A model generated the notes under the pieces. It saw only the letters and a program-made list of their open reading frames with translations, was not told where the DNA came from and made no database searches. The position numbers were made by a program, and so were the translations under genes. Of a stretch of DNA of 64,000 nucleotides, positions 1-64,000 are shown piece by piece (within the stretch, counting starts at the first letter, position 1; each line of letters begins with the position of its first letter). Source of the DNA: Pseudonocardia sp. CNS-004 (GTDB lineage Bacteria > Actinomycetota > Actinomycetes > Mycobacteriales > Pseudonocardiaceae); NCBI GenBank assembly GCA_001942185.1, contig MKJV01000068.1, forward strand, positions 310,001 to 374,000. Direction: 5' to 3'.

Positions 1-139
1 GGCTGCGCAGGAAGGCGACGTGCCGCATCCGGGGCAGCTCGATGTCCGACACGTACCGGCCGTGCCCGGTGATCAGCCGCTGGTCCTCCTTGCGGCGGAC
101 GTTGCGCCCGAGCGCGCCCGCCGCCCTCTCCGCTGTCAT
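1..139 (-). CDS. CoxL-like molybdopterin-binding hydroxylase subunit, N-terminus only
   Basis: This is the first 46 residues of a protein that runs off the left edge. The visible part includes VRRKEDQRLITGHGRYVSDI followed by ELPRMRHVAFLRS, the N-terminal signature of xanthine dehydrogenase/CO dehydrogenase large subunits (molybdenum cofactor-binding). A strong Shine-Dalgarno (GGAGGAG) lies just upstream of the ATG. It is last in the minus-strand operon that contains a CoxG-like protein, which fits a molybdenum hydroxylase. Whether the substrate is CO, an aldehyde or a heterocycle cannot be told because the active-site loop is outside the window. Confidence 0.75.
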   Translation of the reverse strand, partial: MTAERAAGALGRNVRRKEDQRLITGHGRYVSDIELPRMRHVAFLRS

Positions 140-189
140 CTGCTCCTCCTCGCCGAAGTGTCGCCGACCGGGCCGGTCACAGCACCGGG

Positions 190-951
190 TCACGGCATCG
201 CGTAGCCACCGTTGACCGAGACGACCTGTCCGGTCGTCCAGGACGACAGCGGCGAGGCCAGCAGCAGCACCATCGGCACGACGTCGTCCGGGTGCCCGAC
301 CCGGCGCAGCGGGTACTGGGCGAGGATCTTCTTCATCTGCTCGGCCTCCGGCGTGCCGGCGTGCGCGTCGAAGTTGTCGGTACGCACCAGGGCCAGGGAG
401 ACCGCGTTGGAGCGGATCCCGAAGCGGGCCAGCTCCTTGGCCAGCGAGCGGGTCAGCCCGACGGTGGTGGAGCGGGCGGTGGCGGTGACCAGGAGCCCGG
501 ACTCCCCGACCCGGCCCGAGTCGCCCATCAGGTTGACGATCGAGCCGTTCTTGCTCTCGGCCATGCGTTTCGCGACGGCGTGCGTCAGCTGCAGCGTGCC
601 GGTCACGGTCACGTCGATCTGCGGCGCCCAGTCCTCGGGGGTGGACTCCAGGAAGCGCTGCTTCTTGGTGACCGCCGAGTTGTTGACCAGCACCTCGATC
701 GGTCCGAGCTCGGACTCGGTGCGCTCGACGATCGCCGCGACCGCCGCGGCGTCCCGCAGGTCCCCGCCCACGGCGATCGCCTCGACGCCGAGCTCCGCGC
801 TCGGCAGCGGACTTCTCCGCGCATCGGCCGAGGAGTTGTAGTGGAACGCGACGTTCGCGCCCTCGTGGGCGAAGCCCAGCCCGAGCGCCCGACCCAGGCC
901 CTGGCCCGCCCCGGTGACCAGGACGTTCTTCCCCGCAAGCTGAAGATCCAT
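190..951 (-). CDS. SDR-family oxidoreductase with degenerate active site
   Basis: The 253-aa protein has a Rossmann fold of the 3-oxoacyl-ACP-reductase type. It has the NAD(P)-binding TGAGQGLG at residues 13-20, NNSA at 90-93, and the usual dimer-helix region ending GLTRSLAKELA. The catalytic YxxxK does not appear: by spacing to GLT, the Tyr position is Thr156 and the Lys position is Arg160. It may be a non-catalytic or unusual SDR, or carry sequence error. It lies 12 bp after the metallo-hydrolase gene in the same operon. The family call is safe; the reaction is not. Confidence 0.8.
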   Translation of the reverse strand: MDLQLAGKNVLVTGAGQGLGRALGLGFAHEGANVAFHYNSSADARRSPLPSAELGVEAIAVGGDLRDAAAVAAIVERTESELGPIEVLVNNSAVTKKQRFLESTPEDWAPQIDVTVTGTLQLTHAVAKRMAESKNGSIVNLMGDSGRVGESGLLVTATARSTTVGLTRSLAKELARFGIRSNAVSLALVRTDNFDAHAGTPEAEQMKKILAQYPLRRVGHPDDVVPMVLLLASPLSSWTTGQVVSVNGGYAMP

Positions 952-962
952 GACGTTGTCCC

Positions 963-1757
963 CTATATCTGCTGGAAGGTCCGGTTGCCGAACGCCGTGA
1001 CCACGCGACCGAACCGCAGCCCCGGGAAGTGCGCGCCGACGACGAGATCCGTGGAGTCGGCCACCTCGTCGGTGATGGCGTTGCGCACCGCCCGCGCGGC
1101 GACGGGGTCCACGTCGAACACCGCTTCCCAGTCCCGCTCGTGCAACTCCACGACCGAGTGCACGACGTCGCCCAGCAGCAGGGCCCGCTCGTCGCCGTCG
1201 GACACGACGTACACGGTCGAGCCGGGCGTGTGCCCCGGGGTGTGCCGGGCGCTGACGCCGGGCGCGATCTCCCCGTCTGCGTCGAAGGGCTCCAGCCGCC
1301 CGCGCAGCGGCGAGAGCTTGCGGACGGCGCCGGGCTCGGCGTCCGGCGAGTCGACGAAGTGCGCCCAGTCCGCCTCGTGCACCCGGTAGGTGGCGCGGGG
1401 GAAGACGACCTCCCCCTTCTTCGTCGCCCAGCCCACGTGGTCGAAGTGCAGGTGGGTGAACACGACGTCCGTGACGTCCGCCGGGCTCACCCCGAGCCCT
1501 TCGAGGGACGCGAGGAACCGGCCGCCCGCGTACTTGCCGTTGTCGATCGTGCCGACACCCGTGTCGACGAGCACGACCCGCTCGCCGGTGCGGACGAGGA
1601 AGCCACCGAGGTCGAGGTGCAGGGTGCCGTGCTCGTCGAGCAGGTCGGCGTGGCAGGCCCAGGCGTCCGGCACGTCCGGCCGGGTCAGGACCTCGGCCGC
1701 CGGCTCGCGCCCGACCCCGTCGAGGACGGGGACGATCTCGATCCCGCCGACCTTCAC
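963..1757 (-). CDS. MBL-fold metallo-hydrolase
   Basis: The 264-aa metallo-beta-lactamase-fold hydrolase has the di-metal motif THLHFDHVGW at residues 101-110 (H102, H104, D106, H107), followed by GHTPGS and a C-terminal GAHFPG. This layout is typical of the lactonase/glyoxalase II-like branch, so hydrolysis of a lactone or thioester intermediate is plausible. The GTG start at 1757 is chosen because it overlaps the stop of the alcohol dehydrogenase as GTGA. No signal peptide is seen, so it is probably cytosolic. The substrate is unknown. Confidence 0.8.
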   Translation of the reverse strand: MKVGGIEIVPVLDGVGREPAAEVLTRPDVPDAWACHADLLDEHGTLHLDLGGFLVRTGERVVLVDTGVGTIDNGKYAGGRFLASLEGLGVSPADVTDVVFTHLHFDHVGWATKKGEVVFPRATYRVHEADWAHFVDSPDAEPGAVRKLSPLRGRLEPFDADGEIAPGVSARHTPGHTPGSTVYVVSDGDERALLLGDVVHSVVELHERDWEAVFDVDPVAARAVRNAITDEVADSTDLVVGAHFPGLRFGRVVTAFGNRTFQQI

Positions 1758-2895
1758 GCGCCCTCCCTCGGTGCGAGCAGGGTGCGGACCCCGCGGCCGG
1801 CCGCGAGCTCGTCGAGGGCGTGGTTGACGTCGGCCAGGGCGCCGTGTCCGGTGACGAGCCCGCGCAGGTCGAGCCGGCCCTCGCGGACCCAGTCGAAGAA
1901 GCGCGGCATGTCCGCCTCGGCGTCGACCGAGCCGGCCACGCAGCCCTTGAGGGTGCGCGCGAAGTGGAACAGCTCCAGCGCGGAGAACTGGACGGCGTCG
2001 TCCTTGCCGCCGATGCCGACGATCACGGTGGTTCCGCCGCGGCGGGTCAGACCCCACACGTCGCGGATGGTCCGCGACGAGCCGACGCAGTCGAAGGCGA
2101 AGTCCGCGCCGCGCCCCCCGGTGAGGCCGCGGACCGCCTTCTTGGTCGTGTCGTCGGCGGGCACGAAGTGCGTTGCGCCCGCGGCCTCGGCCTGCTCCTG
2201 CTTGTCCGTGTTGCGGTCCACCGCGACGATCGTCGTGGCCCCGGCCAGGCGGGCGCCTGCAGCACCGACAGCCCGACGCCACCGAGACCGACGACCAGCA
2301 CCGACGATCCCTCGCTGACGTGCGCGGTGTGGGTGGCCGCCCCGACCCCGGTCATCACCGCGCAGCCCAGCAGCGCGGCGTCCGCGGTGTCGATGTCGTC
2401 CGGCACCGGCACCAGTGCGCCGCGCGGGACGACGGTCTGCTCCGCGAAGGAGCCGACGGTCAGGCCCGGGTACACCGGCAGGCCGTCCTCGGTGAGCGCA
2501 CAGGGCTCGCCCGCGCGGGTCGAGCCGTTCTCGCACAGGTACGGCTGGCCGTTCGTGCACGCGAAGCACTGCCGGCACGGGGTGATCCACAGCAGGATGA
2601 CCCGCTGCCCCTCGGCCAGGTCCGTGACCTCGGCACCGGTCTCGACGACCGTGCCGCAGGCCTCGTGCCCGAGCACCGCCGGCAGCGGCTGGGCCAGCTT
2701 GCCGGTGGCCAGGGAGAGATCGGAGTGGCAAACGCCGGTGGTCTCGATCCGCACCCGGACGTCACCGGGACCGACCGCCCTGAGCCGGATTCTCTCGACC
2801 GACATCGGGGCGCCGGCCGCGCGCAGCACGGCTGCCCGCACCGTGTGGGGGTACTCGACGCCGGCGTCCGTAGCCTGCTCGGCCTGCACGCTCAC
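1754..2895 (-). CDS. Zinc-dependent alcohol dehydrogenase (frame break)
   Basis: Medium-chain zinc ADH, about 380 aa after restoring one base. The first part has catalytic-zinc motifs GVCHSDLSL and GHEACGTV, the structural-zinc cluster CRQCFACTNGQPYLC, and the NAD site VLVVGLGGVGLSVLQ. The rest (LAGATTIVAVDRNTDKQEQA onward) continues in another frame. The break is near 2253, where GCGCCCGC is expected to read GCGGCCCGC. The GTG start overlaps the aldehyde dehydrogenase stop (GTGA). It probably works with that neighbour to oxidise an alcohol to an acid. I regard the break as sequencing error, though a real frameshift cannot be excluded. Confidence 0.85.
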
Positions 2896-4297
2896 CGCTG
2901 CACCGCCTTGATCTCGAGAACGTCGGCGATGCCGTACTCGCCGATCTCCCGGCCGATCCCGGACTGCTTGTAGCCACCGAACGGCGCTGCGGGGTTGAAT
3001 GCCCCGCCGTTGATGTCCACCTGGCCGGTCTGCAGCCGGCCCGCGACGTCCAGGGCCGCCTCGTCCGGGCCCCAGACGGCGCCGCCGAGACCGTAGATGC
3101 TGTCGTTGGCCAGCGCGACCGCGTCCTCGTCCGAACGCGCGGCGAGGACCGCCAGCACCGGGCCGAACACCTCCTCCTGCGCGAGGCGGGAGTCCGGGGC
3201 GACCCGGGAGATCACCGTGGGACTGACGTAGTAGCCGCGCTCGGGAAGCTCGAGCGGGGAGGTCACGGTCACGGCGTCCGCGCCGCCGGCCCCGGGCTCG
3301 AGGAAGGACTCGACCTCCTTGCGCTGGTCCGCGGAGATCAGCGGGCCCAGCCGTGAACCGGGCACGTACTTCGCGGCAGCGGCCGTGGCGAGCTCCTCGA
3401 CGTGCTCGATCTTCCCGGCCGGCACGATCAGCCGGGACAGCGCGGTGCAGGTCTGGCCGCCGTTGAGGAAGCAGTTCGCGACCGTGATCTTGACAGCCTT
3501 GGCGAGCAGCTCGTCCGAGGCGCCGGCGAGCACCACGCTGGCGGACTTGCCGCCGAGCTCGAGGGTGACCCGCTTGAGCGACTCCGCGGCGGTGGCCGCG
3601 ATCGAGCGCCGACCGGGGTGGAGCCGGTGAACGAGACGTGGTCGACGCCCGGGTGGCGGGTGAGCAGCTCGCCCACCACGCGCCCGCTGCCCGGCACCAG
3701 GTTGAACGCGCCGGCCGGCAGCCCGGCGGCCTCGAAGGCCCGGGCCAGCTCGAACGCGGCGAGCGGGGTGAGCCCGGCGGGCTTGAGCACCACGGTGGCA
3801 CCCGCGGCCAGTGCCGGGACGACCTTCACGACGACCTGGTGCAGCGGCAGGTTCCACGGCGTGATCGCCGCGACGACGCCGACCGGCTCGCGCAGGATCA
3901 GCGAGTTGCCGAGCTCGGACCGGAACTCGAAGCGTTCCAGCGCTTCGACCGTCGCCTCGACGACCGCGATCGGGGTGTCGACGTGCAGGGCGCGGGCCAC
4001 CCGGGGCGGCGAGCCCTGCTCGCGGTTGATGATGTCCGCGAAGAGGTCCGCCCGCTCGGTGAGGACCTCGCCGAGCCGGCGCAGCACGGCGGCCCGCTCG
4101 GCCGCCGGCGTGGCAGCCCACGGCCCGAACGCGGCCCGCGCCGCCGCGACGGCGGTCTCGACGTCGTCGGTGGACGCCTGGGTGATCCGGCCGGTGACCT
4201 CCTCGGTGGCCGGGTTCTCCACCTCGAGGTCCGTACCCCCGCCCGGGGTCCAGCGGCCGTCGATGTACAGGTCCGGCTCGTGGATCAGCTCGGTCAT
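2892..4297 (-). CDS. NAD(P)-dependent aldehyde dehydrogenase (frame break)
   Basis: ALDH superfamily, 468 aa after restoring one base. It begins MTELIHEPDLYIDGRWTPGG and contains the cofactor loop ITPWNLPLHQ, FTGSTPVG, catalytic Glu in LELGGK, catalytic Cys in NGGQTCTA, and a C-terminal PFGGYKQSGIGREIG. The frame changes at about 3609, where GTCGGCGCTCG should read GTCGGCCGCTCG. The start overlaps the CoxG-like gene's stop (ATGA) and the end overlaps the ADH start, so these are co-translated. It oxidises an aldehyde to the acid, presumably the ADH product; the substrate is unknown. Confidence 0.88.
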
Positions 4298-5067
4298 CGG
4301 TCTCCTTCCAGGTCGTGAACGGTCGTGTTCGCAGGTGTCAGGGCGGGGAGCACCAGCTGGAGCACCACGGGCGCCGCCGTGGCCCCTCCCGCGGACGGGC
4401 GGCGCGTGCGGCCCGTGCTGCGGCCCAGCAGCCACCCGACGAGCAGCGCGAGGGTGCCGACCGCGAGCGGCACCGCCTGTGCCCTGATCAGGCCGAGCAT
4501 CGCCCCGCCGCCGGTGGCCATCAGGTCCAGCGGCTCGACCTCGTCGACGGAGGCTCGTCGCGCCTCCGGCGCGCGATCCGCCGGTGCTGCATCGGGACCG
4601 GAGGCCGTGAACGGCCCGCGCCCCTCGCGGCCCATCTCCTCCTCGAGCCGCTGCGCGAACTGGCCGATCAGCTTGCCGCTGACGTCGGCGATCACCCCGC
4701 GGCCGAACTGGGCGACCCGGCCGGCCAGCTCCAGATCGGTGACGACGACGACCTCGGTGCCGGTGCCCCGGGGGGTGAGCCGCAGGTCGATGGTGGCGGC
4801 GGCGTTGCCCTGGCCCCGGGTGTCGCGGCCCTCAGCGCGCAGCACCGCGTGGTGCTTGTCGTCGTCACGTTGCGCGAACCGGGCCACGCCCTCGTACCGC
4901 GCCGTGACGGGGCCGACCTTCACCTTGACCGCGCCCCGGTAGTCGTCACCCTCGACCCCGAGCAGCGCCGCACCCGGCAGGCACGGGGCCACCCGCTCCA
5001 GATCGGTGATGACGGCCCAGGCCCGGTCGACCGGCTCGGCCACGGTGAAGGAGTTCATCAGCTCCAT
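4294..5067 (-). CDS. CoxG-family SRPBCC protein with C-terminal membrane anchor
   Basis: The 257-aa protein starts MELMNSFTVAEPVDRAWAVI, a START/SRPBCC fold of the carbon-monoxide-dehydrogenase subunit G family, with GKLIGQFAQRLEEEM closing the domain. A linker follows, then one hydrophobic segment (PLAVGTLALLVGWLLGRS) and a basic tail, so the protein is probably anchored in the cytoplasmic membrane. CoxG recruits molybdenum CO dehydrogenase to the membrane in carboxidotrophs; here the likely partner is the CoxL-like subunit at the end of the operon. It is the first gene after the operator at 5091-5104. Confidence 0.82.
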   Translation of the reverse strand: MELMNSFTVAEPVDRAWAVITDLERVAPCLPGAALLGVEGDDYRGAVKVKVGPVTARYEGVARFAQRDDDKHHAVLRAEGRDTRGQGNAAATIDLRLTPRGTGTEVVVVTDLELAGRVAQFGRGVIADVSGKLIGQFAQRLEEEMGREGRGPFTASGPDAAPADRAPEARRASVDEVEPLDLMATGGGAMLGLIRAQAVPLAVGTLALLVGWLLGRSTGRTRRPSAGGATAAPVVLQLVLPALTPANTTVHDLEGDR

Positions 5068-5090
5068 CGCTTACTCGCACCCCTCTCGTG

Positions 5091-5104
5091 CTAACGCTCG
5101 TTAG
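5091..5104. promoter_or_regulatory. TetR-type operator candidate, site 1
   Basis: CTAACGCTCGTTAG is a perfect 6-bp inverted repeat with a 2-bp centre. It overlaps the ligase stop codon and lies 24 bp upstream of the CoxG-like start. Two related sites lie at 6724 and 6829, which flank the divergent ligase/TetR promoters. Confidence 0.65.
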
Positions 5105-6697
5105 TTGCCTGGGAATGCTCGACGTCGGCGAGGCGTTGCCGCAGCTGGAACCGGAGGACCTTTCCGGAGCCGGTGCGGGGGATCTCGGTGCACTCGACGA
5201 GGCGGTCCGGCACCTTGAACGACGACAACCGGACGCGCGCGGCGTCGAGGACAGCCGCGTGGTCGAGCTCGCCCGGCCGGGCCGGGATCACGAACGCCAC
5301 CGGCACCTCACCGAGGTGCGGATGAGGCACACCGACCACCGCGGCGTCCTCGACCTGCTCGGAGGCCATGAGCGCGTCCTCCACCTCCGCCGGGTAGATG
5401 TTCTCCCCGCCGCGGATGATCAGCTCCTTGATCCGGCCGCTGATCCGCAGGTAGCCGTGCACGTCGCGGCGGGCGAGATCACCGGTTCGGTACCAGCCGT
5501 CGACCAGCACGGCGGCGCTCGCCTCGGGCAGGTTGTGGTAGCCGGGGGTGACATTGGGGCCCTGGACCCAGAGCTCGCCCTCCTCGCCCTGCCGGACGTC
5601 GACCCCCGTCGTCGGGTCGACGAGCCGGACCGAGAGCCCGGGCAGCGGCAGCCCGCAGGAGCCCATGACCCGGGTGCCGGTCGGCCAGTTCATCGTGACC
5701 ATCGTCGAGGTCTCGGTGATGCCGTAGCCGTCGAGCAGCCGGACGCGAACGCAGCCTCGAACCTCTCGTTCACCGCCGCGGGCAGGATCGCGCCCGCGGA
5801 CAGGCACACCCGCAGGGCCGGAGCACTGACTCCCTGGTCGCCGATCCGGTCGAGCAGGTAGTGGAACATCGTCGGGACGCCGGGGAAGACGGTGACGTCC
5901 CCCTCCGGTCCGCCCGCGAAACGGGTGGCGGCGTCGGACACCGAGAACCTGGGCAGGATCCGGGCGGTCGCGCCCACGGCGAAGACCCCGAGGACGCACA
6001 GGTCCAGGGCGTAGGAGTGGAACAGCGGTAGCGCACTGAGAAGTACGTCGTCCGGGCCGAGGCCGGCGATCGGCGCCCAGCAGGCGGCGACGACCCAGAA
6101 GCAGCCGCGCTGAGTGAGGTGGACGCCCTTGGGCCGGCCGGTCGTACCGGAGGTGTAGAGCATCCATGCGGTGTCGTCGAGGCCGACGCAGTCGCGCGGG
6201 GCCTCGATCGGCCCCGCAATCGACGCAGCCGAGAGCAGGTCGGCATAGGCGATCTCGTCCACCGGGCCCGGCGCGCCGGCGCTGCTCACGTCGCCCACGA
6301 CGACGACGGCGAGCAGGTCCGCCTGCGCGGCGAGCTGCCGGACCACCGGGAGGTGGGCCACGTCGGTGACGACCACCCGCGATCCGCTGTCGGTGAGGAC
6401 GTGCTCGACCTCGGCCGTGGCGGCCTGCGGATTTGCGCAGACCGCCACCGCCCCGGCGCGGGGGATCGCCAGGTACGACTCGGCGACCTCTACCCGGTTG
6501 TCGAGGTAGAGCAGCACCCGGTCCCCGCGCTCCACGCCCATGCGCTGCAGGTGCCCCGCGATCCGCGCGGTGGAGTACGCCAGCTCGGCGTAGGTGACCG
6601 TCCGCTGGTCGTCGATGTAGGCGATCCGGTCCGGCCTCGCCTCGGCATGGCCCGCCAGGAGTTCGGACACGGTCGCGATGTACTCCGTCCGCAGCAC
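5091..6697 (-). CDS. AMP-dependent acyl-CoA synthetase/ligase (frame break)
   Basis: ANL-superfamily ligase, about 535 aa after restoring one base. Motifs in order: phosphate loop YTSGTTGRPKGV, LFHSYALD, then in the second frame DGYGITETS, GWYRTGDLARRD, GRIKELIIRGGENI and the catalytic Lys in TGSGKVLR. It activates a carboxylic acid to its CoA thioester through an acyl-AMP. The break is near 5747 in TTCGCGTCC. The GTG start at 6697 follows a GGAGGA. Divergent from the TetR pair, it probably feeds the alcohol/aldehyde oxidation product into CoA metabolism. Substrate class is unresolved. Confidence 0.87.
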
Positions 6698-6723
6698 CAG
6701 TCCTCCTTGGCCCGTCCAGCTAG

Positions 6724-6737
6724 CTAACGCTCGTAAG
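6724..6737. promoter_or_regulatory. TetR-type operator candidate, site 2
   Basis: CTAACGCTCGTAAG differs by one transposed pair from the perfect palindrome at 5091. It lies 27 bp upstream of the ligase start, where a repressor would block transcription. Confidence 0.6.
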
Positions 6738-6828
6738 TTTCGCTTCGCACGGTAGCGCCCGCTGACGTGAACGACAAGGCCGGGCCCGGATCAGCGCCAG
6801 ACCCACCTGGTCCTCGGCGCACGATGGA

Positions 6829-6842
6829 CTAGCAACCGTTAG
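6829..6842. promoter_or_regulatory. TetR-type operator candidate, site 3
   Basis: CTAGCAACCGTTAG keeps the right arm CGTTAG and a degenerate left arm of the same palindrome. It sits 10 bp upstream of the first TetR start, as expected for autoregulation. Confidence 0.5.
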
Positions 6843-6851
6843 GGTTGGGGA

Positions 6852-7466
6852 ATGCCGCCAACGGACACACGGTCCGCGGCGCCGGAGGCGCGGCAGACGG
6901 TGACGAGCGAGGCCGTGCTCGACGCCGCCCTCACACTGTTCGCGGAGCGCGGCTACCACGGCACCGCGCTGAGTCAGATCGCCGAGCGCCTGGGGATTCG
7001 CACGCCCAGTCTGTACAACCACATGCGGTCGAAACAGGAGCTCCTCGAGACCCTGGTCGCCGCGACCCTCCGTGACGTCCTGGCGGATTTCCACGGGGCC
7101 GTGGCGGACAGCGAGGATCCGGTCGTCCAGCTGCGCGCCGCGACCAGGGTGTACGCGCTGCGCCACGCCACCCACCGGCGCGAGGCACTGGTGGTCAACC
7201 GGGACACGACGAGTCTGCCCGAACCCGCCCTCACCGAGATGCGGGAACGGCGACGCGAGCACGAGCGGGCGATCCGGTCGATCATCACGCGCGGGATCGA
7301 ATGCGGGGCGTTCGCCGTCGGCAACGCCGGGCTCGCCTCCTTCGCGATACTCGAGATGAGCGTCAGCATCGCCCGGTGGTTCCGCGAGGGCGGCCCGCGC
7401 TCGGCGGAGCAGGTCGCGGACGAGTACGCGGAGTTCGCCCTGCGGATCTGCCGGTACCGCGGATGA
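6852..7466 (+). CDS. TetR-family regulator, first of a tandem pair
   Basis: 204 aa. The N-terminal helix-turn-helix reads LTLFAERGYHGTALSQIAER followed by LGIRTPSLYNHMRSKQELLE. The C-terminal part is helical and carries HATHRREALVVNRDT, shared with the downstream paralogue. It is divergent from the acyl-CoA ligase and separated from it by two operator-like palindromes, so it probably represses the ligase and the CoxG-ALDH-ADH operon, with an acyl-CoA or a pathway intermediate as inducer (inference). Its stop overlaps the next TetR start as ATGA. Confidence 0.88.
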   Translation: MPPTDTRSAAPEARQTVTSEAVLDAALTLFAERGYHGTALSQIAERLGIRTPSLYNHMRSKQELLETLVAATLRDVLADFHGAVADSEDPVVQLRAATRVYALRHATHRREALVVNRDTTSLPEPALTEMRERRREHERAIRSIITRGIECGAFAVGNAGLASFAILEMSVSIARWFREGGPRSAEQVADEYAEFALRICRYRG

Positions 7467-8059
7467 CGAGAGCCACGCCCCGGAACGCCGTGAGCAGCCA
7501 GACGGTGCTGGACACGGCGTTGACGCTGTTCGCCGAGCGCGGTTACCACGGCACGGCGCTGAGCCAGATCGCCGAGGCGCTGGAGGTGCGCACCCCGAGC
7601 CTCTACAACCACATGACGTCGAAACAGGAGCTGCTACAGACGATCGTCGAGGCGACCGTACGAGGGGTGTTGGCAGATTTCCGGCAGGCGACCCAAGGGC
7701 GAACGGAGCCGATCGACCGGCTCTTCCACGCCGTGCTGGTCTACGCCCGGCGGCACGCCACACACCGGCGCGAAGCGATCGTCGTCAACCGGGACACCTC
7801 GAGCCTCGAGGAGCCGTTTCGCTCGCAGATGCAGGCGCTGCGCCGCGAGCACGAGCACGCCCTGCGGCAAATCATCAGCGACGGTGTGGCCGCCGGCAGG
7901 TTCACCGTGGACTCGCCGGCCCTCGCCTCGTTCGCCATCCGAGAACTCTGCGTCAGCATCGCGCGGTGGTACCAGGACGACGGGCCGATCGGCCCCGACC
8001 AGGTCGCCCGTGAGTACACCGAATTCGCGTTGAGCATCGTCGGCGTGGGAAAACGCTAG
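7463..8059 (+). CDS. TetR-family regulator, second of a tandem pair
   Basis: 198 aa, a close paralogue of the gene before it across its whole length: shared LTLFAERGYHGTALSQIAE, RTPSLYNHM.SKQELL, HATHRREA.VVNRDT and the ASFAI.E..VSIARW segment. The ATG overlaps the upstream stop (ATGA), so the two are translationally coupled and made together; heterodimers are possible. The pair looks like a recent tandem duplication. Likely to bind the CTAACG-type palindromes nearby. Confidence 0.87.
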   Translation: MTRATPRNAVSSQTVLDTALTLFAERGYHGTALSQIAEALEVRTPSLYNHMTSKQELLQTIVEATVRGVLADFRQATQGRTEPIDRLFHAVLVYARRHATHRREAIVVNRDTSSLEEPFRSQMQALRREHEHALRQIISDGVAAGRFTVDSPALASFAIRELCVSIARWYQDDGPIGPDQVAREYTEFALSIVGVGKR

Positions 8060-8520
8060 CGCCCATACCGGGTGACCTCGGGCGACCGGCTTCCGCTGCA
8101 CCTGCCCTTCGGACAGGACGCGCTGGACCGCCGCGCAGTGATGACCGAGCGCAGTGATGACCGAGCGCACCGAGCGCGAGATCGCACCGTGGCGCGCGGC
8201 CTCGGCCACGACCGGCCACCCGGAATCATGAGCGGCCCTGCGCGGCCGAGGGCGCGCCTGACGGATGAGGCCGAGGAGTCCGGGGAAGCTGTTGTCGAGG
8301 TCTTCGCGGCGCAGGACCGGCAGGCGCAGCGTGCCGTCGGCCTTGCACACGGTGATACCCGCGTTGAGCAGCTTGGTGAGGGCCCCAATTGGTGTTCTCC
8401 GTTCGTTTCTGTGGTTTGAGGTTGGCCGGAATCTCGCAGAAAGTTCGAGCGGCGGTCCCGGCCTTGTCCGCCTCTGATGCCGGCCTGCGCCTCGGACTGC
8501 TCCAACGGTCCTGCGCTCTC
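8060..8520. other. Non-coding stretch, no confident gene
   Basis: No reading frame here has a convincing start with a ribosome site or a recognisable domain. A minus-strand frame around 8250-8395 (KLLNAGITVCKADGTLRLP) looks protein-like but has no start or family match I recognise; it could be a remnant. Otherwise it holds only the small tandem repeat at 8135-8166. Confidence 0.5.
8135..8166. repeat. Two tandem copies of a 16-bp unit
   Basis: GCAGTGATGACCGAGC occurs twice back to back without mismatch. It lies in the non-coding stretch after the TetR pair; no function is evident. Confidence 0.8.
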
Positions 8521-8552
8521 CTCTGCCACTGCCGACTCAGGCGGTGGCAGAG
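8521..8552 (-). terminator. Probable intrinsic terminator of the cupin gene
   Basis: CTCTGCCAC at 8521 pairs perfectly with GTGGCAGAG ending at 8552. The stem extends inward by four more pairs (one G-T wobble) to a 6-nt loop. It lies 34 bp after the cupin stop. There is no T-tract, which is common for actinobacterial terminators. Confidence 0.65.
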
Positions 8553-8585
8553 CAGAGCATCGAGTCTCGAGGCCGAGCGGCGGGA

Positions 8586-9125
8586 CTAACGGGTTGTCGT
8601 GCGGTCCGCGCCGACCGAGACAGCGACGAGCGTGCAGGGCTCGGTGCCGTAATTGCGCCACACGTGCCGGGTGCCGTTCTGGACGACTACGTCGCCTGCC
8701 CGTAACACGGCTCGTTCGCCGTCGTCGAGTTCGAGCGTGGCCTCGCCTTGCACGACCATCAGGTAGTCCATCGTGTCGGTGGTGTGCATCCCTGAGCCGT
8801 CGGGCTCCATTGAGGCCATCACGCCGGGCATCTGCCGCTCCAGCTCGGCAGAAGCCGCGGCTGCGTCCACGTCCGGCGGTGGGGTCACTCCCTCCGGGGG
8901 ATGCGTAATGATCACGAAGCGCGATCCATCCCGCGGCGGGAAGTACGCCTCGACGCCGCTGGGCGACCCGTCGTCCGGGAACGTGGGCGGCTCGTCGCGT
9001 CCCCAAAGCCGGTAAGCGGCGAAGCCGGGCGTCAGCGCAGAGGTGATCGGCTCCACGTTCTGGTCGTCGACCACCCGCGACCTGCCCTCGCTGTCGTGCC
9101 CGGTGACGACCCGGCGAACAGTCAT
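8586..9125 (-). CDS. Cupin-domain protein
   Basis: 179 aa. The C-terminal half is a single cupin barrel: HTTDTMDYLMVVQGEATLEL, then LRAGDVVVQNGTRHVWRNYG. The metal-binding His/Glu pattern is only partly canonical (H..D..DY, then H in TRHVW). The N-terminal half is an extra beta-rich segment. Start ATG at 9125 has GAGGAGAG upstream. It is divergent from a TetR gene with two strong palindromes between them, so it is probably the repressor's target. Such proteins often handle small aromatic or oxidised metabolites; no substrate is assigned. Confidence 0.8.
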   Translation of the reverse strand: MTVRRVVTGHDSEGRSRVVDDQNVEPITSALTPGFAAYRLWGRDEPPTFPDDGSPSGVEAYFPPRDGSRFVIITHPPEGVTPPPDVDAAAASAELERQMPGVMASMEPDGSGMHTTDTMDYLMVVQGEATLELDDGERAVLRAGDVVVQNGTRHVWRNYGTEPCTLVAVSVGADRTTTR

Positions 9126-9155
9126 GCTGTGCTCTCCTCGAATGCGTCCGAAACA

Positions 9156-9173
9156 AGACTCACTGATGAGTCT
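9156..9173. promoter_or_regulatory. Palindromic operator candidate, cupin/TetR intergenic
   Basis: AGACTCA-CTGA-TGAGTCT is a perfect 7-bp inverted repeat, 31 bp upstream of the cupin start. It directly abuts the larger inverted repeat at 9172-9207. Confidence 0.55.
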
Positions 9174-9207
9174 CGGTCTCGTCACCGTACACAGTGACGA
9201 GACCGAG
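9172..9207. promoter_or_regulatory. Long inverted-repeat operator candidate
   Basis: Perfect 14-bp arms, CTCGGTCTCGTCAC and its complement GTGACGAGACCGAG, are separated by 8 bp. It is centred between the divergent cupin and TetR genes, ending 26 bp before the TetR ATG. Size and placement fit a TetR autoregulatory operator controlling both genes. Confidence 0.7.
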
Positions 9208-9233
9208 TCGCAGTGCACCGCTATTGTGGGGTC

Positions 9234-9806
9234 ATGTCCCGCTGGCAACCGGACGCACAGGCACGGCTGGAGGACGCCGCCCTTGAGCTGTTCGCCGAGC
9301 GCGGATTCGAGGCGGTGTCGGCCGCCGAGATTGCCGGCCGCGCCGGACTGAGCAAGGCGACGTTCTTTCGCCACTTCCCCGACAAGCCCGAGGTGCTGTT
9401 CTGGGGCCAAGACCTGCTCGCCAACACCTTCCGGCAGGCCATCGCGGACGGCGCGGCAGGTGCCTCGCCGCTCGAGCTCGTGCGTGCCGCGGTCCTCGCC
9501 GTCGACCCCGTTTTCGACGCCGACCGGCACCGCCATGCCGCGACCCGTCAACGCTTGATCGCTTCCTCGGCGACCTTGCACGAGCGCGCCGTGCTCAAGC
9601 GCGCCACGCTTGCCCAGACGATGACCAAAGCGCTGCAGGCTCGGGGCGTCGCCGCCGGGACGGCCGAGCTGGCTGGACTGGGCGGCACCGCGGCGTTTGG
9701 CGCGGCATACGAGCGCTGGGCCGCAAGCCCGACCTATCGCGGGTTCGCCGGCTTCGCCCGCCGCGAACTCGACCGGACCGCCCGCGCCGCGGCCAGCCTG
9801 AGCTAG
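9234..9806 (+). CDS. TetR-family regulator divergent from cupin
   Basis: 190 aa. The N-terminal DNA-binding domain has ALELFAERGFEAVSAAEIAG then RAGLSKATFFRHFPDKPEVL. The C-terminal part is helical (FGAAYERWAASPTYRGF) and typical of the family. The ATG at 9234 (MSRWQPDAQARLEDAA) is preferred to an upstream GTG because the HTH begins about 13 residues later, as usual. It probably represses the divergent cupin gene and itself through the palindromes at 9156-9207. Confidence 0.88.
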   Translation: MSRWQPDAQARLEDAALELFAERGFEAVSAAEIAGRAGLSKATFFRHFPDKPEVLFWGQDLLANTFRQAIADGAAGASPLELVRAAVLAVDPVFDADRHRHAATRQRLIASSATLHERAVLKRATLAQTMTKALQARGVAAGTAELAGLGGTAAFGAAYERWAASPTYRGFAGFARRELDRTARAAASLS

Positions 9807-9854
9807 TAGCGTGCCGCTGCTTAGTTCTGGTGCTTGGGACTGGGAGGCTGTTGT

Positions 9855-9876
9855 CCGGCAGGGTCTTTCCTGCCGG
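9855..9876 (+). terminator. Hairpin, probable terminator of TetR gene
   Basis: CCGGCAGG and CCTGCCGG form a perfect 8-bp stem with a 6-nt GTCTTT loop, 48 bp after the TetR stop. No T-tract follows. Confidence 0.55.
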
Positions 9877-10308
9877 TCAAGGACTGGTGCCATGACCTCA
9901 CTGATGAAGCGGCCGGGTCACGTTGACCTCGCGATTCCGCGCCAGGCTAGATGCAGGGGCGAGACCTGACTGCCCTCATAAGCCAGGACCTCCATGCCAT
10001 CCCGCAGATCGTCACCCACCTTCGCCACCTCGCCGCGTCCTGCCTCGGATGACTTCCATTGGGGAGCGGTTCGGCGCCGCGGTCGGCGCTCGTCGATCCC
10101 GTCGAATCTGAGCACGCCTTTCAAACCACACGCCACCGCCAGGCCGTGACGCGGCACGCCCGCGCCTGCCGCCGCGACGAACAGCTGATGCGCGAAGCCG
10201 CTGGTTCCAGCCCCCACCGGACCGAGCAGATCGGTGGCCTGCTTGTCCACTCCATCGTGTTGCCCTAGGCAAACGTTCCGAGCCACAGCTCGCGAGACTC
10301 AGATCGGT
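9877..10308. other. Non-coding stretch, no confident gene
   Basis: Open frames exist on both strands, but none has a recognisable domain, a good ribosome site or consistent codon position bias. GC is somewhat lower and more mixed than in flanking genes, so it may contain decayed coding sequence. Nothing more can be said. Confidence 0.5.
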
Positions 10309-10328
10309 TGCTGAGTGACCCCTCAGCA
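10309..10328 (+). promoter_or_regulatory. Short hairpin upstream of MOSC gene
   Basis: TGCTGAG and CTCAGCA are perfect 7-bp arms around a 6-nt spacer, 12 bp before the 22-bp palindrome. It could be a leader hairpin or a terminator. Confidence 0.35.
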
Positions 10329-10339
10329 GTAAATTACCT

Positions 10340-10361
10340 GTCTGCGACACGTGTCGCAGAC
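10340..10361. promoter_or_regulatory. Perfect 22-bp palindrome
   Basis: The half-site GTCTGCGACAC is followed immediately by its exact complement, with no spacer. It lies about 135 bp upstream of the MOSC fusion start in AT-richer DNA, the expected place for an operator of that operon. No regulator gene is adjacent. Confidence 0.65.
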
Positions 10362-10495
10362 CATGAGCCACTCCCGGGGTATCGCATTGACCTGGTGAAA
10401 CGTCGGCTGCCCAGGCGAAACGAACACAGCACACCCCAATAGAATTCACCATCCACCAATGACATCCGCGCCCCGCGCGCAGAAGGGTGCACCTC

Positions 10496-12227
10496 GTGCC
10501 GACTCTGGTCTCGGTCAACGTCGGTCTGCCCCGCGACGTCGCCTGGAACGGCGTCACCGTCCGTACGGGCGCATGGAAGGACCCCGTCGACGGCGCCCGT
10601 ATGGTGCGGCGGCTCGGCGTCGAGGGTGACGGCCAGGGCGACGAGCACGGCCACGGCGGCCCCAACCGCGCGGTACTCGTCTACCAGGTCGAGTCCTACG
10701 ACTACTGGCGCACGCAACTGAGGCGCGAACACCTCCCGCCCGGATCGTTCGCCGAGAACTTCACCGTGGAGGGGCTCGGCGACGACGAGGTGTGCATCGG
10801 CGACCGTTACCGGATCGGCGAGGCGGAGTTCGAGGTGAGCCAGCCCCGGGTCACCTGCTTCCGGGCCGGCCTGCGCATCGGGGAGCCGGAGCTCGCAGCG
10901 ATGCTCGTGGCCCACCACCGGCCCGGGTTCTACCTGCGAGTGATCACCGAAGGACGCGTCCGGGCCGGGGACGAGATCGTGCGGACCGCGACCGGGCCGG
11001 GACGGGTGAGCGTCGCAGCCGCCGACGCGTTGCTCTACCTACCGGCCGGGACCTGGACACGCTCCGACGAGCGGTTCGGATTCCGGCGCTCAGCCACGGT
11101 TGGCAGACCTCTCTGCAGCAATTGCTCGACGACGCAGAGAGTGTTCGCCGGCAGACGATGGCGCCGGAGGAACCCGGCTGGCCGGGTTTCCGTGAGCTAC
11201 GGGTCATCGACGTCGTCCCTGAGACCGCGACGGTCTCCTCGATCCACCTCACCACCGCTGACGGCACGCCACTACCCCAGGTCCGCGCCGGCCAGTACCT
11301 GCCGGTACGCGTGCCCGTCGGCGGGCCCGGGGCCGTGCGCAACTACTCCTTGTCCTCGGCCCCTGCCGCGGGCACCTACCGGATCAGCGTGAAACGCGAG
11401 CCCGGTGGGTTGGTCAGCGGCTACATCCACGAATCGCTGCGCGCCGGCGCGGTCGTCGAGGCCGCCGCCCCCCGGGGCGAGTTCGTGCTCGACGACGCCG
11501 ACACACCGGTTGTCCTCATCTCGGCAGGCATCGGAGTCACACCCGTACTCGCGATGCTGTACCGACTCGCCGAACAGCGGACCGAGCGGGAGGTGTGGTG
11601 GCTGCACGCTGCGCGCGGACCCCGCGAGCACGCCTTCTCCACCGAGACCCGGGACCTGCTCGACGCGCTCCTGCACGCCCACACCCACATCTACTACAGC
11701 GGCGCCGACGACGAACCCGGCCAGGACCCGCGCGTGATCACCGGCAGGCTCTCCGCATGGCGGATCGCCGAACTCGGCCTCCCGGTGGAGGCCACCGCCT
11801 ACCTCTGCGGGCCGGTCGGGTTCATGGCGGACTTGACGACGGCGCTACGCGCAGCAGGGCTGGCACCCGCCTGCATCCGCAGCGAGACGTTCGGAGCCCT
11901 CGCGCCGATCAACCCGGGCGCGTCGAGCACATCCGCCGCGCACCCCACCGGCCCCCAGGGCCACCCGGTAGTGGCCCGGAGGTGACGTTCGCGCGCAGCG
12001 GCGTCACCGCGCCGTTCGACACCGGGCAGGCCAGCATCCTGGAACTCGCCGAGGTCTGCGACGTCCCCGCACGCTGGCAATGCCGCTCCGGCGTGTGCCG
12101 CACCTGCCAGACGCCGCTGCTGTCCGGCGACGTCGACTACTCGCCCCCACCGCTCGACCGGCCCGTCCCCGGCACCGTGCTGCTCTGCTGCGCCCGTCCA
12201 CGTACCGCAGTCGTGGTCGACATGTGA
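10496..12227 (+). CDS. MOSC / ferredoxin-reductase / 2Fe-2S fusion oxidoreductase (two frame breaks)
   Basis: About 577 aa after restoring two bases. Domain order: MOSC (SVNVGLPRDVAWNGVTV, GDEHGHGGPNRAVLVY, then PRVTCFRAGLRIGEP with the MOSC cysteine); a FAD-binding FNR domain (GQYLPVRVPVGG, RNYSLSSAP); an NAD domain (VLISAGIGVTPVLAMLYRLA, AYLCGPVGFM); and a C-terminal plant-type 2Fe-2S domain with CRSGVCRTC and a final CC. Breaks lie near 11045 and 11974; both restore GGGCC-type runs. MOSC domains handle sulfur-bearing molybdenum cofactor or N-hydroxylated substrates; the fusion would deliver NAD(P)H electrons internally. Start could be GTG 10487 or 10496. Confidence 0.85.
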
Positions 12228-12300
12228 GCGGCACCGGCCCGGGCTTCGGCTACATCCTGCCCGCGCCGAGGACGCATGAACTGCACCGGCGAAAAGGGAC

Positions 12301-13218
12301 ATGACCGTGACCACCACCGTTTTCCACGACGGCGAACGCGCCGTCCAGAGCCGCGCCGGCGTGTTCGACGAGGCCACTCACCTGTCTGGGATGCTCGGCC
12401 CCCCGCATTTCGACGGTGGGATGAGCCGCTTCCTTGCCGGCCGCGACCTCGCCATGCTCACCGGCCGCGACGACGACGGCCACCTGTGGACCTCCCCGCT
12501 GCCCGGCCGGCCTGGCTTTCTCATCGCCCGTGCCTCGACCCTGACCGTGCACGCCGCCCCGCAGCCCGGCGACCCGCTGCACCGGCTACCCGAAGGACAG
12601 CAGGTCGCGGTCATGGCCCTCGACCTCGCGATCCGCCGTCGCGTCCGGATCAACGGCGCCCTCACCCGCTCGCGAGACGGTGAACTAGAGATATCCGCAG
12701 ACCAGGCCTACGGGAACTGCCCGCGGTACATCCAGCAGCGCCACATCTGTGAGGACACGTCGGAAGTAGCCGACATCCGTGTCATCGCGCGCCGCCATGA
12801 CCGCCTCGAGCCCGGCCACGTGGCGCTGATCGCCCGGGCGGACACGTTCGTGCTCGGCAGCACCCACCCCACTCGCGGCACCGACACCTCGCACCGGGGC
12901 GGCCCACCGGGATTCGTGCGGATCGAGGCGGGTCAGCTGTGGTGGCCGGACTATCCGGGCAACAACCTCTTCAACAGCCTCGGCAACATCGTCGTCGACC
13001 CCACCACCGCGCTGCTCTTCCTCGACTTCGCCACCGGCGCAGCCCTGCACCTCTCCGGTAGCTCCACCCTGGAATGGACCGCCCGCGGCGGGGCGGGAGA
13101 CGACGGCGGGACCGGGCGCCGGGTCCGTTTCACCCCTGCGCAGATCGTCACCACCACCGGCCTCCCATTGCGGGCATTCGACCTGACGCCCTCTGGGAAC
13201 AACCCGCCCCTGACGTGA
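12301..13218 (+). CDS. Pyridoxamine 5'-phosphate oxidase-family (PPOX) protein
   Basis: 305 aa. The split-barrel flavin fold is suggested by SRFLAGRDLAMLTGRDDDGH (early), RVRINGAL, YGNCPRYIQ, and a C-terminal FFNSLGNI-like segment (NNLFNSLGNIVVDPTTALLF). The CPKYIQ-type motif is characteristic of PPOX proteins often found beside or fused to MOSC/ferredoxin-reductase proteins. ATG at 12301 follows AAAAGGGA. It lies 73 bp after the MOSC fusion gene and is probably co-transcribed. Likely binds FMN or F420; the substrate is unknown. Confidence 0.82.
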   Translation: MTVTTTVFHDGERAVQSRAGVFDEATHLSGMLGPPHFDGGMSRFLAGRDLAMLTGRDDDGHLWTSPLPGRPGFLIARASTLTVHAAPQPGDPLHRLPEGQQVAVMALDLAIRRRVRINGALTRSRDGELEISADQAYGNCPRYIQQRHICEDTSEVADIRVIARRHDRLEPGHVALIARADTFVLGSTHPTRGTDTSHRGGPPGFVRIEAGQLWWPDYPGNNLFNSLGNIVVDPTTALLFLDFATGAALHLSGSSTLEWTARGGAGDDGGTGRRVRFTPAQIVTTTGLPLRAFDLTPSGNNPPLT

Positions 13219-13240
13219 AGGGGTGCCGAAAGGGACCACA

Positions 13241-13672
13241 GTGGACTACCAGCTCGAGGTCGTCGTTCTTCCGGTCCGCGACGTGGATCGCTCGCTGACC
13301 TTCTACACCGAACGGGTCGGCTTCGCGCTCGACGTCGACTACCGGCCCACCCACGACTTCCGGGTCGTACAGCTCACGCCGCCAGGGTCGGCCAGCTCGA
13401 TCCAGCTCGTGGCCGCTGCCACCGACGAACGACCCGACCCGGAACGCAGCATGTACCTCGTGGTCGCCGACATCGAAGCCGCACACCGCGAACTCCAGGA
13501 ACGCGGCGTCGATCTCGGCGACATCCGGCACAAGTCGGGCGGCGAGCGATGGGAGGGAGACTGGGAGCCCGGCGTCGATCCGCAACGCCGCGACCTCGCG
13601 AGCTTCCTCGACTTCACCGACCCGGACGGAAACCGCTGGGTACTGCAGGAGCGCAGTTTCCCCCGCGAGTAG
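13241..13672 (+). CDS. VOC-superfamily (glyoxalase-like) protein
   Basis: 143 aa from GTG 13241, which follows AAAGGG; an upstream GTG at 13223 would add six residues. The paired beta-alpha-beta-beta-beta units read LEVVVLPVRDVDRSLTFYTE and later MYLVVADIEAAHRELQERGV, ending SFLDFTDPDGNRWVLQERSF. This is the pattern of single-domain glyoxalase/bleomycin-resistance/dioxygenase proteins. It lies 22 bp after the PPOX gene, so it belongs to the same transcription unit. The function is not assignable from sequence. Confidence 0.85.
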   Translation: MDYQLEVVVLPVRDVDRSLTFYTERVGFALDVDYRPTHDFRVVQLTPPGSASSIQLVAAATDERPDPERSMYLVVADIEAAHRELQERGVDLGDIRHKSGGERWEGDWEPGVDPQRRDLASFLDFTDPDGNRWVLQERSFPRE

Positions 13673-13832
13673 ACGGGACCGTCCCCGCCCACTGCGGTAC
13701 CACAGGTCCACGACTCGGGAGCTGCCTGATTCGAGCGGTCCGGACCTGCACGAAGCTGCCCGGAGCGCGACGACGGCCCGCGTCGCCCGATCCGATCCCG
13801 GCTGCTCGACCCCGGCTCCGAGGGAGAAACAC

Positions 13833-14305
13833 ATGACGATCTTCGGCGACGACGAGGCGGTCGAAGACCGCTTCGATCCCGAGCTGCTGTCACCGGAAGA
13901 GAGCCTCGACGACGACGAGGTGGGCACCGATCCCGACGAGGGCTACTCGCCTCCGGAACGGCCGTGGGGGGTCACCGCGTGGGGGACGACCGCTGCCGAG
14001 CAAGCCGGGCACGAAGACCTCACGCATCGCCTGGCCCGCGAGGAACCCGATGTCAATGACGTCGAGTTCGGCGACGGCATCGGCGACACCTCCGACACCG
14101 ACGGCGAACCCATCGACCGGGAGTCGGAGACACGCGCTCGGGTCGGCTCGTGATCGGGGACTTCGATGCGTCAGACCCGCGCTCGGACTACTTCGCCCGC
14201 GACGTCGGGGTGGACGGCGCGGGAGCGTCCGCGGAAGAAGCCGCGATCCACGTCGTGCTCGAGGTGGACGGCTGGCCCGACCGAACGACCGACGACGACC
14301 GTTGA
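13833..14305 (+). CDS. DUF5709 protein (frame break)
   Basis: An acidic protein, 157 aa after restoring one base. The first part has the family's GYSPPERPWGVTAWGTTAAE and HRLAREEPDV. The C-terminal part, in the next frame, reads RSGRLVIGDFDASDPRSDYF then ARDVGVDGAGASAEEAAIHV, the conserved DUF5709 tail. The frame changes near 14137 (CACGCGCTCGG, probably one C short). DUF5709 proteins are widespread in actinobacteria and of unknown function; the charge and lack of membrane segments suggest a cytosolic protein. AGGGAGAAAC precedes the ATG. Confidence 0.8.
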
Positions 14306-14344
14306 GCGCAGGCGATCAACAGCCGCCGACCACGTCGCCAGGCT

Positions 14345-15777
14345 TCAGGGCAGGTCGGGCCAGTGGGCGGCCCAGGGGGCGGCGGCCTCGAAAGCGGCCG
14401 AGGCGCGCAGGACGTCGGCGTCGGCCAGGTGGCGGCCGACGATCTGCAGGCCGACCGGAAGGCCGTCGTCCGTGAAGCCGGCAGGCACGCTGGCGGCGGG
14501 CTGGCCGGTCAGGTTGATCGGGAAGCAGAAGCCCAGCCAGGCCTCGACGGCACCATCTGCTCGTCGACGATCTCCGGGCCCTGGGTGTAGAGGGGGAACG
14601 GCGGAACGGCGAGGGTGGGGGTGATCAACAGGTCGTGGTCGGCCATGAGCCGCCACATCTTGTTGTTCACCGCCTTGCGCACCATCCTGGCGCTGGTCAG
14701 ATCCTCCGCGGTCCAGGGCTTGCTGAGGATCTCGACCACGTTCGGCGACATGTCCGCGCCGTACTCGCCGATCAGCCTCCGCATGCCCGCCAGGTCGGTG
14801 TCGCCCATCACCACCGTCCAGAACGCGTGGAACGGGTCGTCCCAGCCGGGGTGGGTCACTTCGACCGTGCAGCCCAGGTCCCTCTCGAACACCGCCGCTG
14901 CCCGTTCGGTGATCTCACGGACCGCGGGATCGACGGTCATGTAGCCCCAGTCCGGCGAGAACGCCACCCGCATGCCGCTGATCCCGCCCTCGAGCGCGGT
15001 CGTCCAGTCGACGTCGCCGGCCGGCAGCGAGAGCCGGTCGCGGGGATCCGGGCCTGCCAGCACCGACATGAGCAGGGCCGCGTCGGCGACCGTGCGGGTG
15101 AGGGGGCCGATGTGCCCGAGGCTCTCCCAGCTCGACGCGCCCGGGTAGCGCTCATCGCGGGCACCGGGGTACATCGGCACCCGACCCATGGACGGCTTGA
15201 ACCCGTAGATGCCGCAGTGCGCGGACGGGATGCGCACCGAGCCGCCGCCGTCGGTGCCCAGCGCGACCGGGCCGATGCCTGCGGCCACTGCGGCCGCCGA
15301 GCCCGCGCTGGACCCGCCCGGGGTCATCGCGGTGTTCCACGGGTTACGGGCAGCGGGCGAGACCGGGTTGTGCCCGGCGCCGCTGTAGCCGAACTCCGGC
15401 ACGGTGGTCTTGCCCAGGACCACCGCGTCGGCCGCCGTGATCCGTTCGACCACCACGTCGTCCTCGTCCGGGACGAAGTCGCGGTAGATCGGCGAGCCCA
15501 TCGCCGTCCGGACGCCCTTGACGGAGATCAGGTCCTTGACCGCGATCGGCACGCCGGCCAGCGGTCCGACCGGTTCACCGCGTGCGATCCGTTCGGTGAC
15601 GTCGGCGGCGGTGGAGCGGGCCCGCTCGCGGGTGGGCTCACAGAAGGCGTGCAGCACGGGATCGAGCCGGTCCATCCGGTCCAACACCGCGTCGGTCACC
15701 TCGGCTGGTGAGAGTTCCTTCGCACCGATCCGGGCGACCAGCTCGGTCGCCGGCATCACGCAGATCTCGTCGGTCAT
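14345..15777 (-). CDS. Amidase signature-family amidohydrolase (frame break)
   Basis: 477 aa after restoring one base. The amidase-signature triad is visible: Lys in PIAVKDLISVKG, and the Ser-cisSer pair in TPGGSSAGSAAAVAAG followed by ALGTDGGGSVRIPSAHCGIY. The last ~68 residues (VEAWLGFCFPINLTGQPAAS onward) lie in another frame, with the break at about 14556 where GTGCCGTC should be GTGGCCGTC. The ATG at 15777 follows GGGAGGAAAT. It hydrolyses amide bonds; substrate range is unknown. It is divergent from dps, and each carries its own copy of the 21-bp element upstream. Confidence 0.87.
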
Positions 15778-15921
15778 CGATTTCCTCCCCCACGACCGGC
15801 AGGTCGTTCGTTGCCGGTCGAGGAATACACCAGATTGCGGAACAAGTGGTTTCTCGTCGTGAGCGCATCGACGCAGACGCTCGACCCGTCGAGTACGGCC
15901 GAGCCTGCGGTCGGCCCACGC

Positions 15922-15943
15922 CGATCGCATCAGGGTTCTCCCC
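15922..15943 (-). repeat. 21-bp element, copy A (upstream of amidase)
   Basis: Read on the minus strand it is GGGGAGAACCCTGATGCGAT plus C. It points toward the amidase start 145 bp away and forms an inverted pair with copy B. Relatives lie at 16059, 25781 and 37468. It may be a shared promoter/operator or a dispersed repeat. Confidence 0.7.
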
Positions 15944-16055
15944 GGCCTCCACCCGGTGGATGTGCTGCCCGAATCGACGCGACCGGCGTCGTCCGAGCGG
16001 GCGCGATGCCCCGCAGCGTGAACGGCCACAAGCCACCTTGTGCATGGCCGACTTC

Positions 16056-16151
16056 ACTGGGGAGAACCCGGATGCGATCGGCGCCTGCACTCGCAGACAG
16101 TCGATGTGTTCGAACGCAGCGGCAACCAGGCCGACCACTGCGCGCGCTGAG
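16056..16151 (+). repeat. ~95-bp repeat with 21-bp element, copy B (upstream of dps)
   Basis: Starts with GGGGAGAACCCGGATGCGAT and ends with a 27-bp block (16115-16141) identical to 25839-25865 upstream of the CysRS gene. The whole segment aligns without gaps to that copy over most of its length. The 21-bp core sits about 84 bp before the dps start and points toward it. The rest of 15778-16163 holds no gene. Confidence 0.75.
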
Positions 16152-16163
16152 GAGGACCAACGC

Positions 16164-16661
16164 ATGGATTCCCTGACGGCGGCCGTCTACCTTCCCCCAC
16201 TGGACAACCCGCACGAGCGAGCCGCCATCGGTCGCGAACTGGCCGCAGTACTGCACGACCTGGTGGCGCTCTCACTGACCGGCAAACAACTGCACTGGAT
16301 GGCCGTCGGCCCGCTGTCACACTCACTGCACCTACAACTCGACGAGCTCGTCGACAGCTGGCGCTCCATGGCCGACACCGTCGCCGAACGCGCCATCACG
16401 ATCGGCCACACCGTCGACGGTCAACCAGCCGCCGTCGCCGCCGGCACGGAGCTGACCCCGGTCACTCCGACCGAGATCCAGGACAACGTGCTCATCCACG
16501 AAGTCACCCACCGCGTAGCAGCGGTCGCCGAACGGGTCCGATCCCGGCTCCACCGCGTCGGCGAAGTCGACCTCGTGTCCCAGGACGTACTCATCGGAGT
16601 GACCCGCGAGCTCGAAAAGCAACAATGGCAGCTGCGGGTGCAATCAGGAACACACCGATGA
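16164..16661 (+). CDS. dps: Dps-family DNA-protection ferritin
   Basis: 165 aa. The N-terminal helix carries the ferroxidase-type LSLTGKQLHWMAVGPLSHSL, followed by LQLDELVDSWRSMADTVAER with the conserved Asp/Glu metal ligands. Length and helical pattern match Dps (non-specific DNA binding, iron storage and peroxide detoxification in a dodecamer). ATG 16164 follows GGAGGA. Its stop overlaps the start of the sulfite-oxidase-like gene as ATGA, so it heads a four-gene operon. Likely induced by oxidative or starvation stress, perhaps through the 21-bp element upstream. Confidence 0.87.
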   Translation: MDSLTAAVYLPPLDNPHERAAIGRELAAVLHDLVALSLTGKQLHWMAVGPLSHSLHLQLDELVDSWRSMADTVAERAITIGHTVDGQPAAVAAGTELTPVTPTEIQDNVLIHEVTHRVAAVAERVRSRLHRVGEVDLVSQDVLIGVTRELEKQQWQLRVQSGTHR

Positions 16662-17263
16662 CACCCACATCGCGCGGTTTCCTGGGCAGCCGACGCACCG
16701 ACGCCGACCCATCCCGGATACCGCCGGGTCAGTATGTGACAACCGCATTCCCGGTGCTGTCCGCGGGCCCGACACCGCACACGCCGTTGGACCGGTGGAC
16801 GTTCAGCATCCGCGGCGCGGTCGCCGAGCCGATTTCGTGGACGTGGGACGAGTTCCGTGCGTTGCCGAGCGAGAACATCACGACCGACATCCACTGCGTC
16901 ACCAAATGGTCCAAGCTCGACACCGAGTGGATGGGGGTCTCGCTGGACACCCTGCTCGCCGGCGTGCAGAGCAGCGCTGGTCATGCGCTGGTCTTCTGCG
17001 ACGGCGGGTACACCACGAACCTACCGATCGCGGACCTGACCGGTGGCAAGGCGTGGATCACCTACGGCTTCGGCGGCGCGTCGCTCGATTCGCAGCACGG
17101 CGGCCCGGCACGGCTGCTGGTCCCACACCTGTACTTCTGGAAGAGCGCCAAGTGGGTACGGGGCCTCGATCTGCGCGACGAGGACCAGCCCGGTTTCTGG
17201 GAACGCTACGGCTACCACAACTACGGAGACCCATGGCAAGAGCAGCGCTACTCCGGAGACTGA
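16658..17263 (+). CDS. Sulfite-oxidase-like molybdopterin oxidoreductase (YuiH type)
   Basis: 201 aa. The oxidoreductase molybdopterin-binding domain shows the SUOX-fold core: WTFSIRGAVAEPISWTWDEF, the molybdenum-ligating Cys in IHCVTKWSKLDTEW, then MGVSLDTLL and HGGPARLLVPHLYFWKSAKW. There is no haem domain, so electrons must come from or go to another protein, most simply the flavin reductase overlapping its 3' end. The ATG at 16658 overlaps the dps stop; an earlier ATG at 16625 lies inside dps. Probably cytosolic, since no Tat signal is seen. Substrate unknown (sulfite, S-oxide or other oxo-transfer). Confidence 0.85.
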   Translation: MTPTSRGFLGSRRTDADPSRIPPGQYVTTAFPVLSAGPTPHTPLDRWTFSIRGAVAEPISWTWDEFRALPSENITTDIHCVTKWSKLDTEWMGVSLDTLLAGVQSSAGHALVFCDGGYTTNLPIADLTGGKAWITYGFGGASLDSQHGGPARLLVPHLYFWKSAKWVRGLDLRDEDQPGFWERYGYHNYGDPWQEQRYSGD

Positions 17264-17988
17264 CCTGGCAGACCGGCACCATCGTCAAGATCGTCACCGA
17301 GACCGCACGCACCCGAACCATCGCACTGCAGGTGCCCGAGTGGCGCGGGCATCGAGGCGGTCAGCACGTCGACATCCGGCTCACCGCCGATGACGGCTAC
17401 CAGGCGCAGCGCAGCTACTCGATCGCCTCCGCACCGTCCGACGCTCAGGTCGAGATCACCGTCGAGCGCCTGCACGACGGGGAGGTCTCGCCCTACCTCG
17501 TCGACCAGCTGCGCCTGGGTGACGAGTTGGAGCTGCGCGGCCCGGTGGGCGGGTACTTCGTGTGGCAGGACTCCCCGGGCGGGCCGCTGCTGCTCATCGC
17601 CGGCGGGTCCGGGATCGTCCCGTTCCGCTCGATGCTGCGCCACCACCGCTCGATCCACAGCACGGTGCCGGTCCAGTTGCTGTACTCCGTCCGCACCCCG
17701 GAGGACCTCTTCTACCGGGAGGAACTGATGCGGATGGCAACCTCCGACGAGATCGACATCAGCCTCACATTCACCCGTACCCAGCCGCCCGGCTGGAACG
17801 GCTACGACCGCCGCATCGACCGCGAGATGCTGGTGGAATCCGGCTGGTCCCCTGGCGCCGACCCCCTCGTCTACGTGTGCGGGCCGACGGCGTTCGTCGA
17901 GACCGCCGCCGAGCTGCTCGTCGGTATCGGGCACGACCCGAGACGCATCCGAACCGAACGCTTCGGCGGGATCGGAGAGAACCCATGA
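17233..17988 (+). CDS. FNR-type flavin reductase (FAD/NAD domains)
   Basis: 251 aa. The FAD domain has GGQHVDIRLTADDGYQAQRS then YSIASAP (RxYS motif); the NAD domain has LLLIAGGSGIVPFRSML and VYVCGPTAFVETAA. There is no 2Fe-2S domain, unlike the MOSC fusion. It starts 31 bp inside the sulfite-oxidase-like gene (GGAGACCC before the ATG) and ends overlapping the DUF6510 gene, so it is the probable electron partner of the molybdoenzyme. It transfers NAD(P)H electrons via FAD. Confidence 0.88.
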   Translation: MARAALLRRLTWQTGTIVKIVTETARTRTIALQVPEWRGHRGGQHVDIRLTADDGYQAQRSYSIASAPSDAQVEITVERLHDGEVSPYLVDQLRLGDELELRGPVGGYFVWQDSPGGPLLLIAGGSGIVPFRSMLRHHRSIHSTVPVQLLYSVRTPEDLFYREELMRMATSDEIDISLTFTRTQPPGWNGYDRRIDREMLVESGWSPGADPLVYVCGPTAFVETAAELLVGIGHDPRRIRTERFGGIGENP

Positions 17989-18236
17989 CCGCACTGGACG
18001 GCAATGCGATCGCAGGAATGTTGCAGACCGCGTTCGGACAGGACATGACAGCCGCGCCGGGCACGTGCGCCGGCTGCGGCGCAGCGAGCAGGCTCGGGCA
18101 GGCCAGGGTGTACCGGGGCGCCGGAACGGTACTGCGCTGCCCGAACTGCGAGGGTGTACTGATGGTGATCATCGAGAACGGCGGCGTCATGGGCATCGAT
18201 GCCCAAGGCCTCACCGATCTCCACGTCCCCTGGTGA
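17985..18236 (+). CDS. DUF6510 zinc-ribbon-like protein
   Basis: 83 aa. Two CxxC pairs, GTCAGCGAASR and LRCPNCEGVL, are spaced like a zinc ribbon, followed by the hydrophobic strand LMVIIENGGVMGIDAQGL. It resembles DUF6510 proteins, which accompany FNR-type reductases in actinobacteria. The ATG overlaps the reductase stop (ATGA), so it is co-made with the molybdoenzyme and reductase. It may assist cofactor or complex assembly; this is inference only. Confidence 0.75.
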   Translation: MTALDGNAIAGMLQTAFGQDMTAAPGTCAGCGAASRLGQARVYRGAGTVLRCPNCEGVLMVIIENGGVMGIDAQGLTDLHVPW

Positions 18237-18306
18237 GTACCGCGGCCGCTCAGGTCGGCTCGGACACCGGGGGCCGTGAAGAGGCGGACCTCGGGGTCAC
18301 CGTCCG

Positions 18307-18330
18307 GAACCCCGTGTCGAACCCCGTGTC
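18307..18330. repeat. Two tandem copies of a 12-bp unit
   Basis: GAACCCCGTGTC is repeated twice exactly, 36 bp upstream of the probable LAL regulator start. It could be a regulator-binding direct repeat or chance. Confidence 0.6.
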
Positions 18331-18365
18331 GCACCCGGGTCACATCCGGGCCATGGCGCGGCACC

Positions 18366-21201
18366 GTGCTTCCCGTGCCTACTTCGTCGAGCGCCCTGCA
18401 CCACAGGCCGGACGGCAGCGGCCCGTTGCGGCTGTACGGTCGGGCCGCCGAGTGTGCCCGTATGGAGCAGCTCCTGCAGCAGCAGGCAGCCACCTTGCGG
18501 GTGATCGGTGACGGCGGCAGCGGGAAGAGCGCCATGCTCGAATGTGTCGCCCGGCGCGCGACCGGCCACCGGCTTCTACGCGTCCGCGGCGTCGCCCCGA
18601 ACACGAGCTGCCCTACGCCGGGCTGCACCTGTTGTGCGCGCCGCTGCTGGACGAGATGCATGCGCTGCCGTCTGCCCAACGCCATGCCCTCACCACCGCG
18701 ATCGGGCTGACCGCCGGGCCACCGCCGGACCGGCTGCTCGTCAGCCTCGCCACGTTGAACCTGCTCACCAGCCTCGCCGTCACGCAGCCCGTGTGCTGCC
18801 TCGTCGATGACGCGCACTTGCTCGACCACGCCTCCAGACTGGTACTGGCGTTCGTGGCGCGACGCGCCGAGCGTGGGCTGTTGGTCCTGCTCGCCGAACG
18901 CGAACAGCAGCACAGGACCGAACTCGACGGTGTGCCCGAGATGCGCCTGGAGCCCCTGCCGTACGACGACGCGCGACTCCTGTTGGCCGCGACAACCCCC
19001 GGGAAGATCGACGCCGCCGTCATCGAGCGGGTCCTGATGGAGGCTCGCGGCAACCCCCGGGTGCTCGTAGAGGCCTTCGACGGCATCAACGCGGTCGAGC
19101 TCGCCGGCGGGTACGCGATTCCCGCACCGCGCGCAGGACGCCGCCTGCTCGACCACGACTGTGTCCAGCGCGGGCAGCATCTGCGAGCCGGAGCGCGGCG
19201 CCTGCTGCTCACGGCGGCCGCAGACCCCACCGGCGACCCGCCGGTGGCCTGGCGGGCCGCATCCGCGCTCGGTATCGGTAGCGACGCTGCTGAGGCTCTG
19301 GAGGCACAGCGGCTGCTGGAGTTCGGTCCGCGGATCGTGTTCGTATGCCCACGGCTGCGTGCGGCGGTCTACGCAACCGCCCCACCCGCCGAGCTCCGTG
19401 AGGTCCACCGCGCGCTGGGCGACGCCATCGACGCCGACGTGGACCCCGATCGTCGGGCGTGGCACCTCGCGCTGGCCACCAGTGGCCTCGACGACACCGT
19501 CGCCGCCGACCTCGAGCGGCACGCGCCTACCGCACGGGCCCGCGGCGGTGTCGCGGCCGGGGCGGCGTTCCTGGAAAAGGCCGCGCTGCTCACCGCCGAC
19601 CCGGTGGCGAGGGCACAGAGGGCGTTGGCTGCCGCGGAGGCACAACGTCTTTCGGGCGCCCCGGAGACCGCTCAGCGACTGCTCGCGATGGCGGAGAGCG
19701 CACCTCCCGACGAGGCACGACAAGCCCAGGTGGCGCTGCAGCGCGCCCGGATCGAGTTCACCAAACACCGCAGCCAGGCTTCACCCCGGCATCTGCTCGA
19801 CGCGGCACGGCGCATCGAGCCGCACTCATCCGCGTTGGCTCGGGACGCATATCTGGAGGCGCTGGTGGCGGCAGTGTTCTCCGGCCACCTCGCCACCACC
19901 CCGACCGTCGTCGAAATCGCTGCTGCCGCAAGGGCCGCCGCCGTGGCCGCGGGGGCGGCCCATCCGGTAGCGATGCTCCTCGACGGACTGGCGACACGGG
20001 CGCTCGACGGCCCGGTCGCGGCCGTCGGCCCCCTCACCGAGGTGCTCCGCGCGTTCCGAACCGCCGATCTCGGCCCGGAGGCGAGCCGCTGGCTGTGGCT
20101 GGCCGGCTGCGTCGCCGCCGACGTCTGGGACGTGCAGGCATGGACCGCGTTGTCGTCGCGCCACACCATCCACACCAGCGCCGAGGACTCGACGACGCCC
20201 GCGCAATCCGCGGCCCACCGCGCGCTCGCCGACATGCACGTCGGTCGGTTCGACGCCGCTCGCGCCGGACTCGCACGTGCCGACGCACACGTTTCAGCCA
20301 CCGGCGCCACACCGCTCCGGCACCCATCGCTGCTGCTCGCCGCATGGCAGGGCCGGCACGATGTCCTTCACGACCTGCTACGGGAAGCACGCCACGATGC
20401 CCGGGACCGCGGCGACGGCATCACCCTGACAGCCGCGAGCCTTGCCGAGGCCGTCATGCACAACAGCGTGGGCCACTACGAACAGGCCCTCGCGGCGGCG
20501 CACGACGCCTGCCGGCCCGAGCAGCTCGCCTTGTGCGGGTGGGCGCTGCCCGAACTCGTCGAAGCGGCCGTGCGCACCGGCCAACACGACACCGCAGTTC
20601 GTGCTGTCGCCCGACTCAGCGAGCGCACCGATGCTGCAGGCACCGACTGGGCACTGGGCATCCAGGCAGCGGCACGAGCGCTGCTCGCCGACGAGCAGGC
20701 CGCAGAGCCGCTCTACCGAGAAGCGATCGACCGACTGGCCCGAACCGACATCCGGATCCACCTCGGCCGCGCCCAGCTGCTCTACGGTGAGTGGCTGCGC
20801 CGCCGGAAGCGACGCATGGACGCACGAGCACCGCTGCGAGCGGCCTGGGAACTGTTCGCGACCATCGGTGCGGAAGCGTTCGCCGACCGCGCTCACCGCG
20901 AGCTGCTCGCCACCGGTGAGACGGCGCGCAAGCGCAGCGTCGAGGCCGGCCGTCAGCTGACTCCTCAGGAATCCCAGATCGCACACCTGGCCCTCAACGG
21001 GCTCTCCAACCCCGAGATCGCGCCCGCCTGTTCGTCAGCCCTCGCACCGTCGAGTACCACCTGCACAAGGTCTTCACGAAACTCGCCATCTCCTCGCGCA
21101 CGGAGCTGCACCTGGTTCTGGCCGCTGCCCCGGACGCGCGCCACGTCGTTCCGCTGTGGCGCGTCCCCGTGCCCGGCACCGCGGACGCGTTCGCGCACTG
21201 A
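18366..21201 (+). CDS. LAL-type LuxR regulator 1 (two frame breaks)
   Basis: About 945 aa after restoring two bases. The N-terminal ATPase has Walker A in RVIGDGGSGKSAML and a Walker B-like CCLVDDAHLLDHAS; a long helical TPR-like middle follows; the C-terminus is a LuxR HTH: LTPQESQIAHLALNGLSNPE, then in the shifted frame ARLFVSPRTVEYHLHKVFTK. Breaks lie at about 18596 (a C run before GAACACGAG) and 21022 (GCGCCCGCC, expected GCGGCCCGCC). It is a large ATP-dependent activator, more divergent than the other two here. The GTG 18366 start is uncertain. Confidence 0.82.
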
Positions 21202-21414
21202 CGGTCGGGCCTCCCGTACTCCACGGGTCGGCTCGCCGCATCGAAGAAGCCCAGGCCTGCGGGTGCGACCGACTGGGCAGGTCAGCTAGGGATTCGCCGG
21301 AACCGACCGACGCGGGATCGGTGGAGTGTCACTGCGATGACGGCAGACCTGCGAGGGAGATCAGAACTGACCCTCGCGGGGCGCTGCCGACCCAACCGCC
21401 AGAAGGAGTTGGAG

Positions 21415-22416
21415 ATGGCTGAGGTTCACCACAGGACAGCGACCGTGAGCGGCCAGCGGGTCTTCTACCGGGAGGCAGGCCCGGCCGACGCTCCGGTCGT
21501 CCTGCTGCTACACGGTTTCCCGACCAGCTCGCGCATGTTCCGGCACCTGATCCCCGCGCTGGCCGACCACTACCACGTCATCGCCCCGGACCACATCGGC
21601 TTCGGGCAGTCCGCCACCCCGCCGCCCACCGAGTTCGACTACACCTTCGACGGTCTGACCGACATCACCCGGGGCCTGCTCGACCAGTTGGGGGTCAACC
21701 GGTTCGCCATGTACGTCCAGGACTACGGCGCCCCCATCGGCTGGCGCCTGGCCCTGCGAAACCCCATGGCAGTACAGGCAATCATCAGCCAGAGCGGCAA
21801 CGCCTACGAAGACGGGTTCGTCGACTCGTTCTGGTCCGCGCTCTGGGCATACGCCCAGGCACCCGGCGAAGACACGGAGGGTCCGCTGCGCGGCGCCCTC
21901 ACGCTCGACGCGATCCGCTGGCAATACCTCACCGGCGTGCCCGAGCCGGAGCTCGTCGATCCCGACACCTGGATCGCCGATCATGCTGAGGTCAACCGCC
22001 CTGGCAACGACGAGATCCAGCTCGCGCTGTTCCGCGACTACGCGACCAACCCCCCGCTCTACCCCGCCGTGCACGGCTACTTCCGCGCCAGCCAGGTGCC
22101 GCTGCTGGCCATCTGGGGCAAGGGCGATGAGATCTTCGGCCCAGCCGGAGCCACGGCCTTCGCCCGCGACCTGCCCAACGCCGAAATCCACCTCCTCGAC
22201 GGCGGCCACTTCCTGCTCGAAAGCGCACTCGACACCGCCACCGCCTACATCCGCAGCTTCCTCGGTCGCACGGTCGGCCCCATGCGGGGCCACTCACCAG
22301 AAAGGCCAGCAGCGGCGCAGCCGCTTGACCTGAAGCAGACTTCAGGTCGCACCCTGGCTTCGACCCGCACCACGCGCCACACCCCACGAGCAGGAGGGCC
22401 AGGTCGCTCGCTATGA
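21415..22416 (+). CDS. Alpha/beta hydrolase (epoxide hydrolase/dehalogenase-like)
   Basis: 333 aa. HGFPTSSRMF forms the oxyanion-hole region, and the nucleophile elbow YVQDYGAPIG has Asp as in epoxide hydrolases and haloalkane dehalogenases. DGGHFLLESALD carries the catalytic His. The last ~45 residues (after RSFLGRTVG) are low-complexity and not part of the fold; a frame problem there would be invisible. ATG 21415 follows GGAG. Its stop overlaps the next small gene as ATGA. The substrate cannot be named. Confidence 0.82.
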   Translation: MAEVHHRTATVSGQRVFYREAGPADAPVVLLLHGFPTSSRMFRHLIPALADHYHVIAPDHIGFGQSATPPPTEFDYTFDGLTDITRGLLDQLGVNRFAMYVQDYGAPIGWRLALRNPMAVQAIISQSGNAYEDGFVDSFWSALWAYAQAPGEDTEGPLRGALTLDAIRWQYLTGVPEPELVDPDTWIADHAEVNRPGNDEIQLALFRDYATNPPLYPAVHGYFRASQVPLLAIWGKGDEIFGPAGATAFARDLPNAEIHLLDGGHFLLESALDTATAYIRSFLGRTVGPMRGHSPERPAAAQPLDLKQTSGRTLASTRTTRHTPRAGGPGRSL

Positions 22417-22715
22417 CCAACGCCCGCTACGGCGCCGATCGCGCCGCCCCCTACGAGCCGCGCAGCTACGCGACGACTGCCAACCACCAGATCGACGCCG
22501 CGATCCAGCACCTGCGCAGAGCCCTGAACGCGGCTGCAGACGACGCCACCCGCGTCGGCGCGACCGACACCGGCGCCCGTGCCGCTGCCGCTTCGCTTCT
22601 CGACGCCCACATCGCGGTACACCAGGCGATCACCACCGCCGGCCGCGTCCTCGCCGACCGCGAGCGGACCGTCGACTTGCCGGCCACCCGTCTTTCCACC
22701 GCGACCGCCGCCTGA
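22413..22715 (+). CDS. Hypothetical helical protein, 100 aa
   Basis: No family is recognised. It is rich in Ala/Arg/Asp, predicted largely helical (HQIDAAIQHLRRALNAAADD), without Cys, signal peptide or membrane segment. Support for being real is the ATGA overlap with the hydrolase stop and consistent third-position GC. It may be a small partner of the hydrolase or a remnant. Confidence 0.6.
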   Translation: MTNARYGADRAAPYEPRSYATTANHQIDAAIQHLRRALNAAADDATRVGATDTGARAAAASLLDAHIAVHQAITTAGRVLADRERTVDLPATRLSTATAA

Positions 22716-22891
22716 TCCTCGGCTTCGCTCGGGCTGTCCTGTCGCCGGCCCCGTCATGATCTTCGGTCCCGTGCGCTCAGGGCAGCCCCGCATGGCGTCG
22801 ACTCTGCCGCCGTGGCTCATCCCGGACGATGGGGATGGCCCCCGATCCGACCGGGCGCCCCGGCGCAGGTGCGCACGGCCGGTGTGGTGGC

Positions 22892-25636
22892 TCAGCGGCG
22901 CAACTGCCGACGGGAGCTGATCCCGAGCTTGGCGAAGATCCTGCTCAGGTGCCATTCGACCGTTCGGGGGCTGATGAACAACCGGGTGGCGACCTCCGCG
23001 TTCGACAAGCCGTCGCGCACCAGCCGGACGATCTGAGCCTCCTGCGTCGTGAGTTCACCGGAGCCCGTGTCGGCGGGCTTGCGGACCGCTTCTCCGGTGG
23101 CACCGAGCTCGCGGGCCGCCAATCCCGCGAATGCGTCCATACCCATCGTGATCAGCACCTCGTGCGCATCGCGGAGCTGCTCGCGTGCGTCGTTGCGCCG
23201 GTTCTGGCGCCGCAGCCACTCCCCGTAGTGAAGGCGAACGCGGGCGAGCTGACCGCGGATCCGGGTACGGGAGAGGTGGTCGATCGCCTCCAGGTACGCC
23301 CCCTCAGCGGGCCGGCCATCGCTCAGCAGCGCCCGGCAGGAGGCCTCCAGACCCAGCGCCCAGTGCGTTCCGCTGGCCTGTGTCAGCTCCTCGAGACGTC
23401 GCAGTGCGTCGGCCCCCGCGTCGGGTCGATCGATCCGGGAGGCCGCGGTGACGAGCTCGGCGAGTGGTGCCCACGTCAGGATGCCCCTTTCCTGGTGCGG
23501 CGCGGAGGCCTGCTCCGCCGCGGCGAACGCCTCCTCGAAGCGGCCCAGCCCGTTGAACAGGACCGCGCACGCCCATCCGGCGGTGATGGCCCCGAGCCCC
23601 TCTCCCCGCCGTTCGGCGTCGGTGGCGGTCTCCGCGACCAGTTCGCGGGCAACCGATTCCCGACCCTGCCACGCGGCGAGCAACTGACCGGTGTAGGCCG
23701 GCACCGTGATCCCGGTGCTGTCCTCGATGCCGTGCATCTCCTCGACGAGCGCAGCAGCCGCGACCAGGTCACCGGCGAAGATCTCGACGACGATGCGCGT
23801 GGTCAGCGCGAGGGGAAGGGTGGCCAGCGCGCCGGCGTCGCGGGCGAGGCCGACGAACTTGCTCGTCACAGCGTTGGCGGTGTCATCGTCCCAGAGGTCG
23901 ACAGCGGCTGCGCTCGCGAACCACAGCCATCGCAACCCCTCCTCGTCGGAGAGGTCGGGGCCGCGGAACGCACGCAGTGCGTGCTTCACCATGGGCGCGC
24001 CGGTGGGGTAGCCGGCGGTGTAGCGCACCGCGAGGGCGTCGAGCAGCAGATCTGCGGCACGTGGTGGTGATCCGGGCGAGGGCGCCGCCGCGGCAGCTCG
24101 GGCCACCTCCCGAATCGTCACCCCACCGGCAGGATCGGCCGCGTACCAGGCTGCGCGCAACGCGTCCAGGTACGTCTCGCGAGCCAGCTGGGCGTCGAGC
24201 GGCTCCAACTGCGCCGCGGCCTTCAGCAGCAGCTGTGGCGTGTCCCGGCCCCGGTCGACGGCGAACGCGATGCGGGCGCGCAGCAGCTCCGCCCGGGCAC
24301 GCTGCAGGTCGGCGACCGGGCTGGCGTCGACCAGCGACAACAGGCGCAGCGAGGCCTCGGGCATGCCCGCCAGGAATCGGGCCTGGGCAGCGGCGAGGGC
24401 CCTTTCCCCGCGCCGTACCAGGTCTGGGGTCAGGGCAGTGGCGCGCTCCAGGAAGGACGCGGCGGCCACGAGCCCGCCGCGCGCCTGTGCACGTCCCGCT
24501 GAGCGCTCCAGCTCAGCAGCGACATCCTCGTCCGGCTCGGCAGTCGCCTGAGCGAGGTGCCAGGCGCGCCGATCCGGGTCGGACACCGGGTCGACCACCT
24601 CGCCCAGAGCCCAATGTGCACGTCGCCGCTGCTCCGGGGATGCGGCGTTGTAGATCACCGAACGCAGCAGCGGGTGCCGGAACCGCACCCGGGAGGCGAA
24701 CTCGACGAGCCCGGACAACTCACCCCGCGACGAAACCGTGGCCATGTTGTCGATGCCGAGCCGGTCGACCGCGCGCCACAGGAGCACCGGGTCACCCACC
24801 GGTTCGGCGGCCGCCACCAGCAACACCTTCCGGGTCACCGGCGACAACGCCTCGATCTGCCGGTGGAAGCTCTCCTCGATCCTCCGCGGCACGCTCACGG
24901 ACTCGAACAGCCCGAACCCACCTGCGAGCTCCGCAGGCGTGAAACCTCGCGGCAGTTCCAGCAGCGCCAGCGGGTTGCCCTGACTCTCGGCCGTCACGCG
25001 CTCGAGCACCCGGTCGTCGATCGGTCCGGGATGCGCCAAGGACAACAGCATGCGGGAGTCCTCGTCCGTCAGCCCCGTGACGCGGAGTTCGGAAAGACCC
25101 ACCAGCTCGGGCGATTCTGCGTGCTCCTCGGACTCGCGCACCGCGAAGACGATGGCCACCGACTCGGCCTTCAGCCGTCGGGCGACGAACCCGAGCGCCT
25201 GGGCCGACGCACGATCCAGCCACTGCGCGTCGTCGACCACGCACAGCAAGGGCTGTTCCCGCGCCACTTCGGAGAACAGACCCAGCACCGCCAAACCGAT
25301 CACGAACCGATCCGGCGGACTACCGACGGCAAGACCGAAGGCAGTGGCCAAGGCGTCGCGCTGCGGCGCAGGCAGGCCCCCCAACCGGTCGAGCATCGGG
25401 GCACAGATCTGGTGCAGAGCGGCGAACACGAGCTCCTTCTCTGCTTCGACACCCGTGGCTCGCGCGGTGCGGAAGCCCGCTGCCTGCCCGAACAGGTGTT
25501 CCAGCAACGCGGTCTTGCCGATGCCCGCGTCGCCGCGCAGGACCATTGCCCGGCTCTCCCCGATGCGGACGTCCGCGAGCAGGCGGTCGAGCACGTCGCG
25601 CTCGCTACCCCTGTCGAGCAGCTTGGCTGTCAGCAT
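22892..25636 (-). CDS. LAL-type LuxR regulator 2, intact
   Basis: 914 aa and unbroken. Walker A in VLRGDAGIGKTALLEHL, Walker B in LLCVVDDAQWLDRASAQ, a TPR-like helical middle of about 500 residues, and a C-terminal LuxR HTH: LTTQEAQIVRLVRDGLSNAE, VATRLFISPRTVEWHLSRIF. It is strongly similar to regulator 3 over its length (shared PPDRF.IGL, SEVAREQPL, VDDAQWLD, GISSRRQLRR end). The ATG 25636 is chosen because GRGSERD begins soon after; the longer frame upstream runs through a dispersed repeat. Ligand and targets are unknown. Confidence 0.88.
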   Translation of the reverse strand: MLTAKLLDRGSERDVLDRLLADVRIGESRAMVLRGDAGIGKTALLEHLFGQAAGFRTARATGVEAEKELVFAALHQICAPMLDRLGGLPAPQRDALATAFGLAVGSPPDRFVIGLAVLGLFSEVAREQPLLCVVDDAQWLDRASAQALGFVARRLKAESVAIVFAVRESEEHAESPELVGLSELRVTGLTDEDSRMLLSLAHPGPIDDRVLERVTAESQGNPLALLELPRGFTPAELAGGFGLFESVSVPRRIEESFHRQIEALSPVTRKVLLVAAAEPVGDPVLLWRAVDRLGIDNMATVSSRGELSGLVEFASRVRFRHPLLRSVIYNAASPEQRRRAHWALGEVVDPVSDPDRRAWHLAQATAEPDEDVAAELERSAGRAQARGGLVAAASFLERATALTPDLVRRGERALAAAQARFLAGMPEASLRLLSLVDASPVADLQRARAELLRARIAFAVDRGRDTPQLLLKAAAQLEPLDAQLARETYLDALRAAWYAADPAGGVTIREVARAAAAAPSPGSPPRAADLLLDALAVRYTAGYPTGAPMVKHALRAFRGPDLSDEEGLRWLWFASAAAVDLWDDDTANAVTSKFVGLARDAGALATLPLALTTRIVVEIFAGDLVAAAALVEEMHGIEDSTGITVPAYTGQLLAAWQGRESVARELVAETATDAERRGEGLGAITAGWACAVLFNGLGRFEEAFAAAEQASAPHQERGILTWAPLAELVTAASRIDRPDAGADALRRLEELTQASGTHWALGLEASCRALLSDGRPAEGAYLEAIDHLSRTRIRGQLARVRLHYGEWLRRQNRRNDAREQLRDAHEVLITMGMDAFAGLAARELGATGEAVRKPADTGSGELTTQEAQIVRLVRDGLSNAEVATRLFISPRTVEWHLSRIFAKLGISSRRQLRR

Positions 25637-25777
25637 GTCGAGCTCATCCTTGGTACGACGGAGGAACGAAGCCTCCCTCCCTGGACCTCCGGCGCGTGCA
25701 CGTGACGCGCCAGGGCCTCCAGGAGATCCGGGTGATCGGAGCATACGAGGGGCGGGCCGAACACCAGGGGCGAAGCC

Positions 25778-25873
25778 ACCGGGGAACACCCGGATGCGAT
25801 CAACGCCGGAGCCGGCAGACAGTGGACGTGTGCTCGCCCGCAGCGGCAACCAGGCCGACCACTGCACGCTGAC
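25778..25873 (+). repeat. ~95-bp repeat with 21-bp element, copy C (upstream of cysS)
   Basis: Begins GGGGAACACCCGGATGCGAT and contains the 27-bp block (25839-25865) identical to that upstream of dps. The core points toward the CysRS start 123 bp away and lies 145 bp behind the divergent LAL regulator start. No gene is present in 25637-25923. Confidence 0.75.
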
Positions 25874-25923
25874 GACACCCGGGCCCTGTGACGGTGTCCC
25901 GCTGGATCCGAGGACGGGTCGAC

Positions 25924-27387
25924 ATGGTGTTCCGGCTCTACAACAGCCTCACACGCCGCAAGGAAATCTTCGCGCCGATGCGTCCGGGCGTTGTCCGGAT
26001 GTTCGTGTGCGGCCCCACCGTGTACGACCTGAGCCACGTCGGCCACGCCAAGACGTACACGAACTTCGACTTCGTCGCCCGCTACCTGCGGTTCTGCGGC
26101 TATGACGTGACCTACGCGCAGAACATCACAGACGTCGACGACAAGGTGATCGGCCGTGCGCGGGAGCGGGGTGTCGCCCCGAACGACATCGCCGAGCAGT
26201 TCGAGGCGGAGTACCGCCGTGACATGGCAGCCCTGCACAACACGGGCGTCGACGTCTACGCGCGCGCAACCGGCTACGTCGACCAGGTCGTCCGACAGGT
26301 CCGGCGGCTGATCGACCGTGGCCACGCGTACCGGCTCGACGACGGCTGGTACTTCGACCTGTCCACGTTCCCCGGCTACGGCAAACTCTCCGGGCGTTGC
26401 GACGTGCTGCGGGGAGACTCACCGAGCCGGATCGATGCGGACCACGCGAAGCGGCAGCACGGTGACTTCGTGCTGTGGAAGGCCAGAAAGCCCGACGAGC
26501 CGTTCTGGCCCTCCGAGCTGGGCCCCGGGCGGCCGGGATGGCACATCGAGGACACCGCGATCACCGAAGCCCTGTTCGGGCCGCAGTACGACCTGCACGG
26601 CGGCGCCGTCGACCTGACGTTCCCCCACCACGAGGCAGAGATCGCGCAGATGGAGTCCGCCTCCGGCCTCGCGCCGCTCGCGCGCCATTGGATGCACGTC
26701 GGTCTGCTCCGAATCGACGGAACGAAGATGGCCAAGAGCGCGGGAAACTCCGTGACGATCAAGGACGCGCTCACCCGGTCGGATTTCCGAACGCTGAGGT
26801 TCGCCTTCCTGAGTCAGCACTACCGGTCGTCCATCGACCTGACCGAAGCCCGCCTCGAGGAGGCAGGCAGGGCACGGCGCCGGGTGGAGAACTTCGCGCG
26901 TTCGGTCGATCGCCGCGGCACCGAGACCGACGCTTCGAGGAAGCCGGCGGAACAGGCTCGGTCTCGCATCTTCCGGAAGTTGGACGACGACCTGGACACG
27001 CCGGGTGCGCTGGCGGTGCTGTTCGACTTCATCCGGGAGCAGAACAGAACGGAAGCGCGCGCCGGGGCGACGGCGTGGCAGTTGCTGATGGACCTGGACT
27101 CCCTCTTCGACTCGTTCGAACTCGACGCGCCCGCAGGGCACGACGCCGAGTTCGTCGACGCCGCTGTCGTCGACGCTGCCGTCGCGCGGCGGCGTCGAAT
27201 GCGTGCACAAGGCCGGTTCGACGAAGCCGATGCGATCCGCACCGAGCTGTTGGAGCTCGGTGTCCTCGTCGAGGACCGGGCGGACGAAACTCGTTGGCGG
27301 CGGATCGCGGTGGCCCCTCCCTATCGCCACGGGGCGGTGCCAAGCGGAAACTCGTCCGGGCAGGACCGGTCCGCATCCGGTGGGTGA
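25924..27387 (+). CDS. cysS: Cysteinyl-tRNA synthetase, unusual zinc site
   Basis: Class I CysRS of about 487 aa from ATG 25924. The HIGH-type motif is in YDLSHVGHAKTY, the KMSKS-type in KMAKSAGNS, the tRNA-binding C-terminus ends DEADAIRTELLELGVLVEDR. The first zinc Cys is present in MFVCGPTVYD and HHEAEIAQ is intact, but the usual GWHIEC reads GWHIEDTAIT, so the second zinc Cys is Asp. That wording resembles archaeal CysRS. It attaches cysteine to tRNA-Cys; given an expected housekeeping copy elsewhere, this may be accessory. It heads an operon with a hydrolase-OsmC fusion. Confidence 0.88.
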   Translation: MVFRLYNSLTRRKEIFAPMRPGVVRMFVCGPTVYDLSHVGHAKTYTNFDFVARYLRFCGYDVTYAQNITDVDDKVIGRARERGVAPNDIAEQFEAEYRRDMAALHNTGVDVYARATGYVDQVVRQVRRLIDRGHAYRLDDGWYFDLSTFPGYGKLSGRCDVLRGDSPSRIDADHAKRQHGDFVLWKARKPDEPFWPSELGPGRPGWHIEDTAITEALFGPQYDLHGGAVDLTFPHHEAEIAQMESASGLAPLARHWMHVGLLRIDGTKMAKSAGNSVTIKDALTRSDFRTLRFAFLSQHYRSSIDLTEARLEEAGRARRRVENFARSVDRRGTETDASRKPAEQARSRIFRKLDDDLDTPGALAVLFDFIREQNRTEARAGATAWQLLMDLDSLFDSFELDAPAGHDAEFVDAAVVDAAVARRRRMRAQGRFDEADAIRTELLELGVLVEDRADETRWRRIAVAPPYRHGAVPSGNSSGQDRSASGG

Positions 27388-27394
27388 CACCGAG

Positions 27395-27793
27395 ATGATG
27401 TCGCGCATGACGGTGCCGCCGGTCGCGTGGCCCCACGGCCCCGGGAAGCCAGTGCCTCTCACGGGTGCGACCATCGCGTCGCTTCGGCAACTGCGCTCTC
27501 CTGCCTCCGGCGACCGGGCGCTGGGGGTTCTGGTCCTGGCCACCGGGCTTCTCGAGGCCGTCGCGGTGCGCGACGGGCGGTTCACGCCCGTCCTGCGATG
27601 CGCAGACCTACCGCGGGCAATAACCCTGGAGTTCACCGAGCAGATGCAGGAGCAGGCGTTGGACAATCTGTGCCGATGGGTTGCGGTCGAGGGCCGCCTC
27701 TGTTCCGTCGAGTCCGACGGCTACCGGTTGGAGGTGCACCGCCTGCGAGCGGCGCACCGGATCGATGGAGGGGACCAGGACCCGTGGCAATGA
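27395..27793 (+). CDS. Hypothetical protein between cysS and OsmC fusion
   Basis: 132 aa, not recognised. Starts MMSRMTVPPVAWPHGPGKP (ATG 27395 or 27398), then a beta-rich LGVLVLATGLLEAVAVRDGR and a helix EFTEQMQEQALDNLCRWVAV, ending with a charged tail. One Cys pair is widely spaced and not a clear metal site. It starts 8 bp after cysS and overlaps the next gene as ATGA, so the three are an operon. Confidence 0.65.
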   Translation: MMSRMTVPPVAWPHGPGKPVPLTGATIASLRQLRSPASGDRALGVLVLATGLLEAVAVRDGRFTPVLRCADLPRAITLEFTEQMQEQALDNLCRWVAVEGRLCSVESDGYRLEVHRLRAAHRIDGGDQDPWQ

Positions 27794-29015
27794 GCAGGAA
27801 GCTCGAGTTTCCCGGCTCTCAGGGGCCCCGCTGGCGGCCCGGCTGGACCTGCCGGAGACCGAGCCCCACGCCTACGCGCTGTTCGCGCACTGCTTCACCT
27901 GCGGCAAGGACGTGGTCGCGGCGGCCCGGATCGCGCGGGCGCTGACCGAGCGCGGGATCGCCGTACTGCGCTTCGACTTCACCGGGCTCGGAGGTTCGGG
28001 GGGCGAGTTCGGCAACACGCACTTCAGCTCGAACATCGCCGACCTCGGGCGCGCCGCCGATCACCTCCGGGAGTACTTCGCCGCGCCGTCGATCCTGATC
28101 GGGCACTCGCTCGGCGGTGCCGCCGTGCTGGCAGCGGCTCACCTGATCCCGGAGGTCCGAGCGGTGGCCACCATCGGCGCACCCGCCGACCCGCAGCACG
28201 TCGTCGGCCTGTTCGCCGAGCACCGGGCCAGGATCGACCAGGACGGCGATGCCGAGGTCCTACTCGCCGGTCGCACCTTCCGCGTCCGCCGCGAGCTGCT
28301 CGACGACCTGGCGGCCCAGCCGCAGGCCGCGCGGATCGCGAGCCTCGGGGCCGCGCTGCTGGTGCTGCACTCGCCCACCGACGAGCTGGTCGGCGTGGAC
28401 AACGCCCGGCGCATCTTCGACACCGCCCGGCACCCGAAGTCCTTCATCGCCCTCGACGGCGCCGACCACCTGCTCACCGCACCGGACGACGCCGCGTTCG
28501 TCGCCGCGGTGCTCGCGCCGTGGGCCGCGCGCTACCTGCCCAAGTCTGCCGAACCCACGCCGGACGCGGGCCGTGAGGGCCACGTCGTGGTGTTCGGGAA
28601 GCGGCCGAGCACGCTTGCTCAACACATCACCGTCGGGCCCCACCACCTGGTGGCCGACGAGCCGGTGCCCGTCGGGGACGACACCGGCCCCACTCCCTAC
28701 GACCTGCTTCTCGCCGCGCTCGGCGCGTGCACGGCGATGACACTCCGGCTGTACGCGCAGCGCAAGCACTGGCCGCTGGACGACGTGACGGTGTCGCTGC
28801 GACACTCCCGCATCCACGCCGAGGACTGCGCGAACTGCGAGACGCAGGCCGGCATGCTCGACCGGATCGAGCGCGTCATCCAACTGGACGGCGACCTCGA
28901 CGACGACCAGCGGAAACGCCTGCTGGAAATCGCCGACCGGTGCCCGGTGCACCGCACGTTGCAGTCGGAGATCGTGATCGACACGACCGACGGAACGGCG
29001 ATCGCGCGGTCCTGA
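27790..29015 (+). CDS. Alpha/beta hydrolase-OsmC fusion (frame break)
   Basis: 408 aa after restoring one base. N-terminal serine hydrolase: MSRKLEFPGSQG, then in the next frame HCFTCGKDVVAAARIARAL, nucleophile GHSLGG and a late DGADHLL His. C-terminal OsmC/Ohr domain: LLLAALGACTAMTLRLYAQR with one redox Cys and CPVHRTL with the second. This known fusion combines a hydrolase with a thiol peroxidase-like domain. The break is at about 27825, where CAGGGGCCCC should have one more G. The ATG overlaps the previous stop. With cysS it suggests a thiol/oxidative-stress link. Confidence 0.87.
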
Positions 29016-29164
29016 GGCCCGTTCCCCGACGAGCCGGATGCGATCTCGGCGTGCAGGCTTCCTGACCTCGCAGTCGGCGACTCAACGAGCCCCGCGAGGG
29101 CAGGAGCGGGACCTCGGCACCGGAGGAGACTCGGGTCCGGGGTGGGTAAGCGCGCACCCGACCC

Positions 29165-29707
29165 TCACGGTCGCGGTACGCGCGATCCACGTTCCTCGAG
29201 GTCGTCCACCAACCACGGGTCGATCTCGACCTCGGACTTCAGGACGCTGATCTGCCCGGTACGCTCCAGGACGGCCAACCGCACCTGGTCCCGCCGCGCG
29301 ATTCCGCCGAGCCGCAGCCGCTCCCGCAGGTCGTCCTCGCTGACTCGGGCCCGCCGCATCGCGTCCTCGCGCAGCCGGCCGTCGCGCACCAGCACCACCG
29401 GGCGACGCATCAGGAGCCGTTGCCAGCGGGGACGCTTCCCCAGAGCGCCCAGCAGACGCTGCAGGACGACCAGGACGCACAGTGCGATGAGTCCCGTGGC
29501 GAGCGAGGGCACTTCCAGCAGCGCCGTCCGACCCACGATCGCGCCCAACGCGATCATGCAGACGACGTCCGTACCAGACATCGCTGCGAGGCCCCGCTGG
29601 CCGCCGATCCGGACGAGAACGAGGAGAGCCACAACGATGCCGACGGTGGCCACCGCAACGTTCGCCGCGGTCGCGGGGTCCGTGCCGAGCTGGTCCCAAC
29701 CGTTCAT
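29165..29707 (-). CDS. DUF421/YetF-like membrane protein
   Basis: 180 aa. Three N-terminal transmembrane segments (ANVAVATVGIVVALLVLVRI, GTDVVCMIALGAIVG, GLIALCVLVVLQRLLG) are followed by a cytosolic YetF-like domain: RRPVVLVRDGRLREDAMRRA, VRLAVLERTGQISVLKSE. This is the DUF421 architecture. Start MNGW at 29707 is preferred, with a GTG one codon upstream. Function of the family is unclear (linked to spore or membrane stress in Bacillus). It stands alone, opposite to its left neighbour. Confidence 0.85.
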   Translation of the reverse strand: MNGWDQLGTDPATAANVAVATVGIVVALLVLVRIGGQRGLAAMSGTDVVCMIALGAIVGRTALLEVPSLATGLIALCVLVVLQRLLGALGKRPRWQRLLMRRPVVLVRDGRLREDAMRRARVSEDDLRERLRLGGIARRDQVRLAVLERTGQISVLKSEVEIDPWLVDDLEERGSRVPRP

Positions 29708-29761
29708 CACTCGATTGTCCGGACTACTACCGGGAAACTGTCATTACGTGGCAATGATGTG

Positions 29762-29883
29762 GGCGCCGACACCCGCTGCGCCGCAACCTGCTCCCTGGCG
29801 ACGTCTCACGGCCTGGGCAGCATCGACGTCGGCAGGAAGGCCGACATCATCGTGATCAGGAACGACGACCCTCCCGCGTCGTT
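29762..29883 (+). pseudogene. Amidohydrolase C-terminal remnant
   Basis: A plus-strand frame reads ATSHGLGSIDVGRKADIIVI then RNDDPP, the closing beta-strand motif of metal-dependent amidohydrolases (imidazolonepropionase/dihydroorotase type). No metal-binding part precedes it, so only a gene tail remains. It overlaps the 3' end of the TetR gene on the other strand. Confidence 0.6.
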
Positions 29884-30479
29884 CCCACCGAAGCCGGCGA
29901 TTCGACGAGCCCCTCCAGCGCGGCATCGACGACGTCCTGCAGCGCGCGGCGACCGGGCCGGGTCTTCGCCATCACGTTCATGCCCTGCACGAGTGCCAGG
30001 AGCATGCCGGCCGACTCCGGTCCGGCTCCCGGCCGCAGTTCGCCCTCGGCGCGCGCCCGGGCGAGGGCGGCAGCGAAACTGGTCTGCAGGTGGGCGAGGT
30101 GCAACTGGAACATGCCGGCCAGGTCGGGGTCGTGTGCGGAGAGTTCGACCAGTGAGTTGGTGATCAGGCAGCCCCATCGGCGCTTGCCGTCGACCATGGC
30201 GTCGATCAGGTGGGCGAAGTACTCGCGCAGGCCCTGCAGCCCCGAAGGAGCGCCGTTGACGCGGTCGACGGCCTCGGCCGACACGGTCTCGACGTACCGG
30301 CGCACCGCGGCCACGAACAGGTCCCGCTTGCTGCCGAAGGCGGCGTAGACGCTGCCCGGCTGCAGGTTCGTGACCTCGCACAGGGCGTGGATCGACGTGC
30401 CGTCGAAACCCCGCTGCCAGAACATCTCCAGCGCCAGGTCGAGGACTTCCCCGGTGTCGAACGTCCGAGCACGGCCCAT
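29856..30479 (-). CDS. TetR-family regulator divergent from ketopantoate reductase
   Basis: 207 aa. HTH in ALEMFWQRGFDGTSIHALCE then VTNLQPGSVYAAFGSKRDLF; the C-terminal domain (RRWGCLITNSLVELSAHDPD) belongs to the TetR_C group that often regulates reductases. ATG 30479 (MGRARTFDTGEVLDLALEMF) is preferred over an upstream GTG. It is divergent from the panE-like gene, and the inverted repeats between them are its likely operators, giving self-repression and repression of the plus-strand pair. Confidence 0.88.
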   Translation of the reverse strand: MGRARTFDTGEVLDLALEMFWQRGFDGTSIHALCEVTNLQPGSVYAAFGSKRDLFVAAVRRYVETVSAEAVDRVNGAPSGLQGLREYFAHLIDAMVDGKRRWGCLITNSLVELSAHDPDLAGMFQLHLAHLQTSFAAALARARAEGELRPGAGPESAGMLLALVQGMNVMAKTRPGRRALQDVVDAALEGLVESPASVGTTREGRRS

Positions 30480-30514
30480 GGCGAGATGGTAGACCACCCG
30501 ATCAACAAAATCGC

Positions 30515-30543
30515 GAGCTACCGAGGTAGACGGAAGGTAGCTC
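30515..30543. promoter_or_regulatory. Nested inverted-repeat operator candidate
   Basis: GAGCTACC and GGTAGCTC form 8-bp arms; inside, CTACC-GA-GGTAG is a second palindrome. It lies 36 bp upstream of the TetR start in the divergent promoter region, with an AT-rich stretch after it. Confidence 0.6.
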
Positions 30544-30549
30544 GAATTT

Positions 30550-30575
30550 TATAGTTGTACGATCACTCAACTATA
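30550..30575. promoter_or_regulatory. Inverted-repeat operator near panE-like start
   Basis: TATAGTTG and CAACTATA are perfect 8-bp arms with a 10-bp spacer, ending 10 bp before the start codon and just before the ribosome site. It would block initiation of the plus-strand operon when bound. Confidence 0.6.
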
Positions 30576-30585
30576 CGGAGGCTTC

Positions 30586-31509
30586 ATGCGGATCGCAGTG
30601 ATGGGCACCGGCGGCGTCGGGGGCTACTTCGGCGCCCGGCTGGCCCAGGCCGGTCACGAGGTGGCGTTCGTGGCGCGCGGCCGCCAGCTCGAGGCGCTCC
30701 GCGACCACGGCCTGCGCGTCGAGAGCCCGCTCGGCGACGTGCACCTGCCCACGGTCGAGGTCACCGACGACCCGGCGGACATCTCCGGGGTCGACCTCGT
30801 GCTGTTCGGCGTGAAGCTGTGGGACACCCAGACCGCGGCCGAGGCCGTCACGCCGCTCCTCGGGGACGACACGGCCGTGGTGTCGTTCCAGAACGGAGTG
30901 GTCAAGGACGACATCCTGCGTGCGGCGCTGGGAGCCGAGCACGTCCTGGGCGGTGTGTGCTACATCGCCGCCACCATCGCCGAGCCCGGGCTCATCCGGC
31001 ATTCCGGCACCCTGCAGAAGCTGGTCTTCGGCGAGTACGACGGCGCGCTGTCGCCACGCGTGCAGCAGTTCCGCGACGCCTGCGCGGACAGCGGTATCGA
31101 CGTCGAGGTCAGCGACCGGATCGAGCAGGCGATCTGGGAGAAGTTCGTCTTCCTCGTCGGGCTCTCGGGCACGACCAGCACCGCGCGCACGACCATCGGG
31201 CCGATCCGCAGCCACCCGCGCTCGCGCGCCTTCCTGCACGACCTCATGGACGAGGTGGTGCAGGTCGCGCGTGCCCAGGGCGTGAAGCTGCCCGCGGACT
31301 ACGCCGACGACCGGCTCGCCTTCACCGACGGGATACCCGCCGCCATGACCTCGTCGATGCACCACGATCTCGAGCGCGGCAACCGCCTCGAGGTCGCCTG
31401 GCTCAGCGGCGACGTGGTCGAACGGGGACTCCGCCTCGACGTGGCCACACCGTGCAACCGGGCGGTCTTCGACATCCTCTCGGTGCACGGCCACGGACGT
31501 GCCGGATGA
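30586..31509 (+). CDS. Ketopantoate reductase-family (ApbA/PanE) oxidoreductase
   Basis: 307 aa. N-terminal NADP site MRIAVMGTGGVGGYFGARLA; SFQNGV marks the family; the C-terminal helical domain has the catalytic Lys in AIWEKFVFLVGLSG and LERGNRLEVAWLSGDVVERG. In pantothenate synthesis PanE reduces 2-dehydropantoate; many paralogues act on other 2-oxo acids. Its position with an enolase-superfamily gene and TetR control suggests a catabolic role here. ATG follows GGAGG. Confidence 0.87.
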   Translation: MRIAVMGTGGVGGYFGARLAQAGHEVAFVARGRQLEALRDHGLRVESPLGDVHLPTVEVTDDPADISGVDLVLFGVKLWDTQTAAEAVTPLLGDDTAVVSFQNGVVKDDILRAALGAEHVLGGVCYIAATIAEPGLIRHSGTLQKLVFGEYDGALSPRVQQFRDACADSGIDVEVSDRIEQAIWEKFVFLVGLSGTTSTARTTIGPIRSHPRSRAFLHDLMDEVVQVARAQGVKLPADYADDRLAFTDGIPAAMTSSMHHDLERGNRLEVAWLSGDVVERGLRLDVATPCNRAVFDILSVHGHGRAG

Positions 31510-31537
31510 ACCCGCCGCCGCCGAGCAGGTCTCGCAC

Positions 31538-32627
31538 GTGAGCGAGCAGCTGACCATCCGCTCGGTCGACGCGACCCTGGTGGCGGTGCCGATGCGCCGG
31601 CCGCTGGGCACCAGCGTCATGCGCGTCACCGAAGCGCCGCTGCTGCTCATCGACCTCCGCACCGAGGAAGGGATCACCGGTCGCGCATACCTGTTCTGTT
31701 ACCTCGAGTCGCCGGTCACGCTGCCGTCGCCCTGACCCGCGACGCCGGTGCTTCGTTGTCTGGGACGGTCGCGTCGCCGGCCGACATCCGCCGGGTGCTC
31801 CAGCAGAGGTTCACCCTGCTGGGCACCCGCGGGCTCGTCTCCTCCGTGCTGGCCGGCATCGACGTCGCGTGCTGGGACGCGCTCGCCATCGCCGCGGAAC
31901 TGCCCCTCGCTCGGATGCTCGGCGCCACGCTGCGGCCGACGGCCGCCTACAACAGCAACGGGCTGGGCCTGTCGGAGCCGCAGGCCGCCGCCGACGAGGC
32001 GCTGGAACTGGTGGCCGAGGCTTCCGCGCCGTCAAGATGCGGCTCGGGCGCCCGTCGTCGGACGACGACCTGGCCGCCGTCCGCGCGGTCCGCGCGGCGA
32101 TCCCACCGGATGTGGCGCTGATGGCCGACTACAACCAGGCGCTGAGCCCTCGGGCCGCCCGGGAACGGTGCCGCCGGCTCGACGACGAAGGGCTCCACTG
32201 GATCGAGGAGCCGGTCCGGCACGACGACTACGCCACCACCGCGGAGCTGGCCGCATTGCTGCGCACACCGGTGCAGATCGGCGAGAACTTCGCCGGGCCG
32301 CGCGACATGTCCATCGCGCTGCAGCAGCGGGCGAGCGATCTCGTGATGCCGGACCTGGAGCGCATCGGTGGCGTCAGCGGCTGGACGGGCGCGGCAGCAC
32401 TGGCCGACGTGGCCGGGATCGAGATGTCGTCCCACCTGTACCCGGAGGTCAGCGCCCACCTGCTCGCGGCGACCCCCACCGCCCACTGGATCGAGTACGT
32501 CGACTGGGCCGCACCCGTCCTCCAGGAGCCGCCGGCCGTGGTCGACGGGTACGTGACACCGCCCGACGTACCGGGCACCGGACTCGTGTGGGACGCGGAC
32601 GCCGTGGCACGTTTCCGACGAGGATGA
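31538..32627 (+). CDS. Enolase-superfamily (mandelate racemase-like) enzyme (two frame breaks)
   Basis: About 363 aa after restoring two bases. N-terminal capping domain: TEAPLLLIDLRTEEGITGRA. Barrel residues: AVKMRLGR (Lys), VALMADYNQ (Asp), HWIEEPV (Glu), VQIGEN (Glu) and EMSSHLYPEVSAH (His), the mandelate-racemase pattern. Breaks lie near 31709 and 32020 (GAGGCTTCC, expected GAGGGCTTCC). Such enzymes abstract an alpha-proton for racemisation or dehydration of hydroxy or sugar acids. The GTG at 31538 is the likely start, 28 bp after the reductase. Substrate unknown. Confidence 0.82.
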
Positions 32628-32689
32628 GTGCGGCCAGAGGCCGGCGGTAGGCGAATCGCCGCCGACCGACAGCGCATCGACCGTGGCGG

Positions 32690-33454
32690 TCAGCTTTCGG
32701 CGGCCACGGTCCAGACCTGTCCGGTCGACGTGCCGTGCAGGAGCGCCACCAGTGAGCGCGCCGACTGTTCCGGCGTGATCAGGACGCCGTCAGCCTGGTA
32801 GCGGACGAACCGTTCATGCAGGTCCGGGCCGATCTTCGTGGGCTCCTGGCCACGTATCCAGCTCTGCATGGCGGTGTCGACGGTTCCGGGGCGGAAGACG
32901 TTGACGGTGACTCCGGTGTCGGCGAGCTCGGCGGCGAGGTTGAGGGTGTGGGCCTCGAGCGCAGTCTTCCCTGTCACGTAGGCGTTGCCCCCGATCATCG
33001 ACGACGGATGCCCGGCGGCTCCGCTGGAGACGTTCACGATGCGACCGCGGCGCTTCGCGAGCATGGCCGGCAACAGGCAGAGCGTGAGGGTGGCCGGGGC
33101 GGTCAGGTTGATCGTGATCGCTCTGGCCCACTCGGCCGGGTCGACCTCCTCGGTGGGTCCGAGGGGCCAGACAACCCCGGCGTTGTTGATCAGAATGTCG
33201 ACTGCCCCCATCTCGCCGCGGATGCGCTGCACCGCGGCGTCGACCTGACCGAGGTCGCCGAGGTCGGTGGGGACGAGCATGGCCGCGCCGCCGAGCGCCC
33301 GGACCTGGGACGCGGTCCCGGCCAGCTCGTCGGGCGAACGGGCGAGTAGCGCCACGTCGGCACCGGCCCGCGCGAGCTCCAGCGCGATGGCCCGTCCGAT
33401 GCCGCGACCGGCACCAGTGACGACAGCGGCCGTGCGCCCGGGCGACGCGCTCAT
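32690..33454 (-). CDS. SDR-family oxidoreductase
   Basis: 254 aa, classical short-chain dehydrogenase: VVTGAGRGIGRAI, ILINNAGVVWPLG, Ser in NVSSGAAG and catalytic AYVTGKTAL. ATG 33454 overlaps the stop of the HAD gene (ATGA). It is last in the operon haloalkane dehalogenase, HAD-fusion, SDR, so it may oxidise or reduce the alcohol/ketone released after dehalogenation (inference). Confidence 0.88.
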   Translation of the reverse strand: MSASPGRTAAVVTGAGRGIGRAIALELARAGADVALLARSPDELAGTASQVRALGGAAMLVPTDLGDLGQVDAAVQRIRGEMGAVDILINNAGVVWPLGPTEEVDPAEWARAITINLTAPATLTLCLLPAMLAKRRGRIVNVSSGAAGHPSSMIGGNAYVTGKTALEAHTLNLAAELADTGVTVNVFRPGTVDTAMQSWIRGQEPTKIGPDLHERFVRYQADGVLITPEQSARSLVALLHGTSTGQVWTVAAES

Positions 33455-34592
33455 CGCGCACCACCGGCGGCGGCCGTTCCCGCCGGACCGATCCGATCGA
33501 GGGCCGACGCGAGTTCCGTGAGGGAGGAGACCGTCACGTCCGGAGGTGCGCCGATCGTGTCGAACGGGCCGCCGGAACGGTTGATCCACGCGGTCCGCAT
33601 CCCGGCGGTTGCCGCGCCGACGACGTCGAACGGGTTGCAGGAGACCAGACGGGTCTCGTCGATCGAGCGGTCGACCTCCCTCGCCGCAGCCCGGTACGCC
33701 GCGGGGTGTGGCTTGAAGGCGCGCACGGCATCAACGCTGATCACCCGCGGCAGGTGCCGGCGTAGACCGCTGTTCTCCAGACACGCGTTCACCATGGACG
33801 GGCTGCCGTTCGAGAAGAGGACGGTCTCGTGCCTGCGGCGGCCAATGCCTCCAATCCCGGGATGACGTCGGGGAATGGATCCAGCGCGTCGTAGCGGGCC
33901 AGCGCCTCGGCTCTCTCGGACGCGGTCATGGTGAGAGCGCATTCGAGGAGAGCGAACTCGAGCGCGCGCTCGGTGACCCAGCCGAAGTCCTGGTAGCGCT
34001 GCATGACGGTCAGGCGGAACGAGTACTCGAGCTGCTTGGCCCGCCACGCCCTGGCGAGGCGCTGCGCGTCGTCGTGGGGCAGCACGCGCTCGAGCTGGGC
34101 GGAGATCGCGAGCGGGTCGACAAGCGTCCCGTAGAGGTCGAAGAGCAGGACCTCGCGGCGCGGGCCGGCGGCGCCCGGTTGTGTGGGAGGCCGGGTCACC
34201 ACCGCCGGTGTCCGGTAGATGCGCCCGGTCGTGACGAGCGCGTCAGCGGTCCACTCGCCGCCGACGCCGTCGATCAACCACTCGAGGATGTCCCACAGGT
34301 CGCGGTCCGCGACGACGTCGTCGAGCGGCTCCAGCCCGGGGACCAGCGCATGGATCTCCACACCGGAGGGGAAGGTGTGTCCCGAGCGGCCGAGGAACAC
34401 GAGCTCGTAGAAGCGGCCGTCGACGGCGAGCAGCCCGGGAGGGCCGATGCGGCTTTCGTCGAGGCCGAACGTGCGCGCGAGGAACGTCGCGAACTCCGGG
34501 TAGTGGGTCAGCACGGGCTCGGTCAGCAACGGAACGGCCCGGTGATCGGTCGGGCGGCGTCCGGGCGGCGCGACGGTCGGCGTGCTCCTCAT
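33451..34592 (-). CDS. Haloacid dehalogenase-like protein with extra N-terminal domain (frame break)
   Basis: 380 aa after restoring one base. Residues 1 to about 130 form a domain I do not recognise (THYPEFATFLARTFGLDE, FYELVFLGRSGHTFPSG). From about 145 on it is a type II HAD: nucleophile in VLLFDLYGTLVDP, then after the break SNGSPSM, AFKPHPAAY (Lys) and SCNPFDVVGA. Break near 33832: GCAGGCACGAG should read GCAGGCCACGAG. The in-frame join may be a true fusion. HAD type II enzymes hydrolyse 2-haloacids. Both ends are ATGA-coupled. Confidence 0.8.
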
Positions 34593-35554
34593 CGTGGACC
34601 TCCGGTCGCTGCGGCGGTGCGGTCGGTGAAGTCGACGAGCAGGCGACCGATCTCCGCGCCGGAGTCCTCCTGCAGGAAGTGCCGGCCCGTGACCAGGTGG
34701 GTGCCTTCGGCGTGCGGCCAGACCTCGTGCCAGTGGGCGGCGAACACCTCGGGCGCGAAGACGTCGTCCTCGCGGCCCCAGATCACCGTGGCCGGCAGCC
34801 GCAGGGCGCGGACCCCCTCCTCGAGCCACTCGAAACGGGCGGTCGTGCGGTCGCTGGGCAACCCGACGGGGATCGATCGTGGCCACGTCCAGGTCAGCGT
34901 CCGCTCGTCGGGATCGCCGAGCACGGTCGTGTAGGCGAGTTCGGCCTGCTCGGCGAACCGGGACCGGTCGACGACGGAGAGGTACATCCCCCTGCCGGGC
35001 ATCGCGGCGTGTCGACCCAGTAGGTACGGGCCGACGAGCGGGGCGTGCATGAGCCGCCACGGGAGTACGCCGCGGTGGAATTCCGACACGGGTTCGACCC
35101 ACGCCCACGTCGACATCACGGCAACTGCCGCCGCACGCCCCGGCCGGGTCAGCACGGCGCCGAGGCCGGTGGGGCCACCCCAGTCGTGGCAGACGAACGT
35201 GACACCGCGCAGATCGAGCGCGTCGAGCAGGGCAACCAGGTTCGCGGTGTGGTTGTCGAGGGTGTGCACACCGTGAGCGTGCGGCTTCTCCGACAACCCG
35301 AACCCGATCTGGTCAGGCACGATCACCCGCCGGCCTGCGGCGAGGAGAGCAGCGACGACATCGCGCCAGAGGAACCCCCACGCGGGGTTGCCGTGCAACA
35401 ACAACACGGGAGGCGCGTCGACCGGCCCTTCGTCGACGTAGTGCATACGCCAACCGTTCACCGACACGAACCTCGACCTGTAGGGGTATTGGGACCTCAC
35501 CGCAGGCGGGAGATCCTCGATGCTGCGAGCCACGGGGTTCAGAGCAGCCTCCAT
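34589..35554 (-). CDS. Haloalkane dehalogenase-like alpha/beta hydrolase
   Basis: 321 aa. HGNPAWGFLWRDV is the oxyanion/halide region, CHDWGGPTGL carries the Asp nucleophile and halide-binding Trp, and GRHFLQEDSGAE holds the catalytic His in the wording typical of haloalkane dehalogenases. These hydrolyse a carbon-halogen bond to an alcohol. It heads an ATGA-coupled operon with a HAD-type protein and an SDR, which together suggest a route for haloorganic compounds. ATG 35554 (MEAALNPVARSIEDLP) is preferred; the ORF could be longer. Confidence 0.82.
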   Translation of the reverse strand: MEAALNPVARSIEDLPPAVRSQYPYRSRFVSVNGWRMHYVDEGPVDAPPVLLLHGNPAWGFLWRDVVAALLAAGRRVIVPDQIGFGLSEKPHAHGVHTLDNHTANLVALLDALDLRGVTFVCHDWGGPTGLGAVLTRPGRAAAVAVMSTWAWVEPVSEFHRGVLPWRLMHAPLVGPYLLGRHAAMPGRGMYLSVVDRSRFAEQAELAYTTVLGDPDERTLTWTWPRSIPVGLPSDRTTARFEWLEEGVRALRLPATVIWGREDDVFAPEVFAAHWHEVWPHAEGTHLVTGRHFLQEDSGAEIGRLLVDFTDRTAAATGGPR

Positions 35555-35992
35555 TCTGGAGTCACGGGCGCCCCGGGGTCTGACGGGTACGGCAACCCGG
35601 GGTGGTTCGATCGAACACCGCCGGGTGTGCAGCGTCCGATGACCAGCGTCACTGTGCCCGCCCGGTTCCACCCTCGCGCGCCGGGCGCCCTGACGCATCC
35701 GTGGACGACCCTGGGCAACCACCGGATCCGCAGCCGAGCCACCTCGACGCGGCCGCTGTCGCGGTCCGCGGCTTCCTCGGACGGTCCCGAGTCCGGGCAC
35801 GGCTGCGGAAGTCGACCTGCAGGACGGCGGGGCGGTGACGGCCGGGCGGCCGAGGCCCCCTACGTCGAGCGATCAGCCGGTCTGGGCGATCAGGGCACCT
35901 GACCCGCGTGCAGTTGGTGTTCGTCGCGCCCCGGGCCCCGCCACGTCGTCAGGACATCGGAGTCCGGCGAGTTGCTTCTCCAGTCCCGTTCC
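35555..35992. other. Non-coding stretch, no gene seen
   Basis: This 438-bp stretch separates the dehalogenase start from the end of the RclA-like gene. Frames on both strands lack family matches and ribosome sites. It should hold the dehalogenase operon promoter; no palindrome stood out. Confidence 0.5.
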
Positions 35993-37401
35993 TCATCCGT
36001 CTCCCGGCTCGTCACTGTGCACGACCGCGCCGATGACGTCGTTGAACGCTTCCGTCGAGGCGGGTGCGTGTAGATGCTGTCGCGCAGCTCGCCGGCCTTG
36101 ATCCCGCGGCGCATCGCCAGTGCCACGGTATTGATCAGCTCTTGCGCGTCGACGCTGAGCAGCGTGGCACCGAGGATCTCGTCGGTCTCGACGTCGATCA
36201 CGAACTTCATCACTCCGCGTGTTTCCCCGACGACGTAGGAGCGCGGCATCGCCACGATCTCGGCCACCGGTTGGCTGGCCACCTTCACGCGGAAGCCGGC
36301 GTCGCGGGCCTCCCTCTCGGTGAGGCCCACGTTCGCCAGCGGCGGCGTCATGAACAGCGTTCGGGGAACGGCCACCCGATCGGCCGTCGTGCGCTTGCCC
36401 TCCCCGAGGAGCTGGTCCAGGACGATGCGGCTGTCGTCCAGCGAGACGTAGGTGAACTGCGGCCCACCGTTGACGTCTCCGAGCGCGAAGATGTGCGGCT
36501 GGCTGGTCCGCAGGTACTCGTCCACCTCCACGGCTCCCCTGCTGGTGGTGCGCACTCCAGCCGCCGCCAGCCCGAGCCCCTCGGTCGCTGGTCTGCGCCC
36601 GGCGGCGGCCAGCACCGCATCCACCGCGAGAGTGTGCTCCCGGCCGTCGTTCATGTACTGGACCGTCGCCTCGCCGGCACCGTCCAGGATCTTCGTGACG
36701 TTGGCGCCGGTGACGATGTCGATGCCCTGATCGACGAGGATGCCCTCGGCCACCGCCGCGACGTCGTCGTCCTCGCGATCCAGGATCCTGGCCGTGGACT
36801 CGAACAGGGTGACCCGCGAGCCGAACTGGCGGTAGATGGAGGCGAACTCGATCCCGAGGTAGCCACCGCCCACGATGGCCAGGCGCTCCGGCAGCACGGT
36901 CCGGTGGATCAGATCGGTGCTGGTCACGAGGTACTCGCTGGTCCGCAGGCCCGGAATGTCCGGGATCACCGGTGTCGACCCGGTGTTGATCAGGATGTGC
37001 TCGGCCTCGACGGTGATCGGATCGTCGCCGGTGTCGACGCTGACGGTGTGCGGGCCGACGAACTCGGCGTGCCCGGTGAGAACGGTGGCGCCCACGTTCT
37101 CGGTCATCGCGTCGAAGTTGCCCTTGCGGAACAGCGACGTGATGGCGTGCACCTCACCGACCGCACGCTCGTACCATTCCTGCGGCGGATCGGACGGTCG
37201 ACGCGCGTGGGCGTGGTGCACCAGCGCCTTCGTCGGCACACAGCCGATGTTGGGGCAGGTGCCTCCGTACATCTGGTCCGACTGCTCGACCACTACGACG
37301 CGTTTGCCCAGCCGACCCAGAGCTGCGGCGACGGCCTTTCCGCCCTTGCCGAAACCGACGACCAGTAGGTCGGCCCGAAGTGAGCGCACAGCACTTTGCA
37401 T
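35993..37401 (-). CDS. RclA-like pyridine nucleotide-disulfide oxidoreductase (frame break)
   Basis: 469 aa after restoring one base. FAD site LLVVGFGKGGKAVAAALGRL, redox Cys pair in YGGTCPNIGCVPTKALVH, NAD site LAIVGGGYLGIEFASIY, second FAD motif IFALGDVNGG, and the C-terminal YTHPASTEAFND with the catalytic His/Glu. The break at about 36061 (CACCCGCCTCG, expected CACCCGGCCTCG) affects only the last ~25 residues. The GFGKGGK/MYGGTC wording is that of E. coli RclA (YkgC), which protects against reactive chlorine. A 21-bp element lies 67 bp upstream, as for dps. Confidence 0.85.
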
Positions 37402-37467
37402 GATTTCGACCCTCTGCTCACGGGGTGGACGCGGTGGTATCCCGTTCACCCTGGGTCGCAGAGCGGT

Positions 37468-37490
37468 CCCATCGCATCCGGGTCCTCCCC
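37468..37490 (-). repeat. 21-bp element, copy D (upstream of RclA-like gene)
   Basis: On the minus strand it reads GGGGAGGACCCGGATGCGAT, pointing at the RclA-like start 66 bp away. Same orientation and similar spacing as copy B before dps. Confidence 0.7.
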
Positions 37491-37608
37491 TGCCGGGTCC
37501 CCGGCCCATCGGTGCAACTGGGGAGTTCCTCGATGCGAAGGGGTCGGCACCGGGCGCACGCTGCAGCGAGGGGGGCGCACGAGTGGGCTGACCGAGAAGG
37601 GGTGGCGG

Positions 37609-37896
37609 ATGGTGACGTGGAACCGCGTGGCCCGCGCCGACGTGCTGCGCGCGATCGAGGAGTACGACCGCCTGGGATCCGAGCATTTCTTCCGCGAGCA
37701 CGGTTTCGGGCCCTCCCGGACCTACGAGCTGGTGTGGGAGGAACGTCGTTACCCGCACAAGGCGCTCCTGGGCGCAGCGTACGAGCTCGCCACGGGGAAA
37801 CGCCTGGCCCCGGGGGACTTCGAAGGCGGGAAGGGCGGAGCGGTGGCGGTGCTCGGGAAGCTGGGCTTCACCATCGAGCCGCGGCGCTCGGCCTGA
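37609..37896 (+). CDS. Stand-alone ScoMcrA-like N-terminal head domain protein
   Basis: 95 aa. The reading VTWNRVARADVLRAIEEYDR, RTYELVWEERRYPHKALLGA and the FEGGKGGAVAVLGKLGF end match the small head domain at the N-terminus of ScoMcrA-type restriction enzymes, where it helps recognise modified DNA. Here it is alone with no nuclease domain attached or next to it. ATG 37609 has GAAGGGGTG upstream. The family call is from recognition of the pattern and is moderately sure; the role is unknown. Confidence 0.65.
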   Translation: MVTWNRVARADVLRAIEEYDRLGSEHFFREHGFGPSRTYELVWEERRYPHKALLGAAYELATGKRLAPGDFEGGKGGAVAVLGKLGFTIEPRRSA

Positions 37897-37989
37897 GCCA
37901 TGAGGGCTCGTGCGGGGCCTGCGGCCGACACGCATGGGTCGAGGATCGCGCCGCAGGCGACGGATCGACATCCCGGGTGTACGCCCCGG

Positions 37990-40695
37990 TCAGCGGCGCA
38001 GTTGGCGGCGCGAGCTGATGCCGAGCTTGTTGAAGATCCTGCCCATGTGCCACTCGACGGTGCGGGCGCTGATGAAGAGCCGACCCGCGATCTCGGAGTT
38101 GGAGAGGCCCTCGCGGACGAGGCGCACGATCTGCGCCTCCTGCGGGGTCAGCTCCGTGCCGGTCTCGGAGGTGCGCTTGCGTGCGGCTTCGCCAGTGGCC
38201 ATCAGCTCACGCCCGGCGCGCCCCGCCCACGCCTCCATCCCCATGGTTGTGAACATCTCGTGGGCGGGGCGCAGCTGCTCGCGGGCGTCCAGCCGGCGAC
38301 GCTCGCGGCGCAGCCACTCACCGTAGACGAGATGGGCGCGGGCGAGCTCGCCGCGGAAGCGCGTGCGAGCGAGCCGCTCGATCGCCTCCCGGTATGCGTC
38401 CTCGGCGACCTGGCCTTGGCTCAGCTGGGCGCGCGTGCGGGCCTCGACGCCGAGTCCCCAGTCAGTGCGGGTGGCGCTCGTGGTCTCGGTGAGCTGCGCC
38501 AAGGCGTCGGCAGCGGTATCGAGCTGTCCGGAGCGGGTGGCGGCTTCGACGAGCTCGACCAGCACACCCCACGGCTCCACCCCCATCACGGGCGGGTGCT
38601 GGCGGGCGCTTCGGGCCGCAGCCAGCGCGTCGTCGTAGTGGCCGAGGCTGTTGGAGAGCATCGCCGCGGCCCACCCGGTGAGGATGAGCCCGAAACCCTC
38701 ACCCCGGCTGACCACTTCCTTTGACGTGGCCTCGATCAGCTCCGTCGCCTCCGACGGACGGCCTCGCCAGGCCGCGAGCACGACGGCGCCGTACGGCGGG
38801 AGCGGGTTCCCGTCGCTTCGGTGGCCGCGTCCAGCTGGGCGAGAAGCGCGGTGGCCTTGTCGAGCTCGCCGACGAGCGTGTGCGCACCGATGCGCACCGT
38901 CAGAGCGAGAGGAAGGGTGTCCAGCGCACCGGCCTCCCTGGCGAGCTGCACGTGCTCGGCGGTCTCGAGGGTCTCCTCGTCCCACAGGTTCCCCGCGGTG
39001 ATGCGGCGAGCCACAGCCAGCGCAGCGTGTCGGGCGGGAGGTGCGGCTCGCGGAAGGCGTGCAGGGCACGCCGGACCAGCGGTACCGCGGCGTTGTAACC
39101 GTCGGTGAACCGCATTGCGAGCGCGTCGAGCAGCAGGTCCGCCGCTCTCGGGGGCTGCGGCGGAGCCGGCGCGGCGCGGGCGGCCTCCGCGCCTCGCGCA
39201 CCCCGCCGCCGGTGGCCAGCGAGCCGGCGAACATCGCCGCCAGCAGCGCGTCCAGGTACGTCTCGCGCGCGAGTCGCACGTCGAGCGGCTCGAGCTGCTT
39301 GGCGGCGGTGAGCAGCAGCGGCGGTGCCTCCCTACCGCGGTTCGTGCTCAGCGCGATCTTGGCGCGCAGCAGGTTGGTTCGGGCCTGCTGGAGCTTGTCG
39401 AGCGGCCCTGCCTCGAGGAGCGGGAGCAGGCCGAGCGCGACCTCGGGCGCGCCGGAATGGTGGGTGGCCTCCGCGGCGGCGAGCATGCGCTCGACCCTGC
39501 GCGCCGGCTCGGGGGTGAGCTGGGCCGCGCGCTCGAGCAGTGCGGCAGCGGCGGCGAGGCCGCCGCGCGCCTGGGCACGTCCCGCCGAGCGTTCCAGGTC
39601 CGCGGCGACCCCTTCGTCCGGTCCGGCCGCCGCCTGCGCGGCGTGCCATGCGCGCTGATCAGGGTTGGCCTCGGGATCGGTGGCGTCCGCCAGCGCGCGG
39701 TGCGCGATCCGTCGCTCATCGGTGGAGGCGGCGCGGTAGATCGCCGAACGCACGAGCGGATGGCGGAACCGGACGCTGGTGCCGATCTCGAGCAGGTCGG
39801 CTGCCGCCGCGGGCGCCGCGGCGTCGAAGTCGATCTCGAGTCCCTCGGCCGCTCGCCACACCAGCGCCGGATCGCCCATCGGCTCCGTCGCCGCGACGAG
39901 CAGAAGGCGCCGCGTGTCGGCCGGCAGGGGCGCCAGCTTCCGGCGGAAGCTGTCCTCGATCTGCTGCGGGAGAGCCGGACCGGCCATCCGACCGAAACCG
40001 GCCGCCAGCTCCGCCGGTCCCAGGTCGCGTGGCAGTTCCAGCAACGCGAGCGGGTTTCCCCTGGTTTCCGCGATGATGCGATCGCGCACCCGCCCATCGA
40101 TGGGGCCGCGCACCACCGACTCCAAGAGAGCGCGCGCATCCTCGTCCGGCAGGCCGGCGAGCTTCATCTCCGGCAGACCCGTCAGTTCCACGGGTTCGCC
40201 GGGCGTGCGTGCGGCGAAGACCATTGCCACCGATTCTGCGGCGAGGCGGCGCGCGACGAACGCCAGTACTTGCGCCGAGACCTGGTCGAGCCATTGGGCA
40301 TCATCGACCAGGCAGACGAGCGGCTGTTCTCTGGCCACCTCCGACAACAGGCTCAGCACCCCGAGCCCGATGAGGAAGCGGTCCGGCGCGGCTCCGCCGC
40401 TCAGGCCGAACACCGTTCTCAACGCATCCTGCTGTGGACCGGGCACACGTTCCATCCGGTCGAGCATCGGTGCACAGAGCTGGTGCAGCCCGGCGAAGGC
40501 CAGCTCCATCTCCGACTGGATGCCCGCAGCGCGCACCACCAGACAGTCCGATGCCCGCTCAGCGGTGTACCCCAGCAATGCGGTCTTGCCCACGCCCGGC
40601 TCGCCGAGCAGCACCAGCGCGCCGCTACGACCAACCCGGACGGTCTCGAGCAGCTGAACGAGCCGGTCGCACTCGCTGCGCCGACCTAGTAACAC
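37990..40695 (-). CDS. LAL-type LuxR regulator 3 (three mutually cancelling frame breaks)
   Basis: About 902 aa after restoring three bases. Walker A in VLLGEPGVGKTALLGY, Walker B in LVCLVDDAQWLDQVSAQ, helical middle, C-terminal HTH LTPQEAQIVRLVREGLSNSE and AGRLFISARTVEWHMGRIF. An uninterrupted frame spans it, but between about 39187 and 38810 it encodes Arg/Pro-rich nonsense; the homologous text there lies in two other frames (ALHAFREPHLPPDTLRWLW, then LWDEETLETAEHVQLAREAG). Breaks at about 39187, 39008 and 38810 add to three bases. GTG 40695 is the preferred start. Paralogue of regulator 2. Confidence 0.82.
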   Translation of the reverse strand: MLLGRRSECDRLVQLLETVRVGRSGALVLLGEPGVGKTALLGYTAERASDCLVVRAAGIQSEMELAFAGLHQLCAPMLDRMERVPGPQQDALRTVFGLSGGAAPDRFLIGLGVLSLLSEVAREQPLVCLVDDAQWLDQVSAQVLAFVARRLAAESVAMVFAARTPGEPVELTGLPEMKLAGLPDEDARALLESVVRGPIDGRVRDRIIAETRGNPLALLELPRDLGPAELAAGFGRMAGPALPQQIEDSFRRKLAPLPADTRRLLLVAATEPMGDPALVWRAAEGLEIDFDAAAPAAAADLLEIGTSVRFRHPLVRSAIYRAASTDERRIAHRALADATDPEANPDQRAWHAAQAAAGPDEGVAADLERSAGRAQARGGLAAAAALLERAAQLTPEPARRVERMLAAAEATHHSGAPEVALGLLPLLEAGPLDKLQQARTNLLRAKIALSTNRGREAPPLLLTAAKQLEPLDVRLARETYLDALLAAMFAGSLATGGGVREARRPPAPRRLRRSPRERRTCCSTRSQCGSPTVTTPRYRWSGVPCTPSASRTSRPTRCAGCGSPHHRGEPVGRGDPRDRRARAARQGGRCAGHPSSRSDGAHRCAHARRRARQGHRASRPAGRGHRSDGNPLPPYGAVVLAAWRGRPSEATELIEATSKEVVSRGEGFGLILTGWAAAMLSNSLGHYDDALAAARSARQHPPVMGVEPWGVLVELVEAATRSGQLDTAADALAQLTETTSATRTDWGLGVEARTRAQLSQGQVAEDAYREAIERLARTRFRGELARAHLVYGEWLRRERRRLDAREQLRPAHEMFTTMGMEAWAGRAGRELMATGEAARKRTSETGTELTPQEAQIVRLVREGLSNSEIAGRLFISARTVEWHMGRIFNKLGISSRRQLRR

Positions 40696-40812
40696 CTGGT
40701 CACCCCGCTGTCGGCGCTCGTTCCGGCAACACAGGGCGAGTATGAACGAGGGTCTGCTCGGGTCGGCCGCGGGTGCCCGTGCCACGCCCAGTGCCGTGGT
40801 ACGGGGGGCGAC

Positions 40813-40950
40813 ATGATCGACCCCGCCTACGTCGCGCGCGTCGCGCTGGACGGCATCGAGGCAGACAAGATCGAGGTGCTCGCCGACGAGTTCAGCGCCC
40901 AGGTCAAGCAGTCCCTCGCCGCCGACCCGAGCGCCTTCTACGCGGCCTGA
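40813..40950 (+). pseudogene. SDR C-terminal remnant, 45 aa
   Basis: MIDPAYVARVALDGIEADKI followed by EVLADEFSAQVKQSLAADP matches the last ~45 residues of actinobacterial SDRs (compare LALDGVEAGEVEILDPIGAD in the SDR at 42982). The Rossmann part is missing. It has a chance ATG but is best read as a gene remnant. Confidence 0.65.
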
Positions 40951-40956
40951 CTCCCA

Positions 40957-41181
40957 CTAGTTCCGATATCGGAACAGGATCCGGCCGCGCGTGAGGTCGT
41001 ACGGGCTGATCTCCACCAGCACCCGGTCGAGCAGGACGATCTTGATGTAGTTCCTCCTGATCCTCCCGCTGATGTGGGCGAGCACCGTGTGCCCGTTCTC
41101 CAGCTCCACCCTGAACATCGCGTTGGGCAGAGACTCGACCACGGTGCCCTCGACCTCGATACCTCCCGAAGCGCGGTTCAT
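40957..41181 (-). CDS. infA: Translation initiation factor IF-1, accessory paralogue
   Basis: 74 aa, a full-length S1-like OB fold: [40 protein letters not shown], then [16 protein letters not shown]-1 binds the 30S A site. The usual actinobacterial gene sits in the ribosomal-protein region; this one overlaps an acetyltransferase stop (ATGA), and departs from the consensus ([13 protein letters not shown] instead of the usual QHYIRILPEDRV), so it is probably a second copy for special conditions. Confidence 0.88.
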
Positions 41182-41951
41182 CGGACTACCAGCTCCAGCC
41201 CGCTGCCCACGCGCCGGCCACCGACGCCGTCGAACAGCGCCACCGCCGCCGCGTTCGACTCGTCGACGTCCGCGGACGCGGTGTCGATCCCGCCGCGCCG
41301 CAACGCGGCGAGCACGTCCACCAGCATCGCGCTGCCGATCCCACGGCGGCGACGGTCGGCGCGGACCGCGACCAGCCCGATCCGGGCGTGCCGGCGCCGC
41401 GCCACCACGCGGACCAGCCCTTCGTACCGGTCGGGCCCGGCCGCCACCGCGTACCGCGACGGGTCCACCGGGCCCCCGGCCGGCTCGGGCGGCACCTGGA
41501 CCGGCATCGCGGACCAGCCGACGGTGGCCTCGATCTCGGCCCGGATCGCGGAGTACACCTCCCGCAGCGGGCCCACCTCGGCCGTGCCGACGGGCAGCAG
41601 CGTCACCCCCGCCGGGGGCGGCGCGGCCCCTTGCCGGGAACTGGTGGGCACGGCGTAGAGCCACTCGCGGCGCCGGACCACCATCCCGGCGCGTTCCCAC
41701 CGAGAGGTCGTGTCGTGGTCGGTGCCGTCGACCATCGTGTGGAGCGGCCTCGGCAGCTCCGCCAGCATGGCCGCGGCGAGCCGGTCGAAGACCGTGCCGT
41801 GCCAGGCGTCGACGCTGACGAAGATCCGCCCGTCGGGCCGCGGCGACGCGTCGCCGCGACCGACCTCCCGGTCGTCCGCCACCGCGTGCCAGCGCCACTC
41901 GTCGAGCCGGGTGATCACCGCGCGCCGGGCATCGGATTGCGCAGAATCCAT
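41178..41951 (-). CDS. GNAT-family N-acetyltransferase
   Basis: 257 aa. The acetyl-CoA loop [17 protein letters not shown] is clear in the C-terminal half, followed by [19 protein letters not shown], the usual final helix-strand. The N-terminal ~120 residues are an additional, more divergent GNAT-like or substrate domain ([19 protein letters not shown]). Translation is coupled to IF-1 downstream. Substrate unknown: protein, aminoglycoside or small molecule. A long inverted repeat lies just before the start. Confidence 0.85.
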
Positions 41952-41954
41952 GGT

Positions 41955-42000
41955 TGTCGCCTCTCAGGAATGCCTGTCATGACGGGCACTCCTGGCGACA
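41955..42000. promoter_or_regulatory. Long imperfect inverted repeat upstream of GNAT
   Basis: Outer arms TGTCGCC and GGCGACA and inner imperfect arms AGGAATGCCTGTCA / TGACGGGCACTCCT are centred on GTCATGAC. It starts 4 bp before the GNAT start codon and could be an operator or leader hairpin. The rest of 42001-42277 shows no gene. Confidence 0.5.
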
Positions 42001-42277
42001 GCTACATCAGCCGCCCGACCGGGACGAGGAGAGCACCCACGTGCGTACTGCGTTCATGGGTCCCACCTCCTCGGGCAAGGTCGCGGTCGGCCAGACCATA
42101 GCCGGACATGCACCGATCCCCCACCGGTTTCCACCGGCGCCGACGGGGCACCGCGGCGAACCTCTCGGGCAGCTGGACGGGGCGACGAGACGTGACCGGG
42201 CTGCCGGACATCGACACGACCGTCGCGCACGGGGCGCGGACCTACGACTACCGGCTGGGCGGAAGGACAGGGCGCTG

Positions 42278-42886
42278 TCAGGACCAGCTCGGGGCCGGCA
42301 GGGGCAGCGGGTTGGCACCCTCGGGGCGCAACCCGTCGAAGATGATGCCGAGGTAGCGCCGCCACAGGTCCGGCGCCGGGCGGGGCAGGAACCCGGCCGC
42401 GTGGACCGGCGCGCAGATGAGCAGGAACACGTCGGTGCCGGTGATGTCGGCACGGACGGCACCCGCCTCGCGGGCCCGTTCGACCAGCGAATCGACGGTG
42501 GCGTGGAGCTCGTCGCGGAGTGCGATCACCGTCGAGTCGCCCTCGCTGGCGGTCTGGAGGAACGTCAGGTCCTGTTGCTGCAGGCCGTCGGCGGCCACGG
42601 TCAGGAACTCCAGCAGCGCCGCGCCCGGGTCGGCCGACTCCAGCAGCCCACGGGCGACGGCCGTGAGCGCGGAGAAGTGGCTCCCGACGATCGCCGCGAT
42701 CAGCTCCTCCTTCGTGGCGAAGTGCCGGAAGACCGTCGCCTTCGCCACGCCTGCGCGGCGGGCGATGTCGGCGATCGAGGCGTCCAGGCCCCGCTCCACG
42801 AACTCCTCCTCGGCCGCGGCGAGGAGCAGCTCGCGGTTGCGAGCCGCGTCGGCACGGAGGGAGCGAGCCGGTGTCGTCACGATCAC
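42278..42886 (-). CDS. TetR-family regulator divergent from SDR
   Basis: 202 aa. HTH: AEEEFVERGLDASIADIARR then AGVAKATVFRHFATKEELIA. The C-terminal domain ends with LICAPVHAAGFLPRPAPDLW, a pattern seen in many TetR proteins that control a neighbouring SDR. GTG start at 42886 (MIVTTPARSLRADAARN). Two copies of a TGACCG palindrome lie between it and the divergent SDR gene. Confidence 0.88.
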   Translation of the reverse strand: MIVTTPARSLRADAARNRELLLAAAEEEFVERGLDASIADIARRAGVAKATVFRHFATKEELIAAIVGSHFSALTAVARGLLESADPGAALLEFLTVAADGLQQQDLTFLQTASEGDSTVIALRDELHATVDSLVERAREAGAVRADITGTDVFLLICAPVHAAGFLPRPAPDLWRRYLGIIFDGLRPEGANPLPLPAPSWS

Positions 42887-42899
42887 GAGCGTAGCAAGT

Positions 42900-42913
42900 T
42901 GACCGACCGGTCA
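42900..42913. promoter_or_regulatory. TetR operator, site 1
   Basis: TGACCG-AC-CGGTCA is a perfect inverted repeat 14 bp before the TetR start. An identical-arm site lies at 42942-42955. Confidence 0.75.
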
Positions 42914-42940
42914 TCTTATGCTTTCCTCGCCGGAGCAAAC

Positions 42941-42956
42941 ATGACCGAGCGGTCAT
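42941..42956. promoter_or_regulatory. TetR operator, site 2
   Basis: ATGACCG-AG-CGGTCAT is a perfect 7-bp inverted repeat with the same TGACCG half-sites as site 1, 26 bp before the SDR start. Two sites, one per gene, strongly suggest control of both by the TetR protein. Confidence 0.75.
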
Positions 42957-42981
42957 GTTAGATCCGACGTAGAGGAACCCC

Positions 42982-43713
42982 ATGAAGCTGAACGGCGCCA
43001 CAGCCCTCGTCACCGGCACCAACCGCGGGATCGGCCACCACTTCGCCGTCGAGCTGCTGCAACGCGGCGCGAAGGTGTACGCCACCGCGCGCCGCCCCGA
43101 GCTCATCGACATCCCCGGCGTGGAGGTCCTGCAGCTGGACATCACCGACCAGGCGTCCGTCGCCGCCGCAGCCGCGGTGGCCACCGACGTCGACGTCCTG
43201 GTCAACAACGCGGCGTCCACCGCGGGCGGGAACCTGGTGTCCGGTGACCTCGGCGCGATCCGCGCGGTGATGGACTCGAACTACTACGGCACCCTCTCCA
43301 TGATCCGGGCGTTCGCGCCCGTACTGGCCCGCAACGGCGGCGGTGCCATCCTCAACGTCCTGTCGGGCTCGGCGTGGGCCACCGTCGACGGCAACACCGC
43401 GTACGCCGCCGCCAAGTCGGCGGAATGGGGCCTCACCAACGGTGTCCGGCTGGAACTGGCGGGCCAGGGGACCCTGGTCGCCGCACTGGTCCCCGGGCTC
43501 GTGGCCACCGACACGATGCGGGAGTTCGCGAGGAACGCCGGGATCGACCTCCCCGAAGAGGTGATGATCGAACCGGTCGACCTCGTCCGGCTCGCGCTCG
43601 ACGGCGTCGAAGCGGGCGAGGTCGAGATCCTCGACCCGATCGGCGCCGACGTGAAGGCGACCCTCGCCGGCCCTCCGCGCGCCCTCGACCTGGCAGATTT
43701 CGCACGTGCGTGA
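42982..43713 (+). CDS. SDR-family oxidoreductase under TetR control
   Basis: 243 aa, classical SDR: ALVTGTNRGIGHHFAVEL, VLVNNAASTAGG, Ser in NVLSGSAW and catalytic AYAAAKSAEW. The C-terminus LALDGVEAGEVEILDPIGAD is the same tail seen as a remnant at 40813. AGAGGAACCCC precedes the ATG. Divergent from, and probably repressed by, the TetR gene. Such pairs often respond to reactive aldehydes or ketones; the substrate is not known. Confidence 0.9.
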   Translation: MKLNGATALVTGTNRGIGHHFAVELLQRGAKVYATARRPELIDIPGVEVLQLDITDQASVAAAAAVATDVDVLVNNAASTAGGNLVSGDLGAIRAVMDSNYYGTLSMIRAFAPVLARNGGGAILNVLSGSAWATVDGNTAYAAAKSAEWGLTNGVRLELAGQGTLVAALVPGLVATDTMREFARNAGIDLPEEVMIEPVDLVRLALDGVEAGEVEILDPIGADVKATLAGPPRALDLADFARA

Positions 43714-43745
43714 CGGGTCCACCCCGATCGGTCGTCGTCGCCCGG

Positions 43746-44084
43746 TCACCGTCTCCCGGGAGACCCGCTGAGCGCGCGGTCGGCCGCCGTGAGCGCCACG
43801 GGCAGCGTGCCGACCGCCGCCAGCACGACCGCCGGCGCGTGCAGGGCGGGCGTGGTCGCCCCGTCGCGGAAGCAGGCGCCGATCAGCGGGGCGAGCAGGA
43901 CGACGATGCCGGTGCAGGCGAGCAGCGTCCGCTGGAAGCGGTGCCGCTGCACTCCCCTGGCCTCGGCCGGCACGATGATCCCGTTCGTGGAGAACGTGCT
44001 GACGTCCACGATCGTCGAGCAGAACCCGATGGCGATCACGAAGCCCGCCGCGGGGATGTTCCCGGTCGCGCGCTCGCCCCCCAC
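43746..44084 (-). pseudogene. C-terminal remnant of SLC13/MatC-like permease
   Basis: About 112 residues in one frame. IGFCSTIVDVSTFSTNGIIV resembles the conserved DVSPxSTxG segment near the end of SLC13/MatC-type carboxylate permeases, followed by two hydrophobic helices (TLLACTGIVVLLAPLIG, APAVVLAAVGTLPVALTAA). The rest of the transporter (more than 300 residues) is absent; glutamate dehydrogenase ends 9 bp upstream. A GTG could start a short product, but a remnant is more likely. Confidence 0.55.
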
Positions 44085-44092
44085 CGGAGCGC

Positions 44093-46661
<2,569 letters not shown>

Positions 46662-46692
46662 CCATCCCGTACCCGACCCCGAAAGGCCATCC

Positions 46693-47039
46693 GTGTTCGT
46701 CCTGCTCCCCACCTACCGCGCCCCGCTCGACGAGGTCGACGCCCTGCTCGAAGAGCACCGCGGCTGGATCGACGGGCACGTCGAGGCGGGCCGGTTCCTG
46801 GTGGCGGGCCGGCAGGAGCCCCGCGACGGCGGGTTCATCCTCGCCGCCGACGGCGACCGGCAGGAGCTGGAGCGGGTCGCCGCCACCGACCCCTTCAGCA
46901 CGGCGGGCCTCGTGTCCTACCAGGTGCTCGAGGTGCTCCCGACCGCGGGCGCCCGGCCGTCCTGCAGGCGCTCGCCGCCCACGGCGTGGCCGTGTCCCTG
47001 CCCGTCCGCGCCGCCACCGGCGACACCACGAGGAGGTAA
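46693..47039 (+). CDS. YciI-like small protein (frame break)
   Basis: 115 aa after restoring one base. Begins FVLLPTYRAPLDEVDALLEE, then GRFLVAGRQEPRDGGFILAA and the C-terminal YQVLEVLPTAGA, the YCII ferredoxin-like fold (putative lyase/muconolactone isomerase-like). The tail (AVLQALAAHGVAVSLPVRAA) is in the next frame; break near 46949. GTG at 46693 follows GAAAGG. It sits between the regulator and the MBL gene, with a 2-bp gap to the latter, so it is part of the sugar-acid operon. Confidence 0.75.
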
Positions 47040-47041
47040 TC

Positions 47042-47785
47042 GTGTACGAGCTGTCCATCCTGTTCCAGGGCTTCCCCGGGCGCAGCACCTGCCACGGCGG
47101 GCTCGGCTGGAGCACGGTCGCCCTGCTGCGGGGCGAGGGGCGCACCGTCCTCGTCGACACCGGCGGCTACGGCTACCGGGCCCCGCTGCTGGCCCAGCTG
47201 GAGGAACGCGGCATCGCGCGGTCCGACGTCACGGCCGTGGTGCTCACCCACTGCCACTGGGACCACATCTGCAACTTCCCGCTGTTCCCGAACGCGCAGG
47301 TGGTCGTCCCGCGGCCGGACCTGGAGTGGGCGGCGGCCCAGCCGGTCGGCACGTGGGAGCTCCCCGAGTTCCACGTCGAGGAGCTGGCGAGGGCCGAGCA
47401 CGTGCTGCGCGCCGAGGACGGCGGCGAACCCCTCCCCGACGTCCACACGATCGCGACCCCGGGCCACACCCCCGGCCACTTCGCCTACCGCGTCGCCACC
47501 ACCGACGGCCCGGTGATCTTCGCGGGCGACGCGGTGAAGAACGAGCACGAGCTGCGCACCGGCGACGCCGACATGACCCTCGACGCCGCGCAGAGCCGCC
47601 GCAGCATCGAGAAGGTCCGCGACCTGCTCGCCGCCGACCCCCGGCTCGTGCTCGTGCCCGGCCACGACCGGCTGCTGAGCCTGCGCGACGGCGAGGTCGT
47701 CGCGCACTCGCAGCTGGCGGCGGGCATCAAGGCCTGGCTCCCGGGCCGAGCCGAGCCGACCACCACGGTCGACCTCGGCGCCTGA
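47042..47785 (+). CDS. MBL-fold metallo-hydrolase (lactonase-like)
   Basis: 247 aa. Metal motif VVLTHCHWDHICNFPLF (HxHxDH), TPGHTPGHFAYRV and a late VPGHDRLLSL with a metal His, matching the AHL-lactonase/MBL hydrolase pattern. GTG 47042 has a perfect GAGGAGG upstream. In a cluster with sugar-acid dehydratase and carriers, a lactone-opening step for an aldonolactone is a reasonable guess. Confidence 0.82.
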   Translation: MYELSILFQGFPGRSTCHGGLGWSTVALLRGEGRTVLVDTGGYGYRAPLLAQLEERGIARSDVTAVVLTHCHWDHICNFPLFPNAQVVVPRPDLEWAAAQPVGTWELPEFHVEELARAEHVLRAEDGGEPLPDVHTIATPGHTPGHFAYRVATTDGPVIFAGDAVKNEHELRTGDADMTLDAAQSRRSIEKVRDLLAADPRLVLVPGHDRLLSLRDGEVVAHSQLAAGIKAWLPGRAEPTTTVDLGA

Positions 47786-47815
47786 CCCCTCCCCACGAAC
47801 GAAGAGGTTCTCCCG

Positions 47816-49120
47816 ATGCGCACCCCTCGGCGCAGGTGGTGGGTCTACACCCTCCTGTTCCTGCTCGTCGCGATCAACTACATGGACCGGTCCGCGCTGT
47901 CGGTCGCGGCCACCCCGATCTCCCAGGAGTTCGGGCTCTCGCCGGGGCAGATGGGTGTGCTGCTGTCGACGTTCCTGTGGACCTACCTGATCTGCCTGAT
48001 CCCGGCGGGGATCCTCACCGACCGCATCGGCACGCGCTGGACCAACGCGCTCAGCATCGCCGTCTGGTCGGCGGCCACCGTGCTCGCGGGCGTCGTCCGC
48101 GGGTTCGGCGCGCTCGTCGGCGCCCGTCTGCTCATGGGTGTCGGTGAGTCGACGACGTACCCGGCATGCGGGCGCGTGGTGCAGGAGTGGGCGCCGGCGT
48201 CCGAGCGCGGCCGCGTCGTCGCCACCTACAACTCGGGTGCCTACGCGGGACCGGCGCTCGGCTCCCTCCTCACCGCCGCACTGGTCACGGCCTACGGCTG
48301 GCGCACCGCGTTCGTCGTGCTCGGCGGGATCGGGTTCCTGTGGCTCGCGGCCTGGCTCATCTGGTTCCGCGACCCCGCCGACGCGAAGTGGCTCGGCGAG
48401 GAGGAGCGCGCCACGATCCTGCGCGAACGCGGCCTCGCCCTGGAGACCTCAGCAGAGACCTCCGCCGAGCCGCGCGCCGGAGTGCTGGAGCTGCTGCGCC
48501 ACCGCAGCATGTGGGGTGTCGCGCTCGTGCAGTCCGCGGCGGTCTACACGCAGTACCTGTTCCTCACCTGGCTGCCGGGCTACCTGGAACAGGCCCGCGG
48601 GCTGTCGGTGCTGCGGTCGGGCGCGTTCACCGCGATCCCCTACGTCGTCGCGATGGTGCTGGGCATCGCGATCGGGGTGGTCGTCGACCGGGTGCTCAGC
48701 ACCCAGGGCCGGGCCACCGGCCGCCGCAGGCTCGTCGTGGCCGGATTCCTGCTCGTCTCCTCCGTCGTGCTGCTCACGCCGTTCGTCGGCTCGATCACGC
48801 TCGTCCTCGCCCTGATCAGCATTTCGCTGACGTGCGTGTCCAGCGCGGTGTCGATGAACCTCGCGCTGCTGGCCGACCTGCTGCGCTCCCCGCGCCTGGC
48901 CGGACGCGCCAACAGCATCGCGATGGTCGGTGGCAACACCTTCGGCATCGCCGCCCCGATCGTCACCGGCTACGTCGTGCAGGCCACCGGCAGCTACACG
49001 GCCGCGTTCGTCGTCGCCGGGGTGTTCCTGCTGCTGGGGACGACGGTCGCACTCACCATGACCCGCACCCCGATCGGCCGGGACGACCCCGCGCCGGCGA
49101 CGACCGCGGCGACCGCCTGA
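47816..49120 (+). CDS. MFS transporter, anion:cation symporter-like
   Basis: 434 aa with 12 predicted transmembrane segments. The N-terminal INYMDRSALSVAATPISQEF and GVGESTTYPACGRVVQEWAP are the signature region of the ACS family (hexuronate, glucarate, galactonate carriers). It would import a sugar acid or similar carboxylate. ATG 47816 after GAAGAGG. Next to a mandelate racemase/dehydratase-like gene, it suggests uptake and dehydration of an aldonate or aldarate. Confidence 0.87.
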   Translation: MRTPRRRWWVYTLLFLLVAINYMDRSALSVAATPISQEFGLSPGQMGVLLSTFLWTYLICLIPAGILTDRIGTRWTNALSIAVWSAATVLAGVVRGFGALVGARLLMGVGESTTYPACGRVVQEWAPASERGRVVATYNSGAYAGPALGSLLTAALVTAYGWRTAFVVLGGIGFLWLAAWLIWFRDPADAKWLGEEERATILRERGLALETSAETSAEPRAGVLELLRHRSMWGVALVQSAAVYTQYLFLTWLPGYLEQARGLSVLRSGAFTAIPYVVAMVLGIAIGVVVDRVLSTQGRATGRRRLVVAGFLLVSSVVLLTPFVGSITLVLALISISLTCVSSAVSMNLALLADLLRSPRLAGRANSIAMVGGNTFGIAAPIVTGYVVQATGSYTAAFVVAGVFLLLGTTVALTMTRTPIGRDDPAPATTAATA

Positions 49121-49145
49121 GCGCCGCGCGGAGGGAGATCCGCCC

Positions 49146-50264
49146 ATGAAGATCACCGCTGTCGTCCCGCACGTCGTGGTGCAGCACCTGGACCAGCCGT
49201 TCGGGATGGCCCAATGGCTCTGGGACTCCCGGGCGAGCTGCCTGGTGGAGATCCGCACCGACGAGGGCATCACGGGCTGGGGCGAGTGCTTCGGCCCGGC
49301 CGAGGCCAACCGGGGCCTCATCGAGTCCGCGTACGGCCCGCTGCTCGTGGGCCGCGACCCGACCGAGCGGGTCGCGCTGTGGGAAGCGATGTACAACCGC
49401 AACCGCGAGTGGGGCCGCAAGGGCATCTCGATCGCGGCGATCTCCGGCGTGGAGATCGCGCTGTGGGACATCGCCGGGAAGGCCGCGGAGCTGCCGGTGT
49501 ACCGGATGCTCGGCGGCTCCCGGCCGGATGCCTTCCACGCGTACGCCTCCGCCTTCTACTACGCCGGGCCGTGGGACGACGACCTGGAGGCCGAGGCGGA
49601 GCACCTGCTCGGCCAGGGCTACACCGCGTTCAAGATGAAGGTCGGCGCCCAGGCGGTCGACGAGGACGTGCGGCGGGTGCACCGCGTGCGCGCCGCACTC
49701 GGCCCGGACGTACGCCTGGCCGTCGACGCCAACCGCGGCTTCACCGCCGCCGAGGCGATCCGGTTCGGGCGCGGGATCGCCGACGCCGACCCGTGGTTCT
49801 TCGAGGAACCCGTGATCCCCGAGGACCTCGACGCATACGCCCACGTGCGCGCGGCGCTCGACGTGCCGATCGCGGGCGGCGAGTCCGAGTTCACGCGCTG
49901 GGGCTTCCGCGAGTTCCTGGCGCGCAACCCGGTCGACATCCTCCAGCCCGACGCCACCGCCTGCGGCGGCATCCGCGAGACGCTCCTGATCGCCGGCCTG
50001 GCGAGCGCCCACGGCGTCCCGACGCTGCCGCACGTGTGGGGCTCGGCGATCACCGTCGCCGCCGGACTGCACCTCATGACGGCCCTGCCCACCGTCGTCC
50101 CGTCGCTGGCGCGCGAACGCCCGCACGTCGAGCTCGACCAAGCCCCCAACGTGTTCCGCGACGAGCTGTCCGACCTCGCGTGCGGGCCGGTGCTCACCGT
50201 CCCCGATGGACCCGGCCTCGGCATCGAGATCGACCGCTCCGTGATCGAGCGGCACCGGCCGTGA
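49146..50264 (+). CDS. Mandelate racemase/muconate-lactonizing superfamily dehydratase
   Basis: 372 aa, intact. Capping domain: CLVEIRTDEGITGWGECFGP; barrel: FKMKVGAQAVDEDV (KxK), LAVDANRGF (Asp), FFEEPVIPED (Glu), IAGGESEF (Glu), and PHVWGSAITVAAGLH (His). This is the arrangement of sugar-acid dehydratases such as galactonate or gluconate dehydratases. It removes water from a sugar acid to give a 2-keto-3-deoxy acid (family knowledge). ATG follows GGAGGGAG. Exact sugar unknown. Confidence 0.88.
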   Translation: MKITAVVPHVVVQHLDQPFGMAQWLWDSRASCLVEIRTDEGITGWGECFGPAEANRGLIESAYGPLLVGRDPTERVALWEAMYNRNREWGRKGISIAAISGVEIALWDIAGKAAELPVYRMLGGSRPDAFHAYASAFYYAGPWDDDLEAEAEHLLGQGYTAFKMKVGAQAVDEDVRRVHRVRAALGPDVRLAVDANRGFTAAEAIRFGRGIADADPWFFEEPVIPEDLDAYAHVRAALDVPIAGGESEFTRWGFREFLARNPVDILQPDATACGGIRETLLIAGLASAHGVPTLPHVWGSAITVAAGLHLMTALPTVVPSLARERPHVELDQAPNVFRDELSDLACGPVLTVPDGPGLGIEIDRSVIERHRP

Positions 50265-50299
50265 CCCCCGTCCCCACCCCGCAGCCGCAGGAGCGTGCC

Positions 50300-51540
50300 G
50301 TGAGTCCTTCCGCCAAGTGGTGGCGCATCGGCGCCGTCCTCATGTTCGGGCTGTTCATCGCCTACCTCGACCGGTCCAACCTGTCGATCGCGCTGCCCGG
50401 GCTGTCGCAGGACATGGGCTTCGCCGGCCCGACCTTCGCCGACACCTCCAGCTGGGCGCTCACCGCGTTCCTGTTCGGCTACCTCGCCGCGAACCTGCTC
50501 GGCGGTTTCCTCACCTACCGGATCGACCCGAAGCTCACGCTGATCGTCACGGTCGCGGTGTTCTCGCTGTGCACCCTGCTCTCGGGGTTCGTCGACTCCG
50601 TCGGGCTGCTCATCGCGCTGCGGGTCGTGCTCGGCTTCGCCGAGGGCATCTACTGGCCCCAGCAGTTCCGCGTGGCCAAGGCTGGTTCACCGAGCGGGAG
50701 ATGAGCAAGGGCACCGCGGTCATCCAGTACTACGGCCAGTACGCGGCGCTCGCGCTCGGCTTCTTCCTGCTCACCCCGCTCTACGACGCGCTGGGCTGGC
50801 GCCCCCTGTTCTGGATCACCGGGCTCGCCGGGATCGTGCTCGTCATCCCGCTCTACGTGGCGTTCCTGCGCTCGGCACCCGCCGGCGCGCCGCCCGCACT
50901 GCCCGCGGAGACCACCCGGACCCGGATCCGGTTCGCCGACTTCGGCGGCCCGAAGTTCCTGCTGCTGGTGTTCAGCTACTTCTCCAACGGCATGCTGTTC
51001 TGGGGCATCACGCTGTGGATCCCGCTCGTCATCGAGTCGCTCGGGTTCACCGGCACCGGCCGCGGCCTGCTCGCCGCACTGCCGTACCTGCTGTCGCTGG
51101 CCCTCACCGTCCCGATGATGACGGTCAGCGACCGCACCGGGAAACGGGTGCTCATCGCATCGTCCGGGCTGCTCGTCGGCGGCGCGCTCGTCGGAGCGCT
51201 CCCCCTGGTGGAGAGCCCGGTGGGCAAGCTCGTGCTGATCTGCGTCGGCATGGGCTACTTCACGGCCACGTACACGTCGAACCTGTGGGCCATCGCGGTG
51301 ACCGACCTGCCCCCGCACCTCGTCGGCCCGGCCACGGGGATCATCAACGGCTTCGGGGCGGGCGGTGGCGGGATCGTCGCCGGGTTCGTCGTCGGCGGGC
51401 TGCAGTCGGCCACCGGCTCCTACCTGCCCGGGTTCGTGGTGCTCGGCATCGTCGCGATCGTCGGCGGCCTCGCCCTGCTCGCCTACGGCCGCCTGCGCCC
51501 GGCGGCCCCGGCACCGGAAGCGGCCCCCGTCACCCCCTGA
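50300..51540 (+). CDS. Second MFS transporter, ACS-like (frame break)
   Basis: 413 aa after restoring one base. The N-terminal half LMFGLFIAYLDRSNLSIALP shows the same DRSNLS signature as the first carrier; VVLGFAEGIYWPQQFRVAKA leads to the break near 50682 (AAGGCTGG, expected AAGGCCTGG); the rest continues WFTEREMSKGTAVIQYYGQY with six more helices. GTG 50300 follows CAGGAG. It probably moves a related carboxylate; two carriers in one cluster suggest two substrates or import plus export. Confidence 0.86.
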
Positions 51541-52504
51541 CGCCGTCCAGGTGGTTGAGCACCAGGTCGTGGATGTCGCGGCTGCGCAGCACACCGGCTC
51601 GGTACCGCTCGGCCAACGGTCCCCGCACCGGGCGGCTGGTGATCAGGGGCACTGGTTGTTCGTGCCGGCCGCCGTGGGAGCGGAGCGCCGCGTGGAGGCC
51701 GGAGAGGTCGTGGTCGCGCTGCCGGCCGCCGAGCGCCACGTCCGCCGACGCGGTGACGGCCAGGTCGCCGATGCGGTCCACCGGGTGCTCGTAGAGAGTG
51801 GCCGCGTCGCGGCGGTCCCACACCTCCTCGACGCCGGGGAGGGCGCGGAGCACGGCGCGGGCGCGCGGGCGCGCGGCCTCGTCCAGGTAGAGCCAGGCGA
51901 AGGAGCCGAGCGCGCCGTGGTGGCGGACATAGGGGTCGGTGATGGGCAGGACGACGTCCTGCACCTCGATCCCCGCCGACTCCAGGACGTCGGCGAGGTA
52001 GTGGACGTTGGGTGAGCCGTCGTCGGCGTGCTTGGCGTTCATCCCGTGGTCGGCGGTCACACCGACGACGAAGCCCTCGTCGAGGTACTCGCCGAGCAGC
52101 GAGTCGAACTCGGTGAAGAATCGGTCCGACAGCTCCTCGCCGGGCGCGGCCGCGTGCTGCACCCGGTCGGTCAGCGAGACGTAGAGCAGGCGGAGGGCCC
52201 GGTGGGCCCGGAAGACGGCCAGGCCCAGCCGCATCGCGTAGTGGCTCGCGTCCCAGTCGTAGATCCCGGGCGCCTCGGCGCCGATGAGCTCCTGAAGATC
52301 GTCGACACCGTACTCGGGAAGGCCGGCGCCCGCCGCCTTCTCGACGCTGATGCTGGGGACGCCACCGTGGCCCAGCAGCAGGCGCAGCTTCTCCTTGGCC
52401 GTGACCATCAGCGTCGGCACCCCCTGTCCGGCGAGGACGGCGTGGATGCTCGGGGCCCGGGGGGACGCCCGAAGCCTGAGCGCCGCACCGCGACCGGAAC
52501 CCAA
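51530..52504 (-). pseudogene. Phosphonoacetate hydrolase-like, N-terminally truncated
   Basis: The open frame matches the C-terminal two-thirds of PhnA-type alkaline phosphatase-superfamily hydrolases: VPTLMVTAKEKLRLLLGHGG, IYDWDASHYAMRLGLAVF, GVTADHGMNAKHADDGSPNV. Homology starts near 52460. The first ~130 residues, with the catalytic Thr and first metal ligands, are missing and not found upstream in another frame. It overlaps the second MFS gene by 11 bp at the 3' end. Most likely non-functional. Confidence 0.75.
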
Positions 52505-52657
52505 TGCGTGCTGTCCACGAGGTGAACATCGCCGGGCACCGAACCGGCGGGGCGATGGCTACCATCGGGGGAACCGACCGGCAAGGCGGTGCGTGGAACA
52601 CCTGCGCGGATCAGAACCGCAGCCGGGACGTTCCGCGGAACGCACCCGCCCGTCCGC

Positions 52658-53328
52658 TCACGAGGTGGTGAGGCCGAGGGTCTCGGCGAGGCCACGGCGG
52701 CCGGCCGCGGTGATGCGTACGGAGCGGGGCCGGGTGCCGCGCACGATCCAGCGCCGCTCCAGCATCGTGGTGAACAGGGCGGCCGCGGCCGGACCCGCGA
52801 GGTGGTCGCGGCGTTCCGTCCAGTCCAGGCACGGCCGGACCATCTCCGATTCCGGGTGGTTCACGCCGAGCTCGGCGAACGATGCACGTCCGGACGCGGT
52901 GACGCGCAGACCGCCCGGAACCGGGGTGAGGTGCTGCTCGTCGAGCAGGTGCCGGTACATGCGTACGGCGAGTTCGCCTGCCAGGTGGTCGTAGCAGCTG
53001 CGCGCGAACCGGAGCTCCTCCGGTGCGCGGGCGAGCCGGGCCCGTGCCGCGGGAACGGGGATCTCGAGGCCGCCGAGCGTCTCCAGGAGCAACCCGACCT
53101 CGTCGCTCGCGATGCGGAAGTAGCGGTGCCGCCCCTGCGTCACGACCTCGACGATCCCGGCCTGTTCGAGCCGGGCCAGGTGTTGGCTCATCGTCGAGGG
53201 CGCGACCTCGCATGCCGGGCCAGTTCACCGGCCGTCTGGGCCCGCCCGTCCATGAGGACGACCAGCACGGTGGCGCGGGTGTGGTCAGAGATGAGCGCGC
53301 CGAGCGTGGTCAGGGTGGTGACAGCCAT
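52658..53328 (-). CDS. ArsR-family regulator with C-terminal extension (frame break)
   Basis: 223 aa after restoring one base. N-terminal winged helix: LGALISDHTRATVLVVLMDG, QTAGELARHA, then in the next frame EVAPSTMSQHLARLEQAGIV and RHRYFRIAS. The C-terminal half (SCYDHLAGELAVRMYRHLLD, RPCLDWTERRDHLAGPAAAA, LERRWIVRG) is the usual longer tail of a group of actinobacterial ArsR-like regulators without the metal sites of SmtB. Break near 53210. An inverted repeat lies 20 bp upstream of the start. Confidence 0.83.
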
Positions 53329-53347
53329 CGGTGTCACGCTAGCCACG

Positions 53348-53368
53348 TTCGGTTCGGCACACACCGAA
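53348..53368. promoter_or_regulatory. Inverted repeat upstream of ArsR-type gene
   Basis: TTCGGT and ACCGAA arms with a 9-bp spacer lie 20 bp before the ArsR-type start. A plausible autoregulatory operator. The rest of the 250-bp intergenic region holds no gene and should contain the formamidase promoter. Confidence 0.4.
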
Positions 53369-53577
53369 ACGCGGCTTCCTAGCGTCGGTTCTCCACGACG
53401 ACCAGGAGGCGGCGGAACGCGTGGAGTCCGGATGGTCCAGCGGTCATGGTTGATGAGCAGCGTGGAAACTACGTCCTCCGGCGGTACCCATCGCTTCTCC
53501 CCGGGCTCCGTTAGGCCCTGTCCCGGGCGGGACGGGCGGGTCTACGGTCGTCGTCTCGAACGGGGACGGTGGGACGC

Positions 53578-53855
53578 ATGGTGCGTTACGAGTACCGGTG
53601 CCCGGCATGCGGGCCGTGGATCGTCGCGCTGCCGATGGGGGCGGCCGACACCCGACGCACGTGCCCCACCTGCGGAGGTCCGTCGCCGCGGCGCTGGTCG
53701 GCGCCCCGGCTGAACCGGATGGACTCCCGCGAGTCGCGGCGCGGATGCGCGAGGAGGCGAGCCGGGATGCCCCGGAGGTCGTCACCTCGGTGCCGCCCGC
53801 CGCCCGCAGGCGCGCCCCAGCCGACCACCGTCGGGCGCGCCTGCCCCGCCCCTGA
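53578..53855 (+). CDS. FmdB-family zinc-ribbon protein (frame break)
   Basis: 92 aa after restoring one base. MVRYEYRCPACGPWIVALP and RRTCPTCGGPSPRRWSAP give two CxxC pairs, as in FmdB regulators linked to formamidase genes. The C-terminal part (ARMREEASRDAPEVVTSVPP) lies in the next frame, with the break around 53735. It is followed after 34 bp by the AmiS transporter and then formamidase, matching the known fmdB-amiS-fmdA grouping. Probably a regulator or assembly protein. Confidence 0.78.
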
Positions 53856-53889
53856 CCCGCACCGCCGGTGGCACGAGGAGGGTCGCATC

Positions 53890-54537
53890 ATGGGTCTGGT
53901 CGGTCTCCTGTACGTCGGAGCCGTTCTGTTCATCAACGGGCTGCTGTTGATCGGGGTCGTCGACGGCAGAGCGGCCGCGCCGATCAACCTGTTCGTCGGG
54001 GCGTTGCAGGTCGTCACGCCCACCTACCTGATCTTCACGGCGAACAACGACCCGCTCGTGGTCCTCGGCGCGTCGGGGTTGTACCTGTTCGGTTTCACCT
54101 ACCTCTACGTGGGCATCGGCCTGCTCGCCAACCTCGACACCACCGGCGTCGGCTGGTTCTCGCTGTTCGTCGCCGTGGCCGCGCTGGGCTACTCCTACGC
54201 GAACTTCGCGATCCTCGGCGACGCCCCGTTCGGCGTCATCTGGCTGTACTGGGCGTTCCTGTGGGCGCTGTTCTTCCTCCTACTCGGGCTCAAGCACGAA
54301 TGGCTCACGCGCTACACCGGCTGGGTCACGATCATCCAGTCCTGGGTGACGGCCGCGATCCCGGCGTTCCTGCTGCTCACCGACCTCTGGGCGTACGAGG
54401 GTGCGATCGCCATCGGTCTCGCCGTCGGCGGGGTCGTCGTGTTCGGAGCGCTCTACGCCTTCATCCACCCTCGCGCGCCGGGAGCGCCGGCAGCGACACC
54501 CGCCCCGACCGCCCACCCGGCGCCGGTTGATCGATAA
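53890..54537 (+). CDS. AmiS/UreI-family amide/urea channel
   Basis: 215 aa with about six to seven transmembrane segments (GLVGLLYVGAVLFINGLLLI, NLFVGALQVVTPTYLIFTA, GYSYANFAILGDAPFGVIWL). The sequence matches AmiS/UreI proton-gated urea/short-chain amide channels. It would admit formamide or acetamide. ATG 53890 follows GAGGAGGG. It lies directly upstream of formamidase. Confidence 0.87.
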   Translation: MGLVGLLYVGAVLFINGLLLIGVVDGRAAAPINLFVGALQVVTPTYLIFTANNDPLVVLGASGLYLFGFTYLYVGIGLLANLDTTGVGWFSLFVAVAALGYSYANFAILGDAPFGVIWLYWAFLWALFFLLLGLKHEWLTRYTGWVTIIQSWVTAAIPAFLLLTDLWAYEGAIAIGLAVGGVVVFGALYAFIHPRAPGAPAATPAPTAHPAPVDR

Positions 54538-54561
54538 CTATCGACGAAGGAGGCAGCTGCG

Positions 54562-55815
54562 ATGCCCGATGTGGTGTTCAGCGTCGATCAGACGAAGTCG
54601 ATGCGTGATCAAGCGGTTCCCGGGCACAACCGGTGGCATCCGGACGTGCCCGCGGCGGTGACGGTGCGCTCCGGGCAGCAGATCCGGGTGGAGTGCCGCG
54701 AGTGGACCGACGGTCAGATCGGCAACAACGACTCGGCGAACGACGTGCGCGACGTCGACCTGACGCACGCGCACATGCTGAGCGGGCCGATCGGGGTGGA
54801 GGGCGCCGAGCCGGGTGACCTGCTCGTCGTCGACATCCTCGACCTGGGCCCGGTGCAGGCCCCGCAGGAGTACGGCGATGCCCCCGGCCAGGGCTGGGGC
54901 TACACCGGCATCTTCGCGAAGGCCAACGGCGGCGGTTTCCTGACCGACTACTTCCCCGACGCCTACAAGGCGATCTGGGACTTCTCCGGCCAGGTGGCCA
55001 CGTCGCGGCACCTCCCGGGCGTGCGCTACACCGGCATCACCCACCCCGGCCTGTTCGGCACGGCGCCGTCCGCCGAGCTGCTGGAACGCTGGAACCGCCG
55101 GGAGCGGGCGCTCATCGCGACGGACCCGGACCGGGTGCCGCCCCTCGCGCTGCCGCCGCTCGAGCAGAACACGCTCGGCGGAACGGCCCAGGGCGACCAG
55201 GCGCAGGCCATCGCCCGTGACGGCGCACGGACGGTGCCCGCCCGCGAGAACGGCGGCAACCACGACATCAAGAACCTGACCCGCGGCTCGCGCGTCTTCT
55301 ACCCGGTGCACACCGACGGCGCGAAGCTCTCCGGCGGCGACCTGCACTTCAGCCAGGGCGACGGGGAGATCACGTTCTGCGGCGCGATCGAGATGGGAGG
55401 CTTCATCGACTTCCACATCGACCTGATCAAGGGCGGGATGGAGACCTACGGCGTCACGACGAACCCGGTGTTCATGCCGGGCAACGTGGAGCCCCGGTAC
55501 TCGGAGTTCATGACGTTCATCGGGATCTCCGTGGACCGGGAGAGCGACGAGAACTTCTACCTCGACGCCACCGTCGCCTACCGGCGGGCGTGTCTCAACG
55601 CGGTGGAGTACCTGAAGAAGTTCGGCTACTCCGGTGAGCAGGCCTACCTGCTGATCGGCTCCGCTCCGATCGAGGGCCGGATCAGCGGGATCGTCGACAT
55701 CCCGAACGCCTGCTGCTCGCTCTACCTGCCGACCGCGATCTTCGACTTCGACGTGAAGCCGTCGGCGGCCGGGCCGGCCCACGCGGATCGGGGGCAGTGC
55801 GCGGTGACCTCCTGA
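54562..55815 (+). CDS. fmdA: Formamidase (acetamidase/formamidase family)
   Basis: 417 aa, intact. MPDVVFSVDQTKSMRDQAVP, NRWHPDVPAAVTVRSGQQ, NDVRDVDLTHAHMLSGPIGV, TGITHPGLFGTAPS and DIPNACCSLYLPTAIFDFDV are the conserved blocks of the FmdA family. It hydrolyses formamide to formate and ammonia, supplying nitrogen. It follows AmiS by 24 bp with GAAGGAGG before the ATG. Nearly all positions typical of the family are kept, so it is likely active. Confidence 0.92.
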   Translation: MPDVVFSVDQTKSMRDQAVPGHNRWHPDVPAAVTVRSGQQIRVECREWTDGQIGNNDSANDVRDVDLTHAHMLSGPIGVEGAEPGDLLVVDILDLGPVQAPQEYGDAPGQGWGYTGIFAKANGGGFLTDYFPDAYKAIWDFSGQVATSRHLPGVRYTGITHPGLFGTAPSAELLERWNRRERALIATDPDRVPPLALPPLEQNTLGGTAQGDQAQAIARDGARTVPARENGGNHDIKNLTRGSRVFYPVHTDGAKLSGGDLHFSQGDGEITFCGAIEMGGFIDFHIDLIKGGMETYGVTTNPVFMPGNVEPRYSEFMTFIGISVDRESDENFYLDATVAYRRACLNAVEYLKKFGYSGEQAYLLIGSAPIEGRISGIVDIPNACCSLYLPTAIFDFDVKPSAAGPAHADRGQCAVTS

Positions 55816-55851
55816 CCCTGCCGAGCTCCGGCGGCGCCGCCGGGCATGCGG

Positions 55852-56013
55852 TCAGACGGCGCCGTCGGCCGGGCCGACCTCGGCCGGCACGGTGGGACGT
55901 GCCGTGACCGTGACGGCGCCACCACAGTTCCAGCAGCTCGGCTCGGTGGCGACGTCACGCCCTTCCACGTCGCACACACCGCAGAACCAGTGCGCCATGA
56001 CCTGGACGTTCAT
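55852..56013 (-). CDS. Small zinc-ribbon protein, 53 aa
   Basis: MNVQVMAHWFCGVCDVEGRD and SCWNCGGAVTVTARP give two CxxC pairs 22 residues apart, a compact zinc ribbon. GGGAGG lies 8 bp before the ATG. It is convergent with formamidase, whose stop is 37 bp away. Such tiny ribbons are common in actinobacteria and have no known function. Confidence 0.72.
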   Translation of the reverse strand: MNVQVMAHWFCGVCDVEGRDVATEPSCWNCGGAVTVTARPTVPAEVGPADGAV

Positions 56014-56129
56014 CTCGGGTGCCTCCCGTCACGCTCCGGGCGCACCCCGTGACCGTCACGTGATGGCGCCGCCTGCTCCTGCCTCGTGCAATGCAGACAC
56101 GGATGAAAGGTTACGGTCGGTTCACCGAT

Positions 56130-56174
56130 CGCACATCCGGGGTAACCCCCGCCCGCACATCCGGGGTAACCCCC
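56130..56174. repeat. Two direct 21-bp repeats containing GGGGTAACCCC
   Basis: The unit from CGCACATCCGGGG through TAACCCCC occurs twice with a 24-bp period. Each holds the palindrome GGGGT-A-ACCCC. They lie upstream of the small zinc-ribbon gene and just after the large zinc-finger gene; operator or terminator function is possible. Confidence 0.65.
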
Positions 56175-56183
56175 CGCCGTCGG

Positions 56184-57955
56184 TCACATTCCGGCGACCC
56201 AGGTCTCCCACGCGGCCGCGCTGCGCAGGGCCTCGTCCGGGATCCCGGCCGCGGCGAGCGCGCCAGGGTGGAGCAGCTCGTAGCGCCGGTTGTAGGCCGC
56301 CGCGCGGTCGGCGGGCAGCAGCATCCAGGGCGCCAGCGCGTACTCGACCCGCAGCTCGACCACCCAGTCCGAGTGGCGCGCCACCAGCTCACCCCGCACG
56401 AGGCCGCGCGCGATGAGGCCCCGCCACAGCGCGGCCGTCTCGCGGCACGCCTCGGGGCCCTGATCCGGCGGCGTGACGGCGGTGGTCTCGATCCGCCGCG
56501 GCAGCGACATCATCGTGGTGACCGCGAACATCCACGGCAGCCCGAGCACCCGGCACAGGTGGGCCCGCTGCGAGCCGGCCGTCACCGTGTACAGCGGCCC
56601 GTCCGGGCCGGGGATCCGCAGCAGCTGCACCGCCCCCGACTCGCTGTGCGCGCCGAAGTGGCGGGTCAGGTACGCCGGCACATCCGCGTACCCGACGGCC
56701 AGCAGCTCGGCCGTGCGGTCGGGGAGCCAGCGGGCACGGCGGTCCGGGTCGTCACCCGGCCGGTCGCCGTCCCGGTCGAACCGGCCCCACACCTCGTCGG
56801 GGGTGCGGACGACCGCACGGGTCGGCACCCACTCGACCGCCGTCGTGCACACCCACGAGTCGCCCGGCACGGACAGGGCCGGCAGCTGCGGTTCCTCGTC
56901 CTGGAGCCGGGCAGCGCGCGCGGCGACCTCCTCGGCGACGCGGTCCCGCGGGACGCCGCGCCGCAGGCCGTCCAGCTCGGCGACGATCTCGGCGATCAGG
57001 TCGGGCCGCGCCATGAACGCCGCGGCGGCCTGTTCCTCGGTGACGCGCGGCGCCGCGGCCGGGGTGAACGCGCACAGCCGCGGGGTCCGCGACGGCGGCG
57101 GCGACCCCCGCCACGCCACCTCGGCGAGCCGCGGGCGGGTGCTCCACCTGCCGAGCTCGTCGGCCACGACAGTCGGGTGGGCGGCCCACCCGCGGACGGC
57201 CGGACGCTCCACCTCGCCGTCGAGGTCCGGCCCGGCCGGGGTGGCGTCGAACCGGCCCGACATCTCCCAGCGCGCCGTCCACCGGACGGGTCCGGTCCCC
57301 TCGCTCTGCTCGGCCACGGCGGCGGCGCGGCGGGCCATGTCGGCGGTCATCACGTGCACCTGCCCGCGGTCGCGGGCCGTCCGCAGCGCGGCGAGGGTGA
57401 GGCGCGCCGGTCCGTCGGCCGCCCCGTCGCGCTCGGGCAGCACCATCGTCTCGACCTCGGCCCGCCGCGGATCGTCCTGCAGGTGCTGCAGGCGCAGCAG
57501 GTTGCCCGCCTCCTTCATCGCCGCGGCCAGCTGCAGCCCGGAGCGGCGCAGCTCCGTGGCGTCGACGAACGCGTCGGAGTCCTCGACCACGCGCCGCACG
57601 AGCGCCTTCTGGAGCTGGTCGGCCTGCCACAGCAGCGCCGTCACGTCGTTCCACGCCGCCGGCGCAGAACCGCCCTCCGGGCCCGCGACGCGCGGGTGGC
57701 GAGCGACAGCCGGTCCCACACCGGCAGCCGCGGCAGCCACCGCGCCGCGAGGGTGAACACCGCCGCGGTGGACCAGCGGGCGAGGTGCGCCGTGCGCCGC
57801 GGTGCGCCGGACCTGAGCGTGCGGCACGGTTGCCGCGCGTCGGCGTCGCACCGGTCGCACGGCCAGTCGCGCACGGCGATCCCGCTGAGCGGATGTGTCT
57901 GCAAGGTGCTCGTCCATCCTCCGATCGGGGTAGCCAGATCCTTGCGCAACGGCAT
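56184..57955 (-). CDS. Large zinc-finger protein of unknown function (frame break)
   Basis: 590 aa after restoring one base. The first ~45 residues hold a CDRCDADARQPCRT... GAPRRTAHLARW motif (CxxC-x6-C-H spacing), like the small phage-type DNA-binding zinc finger. After the break near 57662 comes a long, mostly helical region (AAWNDVTALLWQADQLQKAL, MAARAARLQDEEPQ-type) and a C-terminal part with SDWVVELRVEYALAPWMLLP. No catalytic motif was recognised. It lies 61 bp downstream of nuoN on the same strand. A nucleic-acid role is possible, on the finger alone. Confidence 0.6.
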
Positions 57956-58016
57956 GCGGCGGCGTACTGGGGGCCGGGCGGAGACGATGCGGACGGCCTT
58001 GCAGCAGACCTGACCG

Positions 58017-59443
58017 TCACATCACGATGGGCGGCGCCACCAACACCGGCAGGACGATCCCGCCCAGCACCCCGAACACCACCGCGAGGCCCGCGCAGGC
58101 GTAGGCAGTGCGGGCGACCAGGTTCCGGCCGCTCGGGGTGCGGCCGGCTCGGGGTCGGTCCCGCGGAACACGGGTGCGATCCAGCGCAGGTAGTAGAAGA
58201 CGCTCGCGACCGTGTTGACGACCGCGACGACCGCGAGCCACGCGAACCCGCCGTCGACGGCCGCGGTGAACACCACGAGCTTCCCGACGAACACCGCGGT
58301 GGGCGGCGTCCCGATCAACCCGAGCAGGCAGACGGCGAGCGCGACGGCCAGGGCCGGATGCCGCCGTGCCATGCCCCGGTGGTCCTCGATCGTCCGTGCG
58401 TGCGGCAACGCCGCCACCACGGCGAACGCTCCGAGGTTCGTGACGGCGTACCCGGCGGCGTAGTAGAGCAGCGCAGGCTGCGCGAGGTCGGCGCGTCCCG
58501 CGACGGCGACGACGATCAACAGGTAGCCGACCTGGCTGATCGTCGAGTACGCGAGCAGCCGCTGCACCGAGGTCTGGAAGAACGCGGCGAGGTTGCCCAA
58601 GGTCATCGACACGGCGGCCAGCACGGCGACGAGCAACGGCCAGTCGAGGACATCCACCGGAACCGCTACCGACAGGAGCCGGTACATCGCGACGAGGCCG
58701 CCGATCTTGGGGATCGTGGTGACGATCGCGGCCACGGCGGGCGGGGTGCCGTCGGTGACGTCCGGAACCCAGAAGTGCCCCGGCACGCCGCCGACCTTGA
58801 ACAGCAACCCGGCGAGCACCGCGACAAGCCCCACCCCGGCCGCGGCGACCGGTGCGGTCGCCAGTCCCTCCCGCAGCGCGGCGTAGCCGGTGGCGCGGCC
58901 GACGCCGTACAGGATCGCGGTGCCGGCGAGCATCGCGACGCCGAGGAATGCCCCCGAGAGGTAGTACTTCATCGCGGCCTCGGTGCCGGGCGCGCTCTCG
59001 TCCCAGCCCGCGAGGGCGTAGAACGGCACGCTCGCCAGCAGGAACGCCGCGACCAGCAGCAGGAGGTCGTTCGCGCCGCCGAGCAGGACCGTGCCCAGCG
59101 CGCCCAGCTGCAGCAGCACCACGAACTCGGTCTCGCGCCGGTGCCCGGCTGTCGCGTCGACCGACAGCGCCAGCGCCACGAGCACCGCGACCAGCACGAT
59201 CGCGCGCGTGGCGTGGGTGGGGGTGTCGACGGCGTAGCTCGTGCCGAACACGAGCTCGTCGGGCCGGGTGGCCGCGACGGCCGTGGCGACGAGCCCGGCG
59301 ACGGCCGCCACCGCCGCGAGCAGGCGCACCAGCCACTGCCTCGTCCGGGGCAGCCACGCCCCCCACAACAACCCGACGACGGCGGAGCCGAGCAGGAACA
59401 GCTCCGGCAGCAGCGCCGCCGGGTTCTCGTTCATGCCGTTCAT
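58017..59443 (-). CDS. nuoN: NADH-quinone oxidoreductase subunit N (frame break)
   Basis: 475 aa after restoring one base; about 14 transmembrane segments. AAMKYYLSGAFLGVAMLAGT, GLLFKVGGVPGHFWVPDVTD (proton-channel Lys) and QTSVQRLLAYSTISQVGYLL are the antiporter-like signature. The break near 58135, in a CCCC run, moves only the last helix (GLAVVFGVLGGIVLPVLVAP) into another frame. The start overlaps the nuoM stop (ATGA). Membrane-arm proton pump of complex I; last gene of the operon. Confidence 0.9.
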
Positions 59444-60951
59444 CGGGCGACGAGCTCCACGAGCGCGCGGGACGCCGGCTCGATCACGTCGAGCAGGAAC
59501 CGGGGCAGCACCCCGATCACGGTGGCGAGCACCAGCAGCGGGACGATCGCGGCGGTCTCGCTGAGGTGCAGGTCGGCGAACGGTCGCGGCGTGCCCGGCG
59601 CGTCCGGCAACCGTTCGGCGCCGAGGAACACCCGCTGCAGCGCGCGGAGGAACAGCGCCGCCGTGACGAGAATGCCGAGGACGGCGAGCGCGGTGGCGAC
59701 CGGCGCGGACGCCAGCGCGCCCGTGAAGATCTGGAACTCGGCGATGAACCCGGCGAAGCCGGGTAGCCCCAACGAGGCGAACGCGGCCACGGCGAAGGCG
59801 GCCGCGAACAGTGGCGTCCGGCCGGCGAGCCCGGAGTAGGCGGCCATGTCGTAGCTGCGGCCGCGGTCGTACAGCACGCCGGTGAGCAGGAACAGCGCAC
59901 CGGTGATCAAGCCGTGGGCCACCATCTGGGTCACCGCGCCGGTCGTGGCCAGCTGTCGCGCCTGCTCGTCGGAGCCCGCGAGGATCCCGGCCGCGCCCAC
60001 ACCGAGGACCACGTAGCCCATGTGGTTCACCGACGTGTAGGCGATCATCCGCTTGAGGTCGGTCTGGGCCAGCGCGACCAGCGCCCCGTACAACACCGAC
60101 ACGACGCCGACGACGACCGCGACCACGGCGTACTGGCGCCACGTGTCGGGCAGCATCGGCATCGCGATCCGCACGAAGCCGTACGTGCCCATCTTCAGCA
60201 GGATCGCGGCGAGGATCGCCGAGCCGGTGGCCGGCGCCTCGGTGTGCGCGGGCGGGAGCCAGGTGTGGAACGGCACCGTCGGCGTCTTCACCGCGAGGCC
60301 GACACCGATCGCGAGCAGCGCCAGCCCGGCCGCGGGCCCGCCGCCCGCGAGCGGATCGGCCGCGACCAGCTCGACGATGTCGAACGTGTGCGGCTCCGCG
60401 GCCAGGTACAGCACGATGAACCCGAGCAGCAGCGCCAGCGAGCCGAGGAACGTGTAGAGGAAGAACTTCAGCGCCGCTGCGCGCGCCCGCTCGCCGTGTC
60501 CCCAGCCGGCGATCAGGAAGTACATGAACACGATCGACAGGTCGAAGAACAGGAAGAAGAGGATGAGGTCCAGGGCGACGAAGAGGCCGAGCGACACCGT
60601 CTGCAGCGCGAGGAACAGCGCGACGTAGCCCTTCACCCGGCGGTTCTCCCGCAGCGCGAACACCGCGCACGCGGCGAAGAGCACCGCCGTCAGCGCGACG
60701 AGCGGGAGCGAGATCCCGTCGACCCCCACGTGGTAGGAGATGCCGACGGTCGGCATCCAGGCCACCCGCTCCTCGAAGCGGAACCCGGTGCCCGGCGTGA
60801 GCCACACCGCGACGACCAGCGCGAGGTCCACGACGCTCACCGCCACCCAGGCGCCGGTGAACACCCGCCGCGGCGCGGTGGCCGGCACCAGCAGCAGCAT
60901 CGCCGCCACCACCGCGGGCAGGAACACGATCAGCGAGAGCACTGCGGTCAC
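59440..60951 (-). CDS. nuoM: NADH-quinone oxidoreductase subunit M
   Basis: 503 aa, intact. VGISYHVGVDGISLPLVALT opens the family core; KTPTVPFHTWLPPAHTEAPA carries the central Lys; TDLKRMIAYTSVNHMGYVVL follows. The helix-5 Glu of E. coli NuoM (FWEMMLVPMYFLI) is Asp here (FFDLSIVFMYFLIAGWGHGE). GTG start overlaps the nuoL stop and the stop overlaps the nuoN start. Membrane proton-pumping subunit. Confidence 0.92.
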   Translation of the reverse strand: MTAVLSLIVFLPAVVAAMLLLVPATAPRRVFTGAWVAVSVVDLALVVAVWLTPGTGFRFEERVAWMPTVGISYHVGVDGISLPLVALTAVLFAACAVFALRENRRVKGYVALFLALQTVSLGLFVALDLILFFLFFDLSIVFMYFLIAGWGHGERARAAALKFFLYTFLGSLALLLGFIVLYLAAEPHTFDIVELVAADPLAGGGPAAGLALLAIGVGLAVKTPTVPFHTWLPPAHTEAPATGSAILAAILLKMGTYGFVRIAMPMLPDTWRQYAVVAVVVGVVSVLYGALVALAQTDLKRMIAYTSVNHMGYVVLGVGAAGILAGSDEQARQLATTGAVTQMVAHGLITGALFLLTGVLYDRGRSYDMAAYSGLAGRTPLFAAAFAVAAFASLGLPGFAGFIAEFQIFTGALASAPVATALAVLGILVTAALFLRALQRVFLGAERLPDAPGTPRPFADLHLSETAAIVPLLVLATVIGVLPRFLLDVIEPASRALVELVAR

Positions 60952-62743
60952 CCCATGACGATCACGACGAGGGCCAGCACCGCGAGTGCCGCGGCGGCCT
61001 GGGCGTAGTACTGGTGGACCTGCCCGGTCTGCGGGCGGCGGGCGAGCCTGCCGAGGGCGCGGGCCCCGTCCGTGATCCCGCGCACCGCGCCCTCGACGGC
61101 CCCTTCGCCACGCCGATCGAGCCCGCGCGCCAGCGCCACGGTCCCCCTCGCCAGCGCGGTCACGGACCCGTCGAGCCGGTCGTCGAACCGGGCGAGCGCC
61201 CTGGCCAGGACGAGAACCGGCCGCACGATCACGGCGTGCGCGAGCCGCTCCAGCCCGAGCCAGGACGCGAGCAGCGACGGGGCGCCGATCCGCCCCGCAA
61301 GGCGCCAGGTGACGAGGGCAGCGGCGATGGCGAGCCCCCCGGACAGGAGTTCAGGAACATCGAGCTCCCACGTGCCCCACGCCAGCACCGGGATCCCGAA
61401 CAGGGCCGCGAGCGCAGCGAGCACGCTCAGGGGCAAAAACGCGTTCCGACGAACGGCGCTTTCGTCGGTACCTATCCGACGAACGCGCCGTTCGTCGGAA
61501 GGGGGTGGTTGCCAGATCCACCACACCGCCTTCGTGCTGTAGATCGCCGAGACCACCGCTGCCGCCATGCCCACCACATAGAGGGCGGTGTTCTGCTCCA
61601 GGGCTGCGGCGAGCACGAGGTCCTTCGTCACCCACAAGGACAGCGGTGGGAGGCCGGCCAGGGCGGCCGCGCCGATCGTGAACGTCACGCCGACCAGGGG
61701 GTAGCGGCGCGCCGCCCCGCGCAGCTCGCCGAGCTGCTTCGTCCCGAGCAGGACGAGCCAGGCACCCGCTGCGAGGAAGAGCAGGCTCTTGGTGGCGGCG
61801 TGCGCCACCAGCTGCAGCGCCCCGCCCGCGACGCCGCCGACGCCCGCGGCGAGCACCATGAAGCCGATCTGCGCGCACGTCGAGGCGGCGAGCAGCTGCT
61901 TGAGATCGGACTGCGCGACCGCGACCAACCCCATCAGCAGGGCCGTCGCCGCACCGACCCACGCCACCAGCGGCGCGGCCCAGCCGGCCGTCTCGAGCAG
62001 GGGCGCCAACCGCAGCAGCAGGTACGCCCCGGCCGCCACCATCGTGGCCGAGTGCAGGAGCGCCGAGACCGGGCTCGGACCGCGCATCGCCTGCGACAGC
62101 CAGAATGACAGCGGCAGCTGCGCCGACTTCCCCAGCGCGGCGACGACGAGCCCGGCGGCGACGACGTGCAGCCACGGCTCGGTTGCTGCCGGCAGCTCGG
62201 CCAGTGCGAGCGACCCGACGCCACCGGCGAGCGCGGCACCGGCGGCGACGTAGAGACCGACGTCGGCGAGCCGGGTGGTGAGGAAGGCCGTGTGCGCCGC
62301 CCGTACCGACTCCGGCTCCCGCCAGTGGTAGGCGATGAGCGCCCAGCTCATCGCCCCCATGACCTCCCAGGACATGAGCAGCACGGCGAGCGTGGTGGCG
62401 GTGACCGTCACCAGCATCGCCCCGGCGAACAGCAGCATGCACCCGACGAACCGCGCGGTCCGCAGCTCCGCCTCGCCCGCCGCGTACCCGAGCACGGCCA
62501 GCGTCGCCGCGGCGACGGTGACGACCATCAGCGCCGAGAGCCCGTCGACGGCCAGCCCGGCCCGGATTCCGGCCACCAGCGGTGCGTCGACGGCCGGGCG
62601 GGTGAGCGCCGCGGCGACCGCGAGCGCCAGTACGGCGGCCGCGACCACGACCCCAGCCGCCGGCGCGACCCGGTCGACCCGGCGACCCGCGAGCGCGAGC
62701 CCGGCGCCGCGAGCAGCGGGACCGCGACCAGCCACCACAACAC
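60948..62743 (-). CDS. nuoL: NADH-quinone oxidoreductase subunit L (frame break)
   Basis: 598 aa after restoring one base. Starts GTG TTG TGG TGG (LWWLVAVPLLAA), with the break near 62703 just after. SWEVMGAMSWALIAYHW holds the conserved Glu, ALGKSAQLPLSFWL the Lys, ATKSLLFLAAGAWLV the later Lys. The C-terminal lateral helix region ends the protein. Residues near PPPSDERRVRRIGTDESAVR, between late transmembrane helices, are encoded by a palindromic insert (61444-61499). Distal proton pump of complex I. Confidence 0.9.
61444..61499. repeat. Twin inverted repeats inserted in nuoL
   Basis: Two adjacent hairpins share one half-site: TTCCGACGAA...TTCGTCGG (61444-61468) and TCCGACGAACG-CGC-CGTTCGTCGGA (61475-61499, perfect 11-bp arms). 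They are in frame in nuoL and encode a charged loop unlike the family. They follow a CAAAAAC run that is rare in this GC-rich DNA. Confidence 0.75.
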
Positions 62744-62746
62744 GGG

Positions 62747-63052
62747 TCAGCCCTTCAGGTCGGCGGCGTCGTCGGTCATGTCGACCTGCCGGGCCCGGTA
62801 GATGGCGGTGACGACGGCGAACCCGACGGCCATCTCGACCGCCATCGCGGTGATGATCACGACGATCAGCACCTGACCGTCGGTGCCGCCCGGCGAGACG
62901 AAGTACCAGAACGCGGCCGCGGCGACGATCACGCCGTTCAGCATCAGCTCCAGGCCCATCATCAGCATCACGATCGACTGCTGGGACAGTGCCCCGTAGA
63001 GGCCGATCGCGAACAGCCCGGCGGCGAGCAGCAGGAACAGCTGGAGGGTCAT
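62747..63052 (-). CDS. nuoK: NADH-quinone oxidoreductase subunit K
   Basis: 101 aa, three transmembrane helices, normal length. LFAIGLYGALSQQSIVMLMM, GLELMLNGVIVAAAAFWYF (conserved Glu) and AMAVEMAVGFAVVTAIYR (second Glu) match the family. ATG overlaps the nuoJ stop; nuoL starts 3 bp after its stop. Couples quinone chemistry to the antiporter subunits. Confidence 0.94.
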   Translation of the reverse strand: MTLQLFLLLAAGLFAIGLYGALSQQSIVMLMMGLELMLNGVIVAAAAFWYFVSPGGTDGQVLIVVIITAMAVEMAVGFAVVTAIYRARQVDMTDDAADLKG

Positions 63053-63557
63053 CGCTCGTCCCCGTAGCGGCCGCGGTCGGTGGACAGCACCACGGTGGCG
63101 ACGATCGTGGCGAACAGGCCCACGCCGAGCGTCATCATCGTGAGCATCTGCCCGCCCATCAGGGCCTCGCCGAGCGCGAACGTCGGGTCGGGGGCGGGCT
63201 CGCCTCCCGGACCGGCCAGTCGACGAGCAGGATCCCGGCCGCCAGCACGACGAACGTGCCGACCGCGAGCACCGCGGACCCGGCCTTGTTGTGCACCATC
63301 GTCATCGGCATCAACCCGGCCGGGTTCATCATGAACATGATCATGAAGACGGCCATGATGACCATCTCGATGACCATCATGAGCGCGATGACGACGCCGA
63401 GGTAGCCGAGCCCGAGCAGCAGCACGAGCCCCGCAACCGCGAGGAACGACGCGAGCAGCGCGAACGTCACCTGCGCCATCGAGTCCAGCCGGAACACCAG
63501 GTATCCGAACACCAGCGCGGCCGCGGCGAGCACCCAGAACAGGACGATCCCGAGCAT
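63049..63557 (-). CDS. nuoJ: NADH-quinone oxidoreductase subunit J (frame break)
   Basis: 169 aa after restoring one base. Starts MLGIVLFWVLAAAALVFGYL; LLGLGYLGVVIALMMVIEMV and MNPAGLMPMTMVHNKAGSAV follow; after the break near 63193 (a CCCCC run) it ends with ALMGGQMLTMMTLGVGLFAT and a last helix. Its ATG shares one base with the nuoH stop (TGATG), so no nuoI intervenes. Membrane subunit near the quinone site. Confidence 0.87.
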
Positions 63558-64000
63558 CAGGCCCCTCCCAGCACGACCAGCGCCACGGCGAGCGCCTGTG
63601 CGATCGTCAGCGGGATCAGCACGACCCAGGCGAACTCGACGTAGCGGTCCATCCGCACCGCCGGGAACCGGTGGCGCAGCCACAGCAGCAGTGCCAGCAC
63701 CGCCGCGGTCTTGACCGCCACCCACGCCCACGGGGGCAACACCGGTCCCGCGCCCCCGCCGAGGAAGAGCGGCACGGCCATCGCGGCCGCGACGACGAGC
63801 AGCAGCCACCGGCCGCCGGCGAACACCAGCCGGTCGACGCCCGAGAGCTCCGCGGCCGCGCCGCCTGCGACGTCCCGGCCGACGGGCGCGTCGAACGGGC
63901 CCCAGAACGCCATCGCGGCCGCCGACACCAGGTACACCACGAACGCCACCGGCATGATCACGACGAACCAGAGGTCGCGCTGGGCGTCGACGATCGTGGC
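63557..64000 (-). CDS. nuoH: NADH-quinone oxidoreductase subunit H, C-terminal part
   Basis: About 147 C-terminal residues; the gene continues past the right edge. Hydrophobic helices around VIMPVAFVVYLVSAAAMAFW, then GPFDAPVGRDVAGGAAAELS, and MDRYVEFAWVVLIPLTIAQA near the end. The loop normally reading ETNRxPFDLPExExEL is reduced to FWGPFDAPVGRD, so conserved acidic residues facing the quinone chamber are lost. Identity as NuoH rests on order and on PFD...ELSG and the EFAWVVLIP end. Confidence 0.82.
   Translation of the reverse strand, partial: ATIVDAQRDLWFVVIMPVAFVVYLVSAAAMAFWGPFDAPVGRDVAGGAAAELSGVDRLVFAGGRWLLLVVAAAMAVPLFLGGGAGPVLPPWAWVAVKTAAVLALLLWLRHRFPAVRMDRYVEFAWVVLIPLTIAQALAVALVVLGGA

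Follow-up and report, generated by a model that had tools for sequence, protein, structure and literature searches.

An accessory archaeal-type cysteinyl-tRNA synthetase in Pseudonocardia sp. CNS-004 and its probable link to a local oxidative-stress regulon

Translation is naturally vulnerable to thiol oxidation at the step of cysteine supply, and in standard cysteinyl-tRNA synthetases (CysRS) two cysteines hold the zinc. Auxiliary aminoacyl-tRNA synthetases (aaRS) are known for ThrRS-T2 (low zinc), GlyRS2 (high temperature) and SerRS2 (albomycin), and as far as the table of the review describing them goes, the entries for CysRS are CysRS* and the mycothiol ligase (PMC9437257). Like the auxiliary stress and resistance enzymes, the CysRS described here is a diverged, full-length second copy besides a housekeeping enzyme. 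It differs from the two tabulated CysRS forms in being full-length, of archaeal type and placed behind an element that it shares with oxidative-stress genes.

The gene lies at 25924-27387 (+) of the window, by which we mean the whole analysed stretch of 64,000 nucleotides, and encodes 487 amino acids, assigned from TIGR00435, Pfam domains and alignment. The TIGR00435 match reaches 429.5 bits against a curated cut-off of 340 and covers profile positions 2-465 of 466; the domains found are PF01406, DALR_2 and CysS_C, with 29.7 bits for the DALR domain PF09190 (cut-off 22) and 31.2 bits for the anticodon-binding domain PF23493 (cut-off 23). The open frame is uninterrupted and the motifs are intact, with HVGH at 38-41 as the HIGH-type and KMAKS at 268-272 as the KMSKS-type motif, and the protein is conserved at every catalytic and zinc position inspected in the alignments. 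Because the motifs are intact and relatives are the sole CysRS of their genomes, the most likely products of the protein are Cys-AMP and Cys-tRNA(Cys), as for the ordinary enzyme. A role outside tRNA charging, raised in an earlier note on this DNA, has become less likely, given the retention of both motifs and the anticodon-binding domain and the finding that this type is the sole CysRS over cut-off in all five archaeal/CPR/other genomes checked.

One such role would be that of a cysteine persulfide synthase, in which CysRS would chiefly serve to produce the antioxidant CysSSH. The E. coli enzyme reportedly forms persulfides, PLP being bound by the lysines of KIIK and KMSK, and its C28D and C28/209D mutants, in which translation is reduced, retain this activity (PMC5660078); an OsmC neighbour is also consistent with thiol chemistry. 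However, any single lysine change at either motif is said to affect the E. coli activity greatly (PMC5660078), and the window CysRS, with KVIG (glycine for the second KIIK lysine) and KMAK, does not have the lysines complete at both motifs. The housekeeping copy of the same genome also goes without that lysine (KILR), so that the site assigns no specific role to the window CysRS, and among the 22 sequences of the clade described below the position is R or A in 18 and K in 2. We regard this explanation as highly improbable. MshC, the mycothiol cysteine ligase, is another CysRS-related actinobacterial enzyme connected to thiol defence, but the window protein scores only 277.9 bits on TIGR03447 (cut-off 485.1), MshC forms its own clade in our tree, and mshC is a separate gene on contig C71. 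Assignment as MshC or as a degenerate paralog was ruled out by score, domains and tree.

The archaeal wording and the aspartate at the second zinc position that the earlier note had picked out are borne out by alignment and phylogeny. The zinc ligands are C29, D210, H235 and E239, and the zinc-site motif GWHIEDTAI and the C-D-H-E ligand set are those of archaeal/CPR enzymes, with which identity is 41-50% over most of the length. In a tree with an outgroup solely of standard CysRS from the same family and MshC-like sequences, the window protein groups with archaeal/CPR sequences, apart from the standard actinobacterial CysRS; the archaeal-type group comprises 67 rows (support 100/100) and the standard group 10 (100/99), and the window CysRS falls within an actinobacterial clade of 22 rows (100/95). 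Sequence comparison thus places it with the archaeal type, although it sits in an actinobacterium alongside a standard CysRS. A C-terminal tryptophan, W458, common to standard enzymes, further sets the clade apart, being kept in 21 of its 22 rows as opposed to 15 of 45 archaeal/CPR/other rows.

Archaeal-type CysRS was found in 9 of 390 genomes of the family and in 1 of 62 of the genus, so that the actinobacterial Asp-type clade is rare and patchy, and it has most likely spread horizontally. No plasmid-borne copy was found at E 1e-100; at E 1e-30, plasmid records gave 621 matches irrespective of zinc-site type, all below 60% identity, with 38.7-40.4% among the 20 listed. A genome search located the housekeeping cysS at C96:67490-68860 (415 bits, GWHLECSAM). 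Both proteins carry the catalytic motifs and exceed the TIGR00435 cut-off, but they are only 37.5% identical, and the window CysRS is accessory in this genome. The earlier note would have given up an accessory role if the genome held no other cysS and close relatives used this gene for housekeeping; the first is not the case, whereas the second has some substance. While 19 of the 22 clade genomes carry both types, three have the Asp type alone over cut-off, namely G077, from the same family, and two MAGs from a different one, and a recount led us to drop the statement that every clade genome keeps a standard copy. The G077 genome is actinobacterial and 99% complete, and neither the family search nor a separate search with standard CysRS found a standard cysS in it. 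The Asp type is therefore evidently able to serve bacteria alone, and a stress role does not characterise the clade as a whole. A cognate orphan tRNA nearby, as for CysRS*/SelC*, was also considered and rejected, there being no tRNA gene within the window; none of the 28 loci scanned contains a tRNA-Cys.

Residues at the zinc site were counted in an alignment of 86 rows, with the E. coli enzyme (1li5) aligned too. D210 aligns with the second zinc cysteine of standard enzymes in both comparisons, a position shown by the alignment and which we take to be C209 in E. coli. All 45 archaeal/CPR/other rows and all 22 rows of the actinobacterial clade have aspartate at this position, and all 10 standard actinobacterial rows have cysteine; in the window CysRS, C29 remains as the one zinc thiolate. 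It is conceivable that the enzyme is redox-hardened, with a carboxylate in place of one of two oxidisable thiolates and a control region copied from a Dps operon acting as a stress switch, so that Cys-tRNA would still be made after zinc loss from the housekeeping CysRS. We consider this unlikely, though with a real chance of being right. The zinc cysteine is the sole core cysteine in 16 of 22 clade rows, and core cysteines average 1.3 in the clade as against 3.1 in the 10 standard rows; the window CysRS itself, however, has three, equal to its housekeeping counterpart, and is therefore not plainly oxidation-hardened. Cysteine depletion was accordingly dropped as a sign of oxidation tolerance for this gene. 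The natural pairing of Cys-Cys and Cys-Asp zinc enzymes in one cell makes protection by the archaeal ligand set directly testable.

The earlier note had also pointed to a stress-linked element upstream, and here the evidence has grown. The 21-bp element GGGGAACACCCGGATGCGATC lies at 25781-25801 (+), 122 nt upstream of the CysRS ATG, and again at 16059-16079 (+), 84 nt upstream of the Dps start; copies with one mismatch lie at 15923-15943 (-), upstream of an amidase gene (14509-15777, -), and at 37470-37490 (-), upstream of a gene for an RclA-like pyridine-nucleotide-disulphide oxidoreductase (35890-37389, -). With up to one mismatch these four are the only copies genome-wide, all in the window and all between called genes, and the reversed-pattern control gives none. 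With two mismatches the genome adds three matches (reversed control, 1), with up to three the window holds five against 0.10 expected, and the other 61 genomes of the genus yield one further match, with one mismatch. The likeness extends beyond the element, as the block at 25777-25869 (+) upstream of CysRS shares 82% identity over about 93 nt (E 1e-18) with the block at 16055-16145 before the Dps operon. A possible third copy on contig C105 (79% over 52 nt) was set aside as lying antisense inside a called gene, and so were leader-peptide readings of the block, whose frames differ between the CysRS and Dps copies. The operon at 16164-18236 (+) encodes Dps/ferritin, a Mo-oxidoreductase (PF00174), an FAD/NAD reductase and a DUF6510 protein, and would belong to the same putative regulon; both the Dps and the RclA-like protein fall short of the curated cut-off of the NCBIfam model that fits each best (490.8 bits against 740 on NF040477 for the latter). 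Divergent from CysRS, domain matches (AAA_16 and GerE) identify a LAL-type LuxR regulator at 22892-25636 (-).

A further trace comes from contig C145, where a redox trio of Mo-oxidoreductase, FAD-reductase and DUF6510 genes, paralogous to the Dps operon, is directly followed by a CysRS relic of 37 aa from the N-terminus and about 28 aa from the C-terminus. Together, the element, the common upstream block and this relic support a tie between the window CysRS and stress genes, as read from sequence. The relic, the rarity of the gene and 12 changes in the window copy, at sites that at least 20 of the remaining 21 clade rows conserve, might be taken to mean that the acquisition was neutral, had no particular role and is heading for loss. 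Nevertheless, the frame is open with intact motifs, the gene has its own control region, and dN/dS is 0.16-0.36 against three relatives; with 0.09-0.36 over 11 pairs, the gene and its clade are under purifying selection. Neutral acquisition therefore seems very unlikely to us.

We propose instead, as a reasonably probable account, that the gene is a horizontally acquired backup CysRS of archaeal type that has been wired into a local oxidative-stress regulon. In this model, a second, fully equipped CysRS reached a rare and patchy actinobacterial clade, most likely by horizontal spread, and came under the control element of a regulon comprising Dps, the Mo-oxidoreductase, the RclA-like flavoprotein and an OsmC fusion. 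It would then be produced as a reserve for the housekeeping enzyme whenever thiols and metal sites are attacked. The stress link is known from this one genome, the redox genes of the window being absent from the other 21 clade loci, where the neighbours differ.

The downstream genes agree with the earlier description of a small protein and a hydrolase-OsmC fusion. The small protein (132 aa, 27395-27793, +) starts 7 nt past the CysRS stop and has no family match in NCBIfam (E 0.01) or Pfam (E 0.05); its single-sequence structure model (mean pLDDT 38) is useless. Contig C76 carries part of a second copy (62% over 50 aa), close to a mycothione reductase gene. The alpha/beta-hydrolase-OsmC fusion (27765-29015, +) matches PF12146 (60.6 bits) and PF02566 (69.7 bits). 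Judged by its closest homolog in the genus, the expected native start is the ATG at 27790, overlapping the stop of the small protein; this ATG and the body of the gene are in different frames, so that in this assembly the gene appears to carry a frame break close to its N-terminus, unless it starts elsewhere. Within the flanks read, none of the other 21 clade loci has a homolog, so the OsmC partner is special to the window locus. The fusion occurs in 7 of 61 other genomes of the genus, none of which has the archaeal-type CysRS.

Because the neighbours of the gene differ at other loci, resistance or the supply of Cys-tRNA retain some probability. In 7 of the 22 clade loci a conserved nucleotidyltransferase-like gene stands beside the Asp-type CysRS, joined in some by ATP-grasp and 2OG-Fe(II) oxygenase genes. 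Such surroundings would suit an antibiotic-insensitive CysRS that spreads by replacing an inhibitor-blocked housekeeping enzyme, as with SerRS2 (albomycin), IleRS2 (mupirocin) and TrpRS1 (indolmycin), and so would the patchy occurrence among actinobacteria with the standard copy mostly kept, and the low identity to the housekeeping copy, resistance copies being about 30% identical to theirs (PMC9437257). Conversely, the annotated neighbours in the window show neither a biosynthetic cluster nor an inhibitor-gene neighbourhood, the titles and abstract openings searched name no natural CysRS inhibitor, and the 21-bp element connects the gene to stress genes, so that we hold resistance to be unlikely.

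The same cassette, which occurs in Streptomyces, Kitasatospora and genome G275, could also mean that the enzyme is dedicated to providing Cys-tRNA or activated cysteine from which a secondary metabolite or thiol is made. There is precedent in aaRS paralogs supplying aminoacyl-tRNA for valanimycin and other antibiotics (PMC2922099), and in 4 of the 22 loci a second CysRS paralog, short, MshC-like and lacking a match to the anticodon domain, lies within about 5 kb. The window CysRS has retained that domain, however, and no cassette genes were found near it, which makes this role quite unlikely here. For the wider clade, these biosynthesis-like cassettes may indicate an unknown natural product that is directed at CysRS or derived from cysteine. 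The model of the cassette protein (cl1) is of low confidence (pLDDT 59.5), and its best PDB matches, a nucleotidyltransferase-like protein and aminoglycoside nucleotidyltransferases (TM 0.32-0.35), hint that it may be nucleotidyltransferase-like.

The gene at 25924-27387 (+) is intact and encodes a cysteinyl-tRNA synthetase (CysRS) of 487 amino acids (TIGR00435, 429.5 bits; PF01406, DALR_2 and CysS_C), in a 9.2 Mb draft genome of 156 contigs, 83% complete, from the family Pseudonocardiaceae. Alignment with E. coli CysRS (1li5) and 85 other rows gives its zinc set as C29, D210, H235 and E239, bearing out the earlier note's reading of Asp instead of Cys as the second zinc ligand. In the same alignment the HVGH and KMAKS motifs are both kept, together with the C-terminal Asp and Trp and the inspected Thr, Trp, His and Asp positions of the cysteine pocket. 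A standard CysRS gene with an open frame and the motif GWHLECSAM is present on contig C96 of this genome (415 bits), and the window CysRS, previously proposed to be accessory, is accessory here. Contig C71 carries the gene for MshC, the CysRS-related mycothiol cysteine ligase. Broken frames are found both in a second standard-like CysRS on C123 (L004/L006/L143), which agrees with C96 at 230/352 aligned positions, and in another MshC-like gene on C72 (L005/L007).

In a tree of 86 rows, 67 Asp-type rows are set apart from 10 standard rows (support 100/100) and the 22 actinobacterial Asp-type sequences form one clade (100/95), within which the position of the window gene, beside Promicromonosporaceae, is weak (80/56). 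The zinc-site letter tracks the tree, being Asp in 22/22 clade rows and 45/45 other Asp-type rows and Cys in 10/10 standard rows. The suggestion of archaeal-type wording at this site therefore stands, and the window CysRS itself groups with the archaeal/CPR Asp type, apart from the standard rows. With a narrow outgroup made up of MshC, short MshC-like rows and standard CysRS from the same family, what the tree can show is this kinship, not the direction or date of a transfer.

Archaeal-type CysRS is rare among relatives. This genome has the only match among 62 genomes of the genus, none of the other 61 exceeding 44% identity in its best match; with scoring limited to the top four candidates of each genome, the type was found in 9/390 genomes of the family, this one counted, and in 1/394 of an even sample of the class, again this genome. 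A wider scan with six short peptide patterns, covering 84,980 species by a single genome each, confirmed 287 relatives. The best 80 of these, which were kept, comprise 16 actinobacterial loci (L016-L031; 53-68% identity) and one from Solirubrobacteraceae (L078); the others come from archaea, CPR and unplaced bacteria, with many MAGs among them. Separately, 621 plasmid records, 503 of them Klebsiella, match the window CysRS at E 1e-30, and most of the 20 listed have a cysteine--tRNA ligase gene annotated there.

A CysRS family search of all 22 clade genomes, with the motifs of its matches read, shows both types over the family cut-off in 19 (this genome, seven of the other eight Pseudonocardiaceae, and 11 genomes from Streptomyces, Kitasatospora and Promicromonosporaceae) and the Asp type alone in three. 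One of these, G077 (Pseudonocardiaceae, 99% complete; L026, L132, L140, L148), has an Asp-type CysRS and MshC only; neither the family search nor a second search with standard CysRS found a standard cysS there, and the standard enzyme seems to have been replaced by the archaeal type. The case that the earlier note weighed against an accessory role, a genome lacking any other cysS with the same gene as housekeeping copy in close relatives, thus fails for this genome, given C96, but has a counterpart within the family in G077. The other two Asp-only genomes are Streptosporangiaceae MAGs (L030, L031), in which there is also a short MshC-like gene, plus a divergent CysRS-like frame whose matches are only fragmentary. 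The Asp type is likewise the sole CysRS over the cut-off in a Solirubrobacteraceae MAG outside the clade and in 5/5 archaeal, CPR and unplaced genomes checked. Judging from these gene sets, an Asp-ligand CysRS can evidently serve a cell by itself, actinobacterial cells included, which argues by analogy for competence of the window enzyme. The three Asp-only genomes strengthen the case for that competence and weaken a stress role as a clade-wide property. Selection is purifying, with dN/dS of 0.09-0.30 in eight close pairs and, at high dS, 0.16-0.36 between the window gene and three relatives.

A link to stress genes is supported by the control region. The 21-bp element GGGGANNACCCGGATGCGATC has five window matches at ≤3 mismatches, against 0.10 expected; four of them have ≤1 mismatch and are all such matches genome-wide, and the other 61 genomes of the genus together hold one. 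At ≤2 mismatches the genome has seven matches, against one for the reversed control. The four best elements all lie outside called genes; a regulator gene contains the fifth. As reported earlier, the stress-linked element precedes CysRS, and it also stands upstream of the Dps operon (16164-18236, +), the RclA-like flavoprotein gene (35890-37389, -; best NCBIfam match 490.8 bits, below the curated cut-off of 740) and an amidase gene (14509-15777, -). The Dps operon encodes Dps/ferritin (62.2 bits in NCBIfam, below the curated cut-off of 114, with the Pfam ferritin cut-off passed), a Mo-oxidoreductase (PF00174), an FAD reductase and DUF6510. Its upstream region resembles that of CysRS (82% identity over about 93 nt, E 1e-18), as would follow from duplication of a single control region. 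The most probable reading is a working second CysRS whose expression would be tied to oxidative stress. Three LAL-type LuxR regulators alternate with the elements inside 22 kb, two Pfam-confirmed (22892-25636 and 37990-40614) and one lacking a Pfam match and placed by similarity to these (18656-21289); MalT is the type member of the LAL regulators, and its target boxes resemble GGGGANGAGG.

Contig C145 carries a Mo-oxidoreductase/FAD reductase/DUF6510 trio paralogous to the last three genes of the Dps operon, and directly 3' of it an archaeal-type CysRS relic (L142 8600-8850) retaining 37 N-terminal and about 28 C-terminal residues, with most of the middle gone. Archaeal-type CysRS has thus stood twice beside this redox module in this genome. 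C145 is absent among the listed matches of the 21-bp element and of the CysRS upstream block.

As the earlier note describes, two genes lie close downstream of CysRS: one for a 132-aa protein with no family match and one for a hydrolase-OsmC fusion (27765-29015). The expected start of the fusion lies in a different frame from its body. Relative to its closest homolog this is an N-terminal frame break, or else a sequencing error; a homolog in another genome of the genus (L179) has no such break. A partial second copy of the small protein lies on contig C76 (L186 8576-8716), with a gene for mycothione reductase (NF005884, 586.8 bits) nearby.

The Cys-to-Asp change may itself make the enzyme sturdier, as it leaves one oxidisable zinc ligand fewer in a gene that keeps company with stress genes. 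However, one zinc thiolate is still present, and the window protein has two additional cysteines, C58 and C159, absent from every other clade row. Nor is the change neutral in every background: in E. coli, translation falls strongly with C28D and with the double mutant C28/209D (PMC5660078). Persulfide synthesis, reported for E. coli CysRS in the same paper, is a weakened candidate role, as a lysine of KIIK is missing from the window CysRS and from the housekeeping copy alike. By title and abstract start, no description of an archaeal-type accessory CysRS in Actinobacteria was found among the open-licence papers listed. The CysRS relatives named in the accessible part of a review of aaRS duplicates (PMC9437257) are CysRS* and mycothiol ligase, whereas the window gene is an archaeal-type accessory CysRS.

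Elsewhere the gene keeps other company: blastp clustering of the flanks read around the other 21 clade loci found no homologs of the OsmC fusion, small protein, Mo or FAD genes. A conserved gene, presumably nucleotidyltransferase-like to judge by a motif and a weak fold similarity (two members scanned against Pfam gave no match), precedes CysRS in 7/22 loci (L019, L021, L023, L024, L025, L027, L135), five of which have an ATP-grasp gene and four a 2OG-Fe(II) oxygenase gene (called by Pfam for L023 and by clustering for the rest). In 4/22 loci (L019, L030, L031, L135) CysRS has a short MshC-like paralog no more than about 5 kb away. From its gene content the group, conserved among actinobacteria, looks like a biosynthetic cassette, possibly for an undescribed cysteine-derived natural product. 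This appearance keeps alive a resistance enzyme or a supplier of Cys-tRNA as readings for the whole family; nothing on CysRS self-resistance with a biosynthetic gene cluster was found in open-licence literature. The subset of short MshC-like paralog, ATP-grasp, nucleotidyltransferase-like, archaeal-type CysRS and oxygenase genes varies by locus. Four genomes of one genus (L134, L136, L137, L138) have a lone Asp-type CysRS in conserved surroundings, and in L030 and L031 the archaeal-type CysRS forms a tandem with the short MshC-like gene, a TyrRS-like gene being nearby.
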